Source: Roseiarcus fermentans (GTDB lineage Bacteria; Pseudomonadota; Alphaproteobacteria; Rhizobiales; Beijerinckiaceae). From it: 64,000 bases of DNA. Below are positions 1-64,000 of the stretch, in pieces (within the stretch, counting starts at the first letter, position 1; each line of letters begins with the position of its first letter). The notes under the pieces were generated by a model, which was not told where the DNA came from, ran no database searches, and saw only the letters and a list, made by a program, of their open reading frames with translations. A program made the position numbers and the translations under genes. The stretch is taken from NCBI RefSeq assembly GCF_003315135.1, contig NZ_QNRK01000019.1, positions 11,657-75,656 of the forward strand, given 5' to 3'.

Positions 1-5
1 CTTTC

Positions 6-1397
6 CTAAGAAACGGCGAGATCGGCGACCGGCGCCACGGCGGCTTGCAAAACGAATCCGAAGGCCTTGGCGCGCCGTTGGAGGTTATCGATGACCCGCT
101 CTCGGTATCGGGTCTCGTAATAAGAAGCGCCGGGGTCGACGTAATCCATGCCGTGGCGCAGCGCATTGTAGAACAGCACCGCAATTTTCCTCGCCGTCGC
201 GGTGACGGCCTTGGCCTTGCCGACGCGCGCCGACAATCGCCGGTAGAAGGCTCCCAGCGCGGTGTCGGTCCGGCCAATGGTCACGGCGGCCAGGCGCAGG
301 AGCGACGCGGCGCGGCTCCCGGATCGTCGAGTGCGCGAGGACAGCACCTTGCCCCCCGATATCTTGTTGCCGGGCGCCAGACACAGCCACGAGGTGAAGT
401 GCTTGGCGCTTGGCCATGCCGAAAGATCATCGCCGCATTCCGACACCAGCTTGAGCGCGAGATAAGGGCCAATGCCATGGATCCTGGTCAGGTCTTTGCC
501 GAGCAGGGAATGCAGCGCCGCCCCGACATCGAAGGCGAGGCCGTTCGGCTGGCGGCTCTGGCGCTTCGGCGGCGGTCCAGAAGCATCGCGCCGCCCATCG
601 CCTTCGTGCGCCCGAACCGAACCGAGCTGCTTCAAGACAGCCTCGATCCGGACATCGCAAGCGGCGACCTTGTGCTGATAGACGTCGTAAAGCGCCACCG
701 CCTGCTCCAGGACGAACAGGTGCTCGGCCCGGTAATGGCCGGTCAGGGCCCTCTCGATGACGTCCGCGCTCGAATGGCAACGCGTGTCGCGCATGGACGC
801 CAGTACGGCCGGGTCGCGCTCACCGGCGATGATCGCCCGGATGATGCGCATGCCGGTCGCCCCCGTGATGTCGGAAACGACGTGATGAAGCTGCAAGTTC
901 ATCTCCGTCATGGCCTTCTGCATATGCTGGATATGAGAGGCCGCGCTGTCCAGCAGCCGCTCGCGCTGGCGCAGATAGGCGCGTAGTTCAACAATCTCGC
1001 CGCTCGGTCGGAAGCTGGCGCGCAACAAGCCGCAGGCATGAAGCCGCTGCAGCCATTGCGCATCGCTGACGTCGGTCTTGCGACCGGGCACATGCTTGGC
1101 GTCACGGGCATTGACCAAAAACACCTCGACGCCGCGCTCTTCGAGCAGTTCGAAAATCGGGATCCAATAAACGCTGGTCGATTCCATCACGACCGTCCTG
1201 ACGCCGCATTCCGCAAACCAGTCGGCCAGCCGGTGTAGGTCAGCCGTGAAAGTGCCAAAGCTGCGAACCGGCTCGGATGACCGGTCCGGACCTACCGCCG
1301 CCATGTGCATGGTCGCGCCAATATCGATGGCGGCCGCGTTTTGATGGATCATCGTCATCGAGGACGATGCACCCATCGGTTTTGTCGGGTCCTTCAT
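6..1397 (-). CDS. IS110-family transposase (DEDD recombinase), copy 1
   Basis: Encodes 463 residues, typical for the family. The N-terminal RuvC-like DEDD catalytic residues are visible as Asp25 (in AIDIG), Glu72 (in VVMES) and Asp109/Asp112 (in KTDVSDAQ). The C-terminal half has the helix-hairpin-helix and Transposase_20 signature (HGIGPYLA near residue 315, then SWLCLAPGNKISGGK). I chose the ATG at 1397 because an AGGAGG lies seven bases upstream; the ATG six bases earlier would sit almost on the Shine-Dalgarno. The predicted role is cutting and rejoining of the element's circular intermediate. It looks intact and probably active. Confidence 0.92.
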   Translation of the reverse strand: MKDPTKPMGASSSMTMIHQNAAAIDIGATMHMAAVGPDRSSEPVRSFGTFTADLHRLADWFAECGVRTVVMESTSVYWIPIFELLEERGVEVFLVNARDAKHVPGRKTDVSDAQWLQRLHACGLLRASFRPSGEIVELRAYLRQRERLLDSAASHIQHMQKAMTEMNLQLHHVVSDITGATGMRIIRAIIAGERDPAVLASMRDTRCHSSADVIERALTGHYRAEHLFVLEQAVALYDVYQHKVAACDVRIEAVLKQLGSVRAHEGDGRRDASGPPPKRQSRQPNGLAFDVGAALHSLLGKDLTRIHGIGPYLALKLVSECGDDLSAWPSAKHFTSWLCLAPGNKISGGKVLSSRTRRSGSRAASLLRLAAVTIGRTDTALGAFYRRLSARVGKAKAVTATARKIAVLFYNALRHGMDYVDPGASYYETRYRERVIDNLQRRAKAFGFVLQAAVAPVADLAVS

Positions 1398-1622
1398 CTT
1401 CATTCCTCCTGCTGACAAAAGCGGAAGGGCTGGGCTGCGCAAGCGATCAATTTCCTAACCGGGATCGCCCGAAGACGTCACCATTCTCAAGTTCGCAACA
1501 ACCCATGGACCATGTTTTTTTACGGGGTCACGCGCCACCAAAAAGTAGACGGCCGCTCCCTTCCGTGGCCAGGATAGCGCAAATCGTTTCTACCCCCACA
1601 GGCGGCGTCAAACCGCGCTGGT
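1398..1622 (-). other. IS110 non-coding end, candidate bridge-RNA region (also 3019-3243)
   Basis: About 225 bp between the transposase start and the unit junction, present identically in both copies. In the IS110 group, the non-coding end upstream of the recombinase gene encodes a structured bridge RNA whose loops pair with target and donor DNA (established for IS621). Position and size fit, but I have not folded it or located the guide loops. A tandem junction can also create a promoter that drives this RNA and the transposase. Confidence 0.35.
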
Positions 1623-3243
1623 TTTCCTAAGAAACGGCGAGATCGGCGACCGGCGCCACGGCGGCTTGCAAAACGAATCCGAAGGCCTTGGCGCGCCGTT
1701 GGAGGTTATCGATGACCCGCTCTCGGTATCGGGTCTCGTAATAAGAAGCGCCGGGGTCGACGTAATCCATGCCGTGGCGCAGCGCATTGTAGAACAGCAC
1801 CGCAATTTTCCTCGCCGTCGCGGTGACGGCCTTGGCCTTGCCGACGCGCGCCGACAATCGCCGGTAGAAGGCTCCCAGCGCGGTGTCGGTCCGGCCAATG
1901 GTCACGGCGGCCAGGCGCAGGAGCGACGCGGCGCGGCTCCCGGATCGTCGAGTGCGCGAGGACAGCACCTTGCCCCCCGATATCTTGTTGCCGGGCGCCA
2001 GACACAGCCACGAGGTGAAGTGCTTGGCGCTTGGCCATGCCGAAAGATCATCGCCGCATTCCGACACCAGCTTGAGCGCGAGATAAGGGCCAATGCCATG
2101 GATCCTGGTCAGGTCTTTGCCGAGCAGGGAATGCAGCGCCGCCCCGACATCGAAGGCGAGGCCGTTCGGCTGGCGGCTCTGGCGCTTCGGCGGCGGTCCA
2201 GAAGCATCGCGCCGCCCATCGCCTTCGTGCGCCCGAACCGAACCGAGCTGCTTCAAGACAGCCTCGATCCGGACATCGCAAGCGGCGACCTTGTGCTGAT
2301 AGACGTCGTAAAGCGCCACCGCCTGCTCCAGGACGAACAGGTGCTCGGCCCGGTAATGGCCGGTCAGGGCCCTCTCGATGACGTCCGCGCTCGAATGGCA
2401 ACGCGTGTCGCGCATGGACGCCAGTACGGCCGGGTCGCGCTCACCGGCGATGATCGCCCGGATGATGCGCATGCCGGTCGCCCCCGTGATGTCGGAAACG
2501 ACGTGATGAAGCTGCAAGTTCATCTCCGTCATGGCCTTCTGCATATGCTGGATATGAGAGGCCGCGCTGTCCAGCAGCCGCTCGCGCTGGCGCAGATAGG
2601 CGCGTAGTTCAACAATCTCGCCGCTCGGTCGGAAGCTGGCGCGCAACAAGCCGCAGGCATGAAGCCGCTGCAGCCATTGCGCATCGCTGACGTCGGTCTT
2701 GCGACCGGGCACATGCTTGGCGTCACGGGCATTGACCAAAAACACCTCGACGCCGCGCTCTTCGAGCAGTTCGAAAATCGGGATCCAATAAACGCTGGTC
2801 GATTCCATCACGACCGTCCTGACGCCGCATTCCGCAAACCAGTCGGCCAGCCGGTGTAGGTCAGCCGTGAAAGTGCCAAAGCTGCGAACCGGCTCGGATG
2901 ACCGGTCCGGACCTACCGCCGCCATGTGCATGGTCGCGCCAATATCGATGGCGGCCGCGTTTTGATGGATCATCGTCATCGAGGACGATGCACCCATCGG
3001 TTTTGTCGGGTCCTTCATCTTCATTCCTCCTGCTGACAAAAGCGGAAGGGCTGGGCTGCGCAAGCGATCAATTTCCTAACCGGGATCGCCCGAAGACGTC
3101 ACCATTCTCAAGTTCGCAACAACCCATGGACCATGTTTTTTTACGGGGTCACGCGCCACCAAAAAGTAGACGGCCGCTCCCTTCCGTGGCCAGGATAGCG
3201 CAAATCGTTTCTACCCCCACAGGCGGCGTCAAACCGCGCTGGT
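1623..3243 (-). mobile_element. IS110-family element, copy 2 of a direct tandem pair
   Basis: Second unit of the tandem pair, in the same orientation as the first. Its right border falls in a run of seven T residues (3243-3249), where a truncated IS3-type orfA begins. The element therefore inserted into another insertion sequence. The junction between the copies (around 1620-1626) joins the right end of one unit directly to the left end of the next, as in a circular IS110 intermediate. Confidence 0.85.
1627..3018 (-). CDS. IS110-family transposase (DEDD recombinase), copy 2
   Basis: Its 463-residue product is identical to that of the gene at 6-1397, with the same AGGAGG and start context at 3018. 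It lies 230 bp upstream of copy 1 in the same orientation, so both could be transcribed together across the junction. Two uninterrupted identical copies side by side suggest a very recent event or a circular-dimer insertion. An assembly artefact from one repeated element is also possible. Confidence 0.9.
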   Translation of the reverse strand: MKDPTKPMGASSSMTMIHQNAAAIDIGATMHMAAVGPDRSSEPVRSFGTFTADLHRLADWFAECGVRTVVMESTSVYWIPIFELLEERGVEVFLVNARDAKHVPGRKTDVSDAQWLQRLHACGLLRASFRPSGEIVELRAYLRQRERLLDSAASHIQHMQKAMTEMNLQLHHVVSDITGATGMRIIRAIIAGERDPAVLASMRDTRCHSSADVIERALTGHYRAEHLFVLEQAVALYDVYQHKVAACDVRIEAVLKQLGSVRAHEGDGRRDASGPPPKRQSRQPNGLAFDVGAALHSLLGKDLTRIHGIGPYLALKLVSECGDDLSAWPSAKHFTSWLCLAPGNKISGGKVLSSRTRRSGSRAASLLRLAAVTIGRTDTALGAFYRRLSARVGKAKAVTATARKIAVLFYNALRHGMDYVDPGASYYETRYRERVIDNLQRRAKAFGFVLQAAVAPVADLAVS

Positions 3244-3246
3244 TTT

Positions 3247-3661
3247 TTTGGATTTCGACGATCGCCTCGGCGCGCTGCAAGCGCAACGTCACGCTCTTGT
3301 AGTCGCGCTGCAACCGGGCATGTTCGGCCGCCAGCGGATTGGGCTCGGCGACCTTGGGGCCGCGCTTGACCGCCTTCAGCCCCTCGCAGGCGCCGGCGTC
3401 GCGTTGCCGGCGCCAATCCGTCAACAGCGAGGAATAGAGCCCGTCGCGCCGCAGGATCGCGCCAATGCCGCCCGGCCCCGCCTCATCGACCTGGCGAAGG
3501 ATCCCAAGCTTGTAGGCGGTCGTGAACGTCCGCCGGCGTGGCCGGTCGGAGAGTTCAGGCGAGGCCGCCGACGGCGCCGCAATGAGGCTCGGCCTTCGGC
3601 CTCCCTCTGTTGCGGCGCCGTCGGCAAGAGTCTTTTCGAAGGGGATGACCGGCATGACCAT
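3247..3661 (-). pseudogene. IS3-family transposase OrfA, 3' end cut by the IS110 pair
   Basis: The N-terminal ~138 residues of an IS3-type OrfA. They include the helix-turn-helix segment (RRRTFTTAYKLGILRQVDEA, then LYSSLLTDWRRQRDAG) and the start of the coiled-coil linker (NPLAAEHARLQRDYKSVTLR, ending EIQK). The frame then runs into IS110 DNA at a poly-A tract on the coding strand. The end of OrfA and the DDE-carrying OrfB are missing and would be expected left of the window. The start could be 3661 or the Met two codons later. Confidence 0.8.
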
Positions 3662-3734
3662 GGGAGGATGTGACCTCAGCCCTCAAGGGTAAACTCCAGG
3701 GGGGCGTTTGTCTCATCGTCATTGGCACGGAGGG

Positions 3735-4183
3735 GGTTGGCTTCAAGCCAACCGAGCCGTGACGTTGCGAATGCTCCGGGCCGTCCACCGGCCGCCCCGA
3801 GCGGTCGCATAGTCCCGAGCGTTGAGCACGCCAGCATGGCGTTGGCGGACGTGATGCCCTCGGCCTTCAAGGCGTTGAGCGTCGCCGCCAGACCTGCCGC
3901 CCGCTCGTCTGCTTTGGCTTTGAGAACCTGCACGGCAAGTTCGTTGAAGCCATGGCCCTGTAGATGCGCTGCGCCGGCCGGACAGCCGAGGCGCTTGATC
4001 TCCGGGTGATTCGTTGCCCGGACACGGCGACCTTCCTCCGAGCCTCTGCCTGCGCCGCCTTGGTGCGGGTCGAGATCATCTTGCGCTAGGCCTGACCGAT
4101 CACAGCCATGATGCCGACCACCAGCTCGTTGGCCTCGGGCATGTCGGAAGTCTGTCCCGTGCAAAGTGTGACCGGCATTCGTT
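3735..4183 (-). pseudogene. Serine recombinase (resolvase/invertase) remnant
   Basis: Pieces of one serine-recombinase core can be read in different frames. They are a MPEANELVVGIMAVIGQA segment followed by a TAG stop, RKMISTRTKAAQAEARRK in the same frame, and then AAHLQGHGFNELAVQVLKAK and LKAEGITSANAM in another. This order matches the end of the catalytic domain, the long helix and the start of the DNA-binding region in site-specific serine recombinases of phages and transposons. The active-site serine region is absent. There are at least one stop and one or more frameshifts, so it is dead. Confidence 0.7.
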
Positions 4184-4472
4184 TCTCGCGGCTGGACGTC
4201 TCGGCGCCGGTTCTTCCTCTTGACGCAACCGAACAGGTGGCCTGCCGCCTTTACGCGCCCCTTACGCGCACAGCCGCCGATCGGAATTGAAGGCTTACGG
4301 CGGGCTGACCTAGCGTTTCAACGTTGACTAATCTCTGCGGAATCGGCCGCGCGCGCCTTTGGACCGGGTGGCTCGAAGACGGGCAACAGGCGCGGCCGAT
4401 GCGGCCGACGCCAACGCGGAAGCACGTCTCCGCTTGGCCGGTCCGACGCCGCTGAGGCGAGAGGAGCGTTCG

Positions 4473-4568
4473 ATGAATCTGTTTGTCTGGCTGCCCGCGA
4501 TGTTCGCGCTCGGCCTTGTCAGCCTGGGCGTCTGTTACGCCTTCGTGTTCGCCTGCGAAGACATCTGA
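4473..4568 (+). CDS. 31-residue membrane protein at the head of the kdp operon
   Basis: Starts at an ATG behind GAGGAGC and encodes 31 residues, almost all one hydrophobic helix, ending in ACEDI. It ends 11 bp before kdpF, whose own Shine-Dalgarno overlaps this spacing, so the two are surely co-transcribed. Very short membrane ORFs ahead of kdpF are seen in other alphaproteobacterial kdp operons, from memory. It may stabilise the Kdp complex as KdpF does, but that is inference. It is easily missed because of its size. Confidence 0.6.
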   Translation: MNLFVWLPAMFALGLVSLGVCYAFVFACEDI

Positions 4569-4579
4569 GGAGCCGAGAC

Positions 4580-4660
4580 ATGACCTATGTCACGATCGCG
4601 GTGACCGCCGCCGTCATCGTCTACCTGTTCACGGCGCTCATCCGGCCCGAATGGTTCTGA
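4580..4660 (+). CDS. kdpF: KdpF, small subunit of the K+-transporting ATPase
   Basis: Encodes 26 residues: a single hydrophobic helix ending in the typical KdpF tail LIRPEWF (most homologues end ...LLRPERF). KdpF sits in the membrane against KdpA and stabilises the KdpFABC complex. An AGGAG precedes the ATG, and kdpA follows 81 bp downstream in the same direction. Confidence 0.85.
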   Translation: MTYVTIAVTAAVIVYLFTALIRPEWF

Positions 4661-4741
4661 CGGGACCGCCGGTTCTCCATCCTTTTTCGGTCAGGCCCCT
4701 CGCGAAGCCGAGCGCGGGCCGACGCACGATTTGAAAGGCCC

Positions 4742-6562
4742 ATGATCATGTGGCTCCTGCCTGCTATGCTGATCCTGGCGGCGATCGCCTGTTCGATCCC
4801 GCTCAGCGCATACTTCACCTGGCTGATGGAAGGCCGCTATCGCGCGCCGAGGGTTCTCAAGTGGTTCGAGGACCTCGTCGACACCGGTCCGCAGGACTGG
4901 AAGCAGTACACGATCGCGCTGATCGTCTTCAACATCGCGCTGTTCATCTTCGGCTTCGTTGTGCTCAGCCTGCAGCCGTACGCGCCGTTGAACCCGCGCG
5001 GGCTTGGCTGGCTCGAGCCGACGACGATTTTCAACACGGTCATATCCTTTTTGACCAACACCAATCTGCAGCACTATGCGGGCGAGACGGCGCTCTCGAA
5101 TTTCAGCCAGATCTTCTTCATCCTGCCGAACATGTTCCTGTCGGCGTCGGTCGGCTTCTGCGCGCTGGCGGCGATCATCCGCCTCTTCCGCGGCGCGGAG
5201 AAGTGCGGCAACTTCTTCGTCGATATGTGGCGCGTCTGCATGTACATCTACGTGCCGGTCGCCCTGCTGTTCGGGATCATCTTCATGCAGCAGGGCATGC
5301 CGATGACCTACGCTTCGACCGAGGTCGCCACGACCCTCGAGCAGGGCTCGATGGGCCTCGACGACAAGGGCCAGGCGAAGCCGCAGACCATCGTCGTCGG
5401 CCCGGTGGCCGCGGTCATCCCGATCAAGATGCTCGGCACCAACGGCGGCGGCTTTTACGGCATGAATTCCGCCCATCCGCTCGAGAACCCGACGGCGACG
5501 ACGAACTTCTTCACCACGCTCGCGATGATGCTGTTCCCGTTCGCGCTGGTGCTGATGTACGGGCGCATGCTCGGGCGCATAAGGCATTCGGTCGTCATCT
5601 ACGGCGTTATGCTCGCCATGATGATCGGGCTCATCGCCTGGGTGATCCGGACCGATACGATGGAGCCGAATCCCGGCCTCACCGCGCACGCCGCCACGGC
5701 CTGGCAGGTTCCCTCGGCCTCGGCGCCGAGTGGCAAGCTCGACGTTCCGAGTCCGGCCGTCGCGGCCCTCCCGGTCAACCAGCATCTCGGCAATCTCGAA
5801 GGCAAGGAATTGCGCTTCGGCACGTCCGCCGGCGCGGCCTTCGCGGCGATCACCACCGACGTGACCTGCGGCGCGATCAACGCCGAGATGGATAGCCTGA
5901 ATCCGCTCTCCGGGCTCTCGCCGATGATCGGCATGTGGCTGAACTGCGTGTTCGGCGGCAAGGGCGTGGGCATGATCAACCTCTTGCTCTTCCTGATCGT
6001 TGGCGTGTTCCTCGCCGGGCAGATGGTCGGGCGCACGCCAGAATATCTCGGCCGCAAGGTCGGGGCGCGGGAGATGAAGCTCGCCATGATCGCGCTGCTC
6101 GTGCACCCGATCCTGATCCTCGGCCCCGCCGGCCTCTTCGCCGCTACGGGCTGGGGCACGACGGCGGAAGCCAACCCCGGCGCGCACGGGTTCAGCGAGA
6201 TCGTCTACCAGTTCTCGTCGTCGTCGGCGAACAACGGCTCGGCGATGGACGGGCTCGGCGTGACCTACGGCCTCAACGCCAACGCGAGTCCGTCGCCGGA
6301 AGCGGTTCCGTGGGACATCGCTACGGGACTCGTGATGCTGTTCGCCCGTTATCTGCCGATCATCGCGCCGATCGCCATGGCGTTCTCGCTCGGCCGGAAG
6401 AAGGTCGCGCCGGTCACGCTCGGCACCATGAGCGACGACACCGTGACCTTCGGCTTCCTACTGTTCGGCACGATCGCCATCGTCGGCGCGTTGCTGTTCC
6501 TGCCGGTCGCCGCGCTCGGACCGATCGCAGAGCATCTCGGACCGATCCCCTTCGGCGGGTGA
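4742..6562 (+). CDS. kdpA: KdpA1, potassium-binding/translocating subunit
   Basis: A membrane subunit of 606 residues, slightly longer than the usual ~560-600. KdpA is an SKT-superfamily channel-like protein that selects K+ and passes it to KdpB. Its four selectivity-filter loops are visible: TNTN (105-108), TNGGGF (233-238), CGAIN (376-380) and NNGS (497-500). Residues ~310-350 form an extra hydrophilic stretch between membrane segments. The start at 4742 gives MIM; the ATG at 4748 is an alternative. It is the second gene of kdpFABC, and a quite different second KdpA lies at 10710-12425. It probably acts at the inner membrane under low potassium. Confidence 0.93.
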   Translation: MIMWLLPAMLILAAIACSIPLSAYFTWLMEGRYRAPRVLKWFEDLVDTGPQDWKQYTIALIVFNIALFIFGFVVLSLQPYAPLNPRGLGWLEPTTIFNTVISFLTNTNLQHYAGETALSNFSQIFFILPNMFLSASVGFCALAAIIRLFRGAEKCGNFFVDMWRVCMYIYVPVALLFGIIFMQQGMPMTYASTEVATTLEQGSMGLDDKGQAKPQTIVVGPVAAVIPIKMLGTNGGGFYGMNSAHPLENPTATTNFFTTLAMMLFPFALVLMYGRMLGRIRHSVVIYGVMLAMMIGLIAWVIRTDTMEPNPGLTAHAATAWQVPSASAPSGKLDVPSPAVAALPVNQHLGNLEGKELRFGTSAGAAFAAITTDVTCGAINAEMDSLNPLSGLSPMIGMWLNCVFGGKGVGMINLLLFLIVGVFLAGQMVGRTPEYLGRKVGAREMKLAMIALLVHPILILGPAGLFAATGWGTTAEANPGAHGFSEIVYQFSSSSANNGSAMDGLGVTYGLNANASPSPEAVPWDIATGLVMLFARYLPIIAPIAMAFSLGRKKVAPVTLGTMSDDTVTFGFLLFGTIAIVGALLFLPVAALGPIAEHLGPIPFGG

Positions 6563-6632
6563 ACGCCGCCCCCTCCTGCGAGGCGCGGACCCTTCGCGCG
6601 CGCCTCGCCCATAAATTTCAGGAGTTCAAGTC

Positions 6633-8777
<2,145 letters not shown>

Positions 8778-8794
8778 GCTTAAGGAGAACTTCG

Positions 8795-9811
8795 GTGTTG
8801 CGCTATTTCGCAAAGAGCTTCGCGCTCATCGCCGTCGCCGTGGTCGTCACGTGCGGCATCTACCCCGCAATACTTTGGGCGATCGGACAGACGGTGTTTC
8901 CGTTCCAGGCCAACGGCAGCATCGTCCGGAACGCGGACGGCGCGGTCATCGGCTCGATGCTGGTGGCCCAGCCGTTCACCAAGGACGAGTACTTCCAGCC
9001 GCGCCCGTCGGCCGCCTCCTACGATGCGACCGCCTCGACGTCGTCCGGCTATGCGCCCTCGAACTACGCGTTGCGCGATCGCGTCGCCCGAGTGATTGGC
9101 CCGATTGCGACCTACGCGTCCGGCGACAAGAAGGGGCAGGCGGTTGCGCCCGACGTCGAAACCTGGTTTCAGGCCGACAAGTTTGGCGGCAATCCGCACA
9201 TCGTCGCGCAGTGGGCGGACGCGCATAACTCGATCGCACAAGCCTGGGTGACCGGCGATCCGACCCACGGCGCCTTCGTCGACGACTGGTCCAAGGCGCA
9301 TGACGCCGTCGTTCAGGACTGGATCAAGAAGAACCCGGCGACGCCGCAGCCGAAGGGGTCCGACCTCGCCGTGGTCTTCTTCGAGAATTTCTCGAACGAC
9401 CATCCGGGCGCGTTCCCCTCGTCGGTCACCAAGACCGGCGCGGACGGCAAGCCGGCGACGTCGATCGAACCCGTCAACACGGGCTCGGACATCCAGTCGA
9501 TCTTCTTCGACATGTGGCGGTCGGATCATCCCGACGTCGCGCTGAATGACGTTCCGGCCGATCTCGTCACCGCCTCCGCTTCGGGCCTCGACCCCGATAT
9601 CACGCTTGAGAACGCCGAGTTCCAGCTCGATCGAGTCGCGGCCAAATGGGCGGACGACAAGAAGCTCAAGGTCGACGACGTGCGCAAGGAGATTGAGGCG
9701 ATCCTGCAAGACAAGGCGCATGCGCCGTGGGGCGGCCTGATCGGCGAGAAGCTCGTGAACGTCCTCGACGTCAACCTCGAGCTGCACAAGCGTTACGGCG
9801 ACCCGGCCTGA
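8795..9811 (+). CDS. kdpC: KdpC with a large internal extension
   Basis: KdpC is a single-span subunit that helps KdpA-KdpB coupling and nucleotide binding. The GTG start at 8795 sits behind AAGGAGA, 17 bp after kdpB. It gives 338 residues, whereas KdpC is normally about 190-200. The N-terminal membrane helix, the QANGS motif, the IGSMLVAQPF-like segment and the RPSAASYDA-type loop are in the normal order. The C-terminal end LVNVLDVNLEL also matches KdpC. Between them, from about residue 130 to 290, lies an extra Asp/Lys/Trp-rich hydrophilic region that I do not recognise. Frame and composition are continuous, so this is an insertion, not a misjoined gene. Confidence 0.9.
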   Translation: MLRYFAKSFALIAVAVVVTCGIYPAILWAIGQTVFPFQANGSIVRNADGAVIGSMLVAQPFTKDEYFQPRPSAASYDATASTSSGYAPSNYALRDRVARVIGPIATYASGDKKGQAVAPDVETWFQADKFGGNPHIVAQWADAHNSIAQAWVTGDPTHGAFVDDWSKAHDAVVQDWIKKNPATPQPKGSDLAVVFFENFSNDHPGAFPSSVTKTGADGKPATSIEPVNTGSDIQSIFFDMWRSDHPDVALNDVPADLVTASASGLDPDITLENAEFQLDRVAAKWADDKKLKVDDVRKEIEAILQDKAHAPWGGLIGEKLVNVLDVNLELHKRYGDPA

Positions 9812-9957
9812 CGCGAACGGCTTCCATTCGGAGATCCGATAGTCCGGACGGAAGCCAGGGAGGCGCGCGTGGCCATTCGCCTCGTCCCCAGCCGCGCGCG
9901 TCTCCCAATCTCCCTTGCTTCGAATCGCCGGTTCGGCCGGCGCCGCGGACACAACCC

Positions 9958-10698
9958 ATGGGCGCGCGTGTTCCAGGACGCTGCACGACGGTGCTGGTGT
10001 TGACGGGCGAGCCTGCGCTCGTGCGGCTGGCGCGCTCGATCCTCGAGCCTGACCGCATTGTGAGCGGGAGCGCGCCCTTTGGGCCGGAATCACTTGCGGT
10101 CGCCGGCGCGGCCGACATCGTTGTCATCGACCTGGAGGCTGTCGACCAGGACGCGATCCTGGCGGTCCGACGCGCCTACTTCGACGCCGCGCTCATCGTC
10201 CTCTCTCCCGAGCGCGGCGAAACCGCCTGCATCGCCGCGCTCGAAATGGGCGCGGACTATCTTCCCCGCCCGTTCAGCCCCACGGATCTCGCCGTGCGGG
10301 TGCGGGTGGCCGAGCTCAGGCGCTTCGCCGCGACCGGGCGGCCGCGCTTCTACCACAACGGTGCGCTCGCCTTCGACCTGTTCAGTGGCAAGCTGTCGAT
10401 CGACGGCCAGACAGTAGCGCTGGCGCCGTCCGAACTCGCCGTTTTGGCCCATCTCGCCGGCAAAGCGGGCGGCGTCGTCGGTTACGAGCGGCTTCTTGGG
10501 GACGCCGAATCCGCAGGCTCACCGCGTGGGCGAGCGGCGCTGCGCTCCTGCGTTATGCACCTCAGGCACAAGATCGAGCGCGATCCGCTCCATCCCGAAA
10601 TTCTGCTCGCCGAGATCGGCGTGGGCTACCGCCTGGCGCCTCCGACCGCCGGCCCCATGCGCCGGCCGCGCGATTGCCTTCCAAAAGACCCAGAATAG
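9958..10698 (+). CDS. OmpR/KdpE-type response regulator with atypical receiver
   Basis: A 246-residue protein with a receiver-like domain (about 13-125) and a C-terminal winged-helix DNA-binding domain (about 140-230, ending IGVGYRL). The phosphate-accepting Asp58 is kept (VIDLE). The acidic pair usual at the start of the receiver is replaced by TGE, and the invariant Lys of KPF is Arg104 (LPRPF). Such receivers often work without phosphorylation. It lies between kdpC and a second kdpA, and no sensor kinase KdpD is present. I infer it regulates kdp, perhaps constitutively or through a non-phospho signal. The ATG at 9958 was chosen because upstream codons show no receiver homology. Confidence 0.8.
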   Translation: MGARVPGRCTTVLVLTGEPALVRLARSILEPDRIVSGSAPFGPESLAVAGAADIVVIDLEAVDQDAILAVRRAYFDAALIVLSPERGETACIAALEMGADYLPRPFSPTDLAVRVRVAELRRFAATGRPRFYHNGALAFDLFSGKLSIDGQTVALAPSELAVLAHLAGKAGGVVGYERLLGDAESAGSPRGRAALRSCVMHLRHKIERDPLHPEILLAEIGVGYRLAPPTAGPMRRPRDCLPKDPE

Positions 10699-10709
10699 GG
10701 CGTACCCTC

Positions 10710-12425
10710 ATGTTCAGGACTGTCACTGGTTTTTTCGAAATCGTATTCACGCTTGCGCTCGTCGTCGTCGCCGCCCGTCCCCTCGGCGCCTATATGGCGG
10801 ACCTCTTTCAGAATCGTCGCACCGTCCTCACGCCGATCCTCGGCCCCATTGAGCGGGCCTTCTACTGGGCGGCCGGCGTCAAGTCCGAGGACGAGCAGGA
10901 ATGGGACGCCTACGCGATCTCCATGGTCCTGTTCGGCGGCGCGTGCATGCTCTCGCTTTACGCGATCCTGCGCCTGCAGGCCTGGCTGCCGCTCAACCCA
11001 CAGGGCTTTCCGGCCGTGCCGCCCGACCTCGCCTTCAATATCGCGGTGAGCTTCGTCACCAACGCCAATTGGCAGGCCTATGGCGGCGAGACGACGCTGT
11101 CGCATCTGTCGCAGATGGTCGGGCTCACCGCCAACAACTTCCTCGACTCGGGGGCGGCGATCGCCATCGCGGTCGCGCTCGTCCGAGCGCTCACGCGCAA
11201 CGAATCGACGACGATCGGCAATTTCTGGGTCGACGTCACCCGCGCGACGCTCTACGTGCTGCTGCCCGTGGCGTTCGTCCTCGCGCTCGTGTTCGCTGCG
11301 TTCGGCGTGCCCCAGACTCTCGTCGGGTCGATCGGGGCGGCGACGCTCGAGGGCCTAAAGCAGACAATCGCCATCGGGCCGGTCGCGAGCCAGGAGGCGA
11401 TCAAGCTGCTCGGCGACAACGGCGGCGGGTTCTTCAACGCCAATTCCGCCCATCCGTTCGAGAATCCGAGCGTCTGGTCGAACATTTTGCAGAACTGGAG
11501 CCAGCTCGTTCTGCCGGTAGCGCTGGTGTTCGCCTTCGGCCGCATGGCCGGCGACGCGAAACAAGGGCGGGCGCTGCTGATCACGATGGCCGTCATCTTC
11601 GTGATGGCGCTGGCGGTGATCTGGAAGGTCGAGGCGGCGGGCAATCCGGCGCTGACCGCGATTGGCGTCGATCCCTCGCAAGGCGTCATGGAAGGCAAGG
11701 ACCTGCGCTTCGGCCAGGCGGGCGCCGCCCTGTTCGCCGATGCGACAACGGGGACCGGTACGGGCGCATCGAACGCCGTCCTCGAATCCATGGCGCCGAT
11801 CTCCGGCCTCGCCGCGATGTTCAATTTGCTGCTCGGCTGCATCTCGCCCGGCGGCGTCGGGACCGGGCTCTATAGCCTCCTGCTCCTGGTCTTGATCACA
11901 GCGTTCATTGGCGCGCTGATGATCGGGCGGACCCCCGAGTATCTCGGCAAGAAGATCAATGCTCGCGACATGCAGTTCGCGATGTTCGCTCTCCTCCTGT
12001 CGCCGGCGCTCGTGCTCGTCTTTGCCGGCGGCGCGTCCGTCGTCAAGATCGCCCTCGACAGCCTCGGAGCGGGCGGCCCGCACGGGCTCAGCGAGATCGT
12101 CTACGCCTACGCGTCCAGCGCCGCCGACAACGGCTCGGCCTTCGCCGGCCTGAACGCGAACACGCCGTGGTGGAACGTCACGACTGGGGTCGCGATGTTT
12201 CTCGGCCGCTTCGCGCATGCGATCCCGATCCTCGCGATCGCCGGATCTCTGGCGGCGAAGAAAAAGGCGATGCCTTCGGCCGGAACCCTGCCGACCGACG
12301 GCCCGCTGTTCATAACCTTCCTGCTGGCGGTGATCGTGATCATCACGTTGCTGCAATATCTCCCGGCGCTTGCGCTCGGTCCGGTCGCCGAGCACTTCCT
12401 GCTTCAGCAAGGGACGCTGTTCTGA
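10710..12425 (+). CDS. kdpA: KdpA2, second potassium-binding subunit
   Basis: A second KdpA of 571 residues, close to classical KdpA length and clearly diverged from KdpA1. Its filter loops read TNAN (117-120), DNGGGF (236-241), TGASN (351-355) and DNGS (473-476), against TNTN, TNGGGF, CGAIN and NNGS in KdpA1. The start ATG at 10710 lies 11 bp after the response-regulator stop, so the two genes are probably co-transcribed. No kdpB or kdpC follows. It could form an alternative complex with the shared KdpB/KdpC, act as a KdpB-independent K+ route, or be a leftover from a second operon. The reading frame is open and the key glycines are present, so it looks functional. Confidence 0.9.
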   Translation: MFRTVTGFFEIVFTLALVVVAARPLGAYMADLFQNRRTVLTPILGPIERAFYWAAGVKSEDEQEWDAYAISMVLFGGACMLSLYAILRLQAWLPLNPQGFPAVPPDLAFNIAVSFVTNANWQAYGGETTLSHLSQMVGLTANNFLDSGAAIAIAVALVRALTRNESTTIGNFWVDVTRATLYVLLPVAFVLALVFAAFGVPQTLVGSIGAATLEGLKQTIAIGPVASQEAIKLLGDNGGGFFNANSAHPFENPSVWSNILQNWSQLVLPVALVFAFGRMAGDAKQGRALLITMAVIFVMALAVIWKVEAAGNPALTAIGVDPSQGVMEGKDLRFGQAGAALFADATTGTGTGASNAVLESMAPISGLAAMFNLLLGCISPGGVGTGLYSLLLLVLITAFIGALMIGRTPEYLGKKINARDMQFAMFALLLSPALVLVFAGGASVVKIALDSLGAGGPHGLSEIVYAYASSAADNGSAFAGLNANTPWWNVTTGVAMFLGRFAHAIPILAIAGSLAAKKKAMPSAGTLPTDGPLFITFLLAVIVIITLLQYLPALALGPVAEHFLLQQGTLF

Positions 12426-12550
12426 AGAAAGGCGGTAACAGCAGCCAAGCCCGGAACTTTATCGATCGCTAACGAGCGAGGGGCGAGTTCCGTCTTGTTC
12501 GCTTACGGGCGCCGGCACAAAATTGCGTCCGGAAATAAGGGAGTTGAAGC

Positions 12551-12736
12551 ATGCGTAGCTTCCTGTCACATCCGCACAGGCCCCTCGATCGCCCACGCAC
12601 GTTGCCTGAACTTGATGCGCGCAACGAACACGAGCCGATAGCCACTTCGGCAATGGTCGGCCGTATCGGCTTGCTTCTACTCATCGTCCTCAGCTTAGCG
12701 CTGGCCGCGCAGCTTTTTGCCGGGGCGCCTCGTTGA
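12551..12736 (+). CDS. Small single-span membrane protein
   Basis: 61 residues: a charged N-terminal half rich in Arg, Pro and Glu, then one hydrophobic helix (about 38-56) and a short tail. A GGAG lies 6 bp before the ATG. It follows kdpA2 by 125 bp on the same strand. I do not recognise the family; compare 13712-13894, which has the same architecture (charged N-terminus, one C-terminal helix). Confidence 0.6.
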   Translation: MRSFLSHPHRPLDRPRTLPELDARNEHEPIATSAMVGRIGLLLLIVLSLALAAQLFAGAPR

Positions 12737-12765
12737 TCGAGGCTCGCGCAGCACTGGAGGCCTCC

Positions 12766-13023
12766 ATGGTTCCTCAAGACATCAAAGTGGCGACCAACGC
12801 TTGCCTGTTCATCGGACAGGATCGATGCGGGCGCTGGGTCGTTAGAGACGGTCGCGGCATGTGCGGGGGACTGTTTGCCGACCGCACCGCGGCGATTCGG
12901 TTCGCGATGTATGAATGCCAGAGCCGCCCCCAATCGGTCATTATGCTGCCGGAAGGACTCGAACTGGACCCGGCCTTCGCGCTCCCCGTCGCGGCCAATT
13001 GGAGAAGCAAGCGCGCCGCCTGA
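12766..13023 (+). CDS. Conserved hypothetical protein, 85 residues
   Basis: The ATG at 12766 has a GGAGG five bases upstream; an upstream TTG at 12733 would overlap the previous gene and lacks such a site. The product has a GRWVVRDGRGMCGGLFADR segment followed by AAIRFAMYEC, a pattern I associate with short rhizobial hypothetical proteins of unknown role. No signal peptide or membrane helix. Probably soluble. Confidence 0.7.
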   Translation: MVPQDIKVATNACLFIGQDRCGRWVVRDGRGMCGGLFADRTAAIRFAMYECQSRPQSVIMLPEGLELDPAFALPVAANWRSKRAA

Positions 13024-13711
13024 CTTTCGTCCGCGGTGACCGCGGCGCCAGAGGACCTTGGCGCACGAAATCGGCCTTTCGCCCGCTCCAGCCATCCACT
13101 GTTCGTCGCGCTCCACGGCCAGGAACAGTTGGATCTGTTGCTCGCCTAGCATGACGATTGGGATTCGTCGCTTCTCATTGGGCGCCGCAATGAGAAGCGA
13201 TGACCGGCAAGGGAAGCCGGAACGGCCCTGTCGTTTGGTCTCCGGCGCCGGGTCTTCCCTGTTGACGCTTGTTGGCCCGGAATCCGCCCGCGGATATTCC
13301 AGCGGCGCCCATGGCTCGCAGCCCGTTCTGACGCGCAGAAAAACTGTCGGAGCGTCGGCCCACGGTGTGCGCAAGCGCATGGCTTCTCAAAGCCATTTCT
13401 CCCCTCGTCCCTCAGCGTGGCGAGTCGCGCCCGCCGGCCATACGGTTCGGCGCAAGGGCGGCCGATCTTTCGCTCCGCAGCTCGCCGATTATTCGCCGGA
13501 CAGTCCTGCGGATGCAGCCTAAATCGCACGTAAGGCAGACGACCGGCCGATCGGGATCAAACGAATGGAGCCGAGGACCTGCGAAGGGGCGCCGGTCATA
13601 CCCGTGACCTCGGTCCTCACGGAATTCTTACTTCAGGTGGGCGCATTCCATATCGCTTGTTTATGCGCTCAGGGCTTATGAACGAATAAGCCGAAAGCTC
13701 TGAGTTGTTTC
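13024..13711. other. 688-bp stretch without a supported gene
   Basis: Open frames exist on both strands, but none has a recognisable family, a good ribosome binding site or consistent codon use. The only clear structure is the inverted repeat at 13168-13200. Confidence 0.5.
13168..13200. repeat. Inverted repeat, 12-bp arms, 9-base loop
   Basis: The arms TCGCTTCTCATT and AATGAGAAGCGA are perfectly complementary around a GC-rich 9-base loop. No run of T follows on either strand, so a classical Rho-independent terminator is not supported. It may be an element end, an operator or a processed hairpin. Confidence 0.7.
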
Positions 13712-13894
13712 ATGCGAAGGTTCCCACCCGACGGAACGGTCTCCCGCGGCTCTCGACTGCAGGTCTGGGCTCTCAACGATGAGCGTGATCGTAGGCTGCG
13801 CCCGCCCGCGAACTTGCTAGCCCGTCTCGCGGCGTTGCTCGCGGTCGCACTCTGTTTCGGATTGGCCGGGCACTTTCTGGTCGGCGCGGCCTAG
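13712..13894 (+). CDS. Small single-span membrane protein
   Basis: 60 residues with a basic, hydrophilic N-terminal half and one C-terminal hydrophobic helix (about 38-57). The ribosome binding site is weak (GAGTTG 11 bases upstream). The layout resembles the protein at 12551-12736. Function unknown. Confidence 0.5.
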   Translation: MRRFPPDGTVSRGSRLQVWALNDERDRRLRPPANLLARLAALLAVALCFGLAGHFLVGAA

Positions 13895-13957
13895 TCCCGA
13901 AAGCGCCTCAGGGCACTTGCGGCATTCAGGATCGGCGCGCACGGCAGTCGCTTAGCC

Positions 13958-14104
13958 ATGAAACCCCTTTCAACCCTATTTTGGGGCCTAGTTTTCGTCA
14001 CGGCGGGCGTCACCTACCGTTGGGGCAGCATGGTCGGCCTGATCTTTTTTGTCTTCGCGCTGATGATCGGCTCGGTCGTCGCTTCGCACTGGGCACTACA
14101 TTGA
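13958..14104 (+). CDS. 48-residue two-helix membrane protein
   Basis: Starts at the ATG at 13958 and ends at TGA 14102-14104. Two hydrophobic segments (about 6-20 and 25-42) are separated by a short YRWGS loop. It follows the small membrane protein at 13712-13894 by 63 bp in the same direction. No family recognised and no strong Shine-Dalgarno, so confidence is moderate. Confidence 0.45.
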   Translation: MKPLSTLFWGLVFVTAGVTYRWGSMVGLIFFVFALMIGSVVASHWALH

Positions 14105-14114
14105 CAGATTGAGA

Positions 14115-14345
14115 CTAGCGAAGGATGTCGAAGGCCATTGTCGGTTGGCGCTTAATTGCGGCAATGGGCTCATGGGTTCGCTCTTTAGGGACTTGGTATT
14201 CGGCGCCCGATTTCACGCAACGACTCGCCAGCGGAATGTCCGAGGTGACGACGATTGCGCCTGGCCCGGCCCGCTCGGCGATCCAGTCGTCCGCAGCGTC
14301 CGGGACCGCCCCGAGGACAACCCGCGCTGAGACGAGGCGGCGGCC
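14115..14345 (-). pseudogene. YaiI/YqxD (DUF188) family remnant
   Basis: The minus strand reads [20 protein letters not shown], then [13 protein letters not shown], the signature core of DUF188 proteins (a PIN-like fold of unknown cellular role). The reading stops at a TAG at 14115-14117. The usual N-terminal half with the WVDADACP motif is missing, and the C-terminal part is poorly conserved. The fragment is about half the normal length and has no plausible start. Confidence 0.6.
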
Positions 14346-14554
14346 TCCCCCGAAGTCGGCGTGACGGGGTTGCTGTAGCTGGAAAAAGCATTCTTTCCGA
14401 TCCGAGGCGCTTGATCGAGATCATTGCCGTGGCGCGGCGCTCGGGTAACGCTTTAGCGATGACGAAGGCGAAGGAACCGAAGATCGCATCGACGGCGATG
14501 GTCGGCTCGACGGCGACACCTGGCAAGACTGAAATCGAAGCGAACGGAGAATCA

Positions 14555-16834
14555 ATGCCAAAGCACTTCGATTTTGTGCTGCTTGGCGGCGGCCCGGCCG
14601 GCGTGAGCGCCGCCGAGACGCTGCGCGCCGAAGGCGCCACCGGCAGCATCCTGCTGGTCTCGGGCGAGACAAGTCGGCCCTACGGGCACACCTTTTTGCC
14701 CAAGCAGTTTCTCTTGGGCGCGATGCCAAAAGAGAAGCTTATGATCCACGACGCGGCTTACTACCGGGAGCGGGCGATCGATATAATGCCTGGCGTTCTT
14801 GCGGTCGCCGTCGATGCGCCTGACCGGCTTGTGCGCACCGATTGCGCCGGGGACTTCCATTTCGACAAACTGCTGATTGCGACGGGGACGAAGCCCATTC
14901 GCTTGACCGTTCCGGGCTCCACATTAGCGGGCGTCCATTACCTGCAAACAATAGGGGATGCCGAGGCGCTCAGAGAGGCCGCCAAGAACGCCACGCGCGT
15001 CGTCGTTGTCGGCGGCGGCTTTCTCGGCCTCGAAGTCGCCGCGTCGCTCGCCCGCATGGGCGTTCATGTCACGCTGATCGAGGAAAACGAACTCCTGCTC
15101 CCGCAGCTTGCCGCTCCCGAACTCTCGGCGTTCTTCAGCCGCTATTGCGCGGAGCGCGGCATTGAGCTGCGCACGAACGACATCGCCGTCGCCTTGAAGG
15201 GCGCCAGCCGCGTGGAGGCGGTGGTGGCGCGCTCCGGGGAACTCTGGCCATGCGACCTGGTGGTCGTCGCGATCGGCGTGACGCCGGAGACCGGGTTTCT
15301 TCGCGACAGCGGCATTTTGCTTGGCGACGGCATTTTGGTCGACCAGTATCTCGAAACGAGCGCGCCGGGCGTCTTCGCGGCCGGCGACGTGGCGAATTTC
15401 TTTGACATCGTATTCAAGCAGCGCCGTCGGATCGAGCATTGGGACAACGCTGTCAAGCAGGGGCGGCTTGCGGCCCGGAACATGCTCGAGCGAAGATTGG
15501 CTTATGACGAGGTTTCCTATTTCTTCTGCAATATTCTCGACCTCAGTTTCAACTTCCTCGGCTCGACGCAAGACGTAGACGACCGCGTCAGCCGTGGATC
15601 GCTGGAGGATCGCTCATTCGCATTGTTCTATCTCAAGAACGACGTTGTGCATGCTTCCTTCTCCATGGGGCGTCCAGCCAGCGAGACGCTCGCAACCGAA
15701 CTGATGATCCGCCATCACGTCAATGTGCGTTCAATACATGATAGGCTTTCGGACGAGAACTTCGCGCTGGAGGGCGTTGCCACCCAGACCGTTCTGATCC
15801 TGCAGGGCGGCGGCGCCTTGGGCGCCTTTGAATGCGGAGTGGTCAAAGCGCTGGAGGAGGCGGCCATCCATCCCGATATCGTCGCCGGAGTCTCCATCGG
15901 CGCCTTCAACGGCGCGATCATCGCCGGCAATCCGGGTAAAGCCGCCGAGGCGCTGGACGCATTTTGGAACGACCTTTCCGTTGCGACGCCGTACGCGCCC
16001 ACCGAAGCCTGGCAGGAAGCGCTGGCGTTATGGTGGAGCATCTGGTTCGGCTCTCCGCGTTTCTTCCTGCCGCACTGGCAGCTGCCGCCGGACGATCTTC
16101 CGTGGAACTGGACGAGCCTATACGACTTCGGGCCGGCCAGAGTGTTGCTGGAGAAGTATGTTGATTTCAGCCGCCTCCGAGAAAGTCCAGTGCGCCTGCT
16201 GGTCAGCACCGTCAATGTCGAGACCGCGCAGCTTGAAGTTTTCGATAGCCGCGCTGATGACATCACGGTGGACCATATCCTGGCCAGCGGCAGTTTGCCG
16301 GCGGCCTTTCCATGGACCACCATCCAGAGGAAACATTATTGGGACGCCGGCATCGTCAGCAATTCACCGCTGGAACTGGTGACCGAGCGATGCGGCGAGG
16401 TTAGCAAACGCGTATTCATCGTTGATCTCTTCGCGAGCCAGCAGCGATTGCCAGAGAATCTCGCCGAGGTCTTAATGCGGCGCGAAGAGATCGTTTATTC
16501 GGAACGCGTCCGCAGCGACGTGCGCCATCGGGAACGGATCGGCGATTTCCGGAGGCTGGTGTATGAGATCATGGACAATCTAGAGCCCGAGGCCGGCCAG
16601 CGACTGCGGCAGAGCCCGCGCTTCATTCAGCGGATGGCTGACACTGCGCCGACGACGATCACGCGGATTATGAACGAAGGCGCGGAGGGCGAGCCGCCTT
16701 TTGCGGCCAACAACTTCTCCGCGCCGACCATCGAGCGGCTGAAGAAAGCCGGCTACCACATGGCAAAACGCGCCATTCTGGGCAGCCCCGCCGAGGCTGC
16801 GCACGCCACGAAACGACAGGACACTCTGAACTGA
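14555..16834 (+). CDS. Fusion: FAD/NAD(P)-dependent reductase + patatin-like phospholipase
   Basis: 759 residues in one uninterrupted frame. Residues 1 to ~400 are a pyridine-nucleotide-disulfide/rubredoxin-reductase type flavoprotein. It has the FAD site GGGPAG near residue 10, the NAD(P) site GGGFLGLEVA near residue 152, and the second FAD motif FAAGDVANF near residue 275. Residues ~410-640 are a patatin-type lipase: oxyanion loop GGGALG (418-423), nucleophile elbow GVSIG with Ser447, and catalytic Asp597 (WDAG, where most patatins have DGG). GAGAA lies just upstream of the chosen ATG. No signal peptide or membrane span, so probably cytosolic. A membrane-lipid hydrolase tied to a redox domain suggests redox-controlled lipid turnover, which is inference. 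Confidence 0.88.
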   Translation: MPKHFDFVLLGGGPAGVSAAETLRAEGATGSILLVSGETSRPYGHTFLPKQFLLGAMPKEKLMIHDAAYYRERAIDIMPGVLAVAVDAPDRLVRTDCAGDFHFDKLLIATGTKPIRLTVPGSTLAGVHYLQTIGDAEALREAAKNATRVVVVGGGFLGLEVAASLARMGVHVTLIEENELLLPQLAAPELSAFFSRYCAERGIELRTNDIAVALKGASRVEAVVARSGELWPCDLVVVAIGVTPETGFLRDSGILLGDGILVDQYLETSAPGVFAAGDVANFFDIVFKQRRRIEHWDNAVKQGRLAARNMLERRLAYDEVSYFFCNILDLSFNFLGSTQDVDDRVSRGSLEDRSFALFYLKNDVVHASFSMGRPASETLATELMIRHHVNVRSIHDRLSDENFALEGVATQTVLILQGGGALGAFECGVVKALEEAAIHPDIVAGVSIGAFNGAIIAGNPGKAAEALDAFWNDLSVATPYAPTEAWQEALALWWSIWFGSPRFFLPHWQLPPDDLPWNWTSLYDFGPARVLLEKYVDFSRLRESPVRLLVSTVNVETAQLEVFDSRADDITVDHILASGSLPAAFPWTTIQRKHYWDAGIVSNSPLELVTERCGEVSKRVFIVDLFASQQRLPENLAEVLMRREEIVYSERVRSDVRHRERIGDFRRLVYEIMDNLEPEAGQRLRQSPRFIQRMADTAPTTITRIMNEGAEGEPPFAANNFSAPTIERLKKAGYHMAKRAILGSPAEAAHATKRQDTLN

Positions 16835-17138
16835 GGAAACCGTTCCTGTACGGCCCGAACATCGGGGCGTGGGATGTTATTCGGCATGGGGTCCGATCGT
16901 TTGGGCCGTGCTATCCGGTTAACGCAGACACCCACTACATATGGATTTGGCCGCGAGCCAAGATCGGCGATCGACCCCGATGCGGTGATTCGCGTCTAGC
17001 CAGAATGCAATCTTCTGAAACTCGGCGCACCCCATGTGTTTCGAGAGGTCGCGTCTGGCTTGCTTGCGACGACATCGCTAAAGGTCGAGGGGATGACGAC
17101 TTTGGCGTCGCGGTCGTATCTGTCGGCGGGAAATAGTC
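16835..17138. other. 304-bp intergenic stretch
   Basis: No supported gene or clear repeat. It probably carries the promoter of the NmrA-like gene at 17139. Confidence 0.5.
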
Positions 17139-18065
17139 ATGGAAACGACGATAGTCACAGTTGTGGGAGCCTCTGGAACCCTGGGTTCCCACATCGTCGA
17201 GGCCCTCCTCGAAAGGGGCGCACGGGTTAGGGCGATGGTTCGTGCGACCAGCGACCGCACCAAACTCGAAGCCCTGGGCGTGACGGATTTTGTGGTGGCC
17301 GATCTCAATGATCCCGCGTCGCTACAGCGGGCTATGACCGCTGAACCCAGAGCCCGGGCCGTGATCGCCAGCGCGGCTGGCTTCTCCGCCCATTCGGCGC
17401 GCACGAAAGGCGACAACTCCCGGACAGACACCGAGGGGTATCGGAACTTGGTGGACGCGACCAAGAGCGCAGGCGTGGCTCGAGTTGTCCTGATCTCGAT
17501 TCTCGAGTGTGATAAAGCGATCGAGGTTCCCCATTTTTATCAAAAGTTCCAGACCGAGAAATATCTGGCGGAGAAGCGCCAGCCGTATCTTTCCCTGCGC
17601 GCGGGCGCTTTCTTGGACCGAGCCAAGGACATAGTGCCTGACAGGGTCCGGAAAGGGTGTTTCCCCGACATTCTCCCTGGCGTTCCCATGGCCCTGGTCT
17701 ACTCGCGGGACCTCGCTCGGTATGCGGCCCAGGCAGCCCTCGACGTTCCGGCTTCCGCTCTGAACCAGAGCGTGGATATAGGCTGCGACACTCCGGCCAC
17801 CGGAGCGATGGTGGCTGCGGCCTTCACCCGGGTCTTGGGCCGACCGGTGGTCGCCAAACGTGTCTTTCCGCGCATCTTTTTCACAGTGATGCCGCCACTG
17901 GTCCGGTTCATGCCGCGTCTGCGCGACAGCCTCGCCGTGGTGGCGTGGTTGCGCAAAGGTGGCTATGTCAGCCGTGACACCCAGAAGCAGAAAACCTTGT
18001 TCGGCGAACTGCCGACGATTGAGGAAACGGTGGCCCGGTACTGCCAGGACAAGGGGCTGGTCTAG
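17139..18065 (+). CDS. NmrA-like NAD(P)-binding protein (atypical SDR)
   Basis: 308 residues beginning with the Rossmann motif VVGASGTLGSHIVEALL (about 8-24), followed by a basic VRAMVRATSDRTKL segment suited to NADP. Atypical SDRs of the NmrA/complex-I-NDUFA9 type are either NADP-dependent reductases or redox sensors, and the substrate cannot be told from sequence. There is no Tyr-x-x-x-Lys catalytic pair in the usual place, but YQKFQTEKY near residue 132 may stand in. A CGGGAAA precedes the ATG. It stands alone between the reductase-patatin fusion and the convergent helicase gene. Confidence 0.85.
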   Translation: METTIVTVVGASGTLGSHIVEALLERGARVRAMVRATSDRTKLEALGVTDFVVADLNDPASLQRAMTAEPRARAVIASAAGFSAHSARTKGDNSRTDTEGYRNLVDATKSAGVARVVLISILECDKAIEVPHFYQKFQTEKYLAEKRQPYLSLRAGAFLDRAKDIVPDRVRKGCFPDILPGVPMALVYSRDLARYAAQAALDVPASALNQSVDIGCDTPATGAMVAAAFTRVLGRPVVAKRVFPRIFFTVMPPLVRFMPRLRDSLAVVAWLRKGGYVSRDTQKQKTLFGELPTIEETVARYCQDKGLV

Positions 18066-18226
18066 AGGTTGACGTGTTTTGAAATCAAACGCGAATGCGT
18101 CCGCTTCCCTCCCGACACCTGCCGCTGACATCCGCCGCTTTCCAGCCGCTGGGCTACGGATACCTGCCTGCCACGTCGCGCACGATCGGTTAGCAGTCAC
18201 TCGCGTTCGCCGCTCATTGACGCCGA

Positions 18227-21211
18227 TCAGAACCACTCTCCTACCGGCGCCGACGCGCTCGCAGGGGGCAGGGCGTAAACGTCGAACAGCCTGCCTTCTC
18301 CGCCGTCGCTGACCGCCGCCAGACCGAGGGCTTCGGCGATGGGGATCCAGGCTTCGCCATCCGCCGTCTTGCGACGCAGCTTCATGTTGCGCGCGGGCAT
18401 GTAATAGCCAACCGCGCGCCGCTTCCAGAGCTTGCGGGCGGGCCGGTAGCTGGATTCGATCTCCGCTCGTCCCAGCACGCCGTTGAGATAGTCCTTCTTG
18501 CGGCGTGTTTTCGGCCAGAGATGCTCCGGCAGACATTCGAGCGTCTGGAGCAGGCCATCTGCGAAAAAGCCATGCGTATATCGGTAGGGCCCGAGCGGCC
18601 GGGCGGTCAGACCGCCGCAGTGGGTCTTGAGGCCGGCCAGCATCAACCCCAGGGGCCAGAATTCGCCCTGGCCGCGCTCGAGACGAACGAGCCGCCCGTC
18701 TGTGTGAACGTCGAGCGTCTCCGGTCCCAGGCGCTCGAATAGCGCCGCGACATGGGCGCGGGCGAAAGCGTGATCGTCGGTGGCGCGGTTGAGCGCGCCC
18801 ATCCAGGCGGTGTGTCCGTAATCGTCGACGATCTCCGGATCGGCGCCGCGCGCGAGCAGGGTTTCGATCAGCACGACGTTGCCGGCGCGCGCGGCGAGCA
18901 TCAACGGGGTGGCGCCGCAATAGGTCTTGTGGTCGACGCCGTAGAGGTCGCAATCCTGCAGGACGGCCTTCGTGGATCGTTCGAGATACGGCCGCAACTG
19001 TCGCTCGCGCACCGCGGCCGCCGCGCGCGTCGCGCGGCCCATCGGGTTACGGGGATCTTCCGAGAATCCCTTAACCTTGGCGAGGTCGACCAACTTGCCG
19101 TCGTGAAAGACCTGCGCGATGCGGGCCAGCAACCGCCCGCGGTGGGTCAGCGTCAGCGCAGGCGCGAATTTCGCTTCCGCGAGCCTTTCGACATAGGCGC
19201 CCTGTCCGTGCCACAACGCAAAGTCGAGCAGGGCCTGTTTGGTCTTGGCGGACGGATTTTTGGGATCGAGCGCCTTGGGCGTCCATTCCCGCAGGGTCTC
19301 AAGCGACCAAGGCGTCCATGGCGTCGGCCGTGCGGCCAGAAACGTTTCCCGGATCGCGCGCGCCTGTTCCTGCTTGCCCTGCAGTTCGAGCTTGCGGGCC
19401 TCCTGCGCCCATTCGTCCTTGCTCGACGCCGGAGCCACCGTCGGCGCGATGTCCGCGATCTCCTTGAGCTCGAGCAGTCGGAGCAACGGGTGCTGAACGT
19501 CGGACTCGACGATCGTCAGTCCCTCGACTGCGCGGGTCATCGCGACATAAAGCGCGTTGACGTAGAACTTGTTGATCTCGAGCGATTTGTCGGACTTGTC
19601 CTTGGCGCGGCGGTAATCGAGCTCCTCGCCTTCGAGATCGCTAGGCGCGACGTCGCGGCACACTTCGCCGTAAGGAGCGCGGTTCGCCGAGATCATCTGG
19701 AACAGGATGACGTTCGGATATTCGAGGCCTTTCGCCTCGTGAACGGAGAAGATGAGCGGCGTTGCGAAATGGGCGCGGGCGGCCGCCTTGTCCTCGTCGC
19801 GCAGGACGATGACCGCGTAGCGAACGGACGCGCGCGACGTGGCGTTGAGCGCGCGCAAGACCTTGTCTTCGCCCTTGAGCAATTGCGCCGCGCCCGCCGC
19901 GCCGGAGGCGCACCGGACAAGGAAATTGCTCTCGCGGTCGACCGAGCCGAAACGCGCCTGTTTGATCTTCAACAGTCGGTTGGCGAGGTCGGTGACGGCC
20001 TGCGTATTGCGGAAGTTGGTCTGCAGAACGGAGATTTCGCGCGTGGCGGAAGTGTCTTCGGCCGCCTCCGCCGTTCGCCAGAACAGCGCGCGCACCGATG
20101 CCCAGGAAAAGAAGTTCGGATGCACGATCTGATGCGAATCGCCGCAAAGCAGGAAATGATGCTTGGTCTTGAGCGTATCGAGGATCAGCGCGAGCTCGGC
20201 GTTGGTGAAATCCTGCACCTCGTCGACGATGACGAAATCGTAGCGGGGCTCGGCCTTGGCGCGCCAAGCGTGCGAGACGAGGTTGAGATCGAAGAGCTTC
20301 TCCTCTTTCAGCCAAGCCCGATATTTCTCGAAGAGGTCATGCACGGCCGCGCGCGCGTCTCCCGCCGGGTAGAGCGATTGGCGCACGCCGAGCGCCTGAT
20401 ATTCGGCCTCGGTCAGCGCCCCGCCCGCGGGCGCGCCGAGCACGCCGCGGAATTCCTCGAACAGCGCATGCGCGTCCGCCTGCCGCAAATCGCCTTTGAG
20501 GCCGCCTCGCCGGCGCTCGAGCCAGGCGCGGAAGGCGGAAATATGAACCTCCTCGCCCTCAGGGACGGCGATCGTATCGACGAATTCGCGAAAGCTCATG
20601 AATTCGGCGTTCTGGTGCGGATTTTCATAGCTGTGCGCGCCATAGAGCCGGCGCGCCGTCTGCGCGAGATAGGCGGAGAGCGTCACATAGAGGACGTCTC
20701 CAGCCGCCTCGCGCATCTTGGCGAGCGTCACGGCGGTCTTGCCCGAGCCCGCGGGGCCGATGATGACAAGCGGCGGCGCATGGCGGCGCACCGCCTCCTG
20801 CGCGGCGTCGAGAACGATCGGCTTGTCGATGAGGTCGAATTCCACCGCCTCCGGCGGCAGCCACTTGAGCGCCCAGCCCAGGCGCGCGGTCGGCTCGGGC
20901 TGAGGCGTCAGATCGTCCGGACCGGCCTCGATCTTGTTGCGATCCACCGGCGCGCCCCGCAGGAAGCGAGACTTTTCGTAGGCGTGGTCGGCGATCACCT
21001 CCAGAAACAGGCAGACGGTTTCGCCGTTGTATGGGACGAATTGCATCAGGAGGCGCGCCTCGTCGCTGAGCTTGGCTCGCCAATAGGGCGTGGGGGCGAG
21101 TTTCTTAAGCCCTGCGGCGGCGAAGTCGCCGCGGGCGAGCGCCGCTTGCAGTCGTTCGAGCGGTTTGGCGAAGCGGCCGGGGCGGAGGTCGCGATATGTG
21201 ACGATTCGCAT
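18227..21211 (-). CDS. UvrD/Rep-type superfamily 1 helicase with C-terminal ankyrin repeats
   Basis: 994 residues. Residues ~1-95 form a small domain (KLSDEARLLMQF..., VCLFLEVIADHAYEKSRF) that resembles the RelE/ParE fold. Walker A is GPAGSGKT (Lys158). Walker B is VDEVQD (330-334). The helicase C-terminal motifs are VHEAKGLEYPNVILF near residue 490 and LYVAMTRA with Met558. Residues ~764-806 make one or two ankyrin repeats (GATPLMLAARAGN, then LLARGADPE, DDYGHTA). It should translocate on single-stranded DNA using ATP. The start at Met 21211 was preferred because the 67 upstream codons look non-coding. It is divergent from the disrupted DUF1403 gene. Its role in repair or defence is unknown. 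Confidence 0.87.
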   Translation of the reverse strand: MRIVTYRDLRPGRFAKPLERLQAALARGDFAAAGLKKLAPTPYWRAKLSDEARLLMQFVPYNGETVCLFLEVIADHAYEKSRFLRGAPVDRNKIEAGPDDLTPQPEPTARLGWALKWLPPEAVEFDLIDKPIVLDAAQEAVRRHAPPLVIIGPAGSGKTAVTLAKMREAAGDVLYVTLSAYLAQTARRLYGAHSYENPHQNAEFMSFREFVDTIAVPEGEEVHISAFRAWLERRRGGLKGDLRQADAHALFEEFRGVLGAPAGGALTEAEYQALGVRQSLYPAGDARAAVHDLFEKYRAWLKEEKLFDLNLVSHAWRAKAEPRYDFVIVDEVQDFTNAELALILDTLKTKHHFLLCGDSHQIVHPNFFSWASVRALFWRTAEAAEDTSATREISVLQTNFRNTQAVTDLANRLLKIKQARFGSVDRESNFLVRCASGAAGAAQLLKGEDKVLRALNATSRASVRYAVIVLRDEDKAAARAHFATPLIFSVHEAKGLEYPNVILFQMISANRAPYGEVCRDVAPSDLEGEELDYRRAKDKSDKSLEINKFYVNALYVAMTRAVEGLTIVESDVQHPLLRLLELKEIADIAPTVAPASSKDEWAQEARKLELQGKQEQARAIRETFLAARPTPWTPWSLETLREWTPKALDPKNPSAKTKQALLDFALWHGQGAYVERLAEAKFAPALTLTHRGRLLARIAQVFHDGKLVDLAKVKGFSEDPRNPMGRATRAAAAVRERQLRPYLERSTKAVLQDCDLYGVDHKTYCGATPLMLAARAGNVVLIETLLARGADPEIVDDYGHTAWMGALNRATDDHAFARAHVAALFERLGPETLDVHTDGRLVRLERGQGEFWPLGLMLAGLKTHCGGLTARPLGPYRYTHGFFADGLLQTLECLPEHLWPKTRRKKDYLNGVLGRAEIESSYRPARKLWKRRAVGYYMPARNMKLRRKTADGEAWIPIAEALGLAAVSDGGEGRLFDVYALPPASASAPVGEWF

Positions 21212-21543
21212 TCGGGAAGTGTACGCGAACGGCGCGCGGAAACCGCGTCGTTCAGCCGAGGGACGCGGCGTCGAAGTCCCTTCGATCAGAAATGGATGCC
21301 AAACGCCATCTGAACGCAGATCAGACGCGTGATGACGGTGGCAATAATGAAGCGAGATTTGATGCGGATATTGGGGCCTCCCCCCACATTGGAACTCTGC
21401 CCGCTTTGCCATTACGTACGGTTCCAGGGTTTTTCATAAACGTCTGATAATGCAATTATCGGACATCGAATCTGGTCGACACCTGGGGCGCTTTCGCTGC
21501 CAAACGATGGTCATAAGCGCCGCCGTCGGCTACCATTTCCGGC
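21212..21543. other. 332-bp divergent intergenic region
   Basis: Lies between the leftward helicase and the rightward DUF1403 5' half. It presumably holds both promoters. No gene seen. Confidence 0.5.
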
Positions 21544-21758
21544 ATGATTCGCGTCGACCCCGTCCCCTTCGAACCGCCCCGCGCTCCCGCCTGGGCCCGG
21601 CCGGGCGGGTCTTTTCGCGACAATTCCGAGGCGGACGCCCTGTTTTTCGCCGGCGCGGCCCTCGCGGCGCTCGATTCCGTCGCCAAATCCGACCCGCCGT
21701 GGGCCGGCGCCTTTCGCCGCCGCCTCGCCCTGAAGAGCGCCGTCGCGGTAGCCCAGAA
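21544..21758 (+). pseudogene. DUF1403 family protein, 5' half, split by IS6
   Basis: Encodes the N-terminal ~71 residues of a DUF1403 protein (ALFFAGAALAALDSV, PPWAGAFRRRLALKSAVAVAQ). The frame ends where the IS6 element begins, after GCCCAGAA. The 3' half lies inverted at 23766-24506. Joining the two at the shared GCCCAGAA restores one continuous frame of about 315 residues, the usual size. Function is unknown; in rhizobia the gene commonly sits next to a ScpB-like gene, as it would have here. Confidence 0.85.
21751..21758 (+). repeat. 8-bp target duplication (GCCCAGAA), left member
   Basis: The eight bases directly outside the left inverted repeat of IS6. The same octamer occurs inverted at 24499-24506, exactly where the DUF1403 coding sequence resumes. 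Eight base pairs is the normal IS6 target-duplication length. Confidence 0.8.
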
Positions 21759-22653
21759 GGCTCTGTTGCAAAACCCACCGTCCTCCGTCGAGATGGGCCC
21801 AGTGCGAGGGACGGGAGCGGGCCATGTCGGACTTCAAGGGGCGCCACTTTGAGGGTGAGGTCGTGCTCTGGGCGGTCCGGTGGTATTGCCGCTACGGGGT
21901 GAGCTATCGTGATCTCGAGCAGATGATGGGCGAGCGCGGCGTCTCGGTCGACCATTCGACGATTTACCGTTGGGTTCAGAAATACGCACCCGAGATCGAG
22001 AAACGGCTGCGTTGGCAGTGGCGCGGGCCGCGCTCGACCAGCTGGCGGATCGACGAGACCTACGTGAAGGTCCGCGGCCAATGGGCCTATCTCTACCGGG
22101 CCGTCGACAAGCATGGGAACACCATAGACTTCTACCTCTCCCCGACGCGCAACACGGCGGCGGCGAAGCGCTTTCTCGGCAAGGCGCTGAGCGGCCTGAA
22201 GGACTGGGAGAAGCCGAGGGTCATCAACACCGACAAGGCGCCGACCTACGCCGCCGCGCTGACCGAGCTGAAGAAGGAAGGCCGATGTCCCGAGGAGACG
22301 CTGCACCGGCAGGTCAAATATCTGAACAACATCATTGAATCTGACCATGGGAAGCTGAAGCAGCTGATCCGACCGGTCAGAGGCTTCAAGACGCTGAAGA
22401 CGGCCTACGCAACGATCAAAGGCTTCGAAGTGATGCACGCGCTCCGCAAAGGACAGGCATCGGCCTTCAATATCACGCGTGACATGCGAGGCGAGGCTCG
22501 CATCGTCGAGCGCGCCTTCGGTCTCGGCGCCTCCGTCCTGGCTGAGACAGTCCAATTTCACAGCGAGCAGATCGAACTCGAATCGGCGTGACAGGTTAAC
22601 CGAACCATTCGGGCGCCTTCGTGCGGCCCGCGCCGGAAGATTGCAACAGCGTC
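21759..22653 (+). mobile_element. IS6-family insertion sequence
   Basis: The left terminal repeat GGCTCTGTTGCAA starts at 21759. The right end at 22641-22653 (TTGCAACAGCGTC) matches it in reverse at 11 of 13 positions. The length of about 895 bp and the single transposase gene are normal for IS6. The eight bases on the two sides do not match each other, so this copy is not a simple insertion. That is explained by replicative inversion. Confidence 0.8.
21824..22591 (+). CDS. IS6-family transposase
   Basis: 255 residues, normal for IS6/IS26-type enzymes. An N-terminal helix-turn-helix (YGVSYRDLEQMMGERGVSVD, then STIYRWV) precedes the DDE domain. The catalytic residues are in WRIDETYV (Asp), INTDKAPTY (Asp) and NIIESDHGKLK (Glu). 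These enzymes transpose by replicative cointegrate formation and, within one replicon, cause inversions or deletions. The gene is intact. Confidence 0.93.
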   Translation: MSDFKGRHFEGEVVLWAVRWYCRYGVSYRDLEQMMGERGVSVDHSTIYRWVQKYAPEIEKRLRWQWRGPRSTSWRIDETYVKVRGQWAYLYRAVDKHGNTIDFYLSPTRNTAAAKRFLGKALSGLKDWEKPRVINTDKAPTYAAALTELKKEGRCPEETLHRQVKYLNNIIESDHGKLKQLIRPVRGFKTLKTAYATIKGFEVMHALRKGQASAFNITRDMRGEARIVERAFGLGASVLAETVQFHSEQIELESA

Positions 22654-22951
22654 GTTCGTGCAGGAGCACTTCGCGACGGCTCACATGCCGGAGGCCGGCG
22701 TCGTGGTGATGAATATGCACAAGGCAAAGGGGAAGCAATTCGACGAGGTTATCATCTTCGAGGGGTGGCCGAAGCGGGCGCGAGGCGAGATCGTAGCCAA
22801 TCCTGGTCGGATCGTATCCGGCAATGTCTATGATGGGCCGATGACGCAGGCGCGCCAGAATTTCCGCGTCAGCGTCACGCGCGCAAAGGTCCACACAACG
22901 ATCATGACGCCGAGGGACGACGTATGCGTGCTGCTGAGGCCGACTTCCTAG
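22654..22951 (+). pseudogene. C-terminal fragment of a UvrD-like helicase
   Basis: Encodes ~98 residues. It has the superfamily 1 motifs [19 protein letters not shown] and, near the end, [13 protein letters not shown], the last helicase motif. The N-terminal part with Walker A and B is absent because the IS6 boundary lies immediately upstream. The sequence differs from the intact helicase at 18227-21211, so it is a remnant of another gene. It lies inside the inverted segment and originally faced the other way relative to DUF1403. Confidence 0.75.
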
Positions 22952-23104
22952 AGACTGCCCTTCGCCATGGTGGCCACCATGTGAGCACCATGCCGGAAAA
23001 GCGAATGACCGCCCCGCGACCGCCTTCCGATAACACAATGATTTCCTGAGGAGGCTTTCAGTAGGCGAACCGAACCTCTGCTCCCACCCTTGGCAGAATG
23101 TACC

Positions 23105-23761
23105 CTACTCGACCCGATCTCTCGACTCTTGCGATCGCATCAAGCGGTCGCTGACGGTCTCCGCCTCCGTTCCGATCAACCCCGCGTCCTTGAGCGCCTC
23201 GATGTCCGGCAGGTCGCGCAGCGACTCGAACCCGAACTCGAACAGGAATTTCTCCGTGGTGACGTATGCATAGGGCGCGCCGAGTTTCGGGCTGCGGGGC
23301 CCGGCGGCGATCAGGCCCTCTTCGCGCAGCGCGGCGATCAGGTCGCGCGAGATCTCCCTCCCGAACATCTCGGAAATCTCCCCCCTGGTGACCGGCTGAA
23401 ACATGGCGACCGCCATCAGCACGCCGGCCTCGAGTTTCGTCAGCTCTTTCGCGTCGGCCGGGATGTCGAAGGCGACGCGAATAGCTGGGCCGAAGGCGGG
23501 CCGGGTGTGAAGGGCAAAACTCTCCCCTGCCCTGACCAACATGATCGGCCGCCCGCGCAGATCCTCGCTGAGATCGTCAAGCAAAAGCTCGAGCGCGCAG
23601 TCGCGGCCGACGACGCGGGCGAGCACGTCTCGAGTCACCGGCTTCGCCGCGGCGAACAGCACCGCCTCGACCTGCGCCTTCCATTCGCGCCAGCGCAGTT
23701 CCGGCGGCATGTCGGCGAGCTCGCGGTCGAAGTCAGTCTCTGGGTTGAACTTCCGCGCCAT
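23105..23761 (-). CDS. ScpB-like protein (SMC-Scp complex subunit family)
   Basis: 218 residues with tandem winged-helix character. The segments EWKAQVEAVLFAAAKPVTRD, VLARVVG and LTKLEAGVLMAVAMFQPVTRGEI are typical of ScpB. ScpB pairs with ScpA and SMC in chromosome condensation. This version belongs to the accessory rhizobial type found beside DUF1403, so a plasmid or accessory role is possible and scpB proper is probably elsewhere. Its ATG at 23761 lies four bases after the DUF1403 stop, showing the two were one operon. Shared regulation is now lost because IS6 separated them from the promoter at 21.5 kb. Confidence 0.82.
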   Translation of the reverse strand: MARKFNPETDFDRELADMPPELRWREWKAQVEAVLFAAAKPVTRDVLARVVGRDCALELLLDDLSEDLRGRPIMLVRAGESFALHTRPAFGPAIRVAFDIPADAKELTKLEAGVLMAVAMFQPVTRGEISEMFGREISRDLIAALREEGLIAAGPRSPKLGAPYAYVTTEKFLFEFGFESLRDLPDIEALKDAGLIGTEAETVSDRLMRSQESRDRVE

Positions 23762-23765
23762 GGCG

Positions 23766-24506
23766 TCAAAGCCCGTAAAGCCGGAATGCCGCGCGGCCGG
23801 TGAGCTCGCGCGCCGCGCCAAGCGCGACCAGGCGGTCGAACAGCCGCCGCCGGGCGCGATCGCTGAGGCCCGCGATGGGCGCCGCGGCGGAGACCGCGTC
23901 GTCGCCTAACAGCGCCGTGATGGCGCCGGTCTTGCCCTTAGCTCGAAGCTTCGGCGCGGCGTCAGCGAGCCGGACCGCTCGGCGGGAAAGGTCCTGCGCC
24001 AGGTCGAGCGCGGCGAGCGCCGCGCGGCCGTAGCTCAGCGCGACGAGCCTGCCCCACCCCGCCTCGCCCGGCCGCGGCCGCCGTCCCTCGCCCGCGGCGC
24101 GGCGGGCGAACAATTCGCCGGCAAGCAGCGGCAGCGGCGTCGGCCAGCCGAGGGTCTTGGCCAGCGCGGCGTCGGCGCAAAGAAGCGCGAGCGACTCGAC
24201 GTCGGCCCGAAGGTCCATGACCGCTGTGGCGGCCGCGGCTGCGACGACCGGGGCCGGGCGACCTCCGATGACTATCTCCCGGAGTGCGGCGATGAGCTCC
24301 GCCGCGTGCTCCGGCGGGATCGGCGACTGCAGGTCGGCAGCGACCACAACGAGCCGCCCGGGGCGGAAGGCGCTGCCGTGGTCGACGAGCGCGCGGAACG
24401 CCGAATAGGCCCGTCCCGCGGGACCGAGATCTTGCCCGGGCTTGGCGAGGGCGATCGCGTCGCGCAGCGCCGCTTCATCCTCCCGCCTGTTTAGCAGGTT
24501 CTGGGC
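23766..24506 (-). pseudogene. DUF1403 family protein, 3' half, inverted
   Basis: Encodes the C-terminal ~244 residues of DUF1403 (NRREDEAALRDAIALAKPGQ, then DLGPAGRAY). Coding homology begins exactly at the inverted GCCCAGAA octamer. DNA further upstream on this strand reads in frame but is unrelated. With the start region gone, translation would need a chance start. It feeds directly into the ScpB-like gene. Confidence 0.85.
24499..24506 (-). repeat. 8-bp target duplication (GCCCAGAA), right member, inverted
   Basis: The plus strand reads TTCTGGGC, the reverse complement of 21751-21758. It marks the far boundary of the segment inverted by IS6. No second IS6 end follows it, so the partner copy was lost later. 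The 130 bp between here and the next element are unassigned. Confidence 0.78.
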
Positions 24507-24636
24507 ATAGGTCCAAGACGGCCGAATGCCGTGTGGTCGGCTCGATCGCCTACGGCAATCCTGATGGTGATGTCCTGAGTGGGTGGACTCCCCCCGATCG
24601 ATAGACACGACGAACGAGACCGTTGAGTCGGATTTC

Positions 24637-26158
24637 GTTGAAAAACCCCTTCTTGAGGCAGGCGCCATACGGGTCAGCGGCGGCTGTCAACGAGGCAAAA
24701 GCGGGGGTCCCCGCTTCATGTGGCGAAGACCGGCCCCTGGAAGGGCGCCAGCTTCGCCAGTTTCCGCAGATTTTGGGCTGTGGCGGCTAATAGGAACTCG
24801 TCTTTGGCTCCGCTTGGGCCGCGGAGGCGCAATCGATCGAGCCTGAGGATGCGCTTCAGATGAGCAAAGAGCATCTCGACCTTCTTTCGCTCGCGACACG
24901 AGACGGCGTAGGCCTCGGTCTTCGCGATCGCACGGGCCTTGTCGCGAGCGGCTTCATAAATGGAGCGGCCGATTGTCCGTACTGGGCCGTTTGGGCAGCA
25001 CTTGGGCTTGAGCGCGCAGGCTTCGCAGTCCTGCTTGCGCGCAAAGTAGATCATGGTGCCGGCTTTCGTCACCCCATCGCGGGGCTTAGCGAAAGCGCGG
25101 TGGTATTTCTTGAGCTCTTTGCCGTCGGGGCAGACATAAACGTTGCGCTCTGGATCGAAGGCGAAGTCGCTGCGGGAGAAGGTTCCGTCCGTGCGCTCGG
25201 CCTTGTCGATCAGTTTCACATGCGGCTCGATCCCGCGCTCGTCCACCAGCCACGCAACTATCTCGGCCGAGCCGTAGCCCCCATCCGCGACCAGGCGCGA
25301 CGGGGTGACGTCGAACTGTTCGGCCGTGCGGTCGAGCATCGTTTTGGCCGCGCCGACTTCCGCTTGGCGAATGGTCGTCGTCGCCTCGACGTCCATGATC
25401 ACCGCATGCTTCAGATCGATGAGATAGTTGTCGGAATAGGCATAACCGGCGACGGAGTTGGCCGAGGCGGTATAGCGGGCCGCCGGATCGGTTGGCGAGA
25501 TCACCTTCGGTTCGACCGGCGTCGACCCGCCGAAGGCCGCGTCGTCCAGGACCGACAGATATTCAGCGACGGCGCGACTGGACGTCGGGTCGAGGTCTTC
25601 GGCCTGGAGACGCTTCGCCGCCGATGCGCGTCCGCCACGATGATGCTGGCGTCGACCGCAAACGCTTCGCCGCCCACGATCCTTTCCTTGATGCAGCGCG
25701 CGACCACGGTCTCGAACAGCTTGCGCAGGAGATCGCTCTCGCGAAAACGGCCGTGACGGTTCTTGGAAAAGGTCGAATGATCCGGGACGTCGCCGTCGAG
25801 CCCCAACCGGCAGAACCAACGGTAGGCCAGATTGAGGTGGACCTCGTCGCACAGCCGCCGTTCGGAGCGAATACCGAAGCAGTAGCCGACGATCAGCATC
25901 CGGATCATCACCTCGGGATCGATCGAGGGGCGACCCGTCTCGCTGTAATACGGCTCCAGATGCGCGCGGACCTCCGAAAGGTCGACGAACCGGTCGATCT
26001 TGCGAAGCAGGTGATTGTCCGGGACATGCCGCTCGAGGCTGAAGCCGTAGAACAGCGACTCCTGCACCACTTTCCGCTCGCCGATCATCGCGAAAGCCCC
26101 AGAATCATTAAGAAAACTGAATCAGAGCCGAGTCCGCGAAGCAAGCGAGTTTTTCAAC
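24637..26158 (-). mobile_element. IS1182-type insertion sequence (frameshifted)
   Basis: Terminal inverted repeats GTTGAAAAAC (24637-24646) and GTTTTTCAAC (26149-26158) bound a leftward transposase. The similarity extends a few bases further out on both sides, so the true ends could be up to eight bases beyond. The length of about 1.5 kb fits. No clear target duplication was seen. Confidence 0.72.
24716..26088 (-). pseudogene. IS1182-type transposase, frameshifted
   Basis: The 5' part (26088 to about 25630) reads VQESLFYGFSLERHVPDNHL through GEAFAVDASIIVADAHRR. The rest continues in another frame from AAKRLQAEDLDP to the end. DDE residues are visible in VDASIIVAD, LVADGGYG and ERKKVEMLFAHLKR, and the cysteine cluster CEACALKPKCC is typical of this group. 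A single-base shift near 25620-25640 breaks the gene. A programmed shift is not known for this family, so I call it inactive or a sequencing error. Confidence 0.82.
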
Positions 26159-26412
26159 AATATCAGTCGGATTGCGGTCGTTGGCCGAACGCGCAGGCAG
26201 CGCCAGGTGCGGACATTGTGCGCCGTACCGCCGCAATCCGCTTGCAGACAGGCTCGGAATGTAGTCGCGCGCCTGGGCTCGTCCGCCCTGAGTAATTTCC
26301 GAATCTGGCGCTGCCGAGCGAGGCCACCTACCGTGCTTGCCTAGCCCGCCGACTGGCGCCGCCAGATCGCAGACGATCCGGCCGCAAGCGGGCAATCCGA
26401 GCGAGGTCTTCC

Positions 26413-28212
26413 ATGAACAAGGTCACACAGCCCACGGCTGCGATAAGGCATGCGTCTCGATTGGCTCACGAGGGCCATTGGAAGGCTGACGGCTCAGCCA
26501 ACAGCAAGGCGCCGAAATGGGCGAAGTACCGCGCCGAGATGAGGAGCGAATTCCCGCTGCCCTACCGCGGCGGCAAGGACCCGCTCGCCGAGCAGATTGG
26601 CAAGTTCGTCGGCAAGCTCGACATGCTTCGTCCCGAAAAGGGCGGCCCCGCCTATCTCGGTGATAACGCCGAGCTGACCTGGACCTATCCGGAGGTCAAG
26701 GACGTCAAGATTGCCCAAGAGATGGGACCGATCGATGACGTGCTCAATGGGGTCGTGGATATGTTCCAAGGTCTTGGCAACTGGGGCAGTCCACTTACCA
26801 TGTGCAACGTGCTGCCGCAGGGAAATACGGCGGCGATCATGGCGTCAATGATGGCCCAGGTATTTGCGGCAAGCCTGATCGAGGGCGAATATTCGTGGAA
26901 CGTCCAGCGCGCGGAACTCGAAAGCGCCGGCATGCTGTCGAACCTCGTCGGATGGGACGCGCAAAAAGCGGGCGGCCTGTTTACATTCGGCGGCACCGGG
27001 TGCTGGCTCTACGGCGTCAAGTACGGTCTGACCCGTGTCCTGCCGGATTCGCGCAAAAAAGGCATTCGAACGGACGCCAAAATCATCTGTTCGGAGCAGG
27101 CCCACTACTGTCAGGCCAATTGCAGCGACTGGTCCGGCCTTGGCGAGGACAACGTCATTCGCGTCAAAACCGACATCGCCACCAACCAGATGGATTTGAT
27201 TGATCTTGAGCGAATCCTGAAGGAGCTCACCGCGTCGAAGACACCGATCGCTGTCGTCGTCTGCACGATGGGAACCACTGATTCGAGCTGCTTTGACCCG
27301 ATCGGCAAGGTGCGGACACTGCTCGATCGCTACCCCAACCCCAAAGGCTTCGGCAAGACAGTCATCTACGCCGATGCTGTTGTCGGATGGTCATGGATCT
27401 ACTTCAAGGACTACGATTTTATTGGGAACCCGCTTGGTTTTTCTGACCGGATCCTGCCGATTCTTAAGCAGAACGGAGAAATGATGAAGGAGATCGAGCA
27501 TGCAGATTGCATTGGCATCGATTTTCACAAGGTAGGATATGCGCCCTATATAAGCAGTCTTTTCCTGTACAAGGATGCCGATGAATTCGAGTCGCTCCAT
27601 CGCCGGGGCCAAGATGCGTATCTCCAGGTTCGGACGCCTTTCAATCCGATGTACTATACACTGGAAACATCACGCACCGCCCAGGGCGCCCTCGCAGCTT
27701 GGGCGACGTTGAAGTATTTTGGTATTGAAGGTTTCCAGGCGCTGCTTGGCGGTATACTGGAAACGAAATACTATCTCTACGATCTGCTCGAAAAAGAGCC
27801 GGACATGGTGTGCGTCAATGCCGAAGACACCGGCCTAATCAACCTCTATCGCGTTTATCCCAAGGGGGTTGATGCAAAGGCCCAGTATAACAAGGAACTG
27901 ACAAATCCGGGCGGGCGCCCCGATCTGATCAAGCACAACCATCTCACCGAGGCGGTCGGCAATCTGCTGTTCGAATGGTATCGCACCGGCAAGAAGATCG
28001 ATGGTCAGTTCACGCCCTGGATGAGTTTTACCACCGGCTTCCGCACCACCGAATATAATCGCGACGAGCATGACTCTGACGAGGTGGTCTTCGCGCTGAA
28101 ATCGTTCCCGATGAACCCATATGTCACACCAGAGATCATGAAGCATGTGGTCCGCTGCGTCCAGGCCGCACGCGATGACGTAATGAAGAGCAGGGTATTG
28201 GCTGCCGCATAG
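26413..28212 (+). CDS. PLP-dependent amino acid decarboxylase (group II)
   Basis: 599 residues, long for glutamate decarboxylases (~460) and nearer bacterial tyrosine/aspartate-type enzymes. The PLP lysine is Lys373 in the motif DFHKVGYAPY; a histidine that stacks on the cofactor lies in SEQAHYCQANCSDW. The family removes the alpha-carboxyl of an acidic or aromatic amino acid, consuming a proton. The next gene is a glutamate/GABA-like antiporter, which suggests glutamate or aspartate as substrate, but the sequence does not settle this. Only a weak GAGG precedes the ATG. First gene of a four-gene rightward cluster. Confidence 0.85.
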   Translation: MNKVTQPTAAIRHASRLAHEGHWKADGSANSKAPKWAKYRAEMRSEFPLPYRGGKDPLAEQIGKFVGKLDMLRPEKGGPAYLGDNAELTWTYPEVKDVKIAQEMGPIDDVLNGVVDMFQGLGNWGSPLTMCNVLPQGNTAAIMASMMAQVFAASLIEGEYSWNVQRAELESAGMLSNLVGWDAQKAGGLFTFGGTGCWLYGVKYGLTRVLPDSRKKGIRTDAKIICSEQAHYCQANCSDWSGLGEDNVIRVKTDIATNQMDLIDLERILKELTASKTPIAVVVCTMGTTDSSCFDPIGKVRTLLDRYPNPKGFGKTVIYADAVVGWSWIYFKDYDFIGNPLGFSDRILPILKQNGEMMKEIEHADCIGIDFHKVGYAPYISSLFLYKDADEFESLHRRGQDAYLQVRTPFNPMYYTLETSRTAQGALAAWATLKYFGIEGFQALLGGILETKYYLYDLLEKEPDMVCVNAEDTGLINLYRVYPKGVDAKAQYNKELTNPGGRPDLIKHNHLTEAVGNLLFEWYRTGKKIDGQFTPWMSFTTGFRTTEYNRDEHDSDEVVFALKSFPMNPYVTPEIMKHVVRCVQAARDDVMKSRVLAAA

Positions 28213-28275
28213 ACATCGGAACTCCTCAGTGGCGGCCGGCTCGTTGCCGGCCGTCTCCTTGAAAGGACGAAGACG

Positions 28276-29871
28276 ATGTCCACCGCCGCATCTTCTCCAA
28301 GCGCACGTCCCGGCAAACCGCTCGCCAAACTTGGTACGGCAATCGCCCACGGCGGCAAGCTCAAGGCGAGCGGCAAGCCTGTCGTCATCACGATGATGGC
28401 CTTCGCCATCATGAATTTCATGACCGTCGTCAGTCTGCGCGGACTGCCGGCGCAAGCGGAATACGGGCTCGTCTCCATTTTCTATTACGTCTTCGCCGCG
28501 GTGGTGTTTCTGATCCCGACCGCGTTGGTCGCCGCGGAGCTGGCCTCCACCTTCCCCAAGCAGGGCGGCGTGTTCCGCTGGGTCGGCGAGGCGTTCGGGC
28601 CACGCTGGGGGTTCGCGGCCGTCTATTGGCAGTGGCAGGCCTGGGTCTTGTGGCTGCCCGCAGTGCTGGTTTTCGGCGCGGCGGCGCTCGCCTTCGTCTG
28701 GTGGCCGCAGAGCTTCGATGCGGCGCTCGCGACGAACAAATATTATGCGATGGCCGTACTGCTGGTCGTCTTCTGGGCGGTCACGGTTTTCACCTTCCGC
28801 GGCATGGAGTCCTCGGTCCGGCTGAGCACATTCGCCGGGGTGGTCGGGACGATCATTCCCGGCGCCATTCTGATCGGTCTGGGCGGCGTCTATGTCGCCA
28901 TGGGCAATCCAATCCAGATGCCTCTCGACACTGGGTTTCTGCCTAACTTCGGCGACTGGCACAGCATGGTGCTCGCCGCCGGGATCTTCCTCTACTACGC
29001 CGGCATGGAAACGCAGGCGGTGCATGTCAAGAACATGAGGAATCCGGCCCGCGACTATCCGCTGTCGATCCTGATTGCGACGATCATGACGATAGTCATC
29101 TTTGTGCTCGGGACGCTCGCCGTCGGGGTGGTCATCCCGCACAAGTCCATCAATCTGGCTTCGAGCCTGCTGGTCGCCTATCGCGATCTGTGGGCCGCCA
29201 TCGGCCTGCCCTGGGTCGGCAACATCATGGCCCTGATGGTCGCCATTGGCGTGCTCGGCCAGGTCAATGTCGTGACATCAGGCCCCTCAACGGGACTTCT
29301 GGCCGTCGGCAAAGCCGGCCACCTTCCCCACATCCTGCAGAGGACAAACGCTCACGGCATGTCCGTGCCCATCCTGCTCCTGCAGGCCGCGATCGTCACC
29401 GCGCTTTGCGTGACGTTCCTGATCCTGCCGTCTGTCGAATCGGCTTTCCAGATTCTCAGCCAGATTTCGAACCTGATGTTTCTGGCGATGTACATGACGA
29501 TGTTCGTGGCCGCGATCCGCCTGCGCTACACTGAGCCCGACATTGTCCGTCCGTTCAAAATCCCGGGCGGGAACTTCGGCATGTGGCTTGTCGGCGTCGT
29601 CGGCTTCCTTGGCGCGCTGGTCTCGGGATTCCTGAGCTTCAACCCGCCCTCGCAGATCGGCACGGGAAACGCTTCGATCTATATCGGCTTCCTGGTGATC
29701 GGCACGCTCGTCGAGATCGCGATTCCCTTCATCGTCTTCGCCTTCCGCAAGCAGTCCTGGAAAGATCCGAATTCCGATTTCGAGCCGTTCGAATGGGAGA
29801 CGAAAAACTCCCGGCCCGCGCCGCCCGGCGCTCCAATCCCGGTGCTCCCGGCCGCTGCGGGAGCGGCTTGA
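28276..29871 (+). CDS. APC-superfamily amino acid antiporter (GadC-like)
   Basis: 531 residues with about 12 hydrophobic segments. The first segment, KPVVITMMAFAIMNFMTVVS, and the following SLRGLPAQAEYG match glutamate:GABA-type antiporters. Such carriers exchange an external amino acid for the internal decarboxylation product. A GAAAGGACG site before the ATG is nearly the same as the one before the next gene, asdA. It lies 63 bp after the decarboxylase, so the pair likely forms one transport-decarboxylation cycle in the cytoplasmic membrane. Confidence 0.87.
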   Translation: MSTAASSPSARPGKPLAKLGTAIAHGGKLKASGKPVVITMMAFAIMNFMTVVSLRGLPAQAEYGLVSIFYYVFAAVVFLIPTALVAAELASTFPKQGGVFRWVGEAFGPRWGFAAVYWQWQAWVLWLPAVLVFGAAALAFVWWPQSFDAALATNKYYAMAVLLVVFWAVTVFTFRGMESSVRLSTFAGVVGTIIPGAILIGLGGVYVAMGNPIQMPLDTGFLPNFGDWHSMVLAAGIFLYYAGMETQAVHVKNMRNPARDYPLSILIATIMTIVIFVLGTLAVGVVIPHKSINLASSLLVAYRDLWAAIGLPWVGNIMALMVAIGVLGQVNVVTSGPSTGLLAVGKAGHLPHILQRTNAHGMSVPILLLQAAIVTALCVTFLILPSVESAFQILSQISNLMFLAMYMTMFVAAIRLRYTEPDIVRPFKIPGGNFGMWLVGVVGFLGALVSGFLSFNPPSQIGTGNASIYIGFLVIGTLVEIAIPFIVFAFRKQSWKDPNSDFEPFEWETKNSRPAPPGAPIPVLPAAAGAA

Positions 29872-29899
29872 AAGCAGAGTTCTCGCTTCTTCGTCTTGA

Positions 29900-31519
<1,620 letters not shown>

Positions 31520-31650
31520 CGCGCTGTATCCGTTCGGGGCGGCCCCTCATGGCGGCCCTCGCGGCGGATCGCCCCCCGGGGCGCATGGGCTCAACGACAT
31601 CGAACGCGGTTGCGTCTGATGGGATCCGTCTGAATGAAGGAGCCTTCGCG

Positions 31651-33375
31651 ATGTTTCAGGACCTCTTCGGCATGCTGAAAGGACTCTTGTCCGAACGCCC
31701 TGAGCTTGCGATCTTCGCCGCGCTCATTGTCGGCTACGCGGTTGGGGGCATTAAGTTCGGACCGTTTCAACTCGGCGGGGTGGCGGGGACGCTGATCGCG
31801 GCGCTCGTGATCGGGCAAGTCGGCGTCGCCATCGACCCCAGCCTCCAGCGCTTCATGTTCACGCTCTTCATCTATGCCCTTGGCTTCTCGGTCGCGCCGC
31901 AGTTCTTCGCCAGCGTCGACCGCACGACCTGGACCTGGGGCCTGCTGGTCGGCGTCGAAGTCGTCCTGATCGTCGTCGTGGCCTTTGTCGCCACCTGGCT
32001 GTTCAAGCTCGATGTCGGCACGGCGAGTGGGCTGCTGGCCGGATCGGCCACCGAATCGGCCATGGTCGGCACTGCGAGCGAGGCGATCGGTCGGCTCGGG
32101 CTCGCAACCGACGTGACCAAAGCGCAGCAGGCGAATGTCGCGAGCGCGTATGCGCTGTCGTATATCTTCAGCCTTATCACCATCGTGTTGTTCGCCAGCC
32201 AGCTTGCGCCGAGGCTCCTTGGCATCAACCTGCGCGCGGAGGCGCGCAAGGTCATGGCGAAGCTTGGGGGCGCAGACGAGAACCTCGACGCCGACCAGAC
32301 CCATTCCTTCCCGTCGTTCGGCAGCCGTGGTTTCCGGGTCGCCGCCGCCGCCGGCAAGACGGTCGCGGCGCTCGAAACCGAGCTCAGCGGCGCTTCGACC
32401 ATCGAGGGCATTAGGCGAGGCGCGACGACCGTTCCCGTGCTCGAAACCTGCTTGCTCGAAACCGGCGACGAGGTCGCGGTGACCGGTCCTCGCGCGACGC
32501 TTGCCGACGCGGCGCGCGTCTTCGGTCCGGAACTCGGCGCGCCCGCCGACGTCGACTTCATTGTCGAAACGCGGGACGTCGTGCTGACTCGCCGCGACAT
32601 GCACCGCACGGACGCCGCGGCGATCGTCGACCTCCTTCGCGCGTCCCATTGCCGCGGCGTTTATCTCGCGGGGATCAAGCGGATGGATCGGAGCCTCCCG
32701 CCTCTGCCGGGAGCGAAGGTCCGCACCGGCGACGTCTTGAGGCTCTATGGCAAGCCGGAGGATGTGGCGCGCGCCGCCCGCCTGCTCGGCGAGGCGGAAG
32801 CCCCCAACGACACGACGGATTTCGTCTATCTCGGCGGAGGTCTGGTTCTCGGTATTCTGATTGGCCTGGTCACCGTGCCCCTGGCCGGCGTGCCGCTTGC
32901 GCTGGGGAGCGCCGGCGCTCTGCTGTCGGGCCTCGGTTTCGGGTGGCTGCGTTCGAGGCGGCCGACCTTCGGGAGGTTCCCGCCGGCAGCGTCGCAGATC
33001 CTGAAGGACCTCGGACTGTCGGTCTATATCGCCGCCATCGGGCTGACTTCGGCGACGAGCGTCGTGGCGCTTCTGAGAGCCCGCGGTTGGGAACTGCCGG
33101 TCTCGGCGATCTTCATCTCACTCGTTCCCACGACCGCGTCGATCTACATTGGCCGCTATCTCCTGCACATGGAGCCGGCGATACTTTGCGGCGCCATCGC
33201 CGGTCAGCAGGCCAGCACGCCCGCGATCAAGGCGACCGAGGCCGCCGCGGGCAATTCTGTTCCGGTCGTCGGCTACACCGTGACCTACGCGATCGCCAAT
33301 GTGCTGCTGCCGCTGCTCGGTCCCCTCTTCGTGGCGGCATTCGCGGCGATGAACATCCATGCAGTCTCGCCTTAG
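31651..33375 (+). CDS. aspT: AspT, aspartate:alanine antiporter
   Basis: 574 residues with two hydrophobic halves (about 1-180 and 395-574) around a soluble middle with two RCK_C/TrkA-C-like domains (about 200-380). This is the plan of the AAE family. Repeated membrane motifs GSATESAMVGTASEAIG (N-half) and CGAIAGQQASTPAIKATEAA (C-half) form the substrate region. AspT imports aspartate and exports alanine. The ATG at 31651 follows GAAGGAG. It is last in the cluster, 131 bp after asdA. Confidence 0.92.
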   Translation: MFQDLFGMLKGLLSERPELAIFAALIVGYAVGGIKFGPFQLGGVAGTLIAALVIGQVGVAIDPSLQRFMFTLFIYALGFSVAPQFFASVDRTTWTWGLLVGVEVVLIVVVAFVATWLFKLDVGTASGLLAGSATESAMVGTASEAIGRLGLATDVTKAQQANVASAYALSYIFSLITIVLFASQLAPRLLGINLRAEARKVMAKLGGADENLDADQTHSFPSFGSRGFRVAAAAGKTVAALETELSGASTIEGIRRGATTVPVLETCLLETGDEVAVTGPRATLADAARVFGPELGAPADVDFIVETRDVVLTRRDMHRTDAAAIVDLLRASHCRGVYLAGIKRMDRSLPPLPGAKVRTGDVLRLYGKPEDVARAARLLGEAEAPNDTTDFVYLGGGLVLGILIGLVTVPLAGVPLALGSAGALLSGLGFGWLRSRRPTFGRFPPAASQILKDLGLSVYIAAIGLTSATSVVALLRARGWELPVSAIFISLVPTTASIYIGRYLLHMEPAILCGAIAGQQASTPAIKATEAAAGNSVPVVGYTVTYAIANVLLPLLGPLFVAAFAAMNIHAVSP

Positions 33376-33971
33376 GCCGACAATCTCGGGCGTCCGCAAA
33401 GGGCGGACTCCTACCGTCCGATGGCCCGGGCGAACGCGACCGAAGCGCCGGATTGCGGTCAATGGTGAAACGCGACAACGCGCGTTCGTAAGCATAGCGA
33501 AGTTCTCCTGCGCTTGGGACGGAGGGCGGCATTGTGGCGCTCTCGGTTCCATAGTGTCCCATATCCGTTTCGACAGACACAACAACAACAGAACGTGCCG
33601 GACTACACGCCGCGCGCTATCGGGCAGCGCGTTGCCCGCGGCTGACCGGATCGAGGTCACGAGCAACGCGTCATCACCAAGCGCTGCAGTCGCACGACCG
33701 CGTGTCGACCGCGCTCGGGAATTTCGAACGGTTACGGGGGCCGAAAGCTTTTCGCCTCCATGTCGCTCAAGCGCAGGTGCTCCGTCAGGTCGCGCGTCGC
33801 CTGCGCCATGCCCCACAGAAGGTACAAGACCGATCGGAACCCCAATGAAGTTCGGAATCGCTTCGAATCAGAACGGCGTTTGTCGCGTGCTTTATGATAC
33901 GAGTCTATTCTGCGCTAGAGAGCAGAAGAGCGCCCATCAAGAGGTCCGCGGCGCATCAGGAGAATTATAGT
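33376..33971. other. 596-bp stretch without a supported gene
   Basis: Several short frames but none recognisable; no strong repeat or hairpin found. The last ~100 bases carry AGGAG just before the next gene. Confidence 0.5.
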
Positions 33972-34154
33972 ATGGCGAAGAAACCAAAACCGCCCGCCAG
34001 AAGACCTTGGTCGAAGGACGAAGTGCGTGATCTGAAGAAACATTCCAAGGCAAGGACTCCGGTCGAGGCGATATCGAAAGCAATGAAGCGAACCGTGGGC
34101 GGATTGCGCCAAAAAGCCTTGGCGCTAGGAATTGGTCTGGGTCATCGGCGTTAG
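33972..34154 (+). CDS. Small SANT/HTH-like protein
   Basis: 60 residues with a basic N-terminal tail (MAKKPKPPARR). The rest is a compact helical segment, PWSKDEVRDLKKHSKARTP..EAISKAMKRT, ending GLRQKALALGIGLGHRR. The Trp-to-helix pattern and the VGGLRQKALALG recognition-helix-like end resemble short SANT/Myb-like or GcrA-like DNA-binding proteins. AGGAG precedes the ATG. A broken paralogue lies at 59985-60163. Confidence 0.8.
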   Translation: MAKKPKPPARRPWSKDEVRDLKKHSKARTPVEAISKAMKRTVGGLRQKALALGIGLGHRR

Positions 34155-34292
34155 CTACCAGCTACGAGGTTGTGCGATCGACCTCCTGACCAAGCCGTTG
34201 CAGATCGCGAAAATGAACCGTGCAAATGGGACCACCACCACCTCGCAGGGTTGCCTGCGACGCGCAGGCATCGGCACCTCGATCTGTGGCGC

Positions 34293-35402
34293 TTAATAAC
34301 CCGTCATCTCCAAGTATCCTTTCCCCTCGTGCGAGCCGTGAAAGCTGATCGGGCCTTCCCAATAGGGGAAGCTTGTCGCCATCCAGCTGGCGCCGTTCAC
34401 CGGCGCCGTTTCGACGTCGATCCCGTGACTCTTCACAAGGAGCTTCCAGCTCACGGGAAGAACTCGCCCAGCGAGATGCGTCTCCGAGAGCGGCAGAAGC
34501 GTAATGTCATTGCGATCGAGCGTCTGCGCCGCGCCGTCGGCGCCGATCCAGGTCCCTGCGCAGAAATCACGTGACGTTCCGTCTCTCAGCCGAAAGACCA
34601 TCAACTTCTCGCCGGTCGAGAGATGCAACGAAAACCAGTCCCAACCCTTTTGGGTCGCAGCGAGAGGTTGACTGCTCCATTCCCGATCCATCCATGCAAG
34701 GCCCGACAGCTCGACCTTCCTTCCATGAAGCACGAGGACGCCATCGATCTTGAAGAAGGGCTGGCTGAAATAGTAGGAGGCGCGCCCGTCGTCCGATTTG
34801 CGGCTGAAGCCCTGGTCGCCATGGAGAACAAGAGGCTTGTCGGCGGCGAGATCGAACGCATAGCGAAAGCCTGGGCCGTTGGCCGAGATTCTTGCGCGCG
34901 AGAGCGCTGCCCCCGGAGCATCCAGGCCCGCGCCGGGCGCTTCCTGGCGCGCCTCGAAAATCCAGTCGTCGATCCACGCGCGAAACGGCTGCGTGGTCAC
35001 CCCGGCCTGTCCGACGCCGCCGCGGGCGAAGGTTTCTGCGAAGAGATGCTCCGTAGCGGTGGTCACCGCCGCGTGGCCCATCCAGACCGTCTGGTTGGCC
35101 CATCCCTCGCGCTCGTCTCCCGGCGCGCCAGCCTGGCGGAACAGCGTCCATTGAACGCCGTAGGCGGCGCCGGATTCGTCTTCGAGATTGGCGGTCAGAT
35201 ACCACCATTCCGTGCGAAAGCCGGGATGGGGGCCAAGATCCCGCGGGAAGACCAGCGGCGTTCCCGGAATTGGCCGGTCGAAACCCGCCGCTTCCGCGCC
35301 CAGTCCCGCGAACCCTTTGTCGGCCCCTTCCGCGAAGGCGGCCGGCGCCGCGGCCAAGGCCAGCGCGGCAAGAACGACCAACACAATCCATCTAGCGCTC
35401 AT
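34293..35402 (-). CDS. AttH/CrtC-like secreted lipocalin-type protein
   Basis: 369 residues with a clear signal peptide (Ala-rich hydrophobic core ending AFAEG). The mature part is of the AttH / carotenoid-1,2-hydratase type: FPRDLGPHPGFRTEWWYLTANL, then YGVQWTLFRQA, and later WMDREWSSQ. It starts at 35402, overlapping the permease stop by 11 bp, and is the third gene of a leftward ABC operon. In that context the protein is usually a periplasmic or membrane-associated lipid-handling partner of the FtsX permease. True hydratase activity is not implied. Confidence 0.87.
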   Translation of the reverse strand: MSARWIVLVVLAALALAAAPAAFAEGADKGFAGLGAEAAGFDRPIPGTPLVFPRDLGPHPGFRTEWWYLTANLEDESGAAYGVQWTLFRQAGAPGDEREGWANQTVWMGHAAVTTATEHLFAETFARGGVGQAGVTTQPFRAWIDDWIFEARQEAPGAGLDAPGAALSRARISANGPGFRYAFDLAADKPLVLHGDQGFSRKSDDGRASYYFSQPFFKIDGVLVLHGRKVELSGLAWMDREWSSQPLAATQKGWDWFSLHLSTGEKLMVFRLRDGTSRDFCAGTWIGADGAAQTLDRNDITLLPLSETHLAGRVLPVSWKLLVKSHGIDVETAPVNGASWMATSFPYWEGPISFHGSHEGKGYLEMTGY

Positions 35403-37860
35403 TGGCAAAAACCCTCGCCAACTGCGCCGGCGTGGTCCGGGCGAAACGGATGATCGGCGCCATCGCGGCGATTCCCGCGGTCAGCAGCGCAAGCGCCAGA
35501 ATCTCGAGCCACTGCCCGGGAAAGAGATAGAACGGAAGGCGCCAGCCGAAGGCCTGCACGTTGACAACCGCCACCAGGCACCACGCCAGGGCAAGCCCGA
35601 GCGGCAACGAGATGACGGCGGTGGCGGCAGTGAGCAGGAGGATTCTCAGGAATTCGAGCTGCGCCAGGCGCCGCCGCGGCACGCCCGTCGCCCAGACGGG
35701 CGCGACTTGGGCCAGACGGATGTCGCCGAGCGTCGTCAGGCTCGCCAGCAGGGCGATGGCCGAGACGACGAGGGTGAGCGTGTTGAGCGCCGCCGTCACC
35801 GCAAACGTGTGCTCGAAGATTCGCGTCGAGATTTTCTTGATGGCGGCCTGGTCGGCGATGCGGACGATCTGCGCGCCGAACTGGCTTTGCATGGCCACGA
35901 TCAATCTGGAAACCGCGTCCGGCGCAACCCTCAATCCGAACGTCACCCGCGGCGCGTCGGGCCAGCGCCGCGCAAGCGCATCGATGTCGATCCGCAATTG
36001 TCCCTTCGGATTGCCGTAATCGGGAAAGACGCCGACGATTCTTGGGCGCCAGATCCCGCCCGCCGTAGGAATTGCGAGCTCCGACCCGAGGGCGAGATCC
36101 AGGCGGCGCGCGAGCTGTTCGCTGACGAGCACGCCGTCGCCACGCTTCACCTCATCCCAGGAATCGGCAACTTGCGCGAGCATCGGGAAGTGCGATCGGT
36201 AGGTCTCATGGGAGGTCATGCCCACGACCTGGGTCGGCCAGCCGGCGAGCCTGACGGTCGTTCTCGCCGCCGGCAGTAACGCCAAGACCTCCGGCCGCGT
36301 CGAGAGCCACGATTCGATCCGCCGGGCTTCGGCGTCGCCCGCCGCTTCGAAATAGACTTCCTCGACCAGCCGTCCGTCCAGCCAATGCGTGAAGGTCTGA
36401 CGAAAGCCTTCGACCATGCCGCCGACGCCGACATTGGTCGCCAGGGCCAGCAGCAGGGCCGTCAAGGCAAGCGAGAGCCCGGGAAGTTGCTGCCGGCTGT
36501 CCGCCCAGAACCATTGCGCCAGCGGCGCGCGCGCGCTCATTTCGCCAATATGCAAGGCGCCGGCGAGCAGAATCGGCGCCAGCAGCGCAGCGCCGAGCAG
36601 CAGCCCGGCGATCACCGCGAAACCCGAATAGAGGTTTTTGCCCCAAACATACGCCGCGAGCGACGCGGCGAAGGCAAAGAGCGAGAGACACGCCCGGCGT
36701 CGCATGAAGCGTTGCTGCGCTTTCCGCCACGCGAAGGGTTGAGCGGCGACCAGAACAGGCAGGCGAAGCGCTTTCCAGAGGCCGCCCGCGGCCGCGACGA
36801 GCGCGCCGAGGAGGGCGATGCCGAGACCCGACAGCAGCCATCCGCCATCGAGCGCCAGCCTTCCCGACACCTGTCCGCCGTAAAGCGCATCGAGACTGGC
36901 CGCGACATTGGGCAGGAGCGCGGACGCAAGCCAGTAGCCGGCTACGACGCCGGCGCTCCCGGCGGCCAGCGCCAGCAGCGCCAATTCACCGAGCATCGCG
37001 GCGACGAGCGCGCGCGAGGACAAGCCGACCGCGCGCATCGTTCGCACCATCGCCAATCGCTGTTCGAAGGCCAGTCCATAGGCCGCGTGAACGATGAACA
37101 GCCCGACGAGACAGGAGAGCAGCCCGAAAGCCGTCAGGTTCAGATGGAAGCTTTCGGTCAGCCGCCGCAGGTCGGCCTCCTCTTCGCCGGGCGGGCGAAG
37201 GCGCAGCGCGCCGCCGGTGACCGTCGCCAGCGGCGGCGTCTCGACGTCAGGCTCCTGCTGCAGGATCAGTAGTGAAAGCTGTCCGGGCCGGCCGAGCAAC
37301 GCTTGCGCGATGCCGATGTCGACGACCAGCAGCCCGGGCGGCGTCCCGACGCTCGGCCGGATCGGCGGCAGCGCCCTCCCGCCATCGATGGCGACGGCAG
37401 CGCCTGCCGCGGCGCCGAGATCACGCAAGGTCTCCGGCGCGGCGATGGTCTCTCCCGGCGGCGCGGAAAAGGCGCCGAAACCCTTGTCGCCCGCAAGGTC
37501 GCCATAGCGAACGCCGCGAGGCAGGGTCAGGGGCTCGATCCCGATCAGCAGGAAGGGCATGCCGCGAATGAGAACCGTTCCTTCGAGCGCCGGCGACACC
37601 TTCCAGCCCGCCAGCCGCAGCTTGACGAAAAGATCCTGCGCAATCGCGCCGCCGCTCGTTGGGACCAGGCTTTGTGCCTCGCCGCCGCCGAAAGCCGAAG
37701 CAGCGCGATCATAACTTTTGCGCGCGTGCTCGTTCAGCGCCTGGACTCCGCTCCAAAGCGCCGTGGCGATCGCCAGCCCGACGAACAAAGCGGCGAAATT
37801 GGCCGGGCGCCGGCGCCAATGGCTCAGAAGCGTGACGAGCGTCCAATAGACCTGTTTCAC
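35392..37860 (-). CDS. FtsX/MacB-type ABC transporter permease
   Basis: 822 residues: one N-terminal membrane helix, a long periplasmic region (about 45-250), three helices, a central pair of helices, a second periplasmic domain (~500-690) and a final three-helix FtsX module. This is the two-module layout of LolCE/YbbP-like permeases. Such transporters act as mechanotransmission or lipoprotein/lipid extraction machines. It overlaps the ATPase stop by 4 bp (ATGA), so the two are translationally coupled. Confidence 0.9.
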   Translation of the reverse strand: MKQVYWTLVTLLSHWRRRPANFAALFVGLAIATALWSGVQALNEHARKSYDRAASAFGGGEAQSLVPTSGGAIAQDLFVKLRLAGWKVSPALEGTVLIRGMPFLLIGIEPLTLPRGVRYGDLAGDKGFGAFSAPPGETIAAPETLRDLGAAAGAAVAIDGGRALPPIRPSVGTPPGLLVVDIGIAQALLGRPGQLSLLILQQEPDVETPPLATVTGGALRLRPPGEEEADLRRLTESFHLNLTAFGLLSCLVGLFIVHAAYGLAFEQRLAMVRTMRAVGLSSRALVAAMLGELALLALAAGSAGVVAGYWLASALLPNVAASLDALYGGQVSGRLALDGGWLLSGLGIALLGALVAAAGGLWKALRLPVLVAAQPFAWRKAQQRFMRRRACLSLFAFAASLAAYVWGKNLYSGFAVIAGLLLGAALLAPILLAGALHIGEMSARAPLAQWFWADSRQQLPGLSLALTALLLALATNVGVGGMVEGFRQTFTHWLDGRLVEEVYFEAAGDAEARRIESWLSTRPEVLALLPAARTTVRLAGWPTQVVGMTSHETYRSHFPMLAQVADSWDEVKRGDGVLVSEQLARRLDLALGSELAIPTAGGIWRPRIVGVFPDYGNPKGQLRIDIDALARRWPDAPRVTFGLRVAPDAVSRLIVAMQSQFGAQIVRIADQAAIKKISTRIFEHTFAVTAALNTLTLVVSAIALLASLTTLGDIRLAQVAPVWATGVPRRRLAQLEFLRILLLTAATAVISLPLGLALAWCLVAVVNVQAFGWRLPFYLFPGQWLEILALALLTAGIAAMAPIIRFARTTPAQLARVFANER

Positions 37861-38594
37861 GGCTTTTCGATCACTCCCGCGCTGAGTCGGACCTGCCGTT
37901 CGAGTCTCGCCGCCAGTCGCGCGCTGTGAGTCACCATCAGGAAAGCGCAGCCCGTCGCGGCGACGACGTCGAGCGCAAGCTCCATGAAGTCGTCGGCCGT
38001 CGCTTCGTCGAGGTTGCCGGTGGGCTCATCCGCCAGCAGGAGACGCGGACGAACGGCGAGCGCCCGCCCGATGGCGGCGCGCTGTTGCTGGCCGCCGGAC
38101 AGCTGTTCGGGATAGCGGTCAAGGAGATTTCCCAACCCGAGGCGATGGATCAGCTCCTCCTGCCAGACCGGGTCGAAGCGGCCGGCGAGGCGCGCCTGAA
38201 ACGCGACATTGGCGCGGATCGTGAGACTGGAGATCAGGTTGAACTGCTGGAAAACGACGGCCAGGGTCTCACGCCTCAGCGCAGCGCGTCCGAAGTCGGA
38301 AAGCCCTGTCACCTCGGCGCCGTCCACGAAAATCTCGCCGTCTTCGGCGTCGTCGAGTCCCGCGACGAGATGCAGGAGCGTGCTCTTGCCGCTGCCGGAT
38401 TCTCCCATCAGGGCGACGCTCGCGCCGGCCTCGAGCGAGAGATCGACGCCCCTCAGGACGGCGACGCGACCTTGAGGCGTCAGATAGCTCTTCTTCAAGC
38501 CGATGACGCGCAGCACGGACGCACGGGCCTGGCCCGCCGTATCGCCGCTTCGTTCGGTTTGGGCTGCGTCATCCATGGTCGCGTCGCATTTCAT
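37857..38594 (-). CDS. ABC transporter ATP-binding protein (LolD/MacB type)
   Basis: 245 residues. Walker A GESGSGKST, Q-loop FQQFNLISSLT, signature LSGGQQQR, Walker B LLLADEP with the following TGNLDEAT, and a switch histidine in VTHS are all present. The FNLI/TGNLD motifs are characteristic of the LolD/MacB/FtsE subgroup. It is the first gene of the operon and pairs with the permease downstream. The start may be the Met six codons further in. Confidence 0.93.
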   Translation of the reverse strand: MKCDATMDDAAQTERSGDTAGQARASVLRVIGLKKSYLTPQGRVAVLRGVDLSLEAGASVALMGESGSGKSTLLHLVAGLDDAEDGEIFVDGAEVTGLSDFGRAALRRETLAVVFQQFNLISSLTIRANVAFQARLAGRFDPVWQEELIHRLGLGNLLDRYPEQLSGGQQQRAAIGRALAVRPRLLLADEPTGNLDEATADDFMELALDVVAATGCAFLMVTHSARLAARLERQVRLSAGVIEKP

Positions 38595-38694
38595 TGATGG
38601 GTTTCAGCTTCACCGGGAAGATAGAACGCGAGGTGATTCCTGTAAGAGACCCAAAGGCGAAACCGCAGCCTGACGGCTTCTGCCGGCGATATCG

Positions 38695-38890
38695 TCATTC
38701 CGTCTTTCGGCCATAAGAACCATGGATCGCGAGCACGGGCTGATCCGTAAGTGGCGGATCGAGGATCGGGAAAGCGAACGTTTCGTGGTTCCTCGTGAGG
38801 GTCTGCAGCCAGTAGCCGGCGATGGTCGGGCTGGCGACGATCTGCAGCGTGCCGCGCTTGAGCTCCCTGAACTCAGCGAACGCCCGCCCT
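38695..38890 (-). pseudogene. LysR-family regulator fragment
   Basis: The minus strand reads AFAEFRELKRGTLQIVASPT followed by IAGYWLQTL, the start of a LysR substrate-binding domain. It continues with PLTDQPVLAIHGSYGRKTE and a stop at 38695-38697. The DNA-binding N-terminus is missing and the domain is only ~60 residues long, so this is a broken, internally deleted remnant. Confidence 0.65.
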
Positions 38891-39094
38891 CACGCGAAAC
38901 AGTCCGTCCCCTTCTGATTGGACGGACTGAGTCTGATTCATGACGTTCCCTGTCTCGTTTCGGTCACTGCCGCGATGGTGAACCCGTACGCCGCGCAAAG
39001 CGCTGGCCCGACTGGGCGAAAGGCGTCTCGTCCGGCGCGCCGTCCAGGCTCCGCGGGGGACGGGGTGTCGTTCGTGACTTGATCACATCCACGC

Positions 39095-39283
39095 TTATTC
39101 GGAGAGTTCCACGACCCTGCAATTGATCGGCTCGTCGAAGGGGTCGATCTCATGCCGCCTCACAAGCTGCATAAGCCTGCTGCGAGCGTCCGCGGCGCCG
39201 TCGATATGGAGGACGTCCCGCGCGAGTTCCTCTCCGTTTCGCTCGATGATCACGGCACAGAACTTTCTTGAGCTTGTCGTCAT
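39095..39283 (-). CDS. Small conserved hypothetical protein, 62 residues
   Basis: A perfect AGGAGG lies seven bases before the ATG at 39283. The product begins MTTSSRKFCAVIIERNGEEL and ends CRVVELSE, a soluble alpha/beta-type sequence without known motifs. I believe similar short proteins occur in rhizobia, with no known role. Confidence 0.72.
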   Translation of the reverse strand: MTTSSRKFCAVIIERNGEELARDVLHIDGAADARSRLMQLVRRHEIDPFDEPINCRVVELSE

Positions 39284-39931
39284 TGAAGCCTCCTCTGTTG
39301 TCCTGCCTGGAATCCCCACGACGAAGGCAGCACGCGGATAGTGCGAGCACGAACCCACATTGGGGTCACTCCAGCCTGACATTGACGATGCACGGCCCTG
39401 ATTGTGCGCTGCAACATGGCTTTCGCTTGACGCGAGCGCCAACGACTGCGCTTTTCCGGGCGACTTAGAGATACGGCAACAATCGCCTGTTGGATCAATT
39501 GACGCTTCCGACGATGGATTCCCTCGGAACGCCTTCGTCGATCATCCGACCCGCGTACGCCGGTTCGCCGAAATCCGGAATCCCAGCAAGCCAAGTCATC
39601 CAGACGCACCCCAACAGAGCGCGATTCAGTTATTGTTCCGCCGGTCCTTAGTCGCCCAAAGCGCGATTTTCCTCAAAGGACCGCGGGCGGCGCGGACTGT
39701 CGAGAGATGTCGGCTCCGATTTCGGCGGCGAGGTCGGCCGCTCATCTGTCCGGCGTGGGCCGCTGCCCGACGATGACGTCGCCGTTGACCTTGCGGGCGC
39801 GGGCGATTTGAATGAGGACGGGCAGGCCGGCTGAGGCCGCCTGCGGTGCTCATACGCCGTTATCGGCTTCATCCTGGACGAGACGCGGTTCTCGTCTCGC
39901 TCGCCCGCCGGCTTCGCAATTGGCCCACGCA
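39284..39931. other. 648-bp stretch without a supported gene
   Basis: Frames on both strands are low-complexity (Arg/Pro-rich) and look like shadows of high-GC DNA. One short minus-strand reading near 39780-39850 (VLIQIARARKVNGDVIVGQR) looks protein-like but could not be assigned. Confidence 0.45.
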
Positions 39932-40171
39932 ATGCGCCTGCCATTCTTTGATCCGACAAGGGAAGAAGTCGTCGCCGTCGCGACGGACTTGATTATTCGG
40001 TTCGGCCTTGAGGCGCAGGACGAGGCTTTGCATCTAACGGAGGTCGCCGCGAATATGCGCGCCGTCAGGAATTGCCAGCTCTACCGTCTCGCCGCCCGCG
40101 AGATCGAGAAAAGCTTCGCCGAGGCGCGAACCCGCAGGAGCCGGGCGCCCGAGTCAGAAGCGGCAATATAG
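39932..40171 (+). CDS. Conserved hypothetical protein, 79 residues
   Basis: Starts MRLPFFDPTREEVVAVATDL and is predicted mostly helical (LEAQDEALHLTEVAANMRAV, then LYRLAAREIEKSFAEA). The ATG at 39932 was preferred to upstream starts because upstream codons look non-coding. The charge pattern and helix content suggest a small soluble protein. No known function. Confidence 0.65.
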   Translation: MRLPFFDPTREEVVAVATDLIIRFGLEAQDEALHLTEVAANMRAVRNCQLYRLAAREIEKSFAEARTRRSRAPESEAAI

Positions 40172-40265
40172 AGTTTCGTCGGCGCGCGGGTATTCCCTGG
40201 GACGTACAGCTTTGCCCATGGTCTCAAATGAAGCGCAAATCGACATCCGCAATCTTCAGTTCGTG

Positions 40266-41072
40266 CTACCAGCCGTAGCCTGGCCAGCCGAAATGGCGGT
40301 GTAATTGTCGCTCGCCGACCTGGTCCTCCAGGGCCAGCGGGTCCCAGGCTGGGCTTGATTTCACCTGATCGCGAGTGACATCGACATTGATGTGATGTTC
40401 GGACCAGTCGATGTCCTTCACCGCAAACGGCGCCAGTTGGACATGCTTTCCCGGCCACCAATCCCGGGTGGCGATGACGAGATAGCGGATGTCCCAGTTG
40501 ACGTCGTCGGCCAGGAAATTTTCTACGTGGCCGAGGTCGCCGTCGGTTGCGTGGACGTGATAGCCGTTGACCGAGACGAAGCTGCGCAGATGCGGATCGC
40601 CCTCGCTGCGATGGCTTTCCCTGTCCGCCGCCTGACGCGCTGCATTCTCCGAAAAGATCAGCGGCTCCAAAAGCGGCGAGGCGATGTCGCTTGCGCCAAA
40701 ATACGTCGTTCCCCACGCCGGATCCCACCCATAATGGTCGTAAACGTCGGTCTCCATTTGCTTCGTCACCGGCTCATCCTGGCGCGCATCCGGACTCGCC
40801 TCGATCTGCTCCTTGGTCAGCCGGACCGACACGACCGGCGTGTCGCCCGTAGTCATCATCGGCAGAACGCGTCTTGCCGGAGCGAGGTCCAACGGAGCGA
40901 TCGCTGAGGGGTGGATCAATACCTGGCGACCGGGCAACCAATGTCCGGTGTCAACCACCATCCAGCGGACCTTCCAGCTCCGGTCGTCGAACAGGAAGTC
41001 CTTGACGGAGCCAACATGGCCGTCGCCTGCCTCGACGGGGCATCCGAGCAAACCGCTAACGGCGAACAACAT
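40266..41072 (-). CDS. Tandem PRC-barrel domain protein, intact copy
   Basis: 268 residues with two PRC-barrel domains: residues ~5-75 (LGCPVEAGDGHVGSVKDFLF, then DDRSWKVRWMVVDTGHWLPG) and ~165-245 (VHATDGDLGHVENFLADDVN, then WDIRYLVIATRDWWPGKHV). A Pro/Asp-rich linker with YDHYGWDPAWG joins them. PRC-barrels are protein- or RNA-binding domains found in RimM, the photosynthetic reaction-centre H subunit and stress proteins; the partner here is unknown. A phasin gene lies just upstream on the same strand. A broken second copy is at 62360-63170. Confidence 0.88.
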   Translation of the reverse strand: MLFAVSGLLGCPVEAGDGHVGSVKDFLFDDRSWKVRWMVVDTGHWLPGRQVLIHPSAIAPLDLAPARRVLPMMTTGDTPVVSVRLTKEQIEASPDARQDEPVTKQMETDVYDHYGWDPAWGTTYFGASDIASPLLEPLIFSENAARQAADRESHRSEGDPHLRSFVSVNGYHVHATDGDLGHVENFLADDVNWDIRYLVIATRDWWPGKHVQLAPFAVKDIDWSEHHINVDVTRDQVKSSPAWDPLALEDQVGERQLHRHFGWPGYGW

Positions 41073-41215
41073 GGTGCGGTCACTCCTGGTTAATCGCCCC
41101 CTTGTTGGCTTTGGCTAGTCGGCAGCGGGCGGAAGACCGGCGTGTTATCCATCGTGTCTGACATTATCGGCGCTGCGCTCGCGTCGGCCGCTTCAGTGCC
41201 ACTGCCGCGCGCGAT

Positions 41216-41668
41216 TCAGGCGCGCTTGCTTGCCGCGTGAGCGCGGGGACTGCGTTTTCCTCCCGACGCCTCCGTCTCTTCCAATAGAGTCCTAATGATC
41301 TTGGTAAGTTCCGCAACGCGATGCGAAAGCTTCTCAACATCTTCCCTGGTCGGAATGCGCAAAACGCGAAGCGCTCGCGCCACACTGTCTTCAAACGGGC
41401 GCCCCAACTGGTCGGGTGATAGTTGATCCCACGCCTGGGAAGCCTTCGTCACAACACCGGTATATGCATCTTCGGCGGCATTCTTGACCTGTTTTTGAAC
41501 CCGTTCGCCTTCTTCGACCAGCGACTCAAAAACTCCGGTTCCTTGCTTCTGGGCCGCGGTGAAGGCGCCGACCCCGGCCAACCAGATCCGACTTGCTGAG
41601 TCCCGAATTCCTTCCGCCAGTTGTTTATTGACGTCTTCCTTCGGCGCCTCTTTCGACTTCGTCGGCAT
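41216..41668 (-). CDS. Phasin, PhaF/PhaI-type granule-associated protein
   Basis: 150 residues starting MPTKSKEAPKED behind GAGGAG. The core IRDSASRIWLAGVGAFTAAQ, then KQGTGVFESLVEEGERVQKQV, is the hallmark of the polyhydroxyalkanoate granule-associated family. A helical C-terminal part (LSHRVAELTKIIRTLLEE) and a basic tail follow. Phasins coat PHA granules and control their size. Located 143 bp upstream of the PRC-barrel gene on the same strand. Confidence 0.9.
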   Translation of the reverse strand: MPTKSKEAPKEDVNKQLAEGIRDSASRIWLAGVGAFTAAQKQGTGVFESLVEEGERVQKQVKNAAEDAYTGVVTKASQAWDQLSPDQLGRPFEDSVARALRVLRIPTREDVEKLSHRVAELTKIIRTLLEETEASGGKRSPRAHAASKRA

Positions 41669-42473
41669 CTTGGTCGCTCCTCTCGCTGTTAACCCTTTTT
41701 GCTGTCGGCCACTCCGGCCGCCAGACTTCGGTAGCAAAGCGTTAGATCGCATTCCGCGCTCTATTCAAAAAGCGCCCTCGGGAGGGCAGAGCCGCCGCGC
41801 CATGTTTGGCGCTAAACTTTGCGCCTCTCTCTGTGGGTGGGCACTCGACCGCTGCGCATGCCGAGGACGACGATGAAATCGATATCTTGAGGTCATTTAT
41901 TCGATTGCGACCAACCGTATTTGGCGCACGCCTCGTGATCGCAACCGGTGCGCTCATATTCGTGAGCCAACGCCGCCCACTTACTCGTCGCAACCTCGCC
42001 CTGGGGCTCAGTTCGCACCGCATTTTTCTATTCCAGAAGAAGCCTGGTAACTCATCGCCGCCATATGGTTGGTGAGGTGACGACCGATTTGAACTCGACC
42101 GGTCGCATAGAATATCAGGAGACGCCAGATTCGGAATTTACCTACACAACTCCGATTTTATCGTCGCTCGATGGGAAGCACACACGCCGTCCGCGGCGTT
42201 GCGGGTAGCCGAGGAGCCAGCATTTCAATCCGGATCCTTGCTGCCCATAGGTACATTCCGAGTCTTGCGCGTTCGCGGAGCGCGGACCCCAGTACAATCA
42301 TAATGTCATTGTTACCTCACTATTTGCGCGGTCGCAGCGCGGACCCGCTTCGGAGCAACTTCGTAGCCGCGGTAGCATGGCGCCGCGAAACGCAAGGACC
42401 CAAGCGATCTTTTGGAGTCAGCATAGCCCGCGCGCGATACGGCCAGTAAAGCAAATAATATCCGGAGGAAACA
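41669..42473. other. 805-bp stretch without a supported gene
   Basis: Lies between the leftward phasin gene and the rightward acyl-CoA synthetase and must contain both promoters. Open frames here have neither family resemblance nor ribosome binding sites. GGAGG at 42463-42467 belongs to the next gene. Confidence 0.5.
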
Positions 42474-44156
42474 ATGCCCAACAATCTGATCGAGATCACC
42501 CCGTCAGCTTACGATTATCCACTGCTCATCAGGCATTTGTTGGACACGCCTCTGGCCCGCTCGCCCGACCAGGTTATCGTCTATCGCGAGCACCGGCACA
42601 CCTACCGGCAGTTCCGCCATCGATTGGGGAGCCTGGCCAGTGCGCTGACCGATCTTGGCGTCAAGGCCGGCGACGTCGTTGCGGTGCTGGAGTGGGACTC
42701 CCACCGCTACCATGAATGTTACTTCGCGATCCCAATGATGGGCGCTGTGCTGCAGACGGCGAACATCGCGCTGCCACCTGAGCAACTGCTCTACACATTG
42801 AACGAAACCGGCGCATCGACCTTGCTGCTCAACGTCGATTTCCTGCCGCTGATCGAGCCGCTGGCGTCGAGGCTGCCGAACGTGACCCGCTTCATCCTGC
42901 TCAACGACCGGCCCGAACTCCCGGCGACGACGCTGCCGGTCGCCGGCGAATACGAGGCGCTGATCGAATCAGGCTCGCCGTTCTTTGTCTTCCCTGACTT
43001 CGACGAGAGGACTCGCGCGACGACGTTCCACACCACAGGCACGACAGGGCAGCCAAAGGGGGTGTATTTCAGCCATCGCCAGATCGTGCTGCACGTCCTG
43101 GCCACCCTGGTCGATATCGGCGTTGCGACGGCGCAAGGTCGCGTGCATCGCGACGATGTCTATATGCCGATGACGCCGATGTTCCACGTCCATTCCTGGG
43201 GCGTGCCCTACTCCGCCACGCTGATCGGCCTGAAGCAGGTCTATGCCGGCCGCTACGCGCCCGACGTGTTCCTGCGGCTGATCCGGGACGAGGGCGTGAC
43301 CTTCACAACCTGCGTGCCGACGATCCTGCAGATGCTCTTGAACGCGCCCGGCAGTGAGGGCGTGGACCTTTCGAAGCTGAAGATGATCGTTGGGGGCGCC
43401 GCGCTTCCGCGCCCGCTCGTGAAGGCCGCCCTGGAGCGCGGGATAGACGTGTGCGCCGCGTATGGCCAGTCAGAAGCCTGCCCGACCCTTACGATCATGC
43501 ATCTCAGCACGGCGCAGACGACAGGAGACGCTGACACAGAGGTCGAGCTTCGGATCAAACCCGGCTACGCCCCGCCGCTGATGGAGTTGCGCGTGGTCGA
43601 TTCAGATATGCGGGACGTGGCGCATGATGGCAAGGCCACGGGCGAGATCGTCGCCCGCGCGCCGTGGCTGGCGACGGGATACCTGAACGATCCCAAAGCG
43701 TCCGAGCGGCTCTGGGCTGGGAGATACCTGCATACCGGGGACGTCGGCTCAATCGACCTTGATGGCGCGTTGCATATAACCGACCGTCTCAAGGACATCA
43801 TCAAGAGCGGCGGCGAGTGGATCTCCTCGATCGACCTGGAGGACATCATTCTGCGGCTGGAAGGTGTGACGAGAGCCGCTGTGATCGGCATTCATGACGA
43901 CAAATGGGGCGAGCGTCCACTGGTCCTGGTCCATTTGCTACCGGAGTTCAAAGGATCGATCGGTAGGGACGAGATTCGCGCCCATGTGAAGCGCTCCGTC
44001 GAGAAGGGCCTGATCTCGAAATTCGCCATGCCAGACCGCGTCGAATTCGTTGACGCGCTGCCGCTGACCAGCGTCGGCAAGATCGACAAGAAGAAGCTGC
44101 GTGCGGAGTACCGCGTCCAACTGCCCGCGGGGCACATGCCCGCGGCGGCGGAGTGA
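42474..44156 (+). CDS. Fatty-acyl-CoA synthetase (AMP-binding family)
   Basis: 560 residues of the ANL superfamily. The ATP loop TTGTTGQPKG is near residue 187, then YGQSEACPT near residue 328, RYLHTGDVG and KDIIKSGGEWIS near residue 445, and the catalytic C-terminal lysine in TSVGKIDKKKLR near residue 540. It activates a carboxylic acid to acyl-AMP and then to acyl-CoA in the cytosol; the chain length cannot be told. The motif pattern resembles the medium/long-chain group. CGGAGG lies upstream of the ATG. The nearby phasins suggest a link with fatty-acid or PHA metabolism. Confidence 0.92.
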   Translation: MPNNLIEITPSAYDYPLLIRHLLDTPLARSPDQVIVYREHRHTYRQFRHRLGSLASALTDLGVKAGDVVAVLEWDSHRYHECYFAIPMMGAVLQTANIALPPEQLLYTLNETGASTLLLNVDFLPLIEPLASRLPNVTRFILLNDRPELPATTLPVAGEYEALIESGSPFFVFPDFDERTRATTFHTTGTTGQPKGVYFSHRQIVLHVLATLVDIGVATAQGRVHRDDVYMPMTPMFHVHSWGVPYSATLIGLKQVYAGRYAPDVFLRLIRDEGVTFTTCVPTILQMLLNAPGSEGVDLSKLKMIVGGAALPRPLVKAALERGIDVCAAYGQSEACPTLTIMHLSTAQTTGDADTEVELRIKPGYAPPLMELRVVDSDMRDVAHDGKATGEIVARAPWLATGYLNDPKASERLWAGRYLHTGDVGSIDLDGALHITDRLKDIIKSGGEWISSIDLEDIILRLEGVTRAAVIGIHDDKWGERPLVLVHLLPEFKGSIGRDEIRAHVKRSVEKGLISKFAMPDRVEFVDALPLTSVGKIDKKKLRAEYRVQLPAGHMPAAAE

Positions 44157-44353
44157 CGTCGTCTTGTAATTCGTCTTCCGGTATCGACCCAATCACGCTC
44201 GGAAACTCAATGCTTCACGACAAGAATCGGCATCGAAGACATGCGGTCCAATTGGCAGCGAACACGTTGATTTGAGAGAATGAAACCGCGCGGCAATCGC
44301 CGCCAACAAGAAAAAGCGCCAAGCGCCGCAAGGTATACCCGAGGGAGGTCAGA

Positions 44354-45025
44354 ATGCCGTCCGCGTCTCGCCCGAAATCGCACGCGCCGGGGCGCGCCAG
44401 GGCGCGTTCGTCAAAGCCCGCCGTGTCGCCTCCGGAGGCGGCGGGGCCTACGGCGATCATGCGGATCGCGCGCGAGCTCACCTCCTGGGCGAATTCGGCG
44501 CTCGGCGTCGCCGAGGGCGCAACCGAAATGACGGTCGCCGCGGCCAAGAGCCTGGCGCGCGGCCCGGGGGAGAAGGCGGCGATCGGCAAGGCGGGCGAAT
44601 TCTTGCGCGCGGCGCGCGAGGCCGCCGGGATCACAGTCGACGAACTCGGAACGGCGGTCGACCTTCCCGACCCGACGCTGATCGAGGAAGCCGAGGAGGG
44701 CAAGGCGGCCCTCCCATTCGACCTCGTCCTGCGGCTCGCCGGGGTGCTGGGCAGGAACGACCCGATCTCCTTCGCCCTGAAGCTCACGCGCTCCTACAAC
44801 CCCGGAATCTGGAAGGCGCTCGACGATCTCGGGGTCGGCAAGCTGGTGGTGCAGGCCGGCCGCGAGCGCGACTTCGCCAACCTCTATCGGGCGAACGACG
44901 CCGCACGCCGCCTCACGGACGAAGACTTCGCGCATGTGCTGAAGTTCGTCGGCTCGGCCTTCGACATGGCGGTCGGCTTCCATGCGTCGCAGAAGACCCG
45001 CCGCGCGAAACCGCCGGGGCCGTGA
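44354..45025 (+). CDS. XRE-type helix-turn-helix protein
   Basis: 223 residues. A Pro/Ser/Arg-rich N-terminal region (1-40) is followed by a segment rich in Ala (RELTSWANSALGVAEGATEM). The Cro/C1-type helix-turn-helix lies at about 75-135 (FLRAAREAAGITVDELGTAV ... ALPFDLVLRLAGVLGRNDP). The C-terminal ~80 residues are helical and unassigned. GGGAGG precedes the ATG. It stands alone between acyl-CoA synthetase and the convergent recD2, 197 bp after the former. Likely a DNA-binding regulator of unknown targets. Confidence 0.8.
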   Translation: MPSASRPKSHAPGRARARSSKPAVSPPEAAGPTAIMRIARELTSWANSALGVAEGATEMTVAAAKSLARGPGEKAAIGKAGEFLRAAREAAGITVDELGTAVDLPDPTLIEEAEEGKAALPFDLVLRLAGVLGRNDPISFALKLTRSYNPGIWKALDDLGVGKLVVQAGRERDFANLYRANDAARRLTDEDFAHVLKFVGSAFDMAVGFHASQKTRRAKPPGP

Positions 45026-45068
45026 CGTTGCGGACAGGAGTCAGAAAACCGTCGCGGACATCGTCAAC

Positions 45069-47363
45069 TTAGCCATGGCGGCCGAGCGCGTCAGGCAGTT
45101 CGCCACGATCAAGGAACTCCAGCTCGTGGCGGACGCTACGAGCGGCGCGCGACGCGCCGAGCCGCAGCCAATCGTCGAGTTTCGACCAGCGTCGCCGGCC
45201 CGAAACATTGCGAACGGCGATCGCGACGGCCTTCTTCTGTCCGACGAGAACCACGAGCTTCTTGCCACGAGTGACGCCTGTGTAGAGGAGATTCCGCTGC
45301 AGCATCGGGTAGTGCTGAGTCGTGACTGGGATGATCACGGCGGGATACTCAGAGCCTTGGCTCTTGTGGATAGTGACGGCATAGGCTGGGATCAGCGTGT
45401 CGAGTTCGCCGAAGCCATAGGTCACCGAGCGCCCATCGAAGCTCGCCACGAGCTCGCCCACGTCGGGATCGACGTCGACGACGTAGCCGATATCGCCGTT
45501 GTAGACCTCCTTGTCGTAGTCATTCTCGATCTGCATGACCTTGTCGCCTGGAGCGAAGGTCGAGCCGAAACGCTCGACCTTGCGTTCGCCAGCGGGGTTC
45601 AAAGCCGCCTGCAGTTCGATGTTGAGCGAGCGGGCGCCAACGCCGCCGCGATTCATCGGGCAAAGCACCTGGATGTCGCGGATCGCATTCAAGCCGAAGC
45701 GCTTTGGAATGCGGGTTTTCACCAACTCCAGGATGCGCTGAACGGCGGTCTCGGGATCCTGGGCCGCAACGAAATAGAAATCGGTCTCGCCGGCAGGCGC
45801 GCTCAGATCGGGCGTCAAGCCTTGATTGATGCGGTGGGCGTTGATGATGATCCGGCTCGCCGCGGCCTGCCGGAACACCTCGGTCAAGCGCACGACGGGC
45901 GCCGCGCCGGAGCCGATGATGTCGGCCAGGACCTGCCCGGGTCCGACCGAAGGCAATTGGTCGATATCGCCGACGATGAGCAGCGCCGCACCGTCCGGCG
46001 TCGCCTTCATCAGCGCCTGCATCAGCATGACGTCGATCATCGAGGCCTCGTCGATCACGAGCAGATCGCAATCGAGGGGATTGTCGGCGTTGCGCTTGAA
46101 CCCGCCGTTCCTTGGATCGACCTCGAGGAGACGGTGGATGGTTTTGGCCTCGACGCCCGTCGCTTCGGTCATGCGTTTCGCAGCGCGACCTGTGGGCGCG
46201 CAAAGCAGCAGCCGCACGCCCTTGGCCGCAAGAATCTTGAGAATCGAATTGACGATCGTGGTCTTGCCGACGCCTGGGCCGCCGGTGATCACCACTACCT
46301 TGGCGGTCAGCGCCTGACGGATCGCCGCCTTCTGACTGTCGGCAAGTTGCAGCCCATTGCGCTTTTCAACCCAGGGTATGGCCTTGGCTTCGTCGATCCA
46401 TGGCCAGGGCAGCCGGCCGCGCGCGATGCGGATCAGTCGATCGGCGATCGCTTGCTCGGCCCTGTAGAGGCCCGCCAGGAACATGCAGTCGGCATCGCCG
46501 ACCTTGTCGGCGATCACGGCGCCGTCGGATCGTTCGAGCTCGAGGGCCGTCAGGATCAAGGCCTTCGGCGCTTCGAGTAGTTTTTCGGCGAGCGGGATCA
46601 ATTGATCCGTCGGCAGTCCGCAATGCCCCTCGTCCATCGCCTCTGTCAGCGCGTACGATATGCCGGCGCGAAGTCGGATCATGGCGGTCTTTTCGATGCC
46701 GAGCCTCATCGCGATCGCGTCGGCGGTCTTGAAGCCGATGCCCCGGATATCCCGGGCAAGGCGATAGGGGTTCTCGGTCATGACCTGCACGGCGTCGACG
46801 CCGTAGGTCTTGAAGATGCGGACGGCCCGGGCGGTTCCGACCCCGTTGCTATGCAGGAAAACCATAATCTCCCGGACGACCTTTTGCTCGGCCCAGGCGT
46901 CGGTGATGCGCTTGGCCCGAACCGCGCCAATGCCCGTCACCTCGCGAAGCCGATCGGGTTCGGCCTCGATGATGTCGAAGACCTTCTCGCCGAAGGCCTT
47001 GACCATCTTCTTGGCATAGACTGGCCCAATGCCCCGTATCATGCCGGAGCCCAGATATTTCTCGATCCCGTCGATCGAACTCGGCGCCGAGGTCTTGAGA
47101 AAGCGCGCCCTAAATTGCTGACCGTGCGCGCGATCGTTGATCCATTCGCCGGATGCGGTGATCCACTCGCCGGCCGAGATCACGGCGGCGTGGCCGACCA
47201 CGGTCACCAGATCGCGGTGTCCGCGCGCCTTCGCCCTCAGAACGCAGAAGCCGTTCTCCGGGTTGTGGAAGGTGACCCGCTCGACCAGGCCAGCGAGCAC
47301 TTCCTGTGTCGAAGGCTCAGGATTCGACTTCATACGGACCGCAGGATCCTTCTTTTCCGGCAA
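45069..47363 (-). CDS. recD2: RecD2, superfamily 1B 5'-3' helicase
   Basis: 764 residues, the usual RecD2 size. The N-terminal OB-like domain and helix-hairpin-helix region (MIRGIGPVYAKKMVKAFG, then VTGIGAVRAKRITDAW) distinguish RecD2 from RecD. Walker A is GGPGVGKTT with Lys367. Walker B follows as LLVIDEASMIDV, and the late motif TIHKSQGSEYPAVIIPV with LLYTGVTRGKKLVVLVG completes the helicase core. RecD2 unwinds DNA outside RecBCD and helps replication-fork and mismatch processing. The start may instead be the Met at 47333. Confidence 0.93.
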   Translation of the reverse strand: MPEKKDPAVRMKSNPEPSTQEVLAGLVERVTFHNPENGFCVLRAKARGHRDLVTVVGHAAVISAGEWITASGEWINDRAHGQQFRARFLKTSAPSSIDGIEKYLGSGMIRGIGPVYAKKMVKAFGEKVFDIIEAEPDRLREVTGIGAVRAKRITDAWAEQKVVREIMVFLHSNGVGTARAVRIFKTYGVDAVQVMTENPYRLARDIRGIGFKTADAIAMRLGIEKTAMIRLRAGISYALTEAMDEGHCGLPTDQLIPLAEKLLEAPKALILTALELERSDGAVIADKVGDADCMFLAGLYRAEQAIADRLIRIARGRLPWPWIDEAKAIPWVEKRNGLQLADSQKAAIRQALTAKVVVITGGPGVGKTTIVNSILKILAAKGVRLLLCAPTGRAAKRMTEATGVEAKTIHRLLEVDPRNGGFKRNADNPLDCDLLVIDEASMIDVMLMQALMKATPDGAALLIVGDIDQLPSVGPGQVLADIIGSGAAPVVRLTEVFRQAAASRIIINAHRINQGLTPDLSAPAGETDFYFVAAQDPETAVQRILELVKTRIPKRFGLNAIRDIQVLCPMNRGGVGARSLNIELQAALNPAGERKVERFGSTFAPGDKVMQIENDYDKEVYNGDIGYVVDVDPDVGELVASFDGRSVTYGFGELDTLIPAYAVTIHKSQGSEYPAVIIPVTTQHYPMLQRNLLYTGVTRGKKLVVLVGQKKAVAIAVRNVSGRRRWSKLDDWLRLGASRAARSVRHELEFLDRGELPDALGRHG

Positions 47364-48055
47364 GATGCCGCGAACGTTATGGCGTCCTGCCGTTACGCGA
47401 GCTGGACCCGTGAGACAGAGACAGAGTCAATCGCCTGCTGGGTGGTCTCTCGCGGGCAACAAATCCAGGTTTTCGCATTGCGGACTGACGGGCATTTTTC
47501 GTGTCTTCGTCGTTTAGATGGTTTCGCCATCCTGCGGACCGGGCCGTCGCTTCAAACAGCGCCGCTGCGTTAGCCGCTTCGAATGTGTCCGCCGTGCCGC
47601 CAATGACCAGATCGCTGTCGCCGCCGCCCTTTTTCGTTTTGCGCCCGGACCTCCCATGTCGGGACGCCATCCTCCGTAAATACCACAGCATGAAACCTCC
47701 AACATCGGTCGAAACCGCAGGGCTCGGCCAGAGTGGAGGCAGCGGTTGCCAGACTATGTCGGCCATATGTTCGCTCTTACACCCCACCGCTGCAGCGTCC
47801 CAATCGGGGCGCGATTGTTGTAGCCGACAACGCCGAGCCGCTGGATCTACGCCCTGCCGGCGTGACTGCCTGGCCGCCCGAGTAACGAGGACCGTCGACG
47901 CGCCGCAGTGCAAGGCCCAGTGATCATCAAAGACGAAAGGTCGGTCTCAGCCAAGGAAGCTCTCGAAAGCGCCACGCTAAGATTGCGCCAGCAGCCAAGA
48001 TTCCGAAAAGATGTCGTGGAACCAACGCGCGGCTCTCGACAGCAAGGCGCATCGC
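47364..48055. other. 692-bp stretch without a supported gene
   Basis: A minus-strand reading (about 47430-47700) encodes a Gly/Asp/Ala-rich peptide, but without recognisable domains or a good start. I see no hairpin or repeat. Confidence 0.45.
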
Positions 48056-48608
48056 CTACGGTGAAACCCAGCCTCCACGCCAATCGCGGCCGTCGCGCTG
48101 AAACATCGCATGCAGGTGGAGAGGTCGAGAGATATCGAGCCAACCGATACGGATGACCGAGACCACGATCACGGCGAAATGCCTTTCGCCATCGACATCG
48201 TCAGCTGGCGCAGCTTCGGCTGGAGCGGAGATCGGGCTCCCGGAAGGCAGCGGATGCTGGAAGAGCGCGCGGGTATGTGATCGACAAGCCGCCCAGACCG
48301 CAGCCTTTTCCGGGCCCTCGGTGTCTAATGGTCGCCTTGCCCTCAAGACGGATTTGAAATCCGGCCTCTTCATCGTAGCCCGACCAGGAAAACCCGTGGC
48401 TCCATGTCGTATCTCTTCGAGGACGTACGTCGGTGAAGAACGAGACGGCGTCTCGTTCGGCGTCGGCGCCCCGAAGGATCACGCTGCGAACCTTCGGCGC
48501 GCCGTCAAGCCCCGAGGTGGCGAGCTGAAGAACGGTGAACGGCGTACGGCCGGGCTGCGCGCCTGTCATGAGGGCCGCCCAGACCCGATCCAGGTTCGCT
48601 TCGATCAC
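48056..48608 (-). pseudogene. Pyridoxamine-phosphate-oxidase-like protein, frameshifted
   Basis: The first part (48608 downward) reads RVWAALMTGAQPGRTPFTVL, then QLATSGLDGAPKVRSVILRG and YDEEAGFQIRLEGKATI, a split-barrel PNPOx-type FMN protein. The second half continues in another frame with SHTRALFQHPLPSGSPI and RIGWLDISRPLHLHAMFQRD. A shift near 48310 separates them, and a shorter one near 48420 may also be present (the RRDTTWSHG segment looks wrong). It is broken as written. Confidence 0.75.
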
Positions 48609-48971
48609 AGTCAGCCCCTTGAAACATGGAACTCGGCTGTCCGGTTATCGCGGCGAGTCTCCAAGGCCCCACGCCGACGCGGCGATCGGCGCCGCCGAAC
48701 ACTGGTCGGCGCCGGCGAACACTGGAATGCGTAACGGTCGCGGTCAAATCACCGCCTCCCTACGAGCGGTTTGTATTGCTGAGGCGCATGGCTTTGACCT
48801 TCGAAACAGCATGCGGCGCTTACCAGCCCCCATCACTATGTTGGGGCGACGCACGCGGCGAGGCGACAAGCTGGTTTCCGCTATGATTGTCGCGTAATGC
48901 TTTGCCGCGCTTTGGCACGCAAGGTTATAGCCGACCAATTCCCACCCGCCGTCAATTGATCGAGGGCCTCA
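48609..48971. other. 363-bp stretch without a supported gene
   Basis: No recognisable gene, repeat or hairpin. Confidence 0.45.
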
Positions 48972-49733
48972 TTGAGACGCACCGTTCCGTCATTCACTGT
49001 CGAAGTCCGGCATCGGCCAAGACTGGCAACCAACTCAAGCCAAGGCGTGCCGTTGTTGGAGGCCACGACCCGACCTAAAGCATTTGAACGTGAGTCTCAT
49101 CGTGTAGCCGCCGCGACATTCGAGGCCAAGACGTCAAATCAGCCGTCCAGTGATGGCGCCGCATCGCATCCAACGCGTCGAATCCTTGAGAGCCTTGTCC
49201 CAGAAATGCCGCCCGTTGGTCGGCTCCAAGGCGAGTTGTCCACCGCAACGTCGAATCCAAAATCGCGCGCGCGGAAAGCGCCGTTGGTGCGCGCACGAAA
49301 GGACAAGGAACAAACATCCAAGGCGCCTCGGAGTTCGGAGGCCTCGTCTGATCTGACCGCGCACATGTCGGAAAGTCCTTCGGTTGCGTCCCATCAACTG
49401 ACTGGCATCTCGCTGAGTGACGCGACAGCCGGCTCGTCAGTCATACCGACGGCGACGGCGAATCGGGCCGTCGGAAACTCCGGCGGTCCGGCGCCGCATC
49501 CAAAGGCAAAACGAAGAATCCAGATCCCGATCGCTCTCGATGCCAGGACGCCCTCCGTTTCCGCCAAAGACCAGCCATCCATCGCGCAAACCGAGTCCGT
49601 GGGGATGGTCGAGACGCGCGACGACGACGTTTCGCGTCCAAGTCGAAAGCGAACCATCATGGGTCGCTATGTCTTCGGCGATGAGCCCAAACTTGGCGAA
49701 CGCTGGAAGCGGCGTTTATCCAAGGGACGCTGA
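48972..49733 (+). CDS. Low-complexity basic protein, function unknown
   Basis: 253 residues from a TTG start; no in-frame ATG exists near the N-terminus. The body is Ser/Ala/Thr/Pro/Lys-rich and looks disordered. The N-terminus (PSFTVEVRHRPRLATNSSQ) and C-terminus (GRYVFGDEPKLGERWKRR) are more structured and resemble the ends of rhizobial hypothetical proteins known to me. The mix suggests two conserved tails joined by a flexible linker. No function can be assigned. Confidence 0.55.
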   Translation: MRRTVPSFTVEVRHRPRLATNSSQGVPLLEATTRPKAFERESHRVAAATFEAKTSNQPSSDGAASHPTRRILESLVPEMPPVGRLQGELSTATSNPKSRARKAPLVRARKDKEQTSKAPRSSEASSDLTAHMSESPSVASHQLTGISLSDATAGSSVIPTATANRAVGNSGGPAPHPKAKRRIQIPIALDARTPSVSAKDQPSIAQTESVGMVETRDDDVSRPSRKRTIMGRYVFGDEPKLGERWKRRLSKGR

Positions 49734-49848
49734 GCACGCCAATACAAAAAACGGTGGCAACGAGGAACAGCGCGCGTTCGCCGAGCGTTTTCAGTTGTGA
49801 AATTGCCAATGGGCTTTGGCGAGGTGCTGTTCCTTTGGCCTCGGACCA

Positions 49849-50082
49849 TCAGCGGTCACCTTCGAACCCGCGTCCGAGGGCGCCCCCTCCGCAAAGCGGA
49901 GGCTTCTTCATGATGACAAATCCGGAGCGCTCGAGATGCTCGACGAGCCGCTCGGCGACGATAACTGACATGAATTCGTCGGCGTTGTGGACCCGCTTGC
50001 GGCCATGAAAACGCAGCGCGAAGGCGAGCGCGTCGGCGACATCGGCCGCGGTGGCGGGAGTCAGATTTTCGTCGTCCGGCAT
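49849..50082 (-). CDS. Conserved hypothetical protein, 77 residues
   Basis: Reads MPDDENLTPATAADVADALA, then FALRFHGRKRVHNADEFMSV and IVAERLVEHLERSGFVIMKK. This is a short helical protein pattern seen in many Rhizobiales, function unknown. No signal peptide or membrane span. It is divergent from tnaA. Confidence 0.72.
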   Translation of the reverse strand: MPDDENLTPATAADVADALAFALRFHGRKRVHNADEFMSVIVAERLVEHLERSGFVIMKKPPLCGGGALGRGFEGDR

Positions 50083-50419
50083 CCGGGTAGGATAGTCGAC
50101 CTCTTAGAACACAACAAGAACATAGCCGCTGGACGGGCCCCAGAAGCGCCGTACCCTCCCTTTCTCGACGTTGAGCCTCGCCATATGCGCCGACGCCATG
50201 CTGGGAGGTCAGCATGGTCGCGCCTCCCTCAGCTCGCTTGGCGGCTTCGCTGCTCGATTTAAGCAAACTTCCCAAGGGCAAACTGCATTCATTGCAGACC
50301 GGTCGATTCTGCATTACCTTGGTGGCCGATCAGGGCGCTGAGCGCGGCAAGCCATCGTGGCGGCAACCGCAGCGCATCAGCCCCGGTGGACTCTTTCGAC
50401 GGGGCGGAAAGGAAGCCCC
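50083..50419. other. 337-bp region upstream of tnaA
   Basis: No gene supported. A TnaC-type leader peptide (a short ORF with a critical Trp before a stop) was looked for by eye and not found. Confidence 0.45.
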
Positions 50420-51793
50420 GTGAAGACGATCATCGAACCGTTCAGAATCAAGTCCGTGGAACCGTTGCGGCTCACGACAGAGGAGGAGCGCAAGGGCCTC
50501 TTGCGCGACGCCCATTACAACCTTTTCGGGCTCTCTTCCGACGACGTGCTGATCGACCTCCTGACCGATTCCGGCACTTCGGCGATGAGTGCGAAGCAGT
50601 GGGCGGCGATCATGCTCGGTGACGAAAGCTACGCCGGTTCGCCCTCCTTCCGCCGCTTCGAGCAGGCGGTGCGCCACCTCATGCCGTTCCGCCACATCAT
50701 CCCAACTCATCAGGGCCGCGCGGCCGAGGCGATCCTGTTTCATTTGATCGGCGGACCCGGACGCAAGATTCCCTCGAACACCCATTTCGACACCACGCGC
50801 GGCAATATCGAAGCAACCGGCGCCGAGGCGATCGACCTGCCAGCGCCGGAAGGACTCGACCCGGCGGCGCCCCATCCTTTCAAGGGGAACATCGACCTCA
50901 CGCGGCTCGAAGCTTTCCTCCGCGAGAATGGCGACGCCGTCCCCTGCGTCATGATCACGGTCACCAACAACGCGGGCGGCGGTCAGCCGGCTTCGCTCGC
51001 CAACATCCGCGAGGCGGCGGAACTGGCGCATCGATTCGGCAAGCGGTTCATCGTCGATGGCTGCCGCTTCGCCGAGAACGCCTGGTTCATCAAACAGCGC
51101 GAGCCAGGCCAGCAGGGCCGGCCCGTCGTAGACATCGTGCGCGATATGTTTGCGCTCGCCGACGGCATGACGATGAGCGCAAAGAAGGACGCGTTCGCCA
51201 ACATCGGCGGCTGGCTCGCGCTCAACAACGACGACCTCGCCGAACGCGCCCGCACGCGCCTCATCCAGACCGAAGGCTTCCCGACCTACGGCGGCCTCGC
51301 CGGACGCGACCTCGACGCCATCGCTCAGGGCCTCGTCGAGATCGTCGACGAGGACTATCTCGCCTATCGCGCGCGCACCAACGCCTATATCGGGGAGAGG
51401 CTCGCCACGCTCGGCGTGCCGATCGTGCAGCCGACTGGCGGGCATGCGGTCTTTGTCGATGCACGGACCTGGCTTTCGCATATCCCGCCGCTGGAATACC
51501 CGGGTCAGGCGCTTGCCTGCGCCCTTTATGAAGTGGGCGGCATTCGCGCCTGCGAAATCGGCACCGTGATGTTCGGCCGCCAGCCCGACGGGTCAGAAAA
51601 GCCGGCCAAGATGGACCTCGTTCGCCTCGCCATGCCACGGCGCGTCTACACCCAGTCGCACGCCGACTACGTTGTCGAGACCTTCGCCGAGATCTCGGGG
51701 GTGCGCACGTCGCTTCGCGGCTATCGGATCGAATGGGAGCCATCGGCGCTCCGGCACTTTGCGGCGCGATACAAACCACTTGGGCCCGGCTGA
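50420..51793 (+). CDS. tnaA: Tryptophanase (beta-eliminating lyase)
   Basis: 457 residues from a GTG start behind AAAGGAAG. The PLP-binding lysine lies in MSAKKDAFANIGG near residue 257. The substrate/cofactor motifs THQGRAAE, NAGGGQPASL and DGCRFAENA match tryptophanase and tyrosine phenol-lyase. GGHAVFVDARTWLSHIPPLE and YPGQALACALYEVGGIRACE favour tryptophanase over phenol-lyase. It would split L-tryptophan into indole, pyruvate and ammonia in the cytosol. No tryptophan permease follows. Confidence 0.87.
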   Translation: MKTIIEPFRIKSVEPLRLTTEEERKGLLRDAHYNLFGLSSDDVLIDLLTDSGTSAMSAKQWAAIMLGDESYAGSPSFRRFEQAVRHLMPFRHIIPTHQGRAAEAILFHLIGGPGRKIPSNTHFDTTRGNIEATGAEAIDLPAPEGLDPAAPHPFKGNIDLTRLEAFLRENGDAVPCVMITVTNNAGGGQPASLANIREAAELAHRFGKRFIVDGCRFAENAWFIKQREPGQQGRPVVDIVRDMFALADGMTMSAKKDAFANIGGWLALNNDDLAERARTRLIQTEGFPTYGGLAGRDLDAIAQGLVEIVDEDYLAYRARTNAYIGERLATLGVPIVQPTGGHAVFVDARTWLSHIPPLEYPGQALACALYEVGGIRACEIGTVMFGRQPDGSEKPAKMDLVRLAMPRRVYTQSHADYVVETFAEISGVRTSLRGYRIEWEPSALRHFAARYKPLGPG

Positions 51794-52075
51794 CCCCGGG
51801 GGAAGCCGCGCCAGGTCCACGACCGTCTTGGCGCCTGTTGCAGTGTAGACGCGCCTCAGCGCCGCCCTCGAACTCCGTGACGAAGACTCTCTTGCCGTCC
51901 ATAGCGCCGTCCACCGGGCCCTCTGCCGGTTCCAGGTTCCGCGACGACGAAGCTTCCGTCATCGAGTTGCAGAGCGGCCTGGAGGGGACGAGCCGCGTGG
52001 CCCATGCTGATTTCGGCGACCCGGCACCGGCGGCGGCGCCCAGTCCCGCCGGACGCCTTTTTTCGCTCGCCGCCT

Positions 52076-52220
52076 TCAGTGCCTCGACAAGGACGTCTGC
52101 ACCTTCCGAGCGAGGGTGTTCAGGTCGAAGGGTTTGTCGATCACCTCGGCGCCGGGCGGCAGCTCGGCTCTCGCGTAGCCAGGGATGAACAGCAGCGGAA
52201 ACTCGGGCCGCCGCTCGCGC
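52076..52220 (-). pseudogene. Response-regulator receiver fragment
   Basis: The minus strand reads RRPEFPLLFIPGYARAELPP, then GAEVIDKPFDLNTLARKVQ, the last third of a receiver domain including the KPF motif and the final helix, and ends in TGA. Wording such as GYARAELPPGAEVIDKPF is typical of the C-terminal receiver of hybrid histidine kinases. The rest is absent. Confidence 0.7.
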
Positions 52221-52287
52221 ACCGTGGAGTCACTCCGGCGCCGCAAGAGGCTGGGCAGGGCCAGGCGCGGACGGGCTCACCGCCCGA

Positions 52288-53251
52288 CTATCCGGCGGCG
52301 GCTCTCTCGAACTGTTTGGGCGAATAGCCCATCACGCGCTTGAACGCGGCGCCGAACGCGCCTTCGGATTCATAGCCGACCAGCGGCGCGACGACCGCGA
52401 TGGGCATGCCGCGATTGGCGAGGCGGTCGGAGGCGACGATCATCCGCCAGCGGGTGAGGTAGTCCATCGCGGGCTCGCCGACGGTCCGCTTGAAGCGTAC
52501 CGCGAAACTCGACCGCGACATGCCCGCGATCCGCGCCAGCGCCTCAAGAGTCCACTTGCGTTCAGGCTGCGCGTGCATGGCCGCGATCACGACGTGCATC
52601 GGCTTGTCGGCGAGCGCGAACAACGAACCGGCGCTGTGAGGCGAAGCATCCGCCAGATGCAGCCGCAGCGCTTCGATCAGCAGCGCCTGCGCGAGGTGTT
52701 CGGCGATCAGCGCTGCCCGGCTGCGGTTCGCGAAGCTCGCGCATCAGCCGTTCGATCGACCCGCGCAAGACCGCCTTGCTGTCCTCGGCGCGGATGTGGA
52801 CGACAGGCGGCAGCAGGCCGAGCAGCATCTCGGCGTGCATTCCCTCGAAGCCGAAGTACCCGCCCACCCCAGATACGCCGCCACCGCCGTTTAGCACTGC
52901 CGTCTCGCCGGCGGGAATTGAGGGAAAGAACGCGAAGGCGTCGATCGGCTCGACGTCAGGCGCACTGTAGAGGCGATAGCCCCTGCCGCCGGGAATCAGC
53001 ACGAAATCGCCCGAGCCCAGCCGCATGGGCTCGGAAGCGCCGTCCAGCGCGAGCCAGCACGCCCCCGATTCCAACGCGTAGCACCTCACCCCGTCCTCCG
53101 GTCCAAAGCGCAAGAGCCATTCGCCGCCTGCGTCGAGGCCGCGGAAGCCGTAGCCGCTGGGTTTGAGCACGAAAGGATATCGGAAAGAGGGTCCATCGCG
53201 TTCCTGGACGATCGCGATGTTATGATGGACCAGCGAGCATGGAGCGTCCAA
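52288..53251 (-). pseudogene. AraC-family regulator with cupin sensor, frameshifted
   Basis: The N-terminal ~165 residues read as a cupin-type sensor (FVLIPGGRGYRLYSAPDVEP, then FFGFEGMHAEM-like text and EDSKAVLRGSIERLMRELRE). A frameshift at about 52710-52740 then moves the two AraC helix-turn-helix motifs to another frame (WTLEALARIAGMSRSSFAVR and IAVVAPLVGYESEGAFGAAF). The combined length of ~320 residues is normal. It diverges from the reductase at 53312 and would be its likely regulator. The only start seen is a TTG at 53251. Confidence 0.8.
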
Positions 53252-53311
53252 CGAATTCCCCGTATTTCTGACCTCGACGCCAAGCCCGGCGTCGATTCAG
53301 GGACCGCCCCC

Positions 53312-54430
53312 ATGCCCGAAAACAATTCCCTTTGGCTCGCCGCCAAGCGAGCGCCGTTTACCGTCGGCCCCGCGCCCTATACCGCGCCGCGCTCGAACGA
53401 AATCGTGGTCCGCGTACGCGCCGTCGCCGTCAATCCCATGGACCGGCTGCAACAGACGATGGGCGATATTGTCACGCCCTGGACACCCTATCCGTTCGTG
53501 GACGGCTCCGACGTCGCCGGCGAAGTGGTCGAGGTCGGCGCCGGGGTCACGCGCTTCCGGGTCGGCGACCGCGTTGTCGGCTTCGCCGCCGGATCGGACA
53601 AAGTCCGCAACCGCGCCGCCGAAGGCGCCTTCCAGGATTACGTCGTGCTCCTCGCGCACATGGCTGCGCCTATTCCCGAATCCATGGCGTTCGAGGAGGC
53701 TGCCGTTTTGCCGCTCGGCCTGTCGACGGCGGCATGCGGTCTGTTCCAGAAGGACCTCCTCGCCATGAACGCCCCATCGGCAGCAGCCAGGCCCGCGGGC
53801 AAGACGCTGCTCGTCTGGGGCGGCTCGACCAGCGTCGGCAGCAACGCGATACAGTTGGCGGTCGCCGCCGGCTATGACGTGATCGCAACCGCCTCGCCGC
53901 GCAATTTCGACTACGTGAAGCGGCTCGGCGCGAGTCAGGCGTTCGACTATCGCTCCAAGACCGTCGTCGCGGATATCGTGCGCGCGTTGCGAGGGCGCGA
54001 GGTCGCCGGAACGCTGGCGATCGGCGTTGGTTCCGCAGCGGCGTGCGTAGGCGTCGTCGGCGCCTGCAAGGGCAACCGCTTCGTGGCGATGGCGACGCCG
54101 CCGACCTCGTTCGACGACGTGCCCGCCGGGCGCGGACGCTGGCTGCGGCTCGCGCCAGCCATCGCGCGCATGCTCGCCGGAACGCTGGCGTTGACGCTCA
54201 AGGCCCGCCGGCGCGGCGTGAAGGCAAAGATGATCTGGGGCAGCACGCTCATCGCCAACGAGGTGGGGCCGATGATCTTCGAGGCGTTCCTGCCGGCGGC
54301 GCTGGCGGAAGCCCGGTTCGTGGCGGCGCCGTCCGCCACGGTGATCGGCGCCGGACTTTCGGCTATCCCCGCCGCTCTCGAACGCCAGCGTCAAGGCGTC
54401 TCCGCCGCCAAGCTTGTGGTGACGCTGTGA
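53312..54430 (+). CDS. Zinc-independent MDR-family alcohol dehydrogenase/quinone reductase
   Basis: 372 residues, MDR superfamily. The N-terminal GroES-like part (NEIVVRVRAVAVNPMDRLQQ) lacks the zinc-binding cysteines, so it fits the quinone-oxidoreductase/trans-enoyl-reductase branch. The Rossmann motif is LLVWGGSTSVGSNAIQLA near residue 167. Start: MPENN at 53312 preferred over an earlier Met because the upstream 30 codons look non-coding. Divergent from the AraC-type gene, a common arrangement for locally regulated reductases. Substrate unknown. Confidence 0.86.
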   Translation: MPENNSLWLAAKRAPFTVGPAPYTAPRSNEIVVRVRAVAVNPMDRLQQTMGDIVTPWTPYPFVDGSDVAGEVVEVGAGVTRFRVGDRVVGFAAGSDKVRNRAAEGAFQDYVVLLAHMAAPIPESMAFEEAAVLPLGLSTAACGLFQKDLLAMNAPSAAARPAGKTLLVWGGSTSVGSNAIQLAVAAGYDVIATASPRNFDYVKRLGASQAFDYRSKTVVADIVRALRGREVAGTLAIGVGSAAACVGVVGACKGNRFVAMATPPTSFDDVPAGRGRWLRLAPAIARMLAGTLALTLKARRRGVKAKMIWGSTLIANEVGPMIFEAFLPAALAEARFVAAPSATVIGAGLSAIPAALERQRQGVSAAKLVVTL

Positions 54431-54432
54431 GA

Positions 54433-55860
54433 CACCCTGTGTCAAGCTGCGGCGCGCGCTTGGATGAGGGCGGCGGTGGCGTGGGCGTTTGGGTCATATG
54501 GGTTTTTGTCGATCCAAGCCCTCCAGAGCACACGAATCCAGGCTCTGGCGAGGATGCGGATGGCGTGGGGATGCGCGCATCCTCTGGCCCTGGCTCGTTT
54601 GTAGGCGTCAGCGGCCCAAGGGGACTGGTGTCTGGAATTGTCGGCGAAGCAGGTTATGGCGGCTCTCAGACGGTGGTTGCAGGCCCATCGGAAGACGACG
54701 CCCCGGCTTTTTCCGGAGGCGTGGGTGACGGGGCAGACGCCGGCTTCGGCGGCGAGCTGGTCGGCGGATTGGAAACGTTCGCGGACGTCGCCGAGTTCGG
54801 CGAGGATCTGGGCGGCGCAGATGCGCCCGGCGGCGGGAAGGACATGACGATCCTGCCGTCGGGCGGTTCGGCGAGGTCATGCTCGATGCGGCCGGAGAGT
54901 CTGGCGATTTCGCCGACGATGCGCTCGAGGACGGCCGCCAGGGCGGACGATTTCGCCTTTGGCTTCGGCCTCGGCCGGGCCGCAGGGGCTGATGGGGGCC
55001 GCGCGCAGGCGATCGAGGAGAGCCGAAGGGTCGCGCCGCCCGCAATAGGCGTGCGCGGCGAGGAAAGCGGCCAGCCGCTTTTCACCCAGCCGCGCGGCGC
55101 TTTCTGGGGTGGGATAGCGCTGCACGAAGGCGAGCGCGATCTGGCTGTCGACGTCGGCGAAGATGACGGCGGCGCCGGCCCAGAAGCTTTCCAGAAGGCC
55201 GCGCAGCCGGTTGGCCAGGCAGACGCGCTCGGCGACCAGGTCGTCGCGACCGCGCACGAGGGCGCGCAACGCCTTGATTTCGTTGGAGCAGGGCGTGAGC
55301 GGGCGGAAGCGATATCCGTCGGTGCGCAGGATGTCGGCGAGCATGAACGCGTCGCCGGGATCGCTCTTGCCACCGGCGGCGCGATACCGCGGCCGGCAGG
55401 CTTTGACGGCATTGGGATGGATCGGAACGACGGGGTGGCCGGCGTCGATCAGGGCGTCCACGATCAACCCGCTCGGGCGCTCGATGGCGACGGGAAGGTC
55501 GCCGGCCGGGGCGAGCCTGGCCAATCGCTTGTGGAGTTCTCCGAGGCCCGCATCGTCATGCGCAACCTCCATCTGGAGCGCGACGGCGCCGCGTTCGTCG
55601 ACCACACACACGGCATGACGGGCGCCGCCCCAATCGAGCCCGGCGAAATAGGACACATGCAGTCTCCCTTGGCCTTTGTTAGACTGCCGAGCGTCGGGAG
55701 GACCTGCGGGCCGCTCATTGACTGGCGCTCCGGGCCGCGAACCCTGGCGCTACACCCTGTTGCCCGTCGTATCCTCCCGGCGCCCGCCACGCGGCGGGTC
55801 TCACACGGGCCGTCAAACGGCAAGCGCGCTTGGCCATCGTGTCGGGCGCTCGGTCGGCGC
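54433..55860 (-). mobile_element. Decayed IS110-family element (distinct from the 5' pair)
   Basis: Contains a leftward IS110-type transposase pseudogene and ~200 bp of non-coding DNA upstream of it. No long inverted repeats are visible, as expected. The left border lies between the reductase stop (54430) and the transposase stop (54442). The right end is uncertain and was placed before the palindrome at 55862. Confidence 0.6.
54442..55656 (-). pseudogene. IS110-family transposase, two frameshifts
   Basis: The N-terminal DEDD domain (FAGLDWGGARHAVCVVDERG, with AIERPSGLIVDALI and GKSDPGDAFMLADILR) is intact to about 54970. The middle part (SSALAAVLERIVGEIARLSG) is in a second frame and the end (FQSADQLAAEAGVCPVTHAS, then GKSRGVVFRWACNHRLRAAI) in a third. 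The final TGA is at 54442-54444. It is unrelated in detail to the transposases at the start of the window. Confidence 0.85.
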
Positions 55861-55861
55861 C

Positions 55862-55895
55862 GAGCTTTTCATCCCGCATGCGGGATGAAAAGCTC
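55862..55895. repeat. Perfect 34-bp palindrome
   Basis: GAGCTTTTCATCCCGCA is followed immediately by its exact reverse complement, ending at 55895. It has no spacer, so hairpin formation needs a few loop bases. It lies between the decayed IS110 element and the monooxygenase-like gene, 22 bp before that gene's start. It could be an operator, an insertion-sequence target site or an attenuator. Confidence 0.85.
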
Positions 55896-55916
55896 AACTC
55901 TGGTCAGGGTGCACCA

Positions 55917-56351
55917 ATGAGCGCGCCCGTTGAGACCATAGTCAGCGTGACGCGCTTTCGACTGCGCCCCCTGCGCTTCCTCCCGTTCTTCACCCTGCAT
56001 ACGAACCGCACGATCGCGCAGACCCGCAAGGCGGAAGGCTTCCTGGCCGGAGCGGTCCGCCGCGAAGCCGACCTGGCTTTCTGGACGATGACGGTCTGGC
56101 GGGACGAAAACGTGATGCGGGCGTACGCCGCCAGCGGCGCCCACCGAAAAGCAGCGCCCCATCTCATCGAGTGGGGCGACCAGGCTAGCGTTTGTCATTG
56201 GACCCAACACGGCGGCGAACTCCCCGAATGGCCCGAGGCAGTCCGTCGCTTGCGCGAGGTCGGGCGACCGCTGAGGCTCAAACATCCCGCGCTGGATCAT
56301 GCCGAGCGGGGGTTCGCCGAATCGAAGATGAGCTACGGGATGCGGCTTTGA
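55917..56351 (+). CDS. ABM/DUF3291-like protein
   Basis: 144 residues. RFRLRPLRFLPFFTLHTNRT, then AQTRKAEGFLAGAVRREADL and AFWTMTVWRDENVMRAYAAS describe a dimeric alpha-beta barrel. This is the antibiotic-biosynthesis-monooxygenase type, close to DUF3291/spheroidene-monooxygenase-like sequences. Substrate unknown. Starts at the ATG at 55917, right after the 34-bp palindrome. Confidence 0.75.
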   Translation: MSAPVETIVSVTRFRLRPLRFLPFFTLHTNRTIAQTRKAEGFLAGAVRREADLAFWTMTVWRDENVMRAYAASGAHRKAAPHLIEWGDQASVCHWTQHGGELPEWPEAVRRLREVGRPLRLKHPALDHAERGFAESKMSYGMRL

Positions 56352-56538
56352 CGACGGGGCCGTGGCGGGACGAAGCCGAGACGACGATGGGCCAGCGGCG
56401 CGCTACAAGCGCATTGTAGCTCGACGACGGCTTTGAAAAGCGCGCCGCCAATTAGCAGACGGTCGTCCATTGCAATTTTCAAAACCAGCATATTTTGATA
56501 ACAATTGTCACTCGAGCACTACTTTGAGCACCCTCGGA

Positions 56539-56781
56539 TTACAAGCCCGTTGCCCGGCGCAGCACATCGTTGATTCGCTCCTGCCAACCGGGCCCATCTT
56601 CTTGAAAATGTGCAACCAGATCGCTGTCGAGCTTGATCGACACCAACTCTTTAGAGACGGGAACGCCAGCCTTTCTTTGCGCGCGTACGGTCTCGTCCGC
56701 CGGAGGCGTAGCTGGTTTGAACACAGCTTCGGCTACGGACACGGCGTCCGTCGGTCGATGCCGATTCGGTGGTCTTGTCAT
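56539..56781 (-). CDS. BrnA-like antitoxin (DUF4415), apparently orphan
   Basis: 80 residues. A disordered N-terminal part is followed by VSIKLDSDLVAHFQEDGPGW and QERINDVLRRATGL, the ribbon-helix-helix DNA-binding tail of BrnA antitoxins. BrnA represses its own operon and binds the toxin BrnT. No BrnT-like frame was found on either side, so this may be a solitary regulator or a leftover. Confidence 0.75.
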   Translation of the reverse strand: MTRPPNRHRPTDAVSVAEAVFKPATPPADETVRAQRKAGVPVSKELVSIKLDSDLVAHFQEDGPGWQERINDVLRRATGL

Positions 56782-57217
56782 GCGAATACTCCCGCTGAGT
56801 TTCTAACCGATACTACTTAGCTGCCCCCCAGAAATCGATGGGGATCCAAGGCGAATGTCCCCTTTCCTCGCTGACGCTGCGGTCCACCGACTGCGGGTCC
56901 TGCGAGCGGGATGCGCGGCCGACCCTCGTTCCGGATAGTCCGATTGAGGAGAATTCCACTATCACATAGTGGCATATGACGTTACGCCTCTGACACGCCT
57001 CCCGAACATCGTGCCTTTGCTTCTCGTCGATAGACGGCGCGTTTGCCGCTACCCGGCGATGCCTGGCTTTCCAGGCTAAGAAGTCGCCGGCGCCATGGGC
57101 GGGATGGTCCAGAGGCTATGGCGAGGCGTCATCGACGTGCTGAAGAGAGCACAAATGGCGCTCGACTTGCCGTGGCTCGCCTTGCGGGCGAAACTCAGGC
57201 TTTGCGGTTGCACGCGG
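56782..57217. other. 436-bp stretch without a supported gene
   Basis: Checked especially for a BrnT toxin on the minus strand; none recognised. Ends at the left border of IS21. Confidence 0.45.
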
Positions 57218-57343
57218 TGTAGCGCGACAATCTGGATGGGAAAAAGCAGCGACAAACAGGATGGCTATTTTGGCGGTCGCGGCGAGGTGATGATTGTCGC
57301 GGCGCGACGATAACGCAAGCGCTATTTCGTTGAGAGATGGTCT

Positions 57344-57362
57344 GATTGTCGCGGCGCGACAA

Positions 57363-57364
<2 letters not shown>
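57344..57364. repeat. 21-bp palindrome in the IS21 left end
   Basis: GATTGTCGC, a 3-base spacer, then GCGACAATC; an imperfect copy lies at 57292-57312. The same core occurs at both ends of the element. It overlaps the istB stop codon and is probably part of the transposase-binding array. Confidence 0.7.
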
Positions 57365-59816
<2,452 letters not shown>

Positions 59817-59817
59817 G

Positions 59818-59863
59818 CATTCTCATCCTGATTGTCGCGCCATTCTCATCCTGATTGTCGCGC
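59818..59863. repeat. Two tandem 23-bp repeats at the IS21 right end
   Basis: Two adjacent identical 23-bp units (59818-59840 and 59841-59863), each ending in GATTGTCGCGC. They match, in reverse, the repeated core of the left end and are probable IstA-binding sites. Confidence 0.8.
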
Positions 59864-59868
59864 CGCAA

Positions 59869-59901
59869 GGGGCCGGCGACTCACGCGGAGTCGCCGGCCC
59901 C
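59869..59901. terminator. Strong GC hairpin, possible terminator
   Basis: GGGGCCGGCGACT (59869-59881), a 7-base loop and the exact complement AGTCGCCGGCCCC (59889-59901), followed by TTCT. The stem of 13 GC-rich pairs is strong, but the T tract is short. It lies just outside the IS21 right end. Confidence 0.5.
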
Positions 59902-59984
59902 TTCTGGGGTCGCCCACCCTTGCGATGAGATCGCTACAGGTCCAGCTTGCATCGACTACACTCTGCGAAGGAAACAGCAAAAAG

Positions 59985-60163
59985 ATGCCCAGAAAGAAGA
60001 CCGCGCATCGCACTCCTTGGACAAAAGAGGACGTGCGCGAACTCAAGGTCCACTCGAAAGCGAGGACGCCGGGTCAAAGATCGCGAAGGCGATGAAGAGG
60101 ACGGAAGGCGCCATCAGGCAAAAGGCGCTGGTGACAGGGATCGGCGTCGGGCATCGCCGCTAG
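59985..60163 (+). pseudogene. Small SANT/HTH-like protein, frameshifted paralogue
   Basis: Reads MPRKKTAHRTPWTKEDVREL, then KVHSKARTP; one missing base near 60070 shifts the frame, and the second half continues as SKIAKAMKRTEGAIRQKALV, ending GVGHRR at 60163. It is clearly a paralogue of 33972-34154. As written it would be a truncated 36-residue peptide. Confidence 0.8.
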
Positions 60164-60790
60164 CTGCGCAACTCGGGGGGCCGCGCAAGGCTGAACTGAC
60201 TGCCGCGCGCCGCTTCTGTCTGCGGGCCTAGTTGCGGGCATCCCACAAACTTTGCGTACCGCGCACGATCTCGCAGCCGGAGCTCGATCTGAGAGACGAC
60301 TGGCAGCGGGCGATGTCGCGTCTGGGGATACGCTGAGGCGCAACTCGACCCGGTTACCCGAAATGGTCCGCCGGTTCGCGGCGACCACTTAACACCGCTG
60401 ACTCACTCGGTTGTTCGGGCCTCACCCGAGGAGGACGTGCGACCAACAGGGCTTGTCATCGATATCACCTTTGTAAAGGTCGGCTCACGGCTCATTGCGA
60501 CAAACCAGACCGAAGGGGCCAGGATTAGCCAAAGCCAAAGCAGCGTCATCATCCTTTTTCTTCCCTCTGTGTCCAATCCGCAAAGCGCAGCCGATGAGGA
60601 TAAATACGGGAGTAGATGAGGGAAGTTCCTTTCCGGCGACGAGAGGACGTCATCGAAATCGAGTTCGGCTCAGGGAGCACTCGCTTCGGCAGGTTCTTGT
60701 CGAACATGCTCGGATGCTCAAATACGTGCGGTCCGCGGCCGACGGCGGCGGGATCGCCTCCGGCGCCGAGGGCGAGCCACACGGCGAAGC
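60164..60790. other. 627-bp stretch without a supported gene
   Basis: Short frames on both strands show no family and no ribosome binding site. No repeat seen. Confidence 0.45.
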
Positions 60791-61315
60791 TCATCGTTGG
60801 GTCTTCCCGCCTGCGAGGCGCATCGGCAGCACGAGCCGCAGCGAGTCGGGCAATCTGACGAACCCGTGCGCCGCGTAGAAGCCGGCCGCCGCTTCGTCGA
60901 GTGCGTCGACGACCACCATCGAGGATCCCACGGTGCTGGCGCTCTCGAACGCCCGCTGCAGCGCATCTGCGAGAAGAACCGCACCCAGACGCTGTCCTTG
61001 GCGCTCCGTCGCCACGGCCAGTCGACCGATCAAGGTCGCGCTCACGAGCGGATAGCGAGGGATGTGCTTTCGAGCCGCCTCTGGAACGTCGCCCTGCGAC
61101 ACCGCCATAGCGGCAAGGGTGTAGTAGCCCAGGATACGGGCCGGTTCGGCGACCTCGGTCAGGACGAACACGGCGTTCGCCTTCCGGCGGACGTCCTGCC
61201 CGGCTTGAGTCTTGAGATAGCGATCCAGGCCTTCAGCGCCACAAGTGAAGCTGTCGCGATCATGCTGCTCGTCGAGGAGCGCGACCCGAAATTCCCCGGA
61301 TCTCTTCTTGGCCAT
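60791..61315 (-). CDS. GNAT-type toxin (TacT/AtaT-like acetyltransferase)
   Basis: 174 residues. The GNAT acetyl-CoA site is VATERQGQRLGAVLLADAL near residue 101; the N-terminus FTCGAEGLDRYLKTQAGQD and the late AAAGFYAAHGFVRLP are typical of toxins that acetylate aminoacyl-tRNA. The ATG at 61315 follows the antitoxin stop with no gap, so the two are coupled. The target tRNA cannot be told from sequence. Confidence 0.88.
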   Translation of the reverse strand: MAKKRSGEFRVALLDEQHDRDSFTCGAEGLDRYLKTQAGQDVRRKANAVFVLTEVAEPARILGYYTLAAMAVSQGDVPEAARKHIPRYPLVSATLIGRLAVATERQGQRLGAVLLADALQRAFESASTVGSSMVVVDALDEAAAGFYAAHGFVRLPDSLRLVLPMRLAGGKTQR

Positions 61316-61612
61316 TCACCGGGCAACCCGGCGCTTATGATCCGCGAACGCCCGCTGCAATCGCTCGCTCGGGGCAGGGGGAGCGACCAGGACGTCGAAG
61401 AAGACAGCCCGGTCCCGTTCAGACAGGACGAGCGTCTCATGCGCGGCGATAGTCCGCCGGGCGGCATCCGTAAGCGCCGTCATGCAGAAGTCCGTCAGCT
61501 TGCGTCGCTCGAGTTGGGCCGCCCGCTCGATCAGAGCCTTGGTCGGTTCGTCGACGCGAAAGCCGAGCCGCTCCTCTCGAAATCGCCGATCGCGCTTTGC
61601 TGTTGTGGCCAT
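61316..61612 (-). CDS. DUF1778 antitoxin (TacA/AtaR-like)
   Basis: 98 residues. A ribbon-helix-helix N-terminus (RLGFRVDEPTKALIERAAQL, then RRKLTDFCMTAL) is followed by the DUF1778 neutralising tail (HETLVLSERDRAVFFDVLVA). The start at 61612 gives MATTAKRD; a longer in-frame start at 61654 seems less likely. It represses the operon together with the GNAT toxin encoded directly downstream. Confidence 0.87.
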   Translation of the reverse strand: MATTAKRDRRFREERLGFRVDEPTKALIERAAQLERRKLTDFCMTALTDAARRTIAAHETLVLSERDRAVFFDVLVAPPAPSERLQRAFADHKRRVAR

Positions 61613-61868
61613 GGAACGCCTCCAGCCAAATATGTACGTCAAACGGACTAACATTTCAAGGCGCTGTCGATTGTCGTCGTCCCGCAGGTCATCGGTTCTC
61701 GCCGGGCAAATCGCTCAAGCATCTCGGCCCGGCCGCCTCGGGCCGAGCGATGAGAGTTCGAGCAGGCCCGCGCAGCTGGTAGCGATGTCAAACTGGGCGA
61801 TTCTTCCTCTTCTCAAAAAAACGTGGCTGATCCGATTACGCACAAGAGCCGGCGAAAGGAGTGTGCAG

Positions 61869-62265
61869 ATGCCGATGATCCAACTTATCTACGCCTCACG
61901 CCCGTTCGATTTCGACGAAGGCACCCTCGTCGCAATCCTGACGGTTGCGCGAAGCGCAACAATCGCGATGGCATTACCGGGGCGCTGATCTGCCGCAGCG
62001 ATTTGTATCTGCAGTTGCTCAAGGACCGCGAGAAAAGGTCGACACTTCGTATCAACGAATCCAGAGGGATCGTCGTCACCTGGAGGTCAAACTGCTCTGC
62101 CGCCGCAACGTTACCGAGAGACTGTTTCCGGGCTGGGCGATGCGCAACGATCCCGCGCGATCGTGGATGTGGAACCAGGCGGAGGTGGATGCCGACGCAA
62201 TCAATCGCGCGACGGAGGCTGAGGCCGTCGCAATTTTTGAGCGCCTGGCCCGCGAACCCGCCTGA
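61869..62265 (+). pseudogene. BLUF-domain photoreceptor, two frameshifts
   Basis: The BLUF fold can be read across three frames: MPMIQLIYASRPFDFDEGTL at the start, RDGITGALICRSDLYLQLL after the first shift (about 61955), and TERLFPGWAMRNDPARSWMW near the end. The conserved Tyr of IYAS that contacts flavin is present. Intact BLUF proteins of ~140 residues sense blue light through FAD. As written the gene cannot make a whole domain. Confidence 0.78.
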
Positions 62266-62359
62266 CAGACGCCGCTATTGCGGCTCGGTCGCTTTGCGCT
62301 CCGCCATACAGAGCCTTGGCGCACTCCGCTCAATCGACGTCCGCCAACTTCAGCTCGTG

Positions 62360-63170
62360 CTACCAGCCGTAACCCGGCCAGCCGAAATGGCGGTGTAATT
62401 GTTGCTCGCTGAGTTGGTCCTCCAGGGCCAGCGGATCCCAGGACGGGGCGGATTTCACCTTATCGCGCGTGACCTCGACATTGACTCGATGTTCGGACCA
62501 GTCGATGTCTTTCACCGCAAACGGCGCAAGTCGGACATGCTTTCCCGGCCACCAGTCCCGGGTAGCAATGACGAGATAGCGGATGTCCCATTTAACGTCG
62601 TCGGCCAAGGAGATTCTCCACGTGGCCGAGGTCGCCGTCCGTTGCGTGGACGTGATAGCCGTTGACAGAAGCGACACTGCGAAGATGCGGATCGCCCTCG
62701 CTGCGATGGCTTTCCCTATCTGACTCCTGACGCGCTGCGTTCTCCGAAAAGATCAGCGGCTGCAAAAGCGGCGCAGCGATGTCGCTTGCGCCAAAGTACG
62801 TCGATCCCCACGCTGGATCCCATCCATAATGGTCGTAGACGTCGGACTCCATTTGCTTCGTCACCGGCTCATCTTGGCGCGCATCCGGGCCGGCCTCGAT
62901 CTGCTCCTTGGTCAGCCGAACGGACACGACCAGCGTGTCTCCCGTACTCATCATTGGCAGAACGCGCTTTACCGGAAGGGCGAGGTCCAACGGAGCGATT
63001 GCCGAGGGATGGACCAATATCTGTCGACCGGGCAACCAGTGTCCGGTGTCAACGACCATCCAGCGGACTTTCCAACTGCGGTCGTCGAACAGGAGGTCCT
63101 TGACAGAGCCGGCGAGTCCGTCCCCTGCCCGCACGGGGCATCCGCGTAAACCACTAGCGGCAAACAACAT
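62360..63170 (-). pseudogene. Tandem PRC-barrel protein, frameshifted second copy
   Basis: Near-identical paralogue of 40266-41072. From Met 63170 it follows the intact protein through both the linker and HATDGDLGHVEN. One extra base near 62605 (CCAAGGAG against CCAGGAA in the intact copy) then shifts the frame, and the end (WDIRYLVIATRDWWPGKHV) continues in another frame. Like the intact copy, it lies downstream of a phasin gene on the same strand. Confidence 0.85.
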
Positions 63171-63443
63171 GGTACGGGTCCCTCCTGATAGCGCCCTCGT
63201 GGGTTTTAACTGGCGGCGACGGGCGGAGGACGGCATGTGACCCATCGTATCTGGCGATGAGGGTTTTCTCATGAGAAGATCGGTCGAGGGCTGGCCCTAA
63301 TTGGGTCGGTCAAGCCTTTCTGACGGCGCAAACCCGATTTCAATCGGCCCGGAATGATCGCTCGCGCCGGGGTTGGTGATCGGGACCCCGTGGCGGACGA
63401 CCACGGCCGTCCGCCACGCAGCCGAGGACAAGCTCCCGCGACG

Positions 63444-63833
63444 TTAGATTTGCGCGGTCTTCTGCATCGAATCGAACTGCTTTTTCACAGGAGCGAAGGC
63501 GGCAGTAAAAACGGAAGTGGTCAACTGAGCTATTAGACGACTATCGCTGACGGCGGCTTCGACGCCGTCCTTGATGAGTTTCTGCTGCAACTCGATGAAC
63601 TCTGTCGGGCTTTTGACGGCGGATATCGCCTGAATCGCGGTGGTCAGATTCTTGGCGTTTTTTGTCGCCAGTTCCTGATACGCTTTTGTCAACTCCTGAA
63701 GAGCTGCCCTCGATGCATTGCCGCTCTCGGTCAGAGCCGCGGCGCCGCCTTTCATGACGGCTTCTGCAGCCCGGCTGCTCTTGGCGATCTCGGCATTGGT
63801 TTTGGCGATGTTCTCAACGATCGGATTGGCCAT
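63444..63833 (-). CDS. Phasin family protein
   Basis: 129 residues, mostly helical and lacking long hydrophobic runs (MANPIVENIAKTNAEIAKSS, then ALTESGNASRAALQELTKAY and KSPTEFIELQQKLIKDGVEA). This is the Phasin_2 pattern, a different subgroup from the PhaF-type protein at 41216-41668. GAAGGACG precedes the ATG at 63833. It likely coats PHA granules. Confidence 0.88.
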   Translation of the reverse strand: MANPIVENIAKTNAEIAKSSRAAEAVMKGGAAALTESGNASRAALQELTKAYQELATKNAKNLTTAIQAISAVKSPTEFIELQQKLIKDGVEAAVSDSRLIAQLTTSVFTAAFAPVKKQFDSMQKTAQI

Positions 63834-64000
63834 AGCTGGACGTCCTTCAATAACAGGGCCGGTTTCGACCCCCGACGCTAACGTGCGGCGAAAAGGCTGC
63901 AAGACTCGGAAACTACCCACTCCCGGTCCGCGACGCCGAGGTCAGGTCGCCCGGCCTTAGCGTGTTGAAGACCTGCGCCCATGGCGCCGGGGCTTCGCTC

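What the first reader, a model, noticed from the sequence alone, without database searches (positions are those of the whole stretch)
4473..12425. Potassium-uptake island with two different KdpA subunits, one KdpB and no KdpD
The sequence shows kdpF-kdpA1-kdpB-kdpC, then a response regulator, then a second full-length kdpA with different filter-loop residues (TNAN, DNGGGF, TGASN, DNGS against TNTN, TNGGGF, CGAIN, NNGS). Kdp complexes normally use one KdpA. I infer either subunit exchange on a shared KdpB/KdpC, giving two affinities, or a leftover of a second operon.
Basis: partly seen in the sequence, partly recalled or inferred. Interest (0 to 1): 0.75.

Follow-up and report, generated by a model that had tools for sequence, protein, structure and literature searches.

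The report
Spare potassium-pump channel subunit, altered filter
This bacterium carries an extra copy of the ion-selecting subunit of its potassium pump whose filter has been changed, and two separately arisen groups of such extra copies turn up in related bacteria, suggesting that some cells may swap the filter of this pump to change what it lets through.

Summary
In detail: kdpF-kdpA1-kdpB-kdpC, a response regulator and a second intact kdpA (KdpA2, 10710-12425) lie in one row, with the stated filter differences. KdpA2 is not a private leftover: it belongs to a well-supported clade of five second or stand-alone KdpAs in five genera (in one genome kdpA-B-C-A2-D in one operon; in another, between two KirBac channel genes). 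A second clade of six stand-alone KdpAs, in three families, arose separately (AU test p 7e-08). Both changed near-invariant selectivity-filter positions (mostly T230 to D/N and N466 to D; or T230 to G, N231 to D, N466 to T) while keeping about 93% of conserved residues, including KdpB-contact Arg400. Control groups of operon KdpAs changed at most one filter column. Purifying selection and a kdpB in 10 of 10 genomes tested favour a working, filter-variant KdpA that borrows a KdpB. Partner and ion are untested; a KdpB-free channel or a regulatory subunit remains possible.

The parts
4580..4660 (+). kdpF-like 26-aa ORF (MTYVTIAVTAAVIVYLFTALIRPEWF)
   Evidence: likeness to KdpF is recalled, not searched
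4742..6562 (+). kdpA1, 606 aa, divergent KdpA with insert; filter TNTN / GTNGGGF / TCGAIN / NNGS
6633..8777 (+). kdpB, 714 aa; 59% identical to the KdpB on contig C18
8801..9811 (+). kdpC, about 336 aa (start chosen by me), the KdpC domain matched in two stretches around an insert
9958..10698 (+). OmpR/KdpE-like response regulator with a degenerate receiver (VDDE to LTGE, EKPF to PRPF; phospho-acceptor Asp kept)
10710..12425 (+). kdpA2, 571 aa, filter-variant KdpA (T113A, S140D, T230D, S343G, N466D in E. coli numbering); 11 bp after the regulator

Best explanation
KdpA2 is a functional, filter-remodelled paralogue of the ion-selecting subunit of the KdpFABC pump. It is made without a KdpB of its own and most likely docks on a KdpB/KdpC made by another kdp gene set of the cell (more likely the canonical C18 set than the island's set), giving an alternative pump with lower affinity or looser ion choice. 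Shown: gene content, clade membership, filter substitutions, retained KdpB-contact Arg, purifying selection, linkage to kdp genes in several genomes, a kdpB in every genome tested. Inferred: assembly with KdpB, changed affinity or selectivity, and control of kdpA2 by the adjoining atypical regulator, which may work without phosphorylation.
For: Tree: five KdpA2-type proteins form one clade (FastTree 1.0, SH-aLRT 100) and six 'SB' solo proteins another (FastTree 1.0, SH-aLRT 99-100); one joint clade is rejected (AU p 7e-08). Filter: KdpA2 clade T230 to D (3 of 5) or N (1 of 5), N466 to D (4 of 5), T113 to A (4 of 5), S140 to D (5 of 5); SB clade T230G, N231D, N114S, C344D, N466T in 6 of 6. In 112 operon KdpAs T230 is T in 110, N231 is N in 112, N466 is N in 109. 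Control: 112 overlapping groups of five nearest operon KdpAs have 0 (109 groups) or 1 (3 groups) changed filter column, against 4 and 5 in the two solo clades at the same 95% threshold. Three plasmid operon KdpAs opened as a check have the ordinary filter. KdpA2 and SB keep 92.8% and 92.9% of residues conserved at 97% or more in operon KdpAs (E. coli 98%, KdpA1 91%), and Arg400 in all. Arg400 bridges to KdpB (PMC6255902 passages). A filter Asp in E. coli (G232D) lowers K+ affinity and admits Rb+ and NH4+ while staying coupled (PMC12629597 section 6). Synteny: A-B-C-A2-D-E in G588; A2 convergent with kdpDE, about 6 kb from kdpABC, in G187; SB divergent from kdpABCD, 1.9 kb apart, in G779. dN/dS (NG86) 0.09-0.21 for four KdpA2 pairs. 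A kdpB in 10 of 10 tested genomes of the two clades against 112 of 199 in the family.
Against: No structure or complex could be predicted. Most KdpB-interface positions are hydrophobic and variable, so the test is weak and does not tell the two KdpBs apart; another paper calls the Arg400 salt bridge dispensable (PMC8385062 passages). In G037 the gene stands between two KirBac genes with no kdpB in the 18 kb held. The filter set is not uniform: G588 keeps T230, G713 keeps N466, G037 keeps T113. Some letters are not exclusive: Asp at 466 occurs in 1-2 operon rows and Asp at 344 in 5 of 112. A paralogue born by duplication would start in kdpB-bearing genomes anyway, so 10 of 10 is not independent proof. 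dS is near saturation.
Confidence: 0.45

Rival explanations
1. KdpA2 works without KdpB, as a channel or passive cation conduit of the KdpA/TrkH/KtrB superfamily, no longer part of a pump.
For: Stand-alone loci in several genomes; in G037 it is flanked on both sides by KirBac inward-rectifier genes; changed filter and a new Asp at position 140; tunnel position 496 is H or S in the four KdpA2 proteins that cover it, against Y or F in 80 of 112 operon KdpAs, and V496H about halves E. coli ATPase activity (PMC12629597 section 8).
Against: Arg400 (KdpB contact), Arg493 and the bulk of conserved residues are kept; kdpB present in 10 of 10 tested genomes; in E. coli no pore through KdpA to the cytoplasm could be calculated, the path being blocked by an intramembrane loop (PMC6255902 passages).
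Confidence: 0.25
2. KdpA2 is a regulatory or dominant-negative subunit: it competes for KdpB/KdpC to throttle the pump, or senses ions.
For: Acidic filter changes would be expected to lower K+ affinity; it sits with an atypical regulator or next to kdpD/kdpE in G588 and G187.
Against: Filter glycines are kept and the gene is under purifying selection, as for a conducting protein; no direct evidence of a regulatory role.
Confidence: 0.12
3. KdpA2 is a relic of a lost operon, on its way to decay.
For: Decayed copies exist: the own-genome remnant on C10 and the copy in G703 that lacks its N-terminal part.
Against: Four full-length open reading frames (plus one running off a contig) in five genera, dN/dS 0.09-0.21 and a shared set of filter changes; intact ORF in the window 11 bp after the regulator.
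Confidence: 0.12
4. KdpA2 pairs specifically with the island's own KdpB, as the first reader proposed (two KdpAs sharing one KdpB in one island).
For: Same strand, same island, 0.9 kb after kdpC; G588 also has the second kdpA inside a kdp operon.
Against: KdpA2 is 40% identical to KdpA1 and 59% to KdpA3; the decayed RR-kdpA2 pair on C10 shows that the pair existed apart from A1-B-C; interface positions do not favour either partner.
Confidence: 0.06

Closest known systems
KdpA of the E. coli KdpFABC pump (5MRW, 6HRA and others)
   Same: Whole-length homology (phmmer 1.4e-153, residues 6-562), filter glycines, Arg400, Arg493
   Different: No kdpB directly downstream; T113A, S140D, T230D, S343G, N466D; tunnel position 496 is His
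E. coli KdpA G232D filter mutant (PMC12629597, sections 6 and 8 and passages)
   Same: An added Asp in the D2 filter strand
   Different: Natural, at 230 (or 231 in the SB clade) and not 232; function not measured
Stand-alone channels of the SKT superfamily (TrkH, KtrB)
   Same: Same superfamily and four-fold filter (stated in PMC8385062 passages)
   Different: KdpA2 is in the KdpA family by sequence; KdpB contact residues kept
KdpE response regulators
   Same: Best NCBIfam match of the regulator is KdpE PRK10529 (90 bits, far below its 325 cut-off); DNA-binding domain
   Different: Acidic pair and conserved Lys of the receiver lost; no partner kinase in the island

Membership tests
KdpA (PF03814 / TIGR00680) | Full-length model match above the curated cut-off | tested here: met
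   728.8 and 660.2 bits
KdpA (PF03814 / TIGR00680) | Conserved filter signature T-N-G in D2, N-N-G in D4 | tested here: not met
   D-N-G and D-N-G in KdpA2; 110 and 109 of 112 operon KdpAs have T230 and N466. Filter glycines are kept.
KdpA (PF03814 / TIGR00680) | KdpB-contact Arg400 | tested here: met
   R in the 5 KdpA2, 6 SB and 112 of 112 operon KdpAs
KdpFABC pump subunit | Assembles with KdpB and KdpC and supports ATP-driven uptake | not testable with these tools
   needs biochemistry; structure prediction was off
KdpFABC pump subunit | Encoded directly upstream of its kdpB | tested here: not met
   none of the 4 KdpA2 genes whose downstream side is held is followed by kdpB (G713 runs off its contig)
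Stand-alone SKT channel | Conducts cations without KdpB | not testable with these tools
   no functional data
KdpE-type phosphorylated response regulator | Acidic pair, acceptor Asp and conserved Lys of the receiver | tested here: not met
   DD pair to T-G, Lys to Arg, acceptor Asp kept

The most novel reading that the evidence does not exclude
Some Alphaproteobacteria run KdpFABC as a pump with interchangeable filters: at least twice, KdpA was duplicated, released from its kdpB and given an acidic selectivity filter, so that one KdpB/KdpC engine can be fitted with a second KdpA that moves a different cation (for example NH4+ or Rb+-like ions) or K+ at another affinity.
Probability: 0.3. Interest if true: 0.85.

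Novelty: new variant of a known kind. Interest (0 to 1): 0.62.

Why it matters
KdpFABC is the well-known case of a channel-like subunit joined to a P-type ATPase, and recent work holds that the KdpA filter governs ion choice while KdpB is rather promiscuous (PMC12629597). Natural, separately evolved KdpA paralogues whose substitutions concentrate in that filter are a natural experiment for that claim: they predict that selectivity can be changed by swapping one subunit, and they give ready-made filter variants kept by selection. If instead they work without KdpB, they would show how a pump subunit turns back into a channel.

Tried and rejected
Rejected: 'one KdpB in the cell' (second operon on C18); 'found only here'; 'contact residues degraded'. 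Plasmid records gave no KdpA2 relative at 60% or more (465 of 465 matching records under 60%); for the SB protein 16 of 464 records reach 60-80%. Three plasmid hits were opened (3 of the 55 rows listed): all are kdpA-kdpB-kdpC operons with the ordinary filter; the other rows were not examined. One DNA-pattern hit (G1134) was not a KdpA. No sigma-70-like promoter match in 3600-12800 (0 found, 1.1 expected by shuffle), which says little for this group. Rfam found nothing in 1-20000. The genome-contig scan with KdpA2 returned 21 loci, 19 of them with kdpB, and no member of the KdpA2 clade; its six peptide patterns were taken from KdpA2 itself. Planotetraspora (L077) also has a KdpA without kdpB within 9 kb but with kdpB elsewhere in its genome; its place in the tree is unsure (long branch) and it was left out of both clades, as was the solo of G079, which joins neither. 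Which KdpB is the partner could not be settled by interface positions. The DUF2254 gene next to both the C10 remnant and the G627 solo was looked for in the held loci only.

Limits of the counts: the pairing of kdpA with kdpB places was done by eye. One search's 112 operon KdpAs come from 125 aligned rows after setting aside 5 KdpA2, 4 SB, 2 other solos, KdpA1 and E. coli; they include a few rows at contig ends or with other gene orders (L048, L063, L089, L130, L156, L161, L166) whose kdpB is not directly downstream in the stretch held. The Fisher tests treat columns as independent and the rows of a clade share ancestry. The two later SB members (G1098, G779) were found by their filter motif, so they do not count as independent evidence for that motif; the other SB-wide letters (N114S, C344D, N466T) were not part of the search. 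G713's KdpA2 runs off its contig, so whether a kdpB follows it is unknown.
Full report
OBSERVATION. The island is real and its genes are intact. From 4580: a kdpF-like 26-aa ORF, kdpA1 (606 aa), kdpB (714 aa), a long kdpC (about 336 aa, the KdpC domain matched in two stretches), a 246-aa regulator (9958-10698) and, 11 bp later, kdpA2 (10710-12425, 571 aa).

WHAT THE WINDOW DOES NOT SHOW. The window is G000:C19:11657-75656 of a 6.79-Mb, 90-contig genome. Contig C18 holds a complete canonical kdpA-kdpB-kdpC-kdpD followed by a KdpE-like gene. KdpA2 is 59.4% identical to that KdpA, 40.0% to KdpA1; KdpA1 and KdpA3 are 42.3% identical. Contig C10 holds a broken copy of the pair: a 118-bp stretch like the regulator (73%), then 86 and 77 bp like kdpA2 (83% and 81%), in the same order. 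So [regulator-kdpA2] is a unit that also existed apart from kdpA1-B-C.

RECURRENCE. I searched the window's family (199 and then 397 genomes, overlapping) and order (397 genomes) with KdpA2, and the 199 family genomes with kdpB (112 of 199 over the cut-off). Five proteins form the KdpA2 clade: window, G037, G588, G187 and a contig-edge copy in G713 (62-77% identical to each other; support 1.0 in FastTree, and SH-aLRT 100 in IQ-TREE on 73 of 128 rows). They come from five genera. Settings: in G588 the gene sits inside the operon, kdpA-kdpB-kdpC-kdpA2-kdpD-kdpE. In G187 it is convergent with kdpD-kdpE, about 6 kb from kdpABC. In G037 it lies between two KirBac inward-rectifier genes, with the canonical operon elsewhere. 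A member without its N-terminal part is in G703. In the order search the best match outside the family was 57% identical.

A SECOND, SEPARATE GROUP. Four more KdpAs without a neighbouring kdpB (G076, G185, G125, G627) form another clade, called SB here. Their D2 filter reads S/G-G-D-G-G-G. A search for the G-D-G-G-G-F-F-N motif as a DNA pattern in 372 genomes of the class found two more (G1098, G779), in two other families; both fall in the SB clade (SH-aLRT 99-100). In G779 the gene is divergent from a kdpABCD operon, 1.9 kb apart; in G627 it stands 3.3 kb from a kdpABC set whose kdpB is matched in pieces; in G1098 it follows, about 1 kb on, a KdpD-like gene (36% identity). Holding both clades together as one is rejected (AU p 7e-08, log-likelihood lower by 138), so they are separate origins under this model. 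The equivalent pattern for the KdpA2 filter matched, besides the window, one place that is not kdpA. Pattern searches ask for exact motifs and miss variants.

WHAT CHANGED. At 95% conservation in operon KdpAs, 4 of 17 filter columns but 5 of 116 others changed in most KdpA2 proteins (Fisher p 0.016; 0.007 and 0.04 at the 90% and 97% thresholds), and 5 of 17 against 3 of 116 in the four SB rows of that test (p 0.0008; 0.014 and 0.004). The same count on 112 overlapping groups of five nearest operon KdpAs gave 0 changed filter columns in 109 and 1 in 3; their other columns ranged from 0 (66 groups) to 18. N231 is Asn in 112 of 112 operon rows and Asp in 6 of 6 SB (two of them found by that motif); S140 is Ser in 113 of 113 operon rows and Asp in 5 of 5 KdpA2. 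The set is not uniform: G588 keeps T230, G713 keeps N466, G037 keeps T113. Some letters are not exclusive: Asp at 466 is in 1-2 operon rows, and Asp at 344 in 5 of 112. Outside the filter the proteins are conservative: 462 of 498 cells at 97%-conserved columns are kept in KdpA2 and 378 of 407 in four SB (E. coli 100 of 102, KdpA1 93 of 102). Arg400, which bridges to the KdpB P domain in one E. coli structure, is kept in all; the contact positions 386, 389, 421, 422, 538 and 541 stay hydrophobic or Tyr, save one Ser at 421 in the unplaced G079 solo (positions from PMC6255902 passages). Another paper calls that salt bridge dispensable (PMC8385062 passages). Tunnel position 496 is His or Ser in the four KdpA2 that cover it and Val in SB. 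dN/dS by NG86 is 0.09-0.21 for four KdpA2 pairs and 0.10-0.21 for three operon pairs; dS is high and may be saturated.

MECHANISM. In E. coli, an Asp at Gly232, two residues from position 230, lowers K+ affinity and admits Rb+ and NH4+, with very little Na+ activity and with ATPase still coupled; the authors conclude that the filter governs ion selection and that KdpB is rather promiscuous (PMC12629597: abstract, passages and sections 6 and 8). By analogy (inference) the acidic filters of KdpA2 and SB should lower K+ affinity or loosen selectivity. Because KdpB contacts are kept and a kdpB was present in all 10 genomes of the two clades that were tested (G000, G037, G588, G187, G713, G076, G185, G125, G627, G779; chance 0.003 at the family rate of 112 of 199, not corrected for kinship or for origin by duplication), I favour docking on a KdpB made elsewhere. 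The nearest candidate is the C18 KdpB, since KdpA2 is of the canonical type. The KirBac setting in G037 argues the other way. The regulator before kdpA2 has lost the acidic pair and the Lys of the receiver but keeps the acceptor Asp, so it may act without a kinase, which would fit the missing kdpD; this is inference.

KNOWN OR NEW. Seven full-text searches of the held open library for a second, orphan, additional or paralogous KdpA showed no title or abstract start about such a gene. Three of them (15, 62, 75) held no paper at all; in the other four I saw listings only, apart from passages of PMC7603488 and PMC9062700, which do not describe one. Three papers contain the string kdpA2; I did not look it up in them. 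Subscription papers are not covered, so 'not described before' is not shown. KdpA2 is a KdpA by family models; it fails the filter signature and the operon position. I therefore call it a new variant of a known kind.

VERDICT. Real, recurrent, under selection, and with two separate sets of filter changes: more than a leftover. Partner, ion and physiological role are open and testable.

Noticed in passing
window 12733-13023: A ~96-aa protein without a Pfam match lies just downstream of kdpA2; relatives (core like GRWVVRDGRGMCGGLFADR..A.RFAM) lie in about 16 other fetched kdp loci, operon and solo alike. It may be kdp-linked; no non-kdp loci were checked, so it may also just be common.
   Followed up: partly
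window 6-1442 and 1627-3063: Two ORFs with identical 478-aa translations, transposase-like by eye (not searched), stand upstream of the island, and a weak, below-cut-off HTH_Tnp_1 match at 3149-3661; the island may be mobile.
   Followed up: no
L057 / L065 (G193), position 1-1675: By eye, an operon KdpA of a same-genus genome has a KdpA2-like N-terminal part (TNANWQAYGGETT) and an operon-like rest, as if the two genes had recombined; it is the one operon row with T113A.
   Followed up: partly
L014 9946-11298 and L164 9567-10895: A DUF2254 membrane-protein gene (68% identical) stands next to both the decayed RR-kdpA2 remnant and the SB solo kdpA of G627.
   Followed up: partly
L046 6532-7461, 7644-9353, 9421-10449: In G037 the KdpA2 gene is sandwiched between two KirBac-type inward-rectifier K+ channel genes.
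   Followed up: yes
L048 5120-6568 and 11270-11542: A kdpA of G187 is split by about 4.7 kb of other DNA, in front of kdpB and kdpC.
   Followed up: no
L085 9004-10963: In Cryobacterium flavum a KdpA-like stretch (about residues 14-232) is directly followed by KdpD-like and regulator-like stretches, in a genome with no kdpB over the cut-off.
   Followed up: no
window 8801-9811: The island KdpC is much longer than the C18 one (about 336 against 201 aa) because of an insert inside the KdpC domain.
   Followed up: no
   Followed up: no
window 14255-16834: One ORF joins a pyridine-nucleotide-disulphide oxidoreductase to a patatin-like phospholipase.
   Followed up: no
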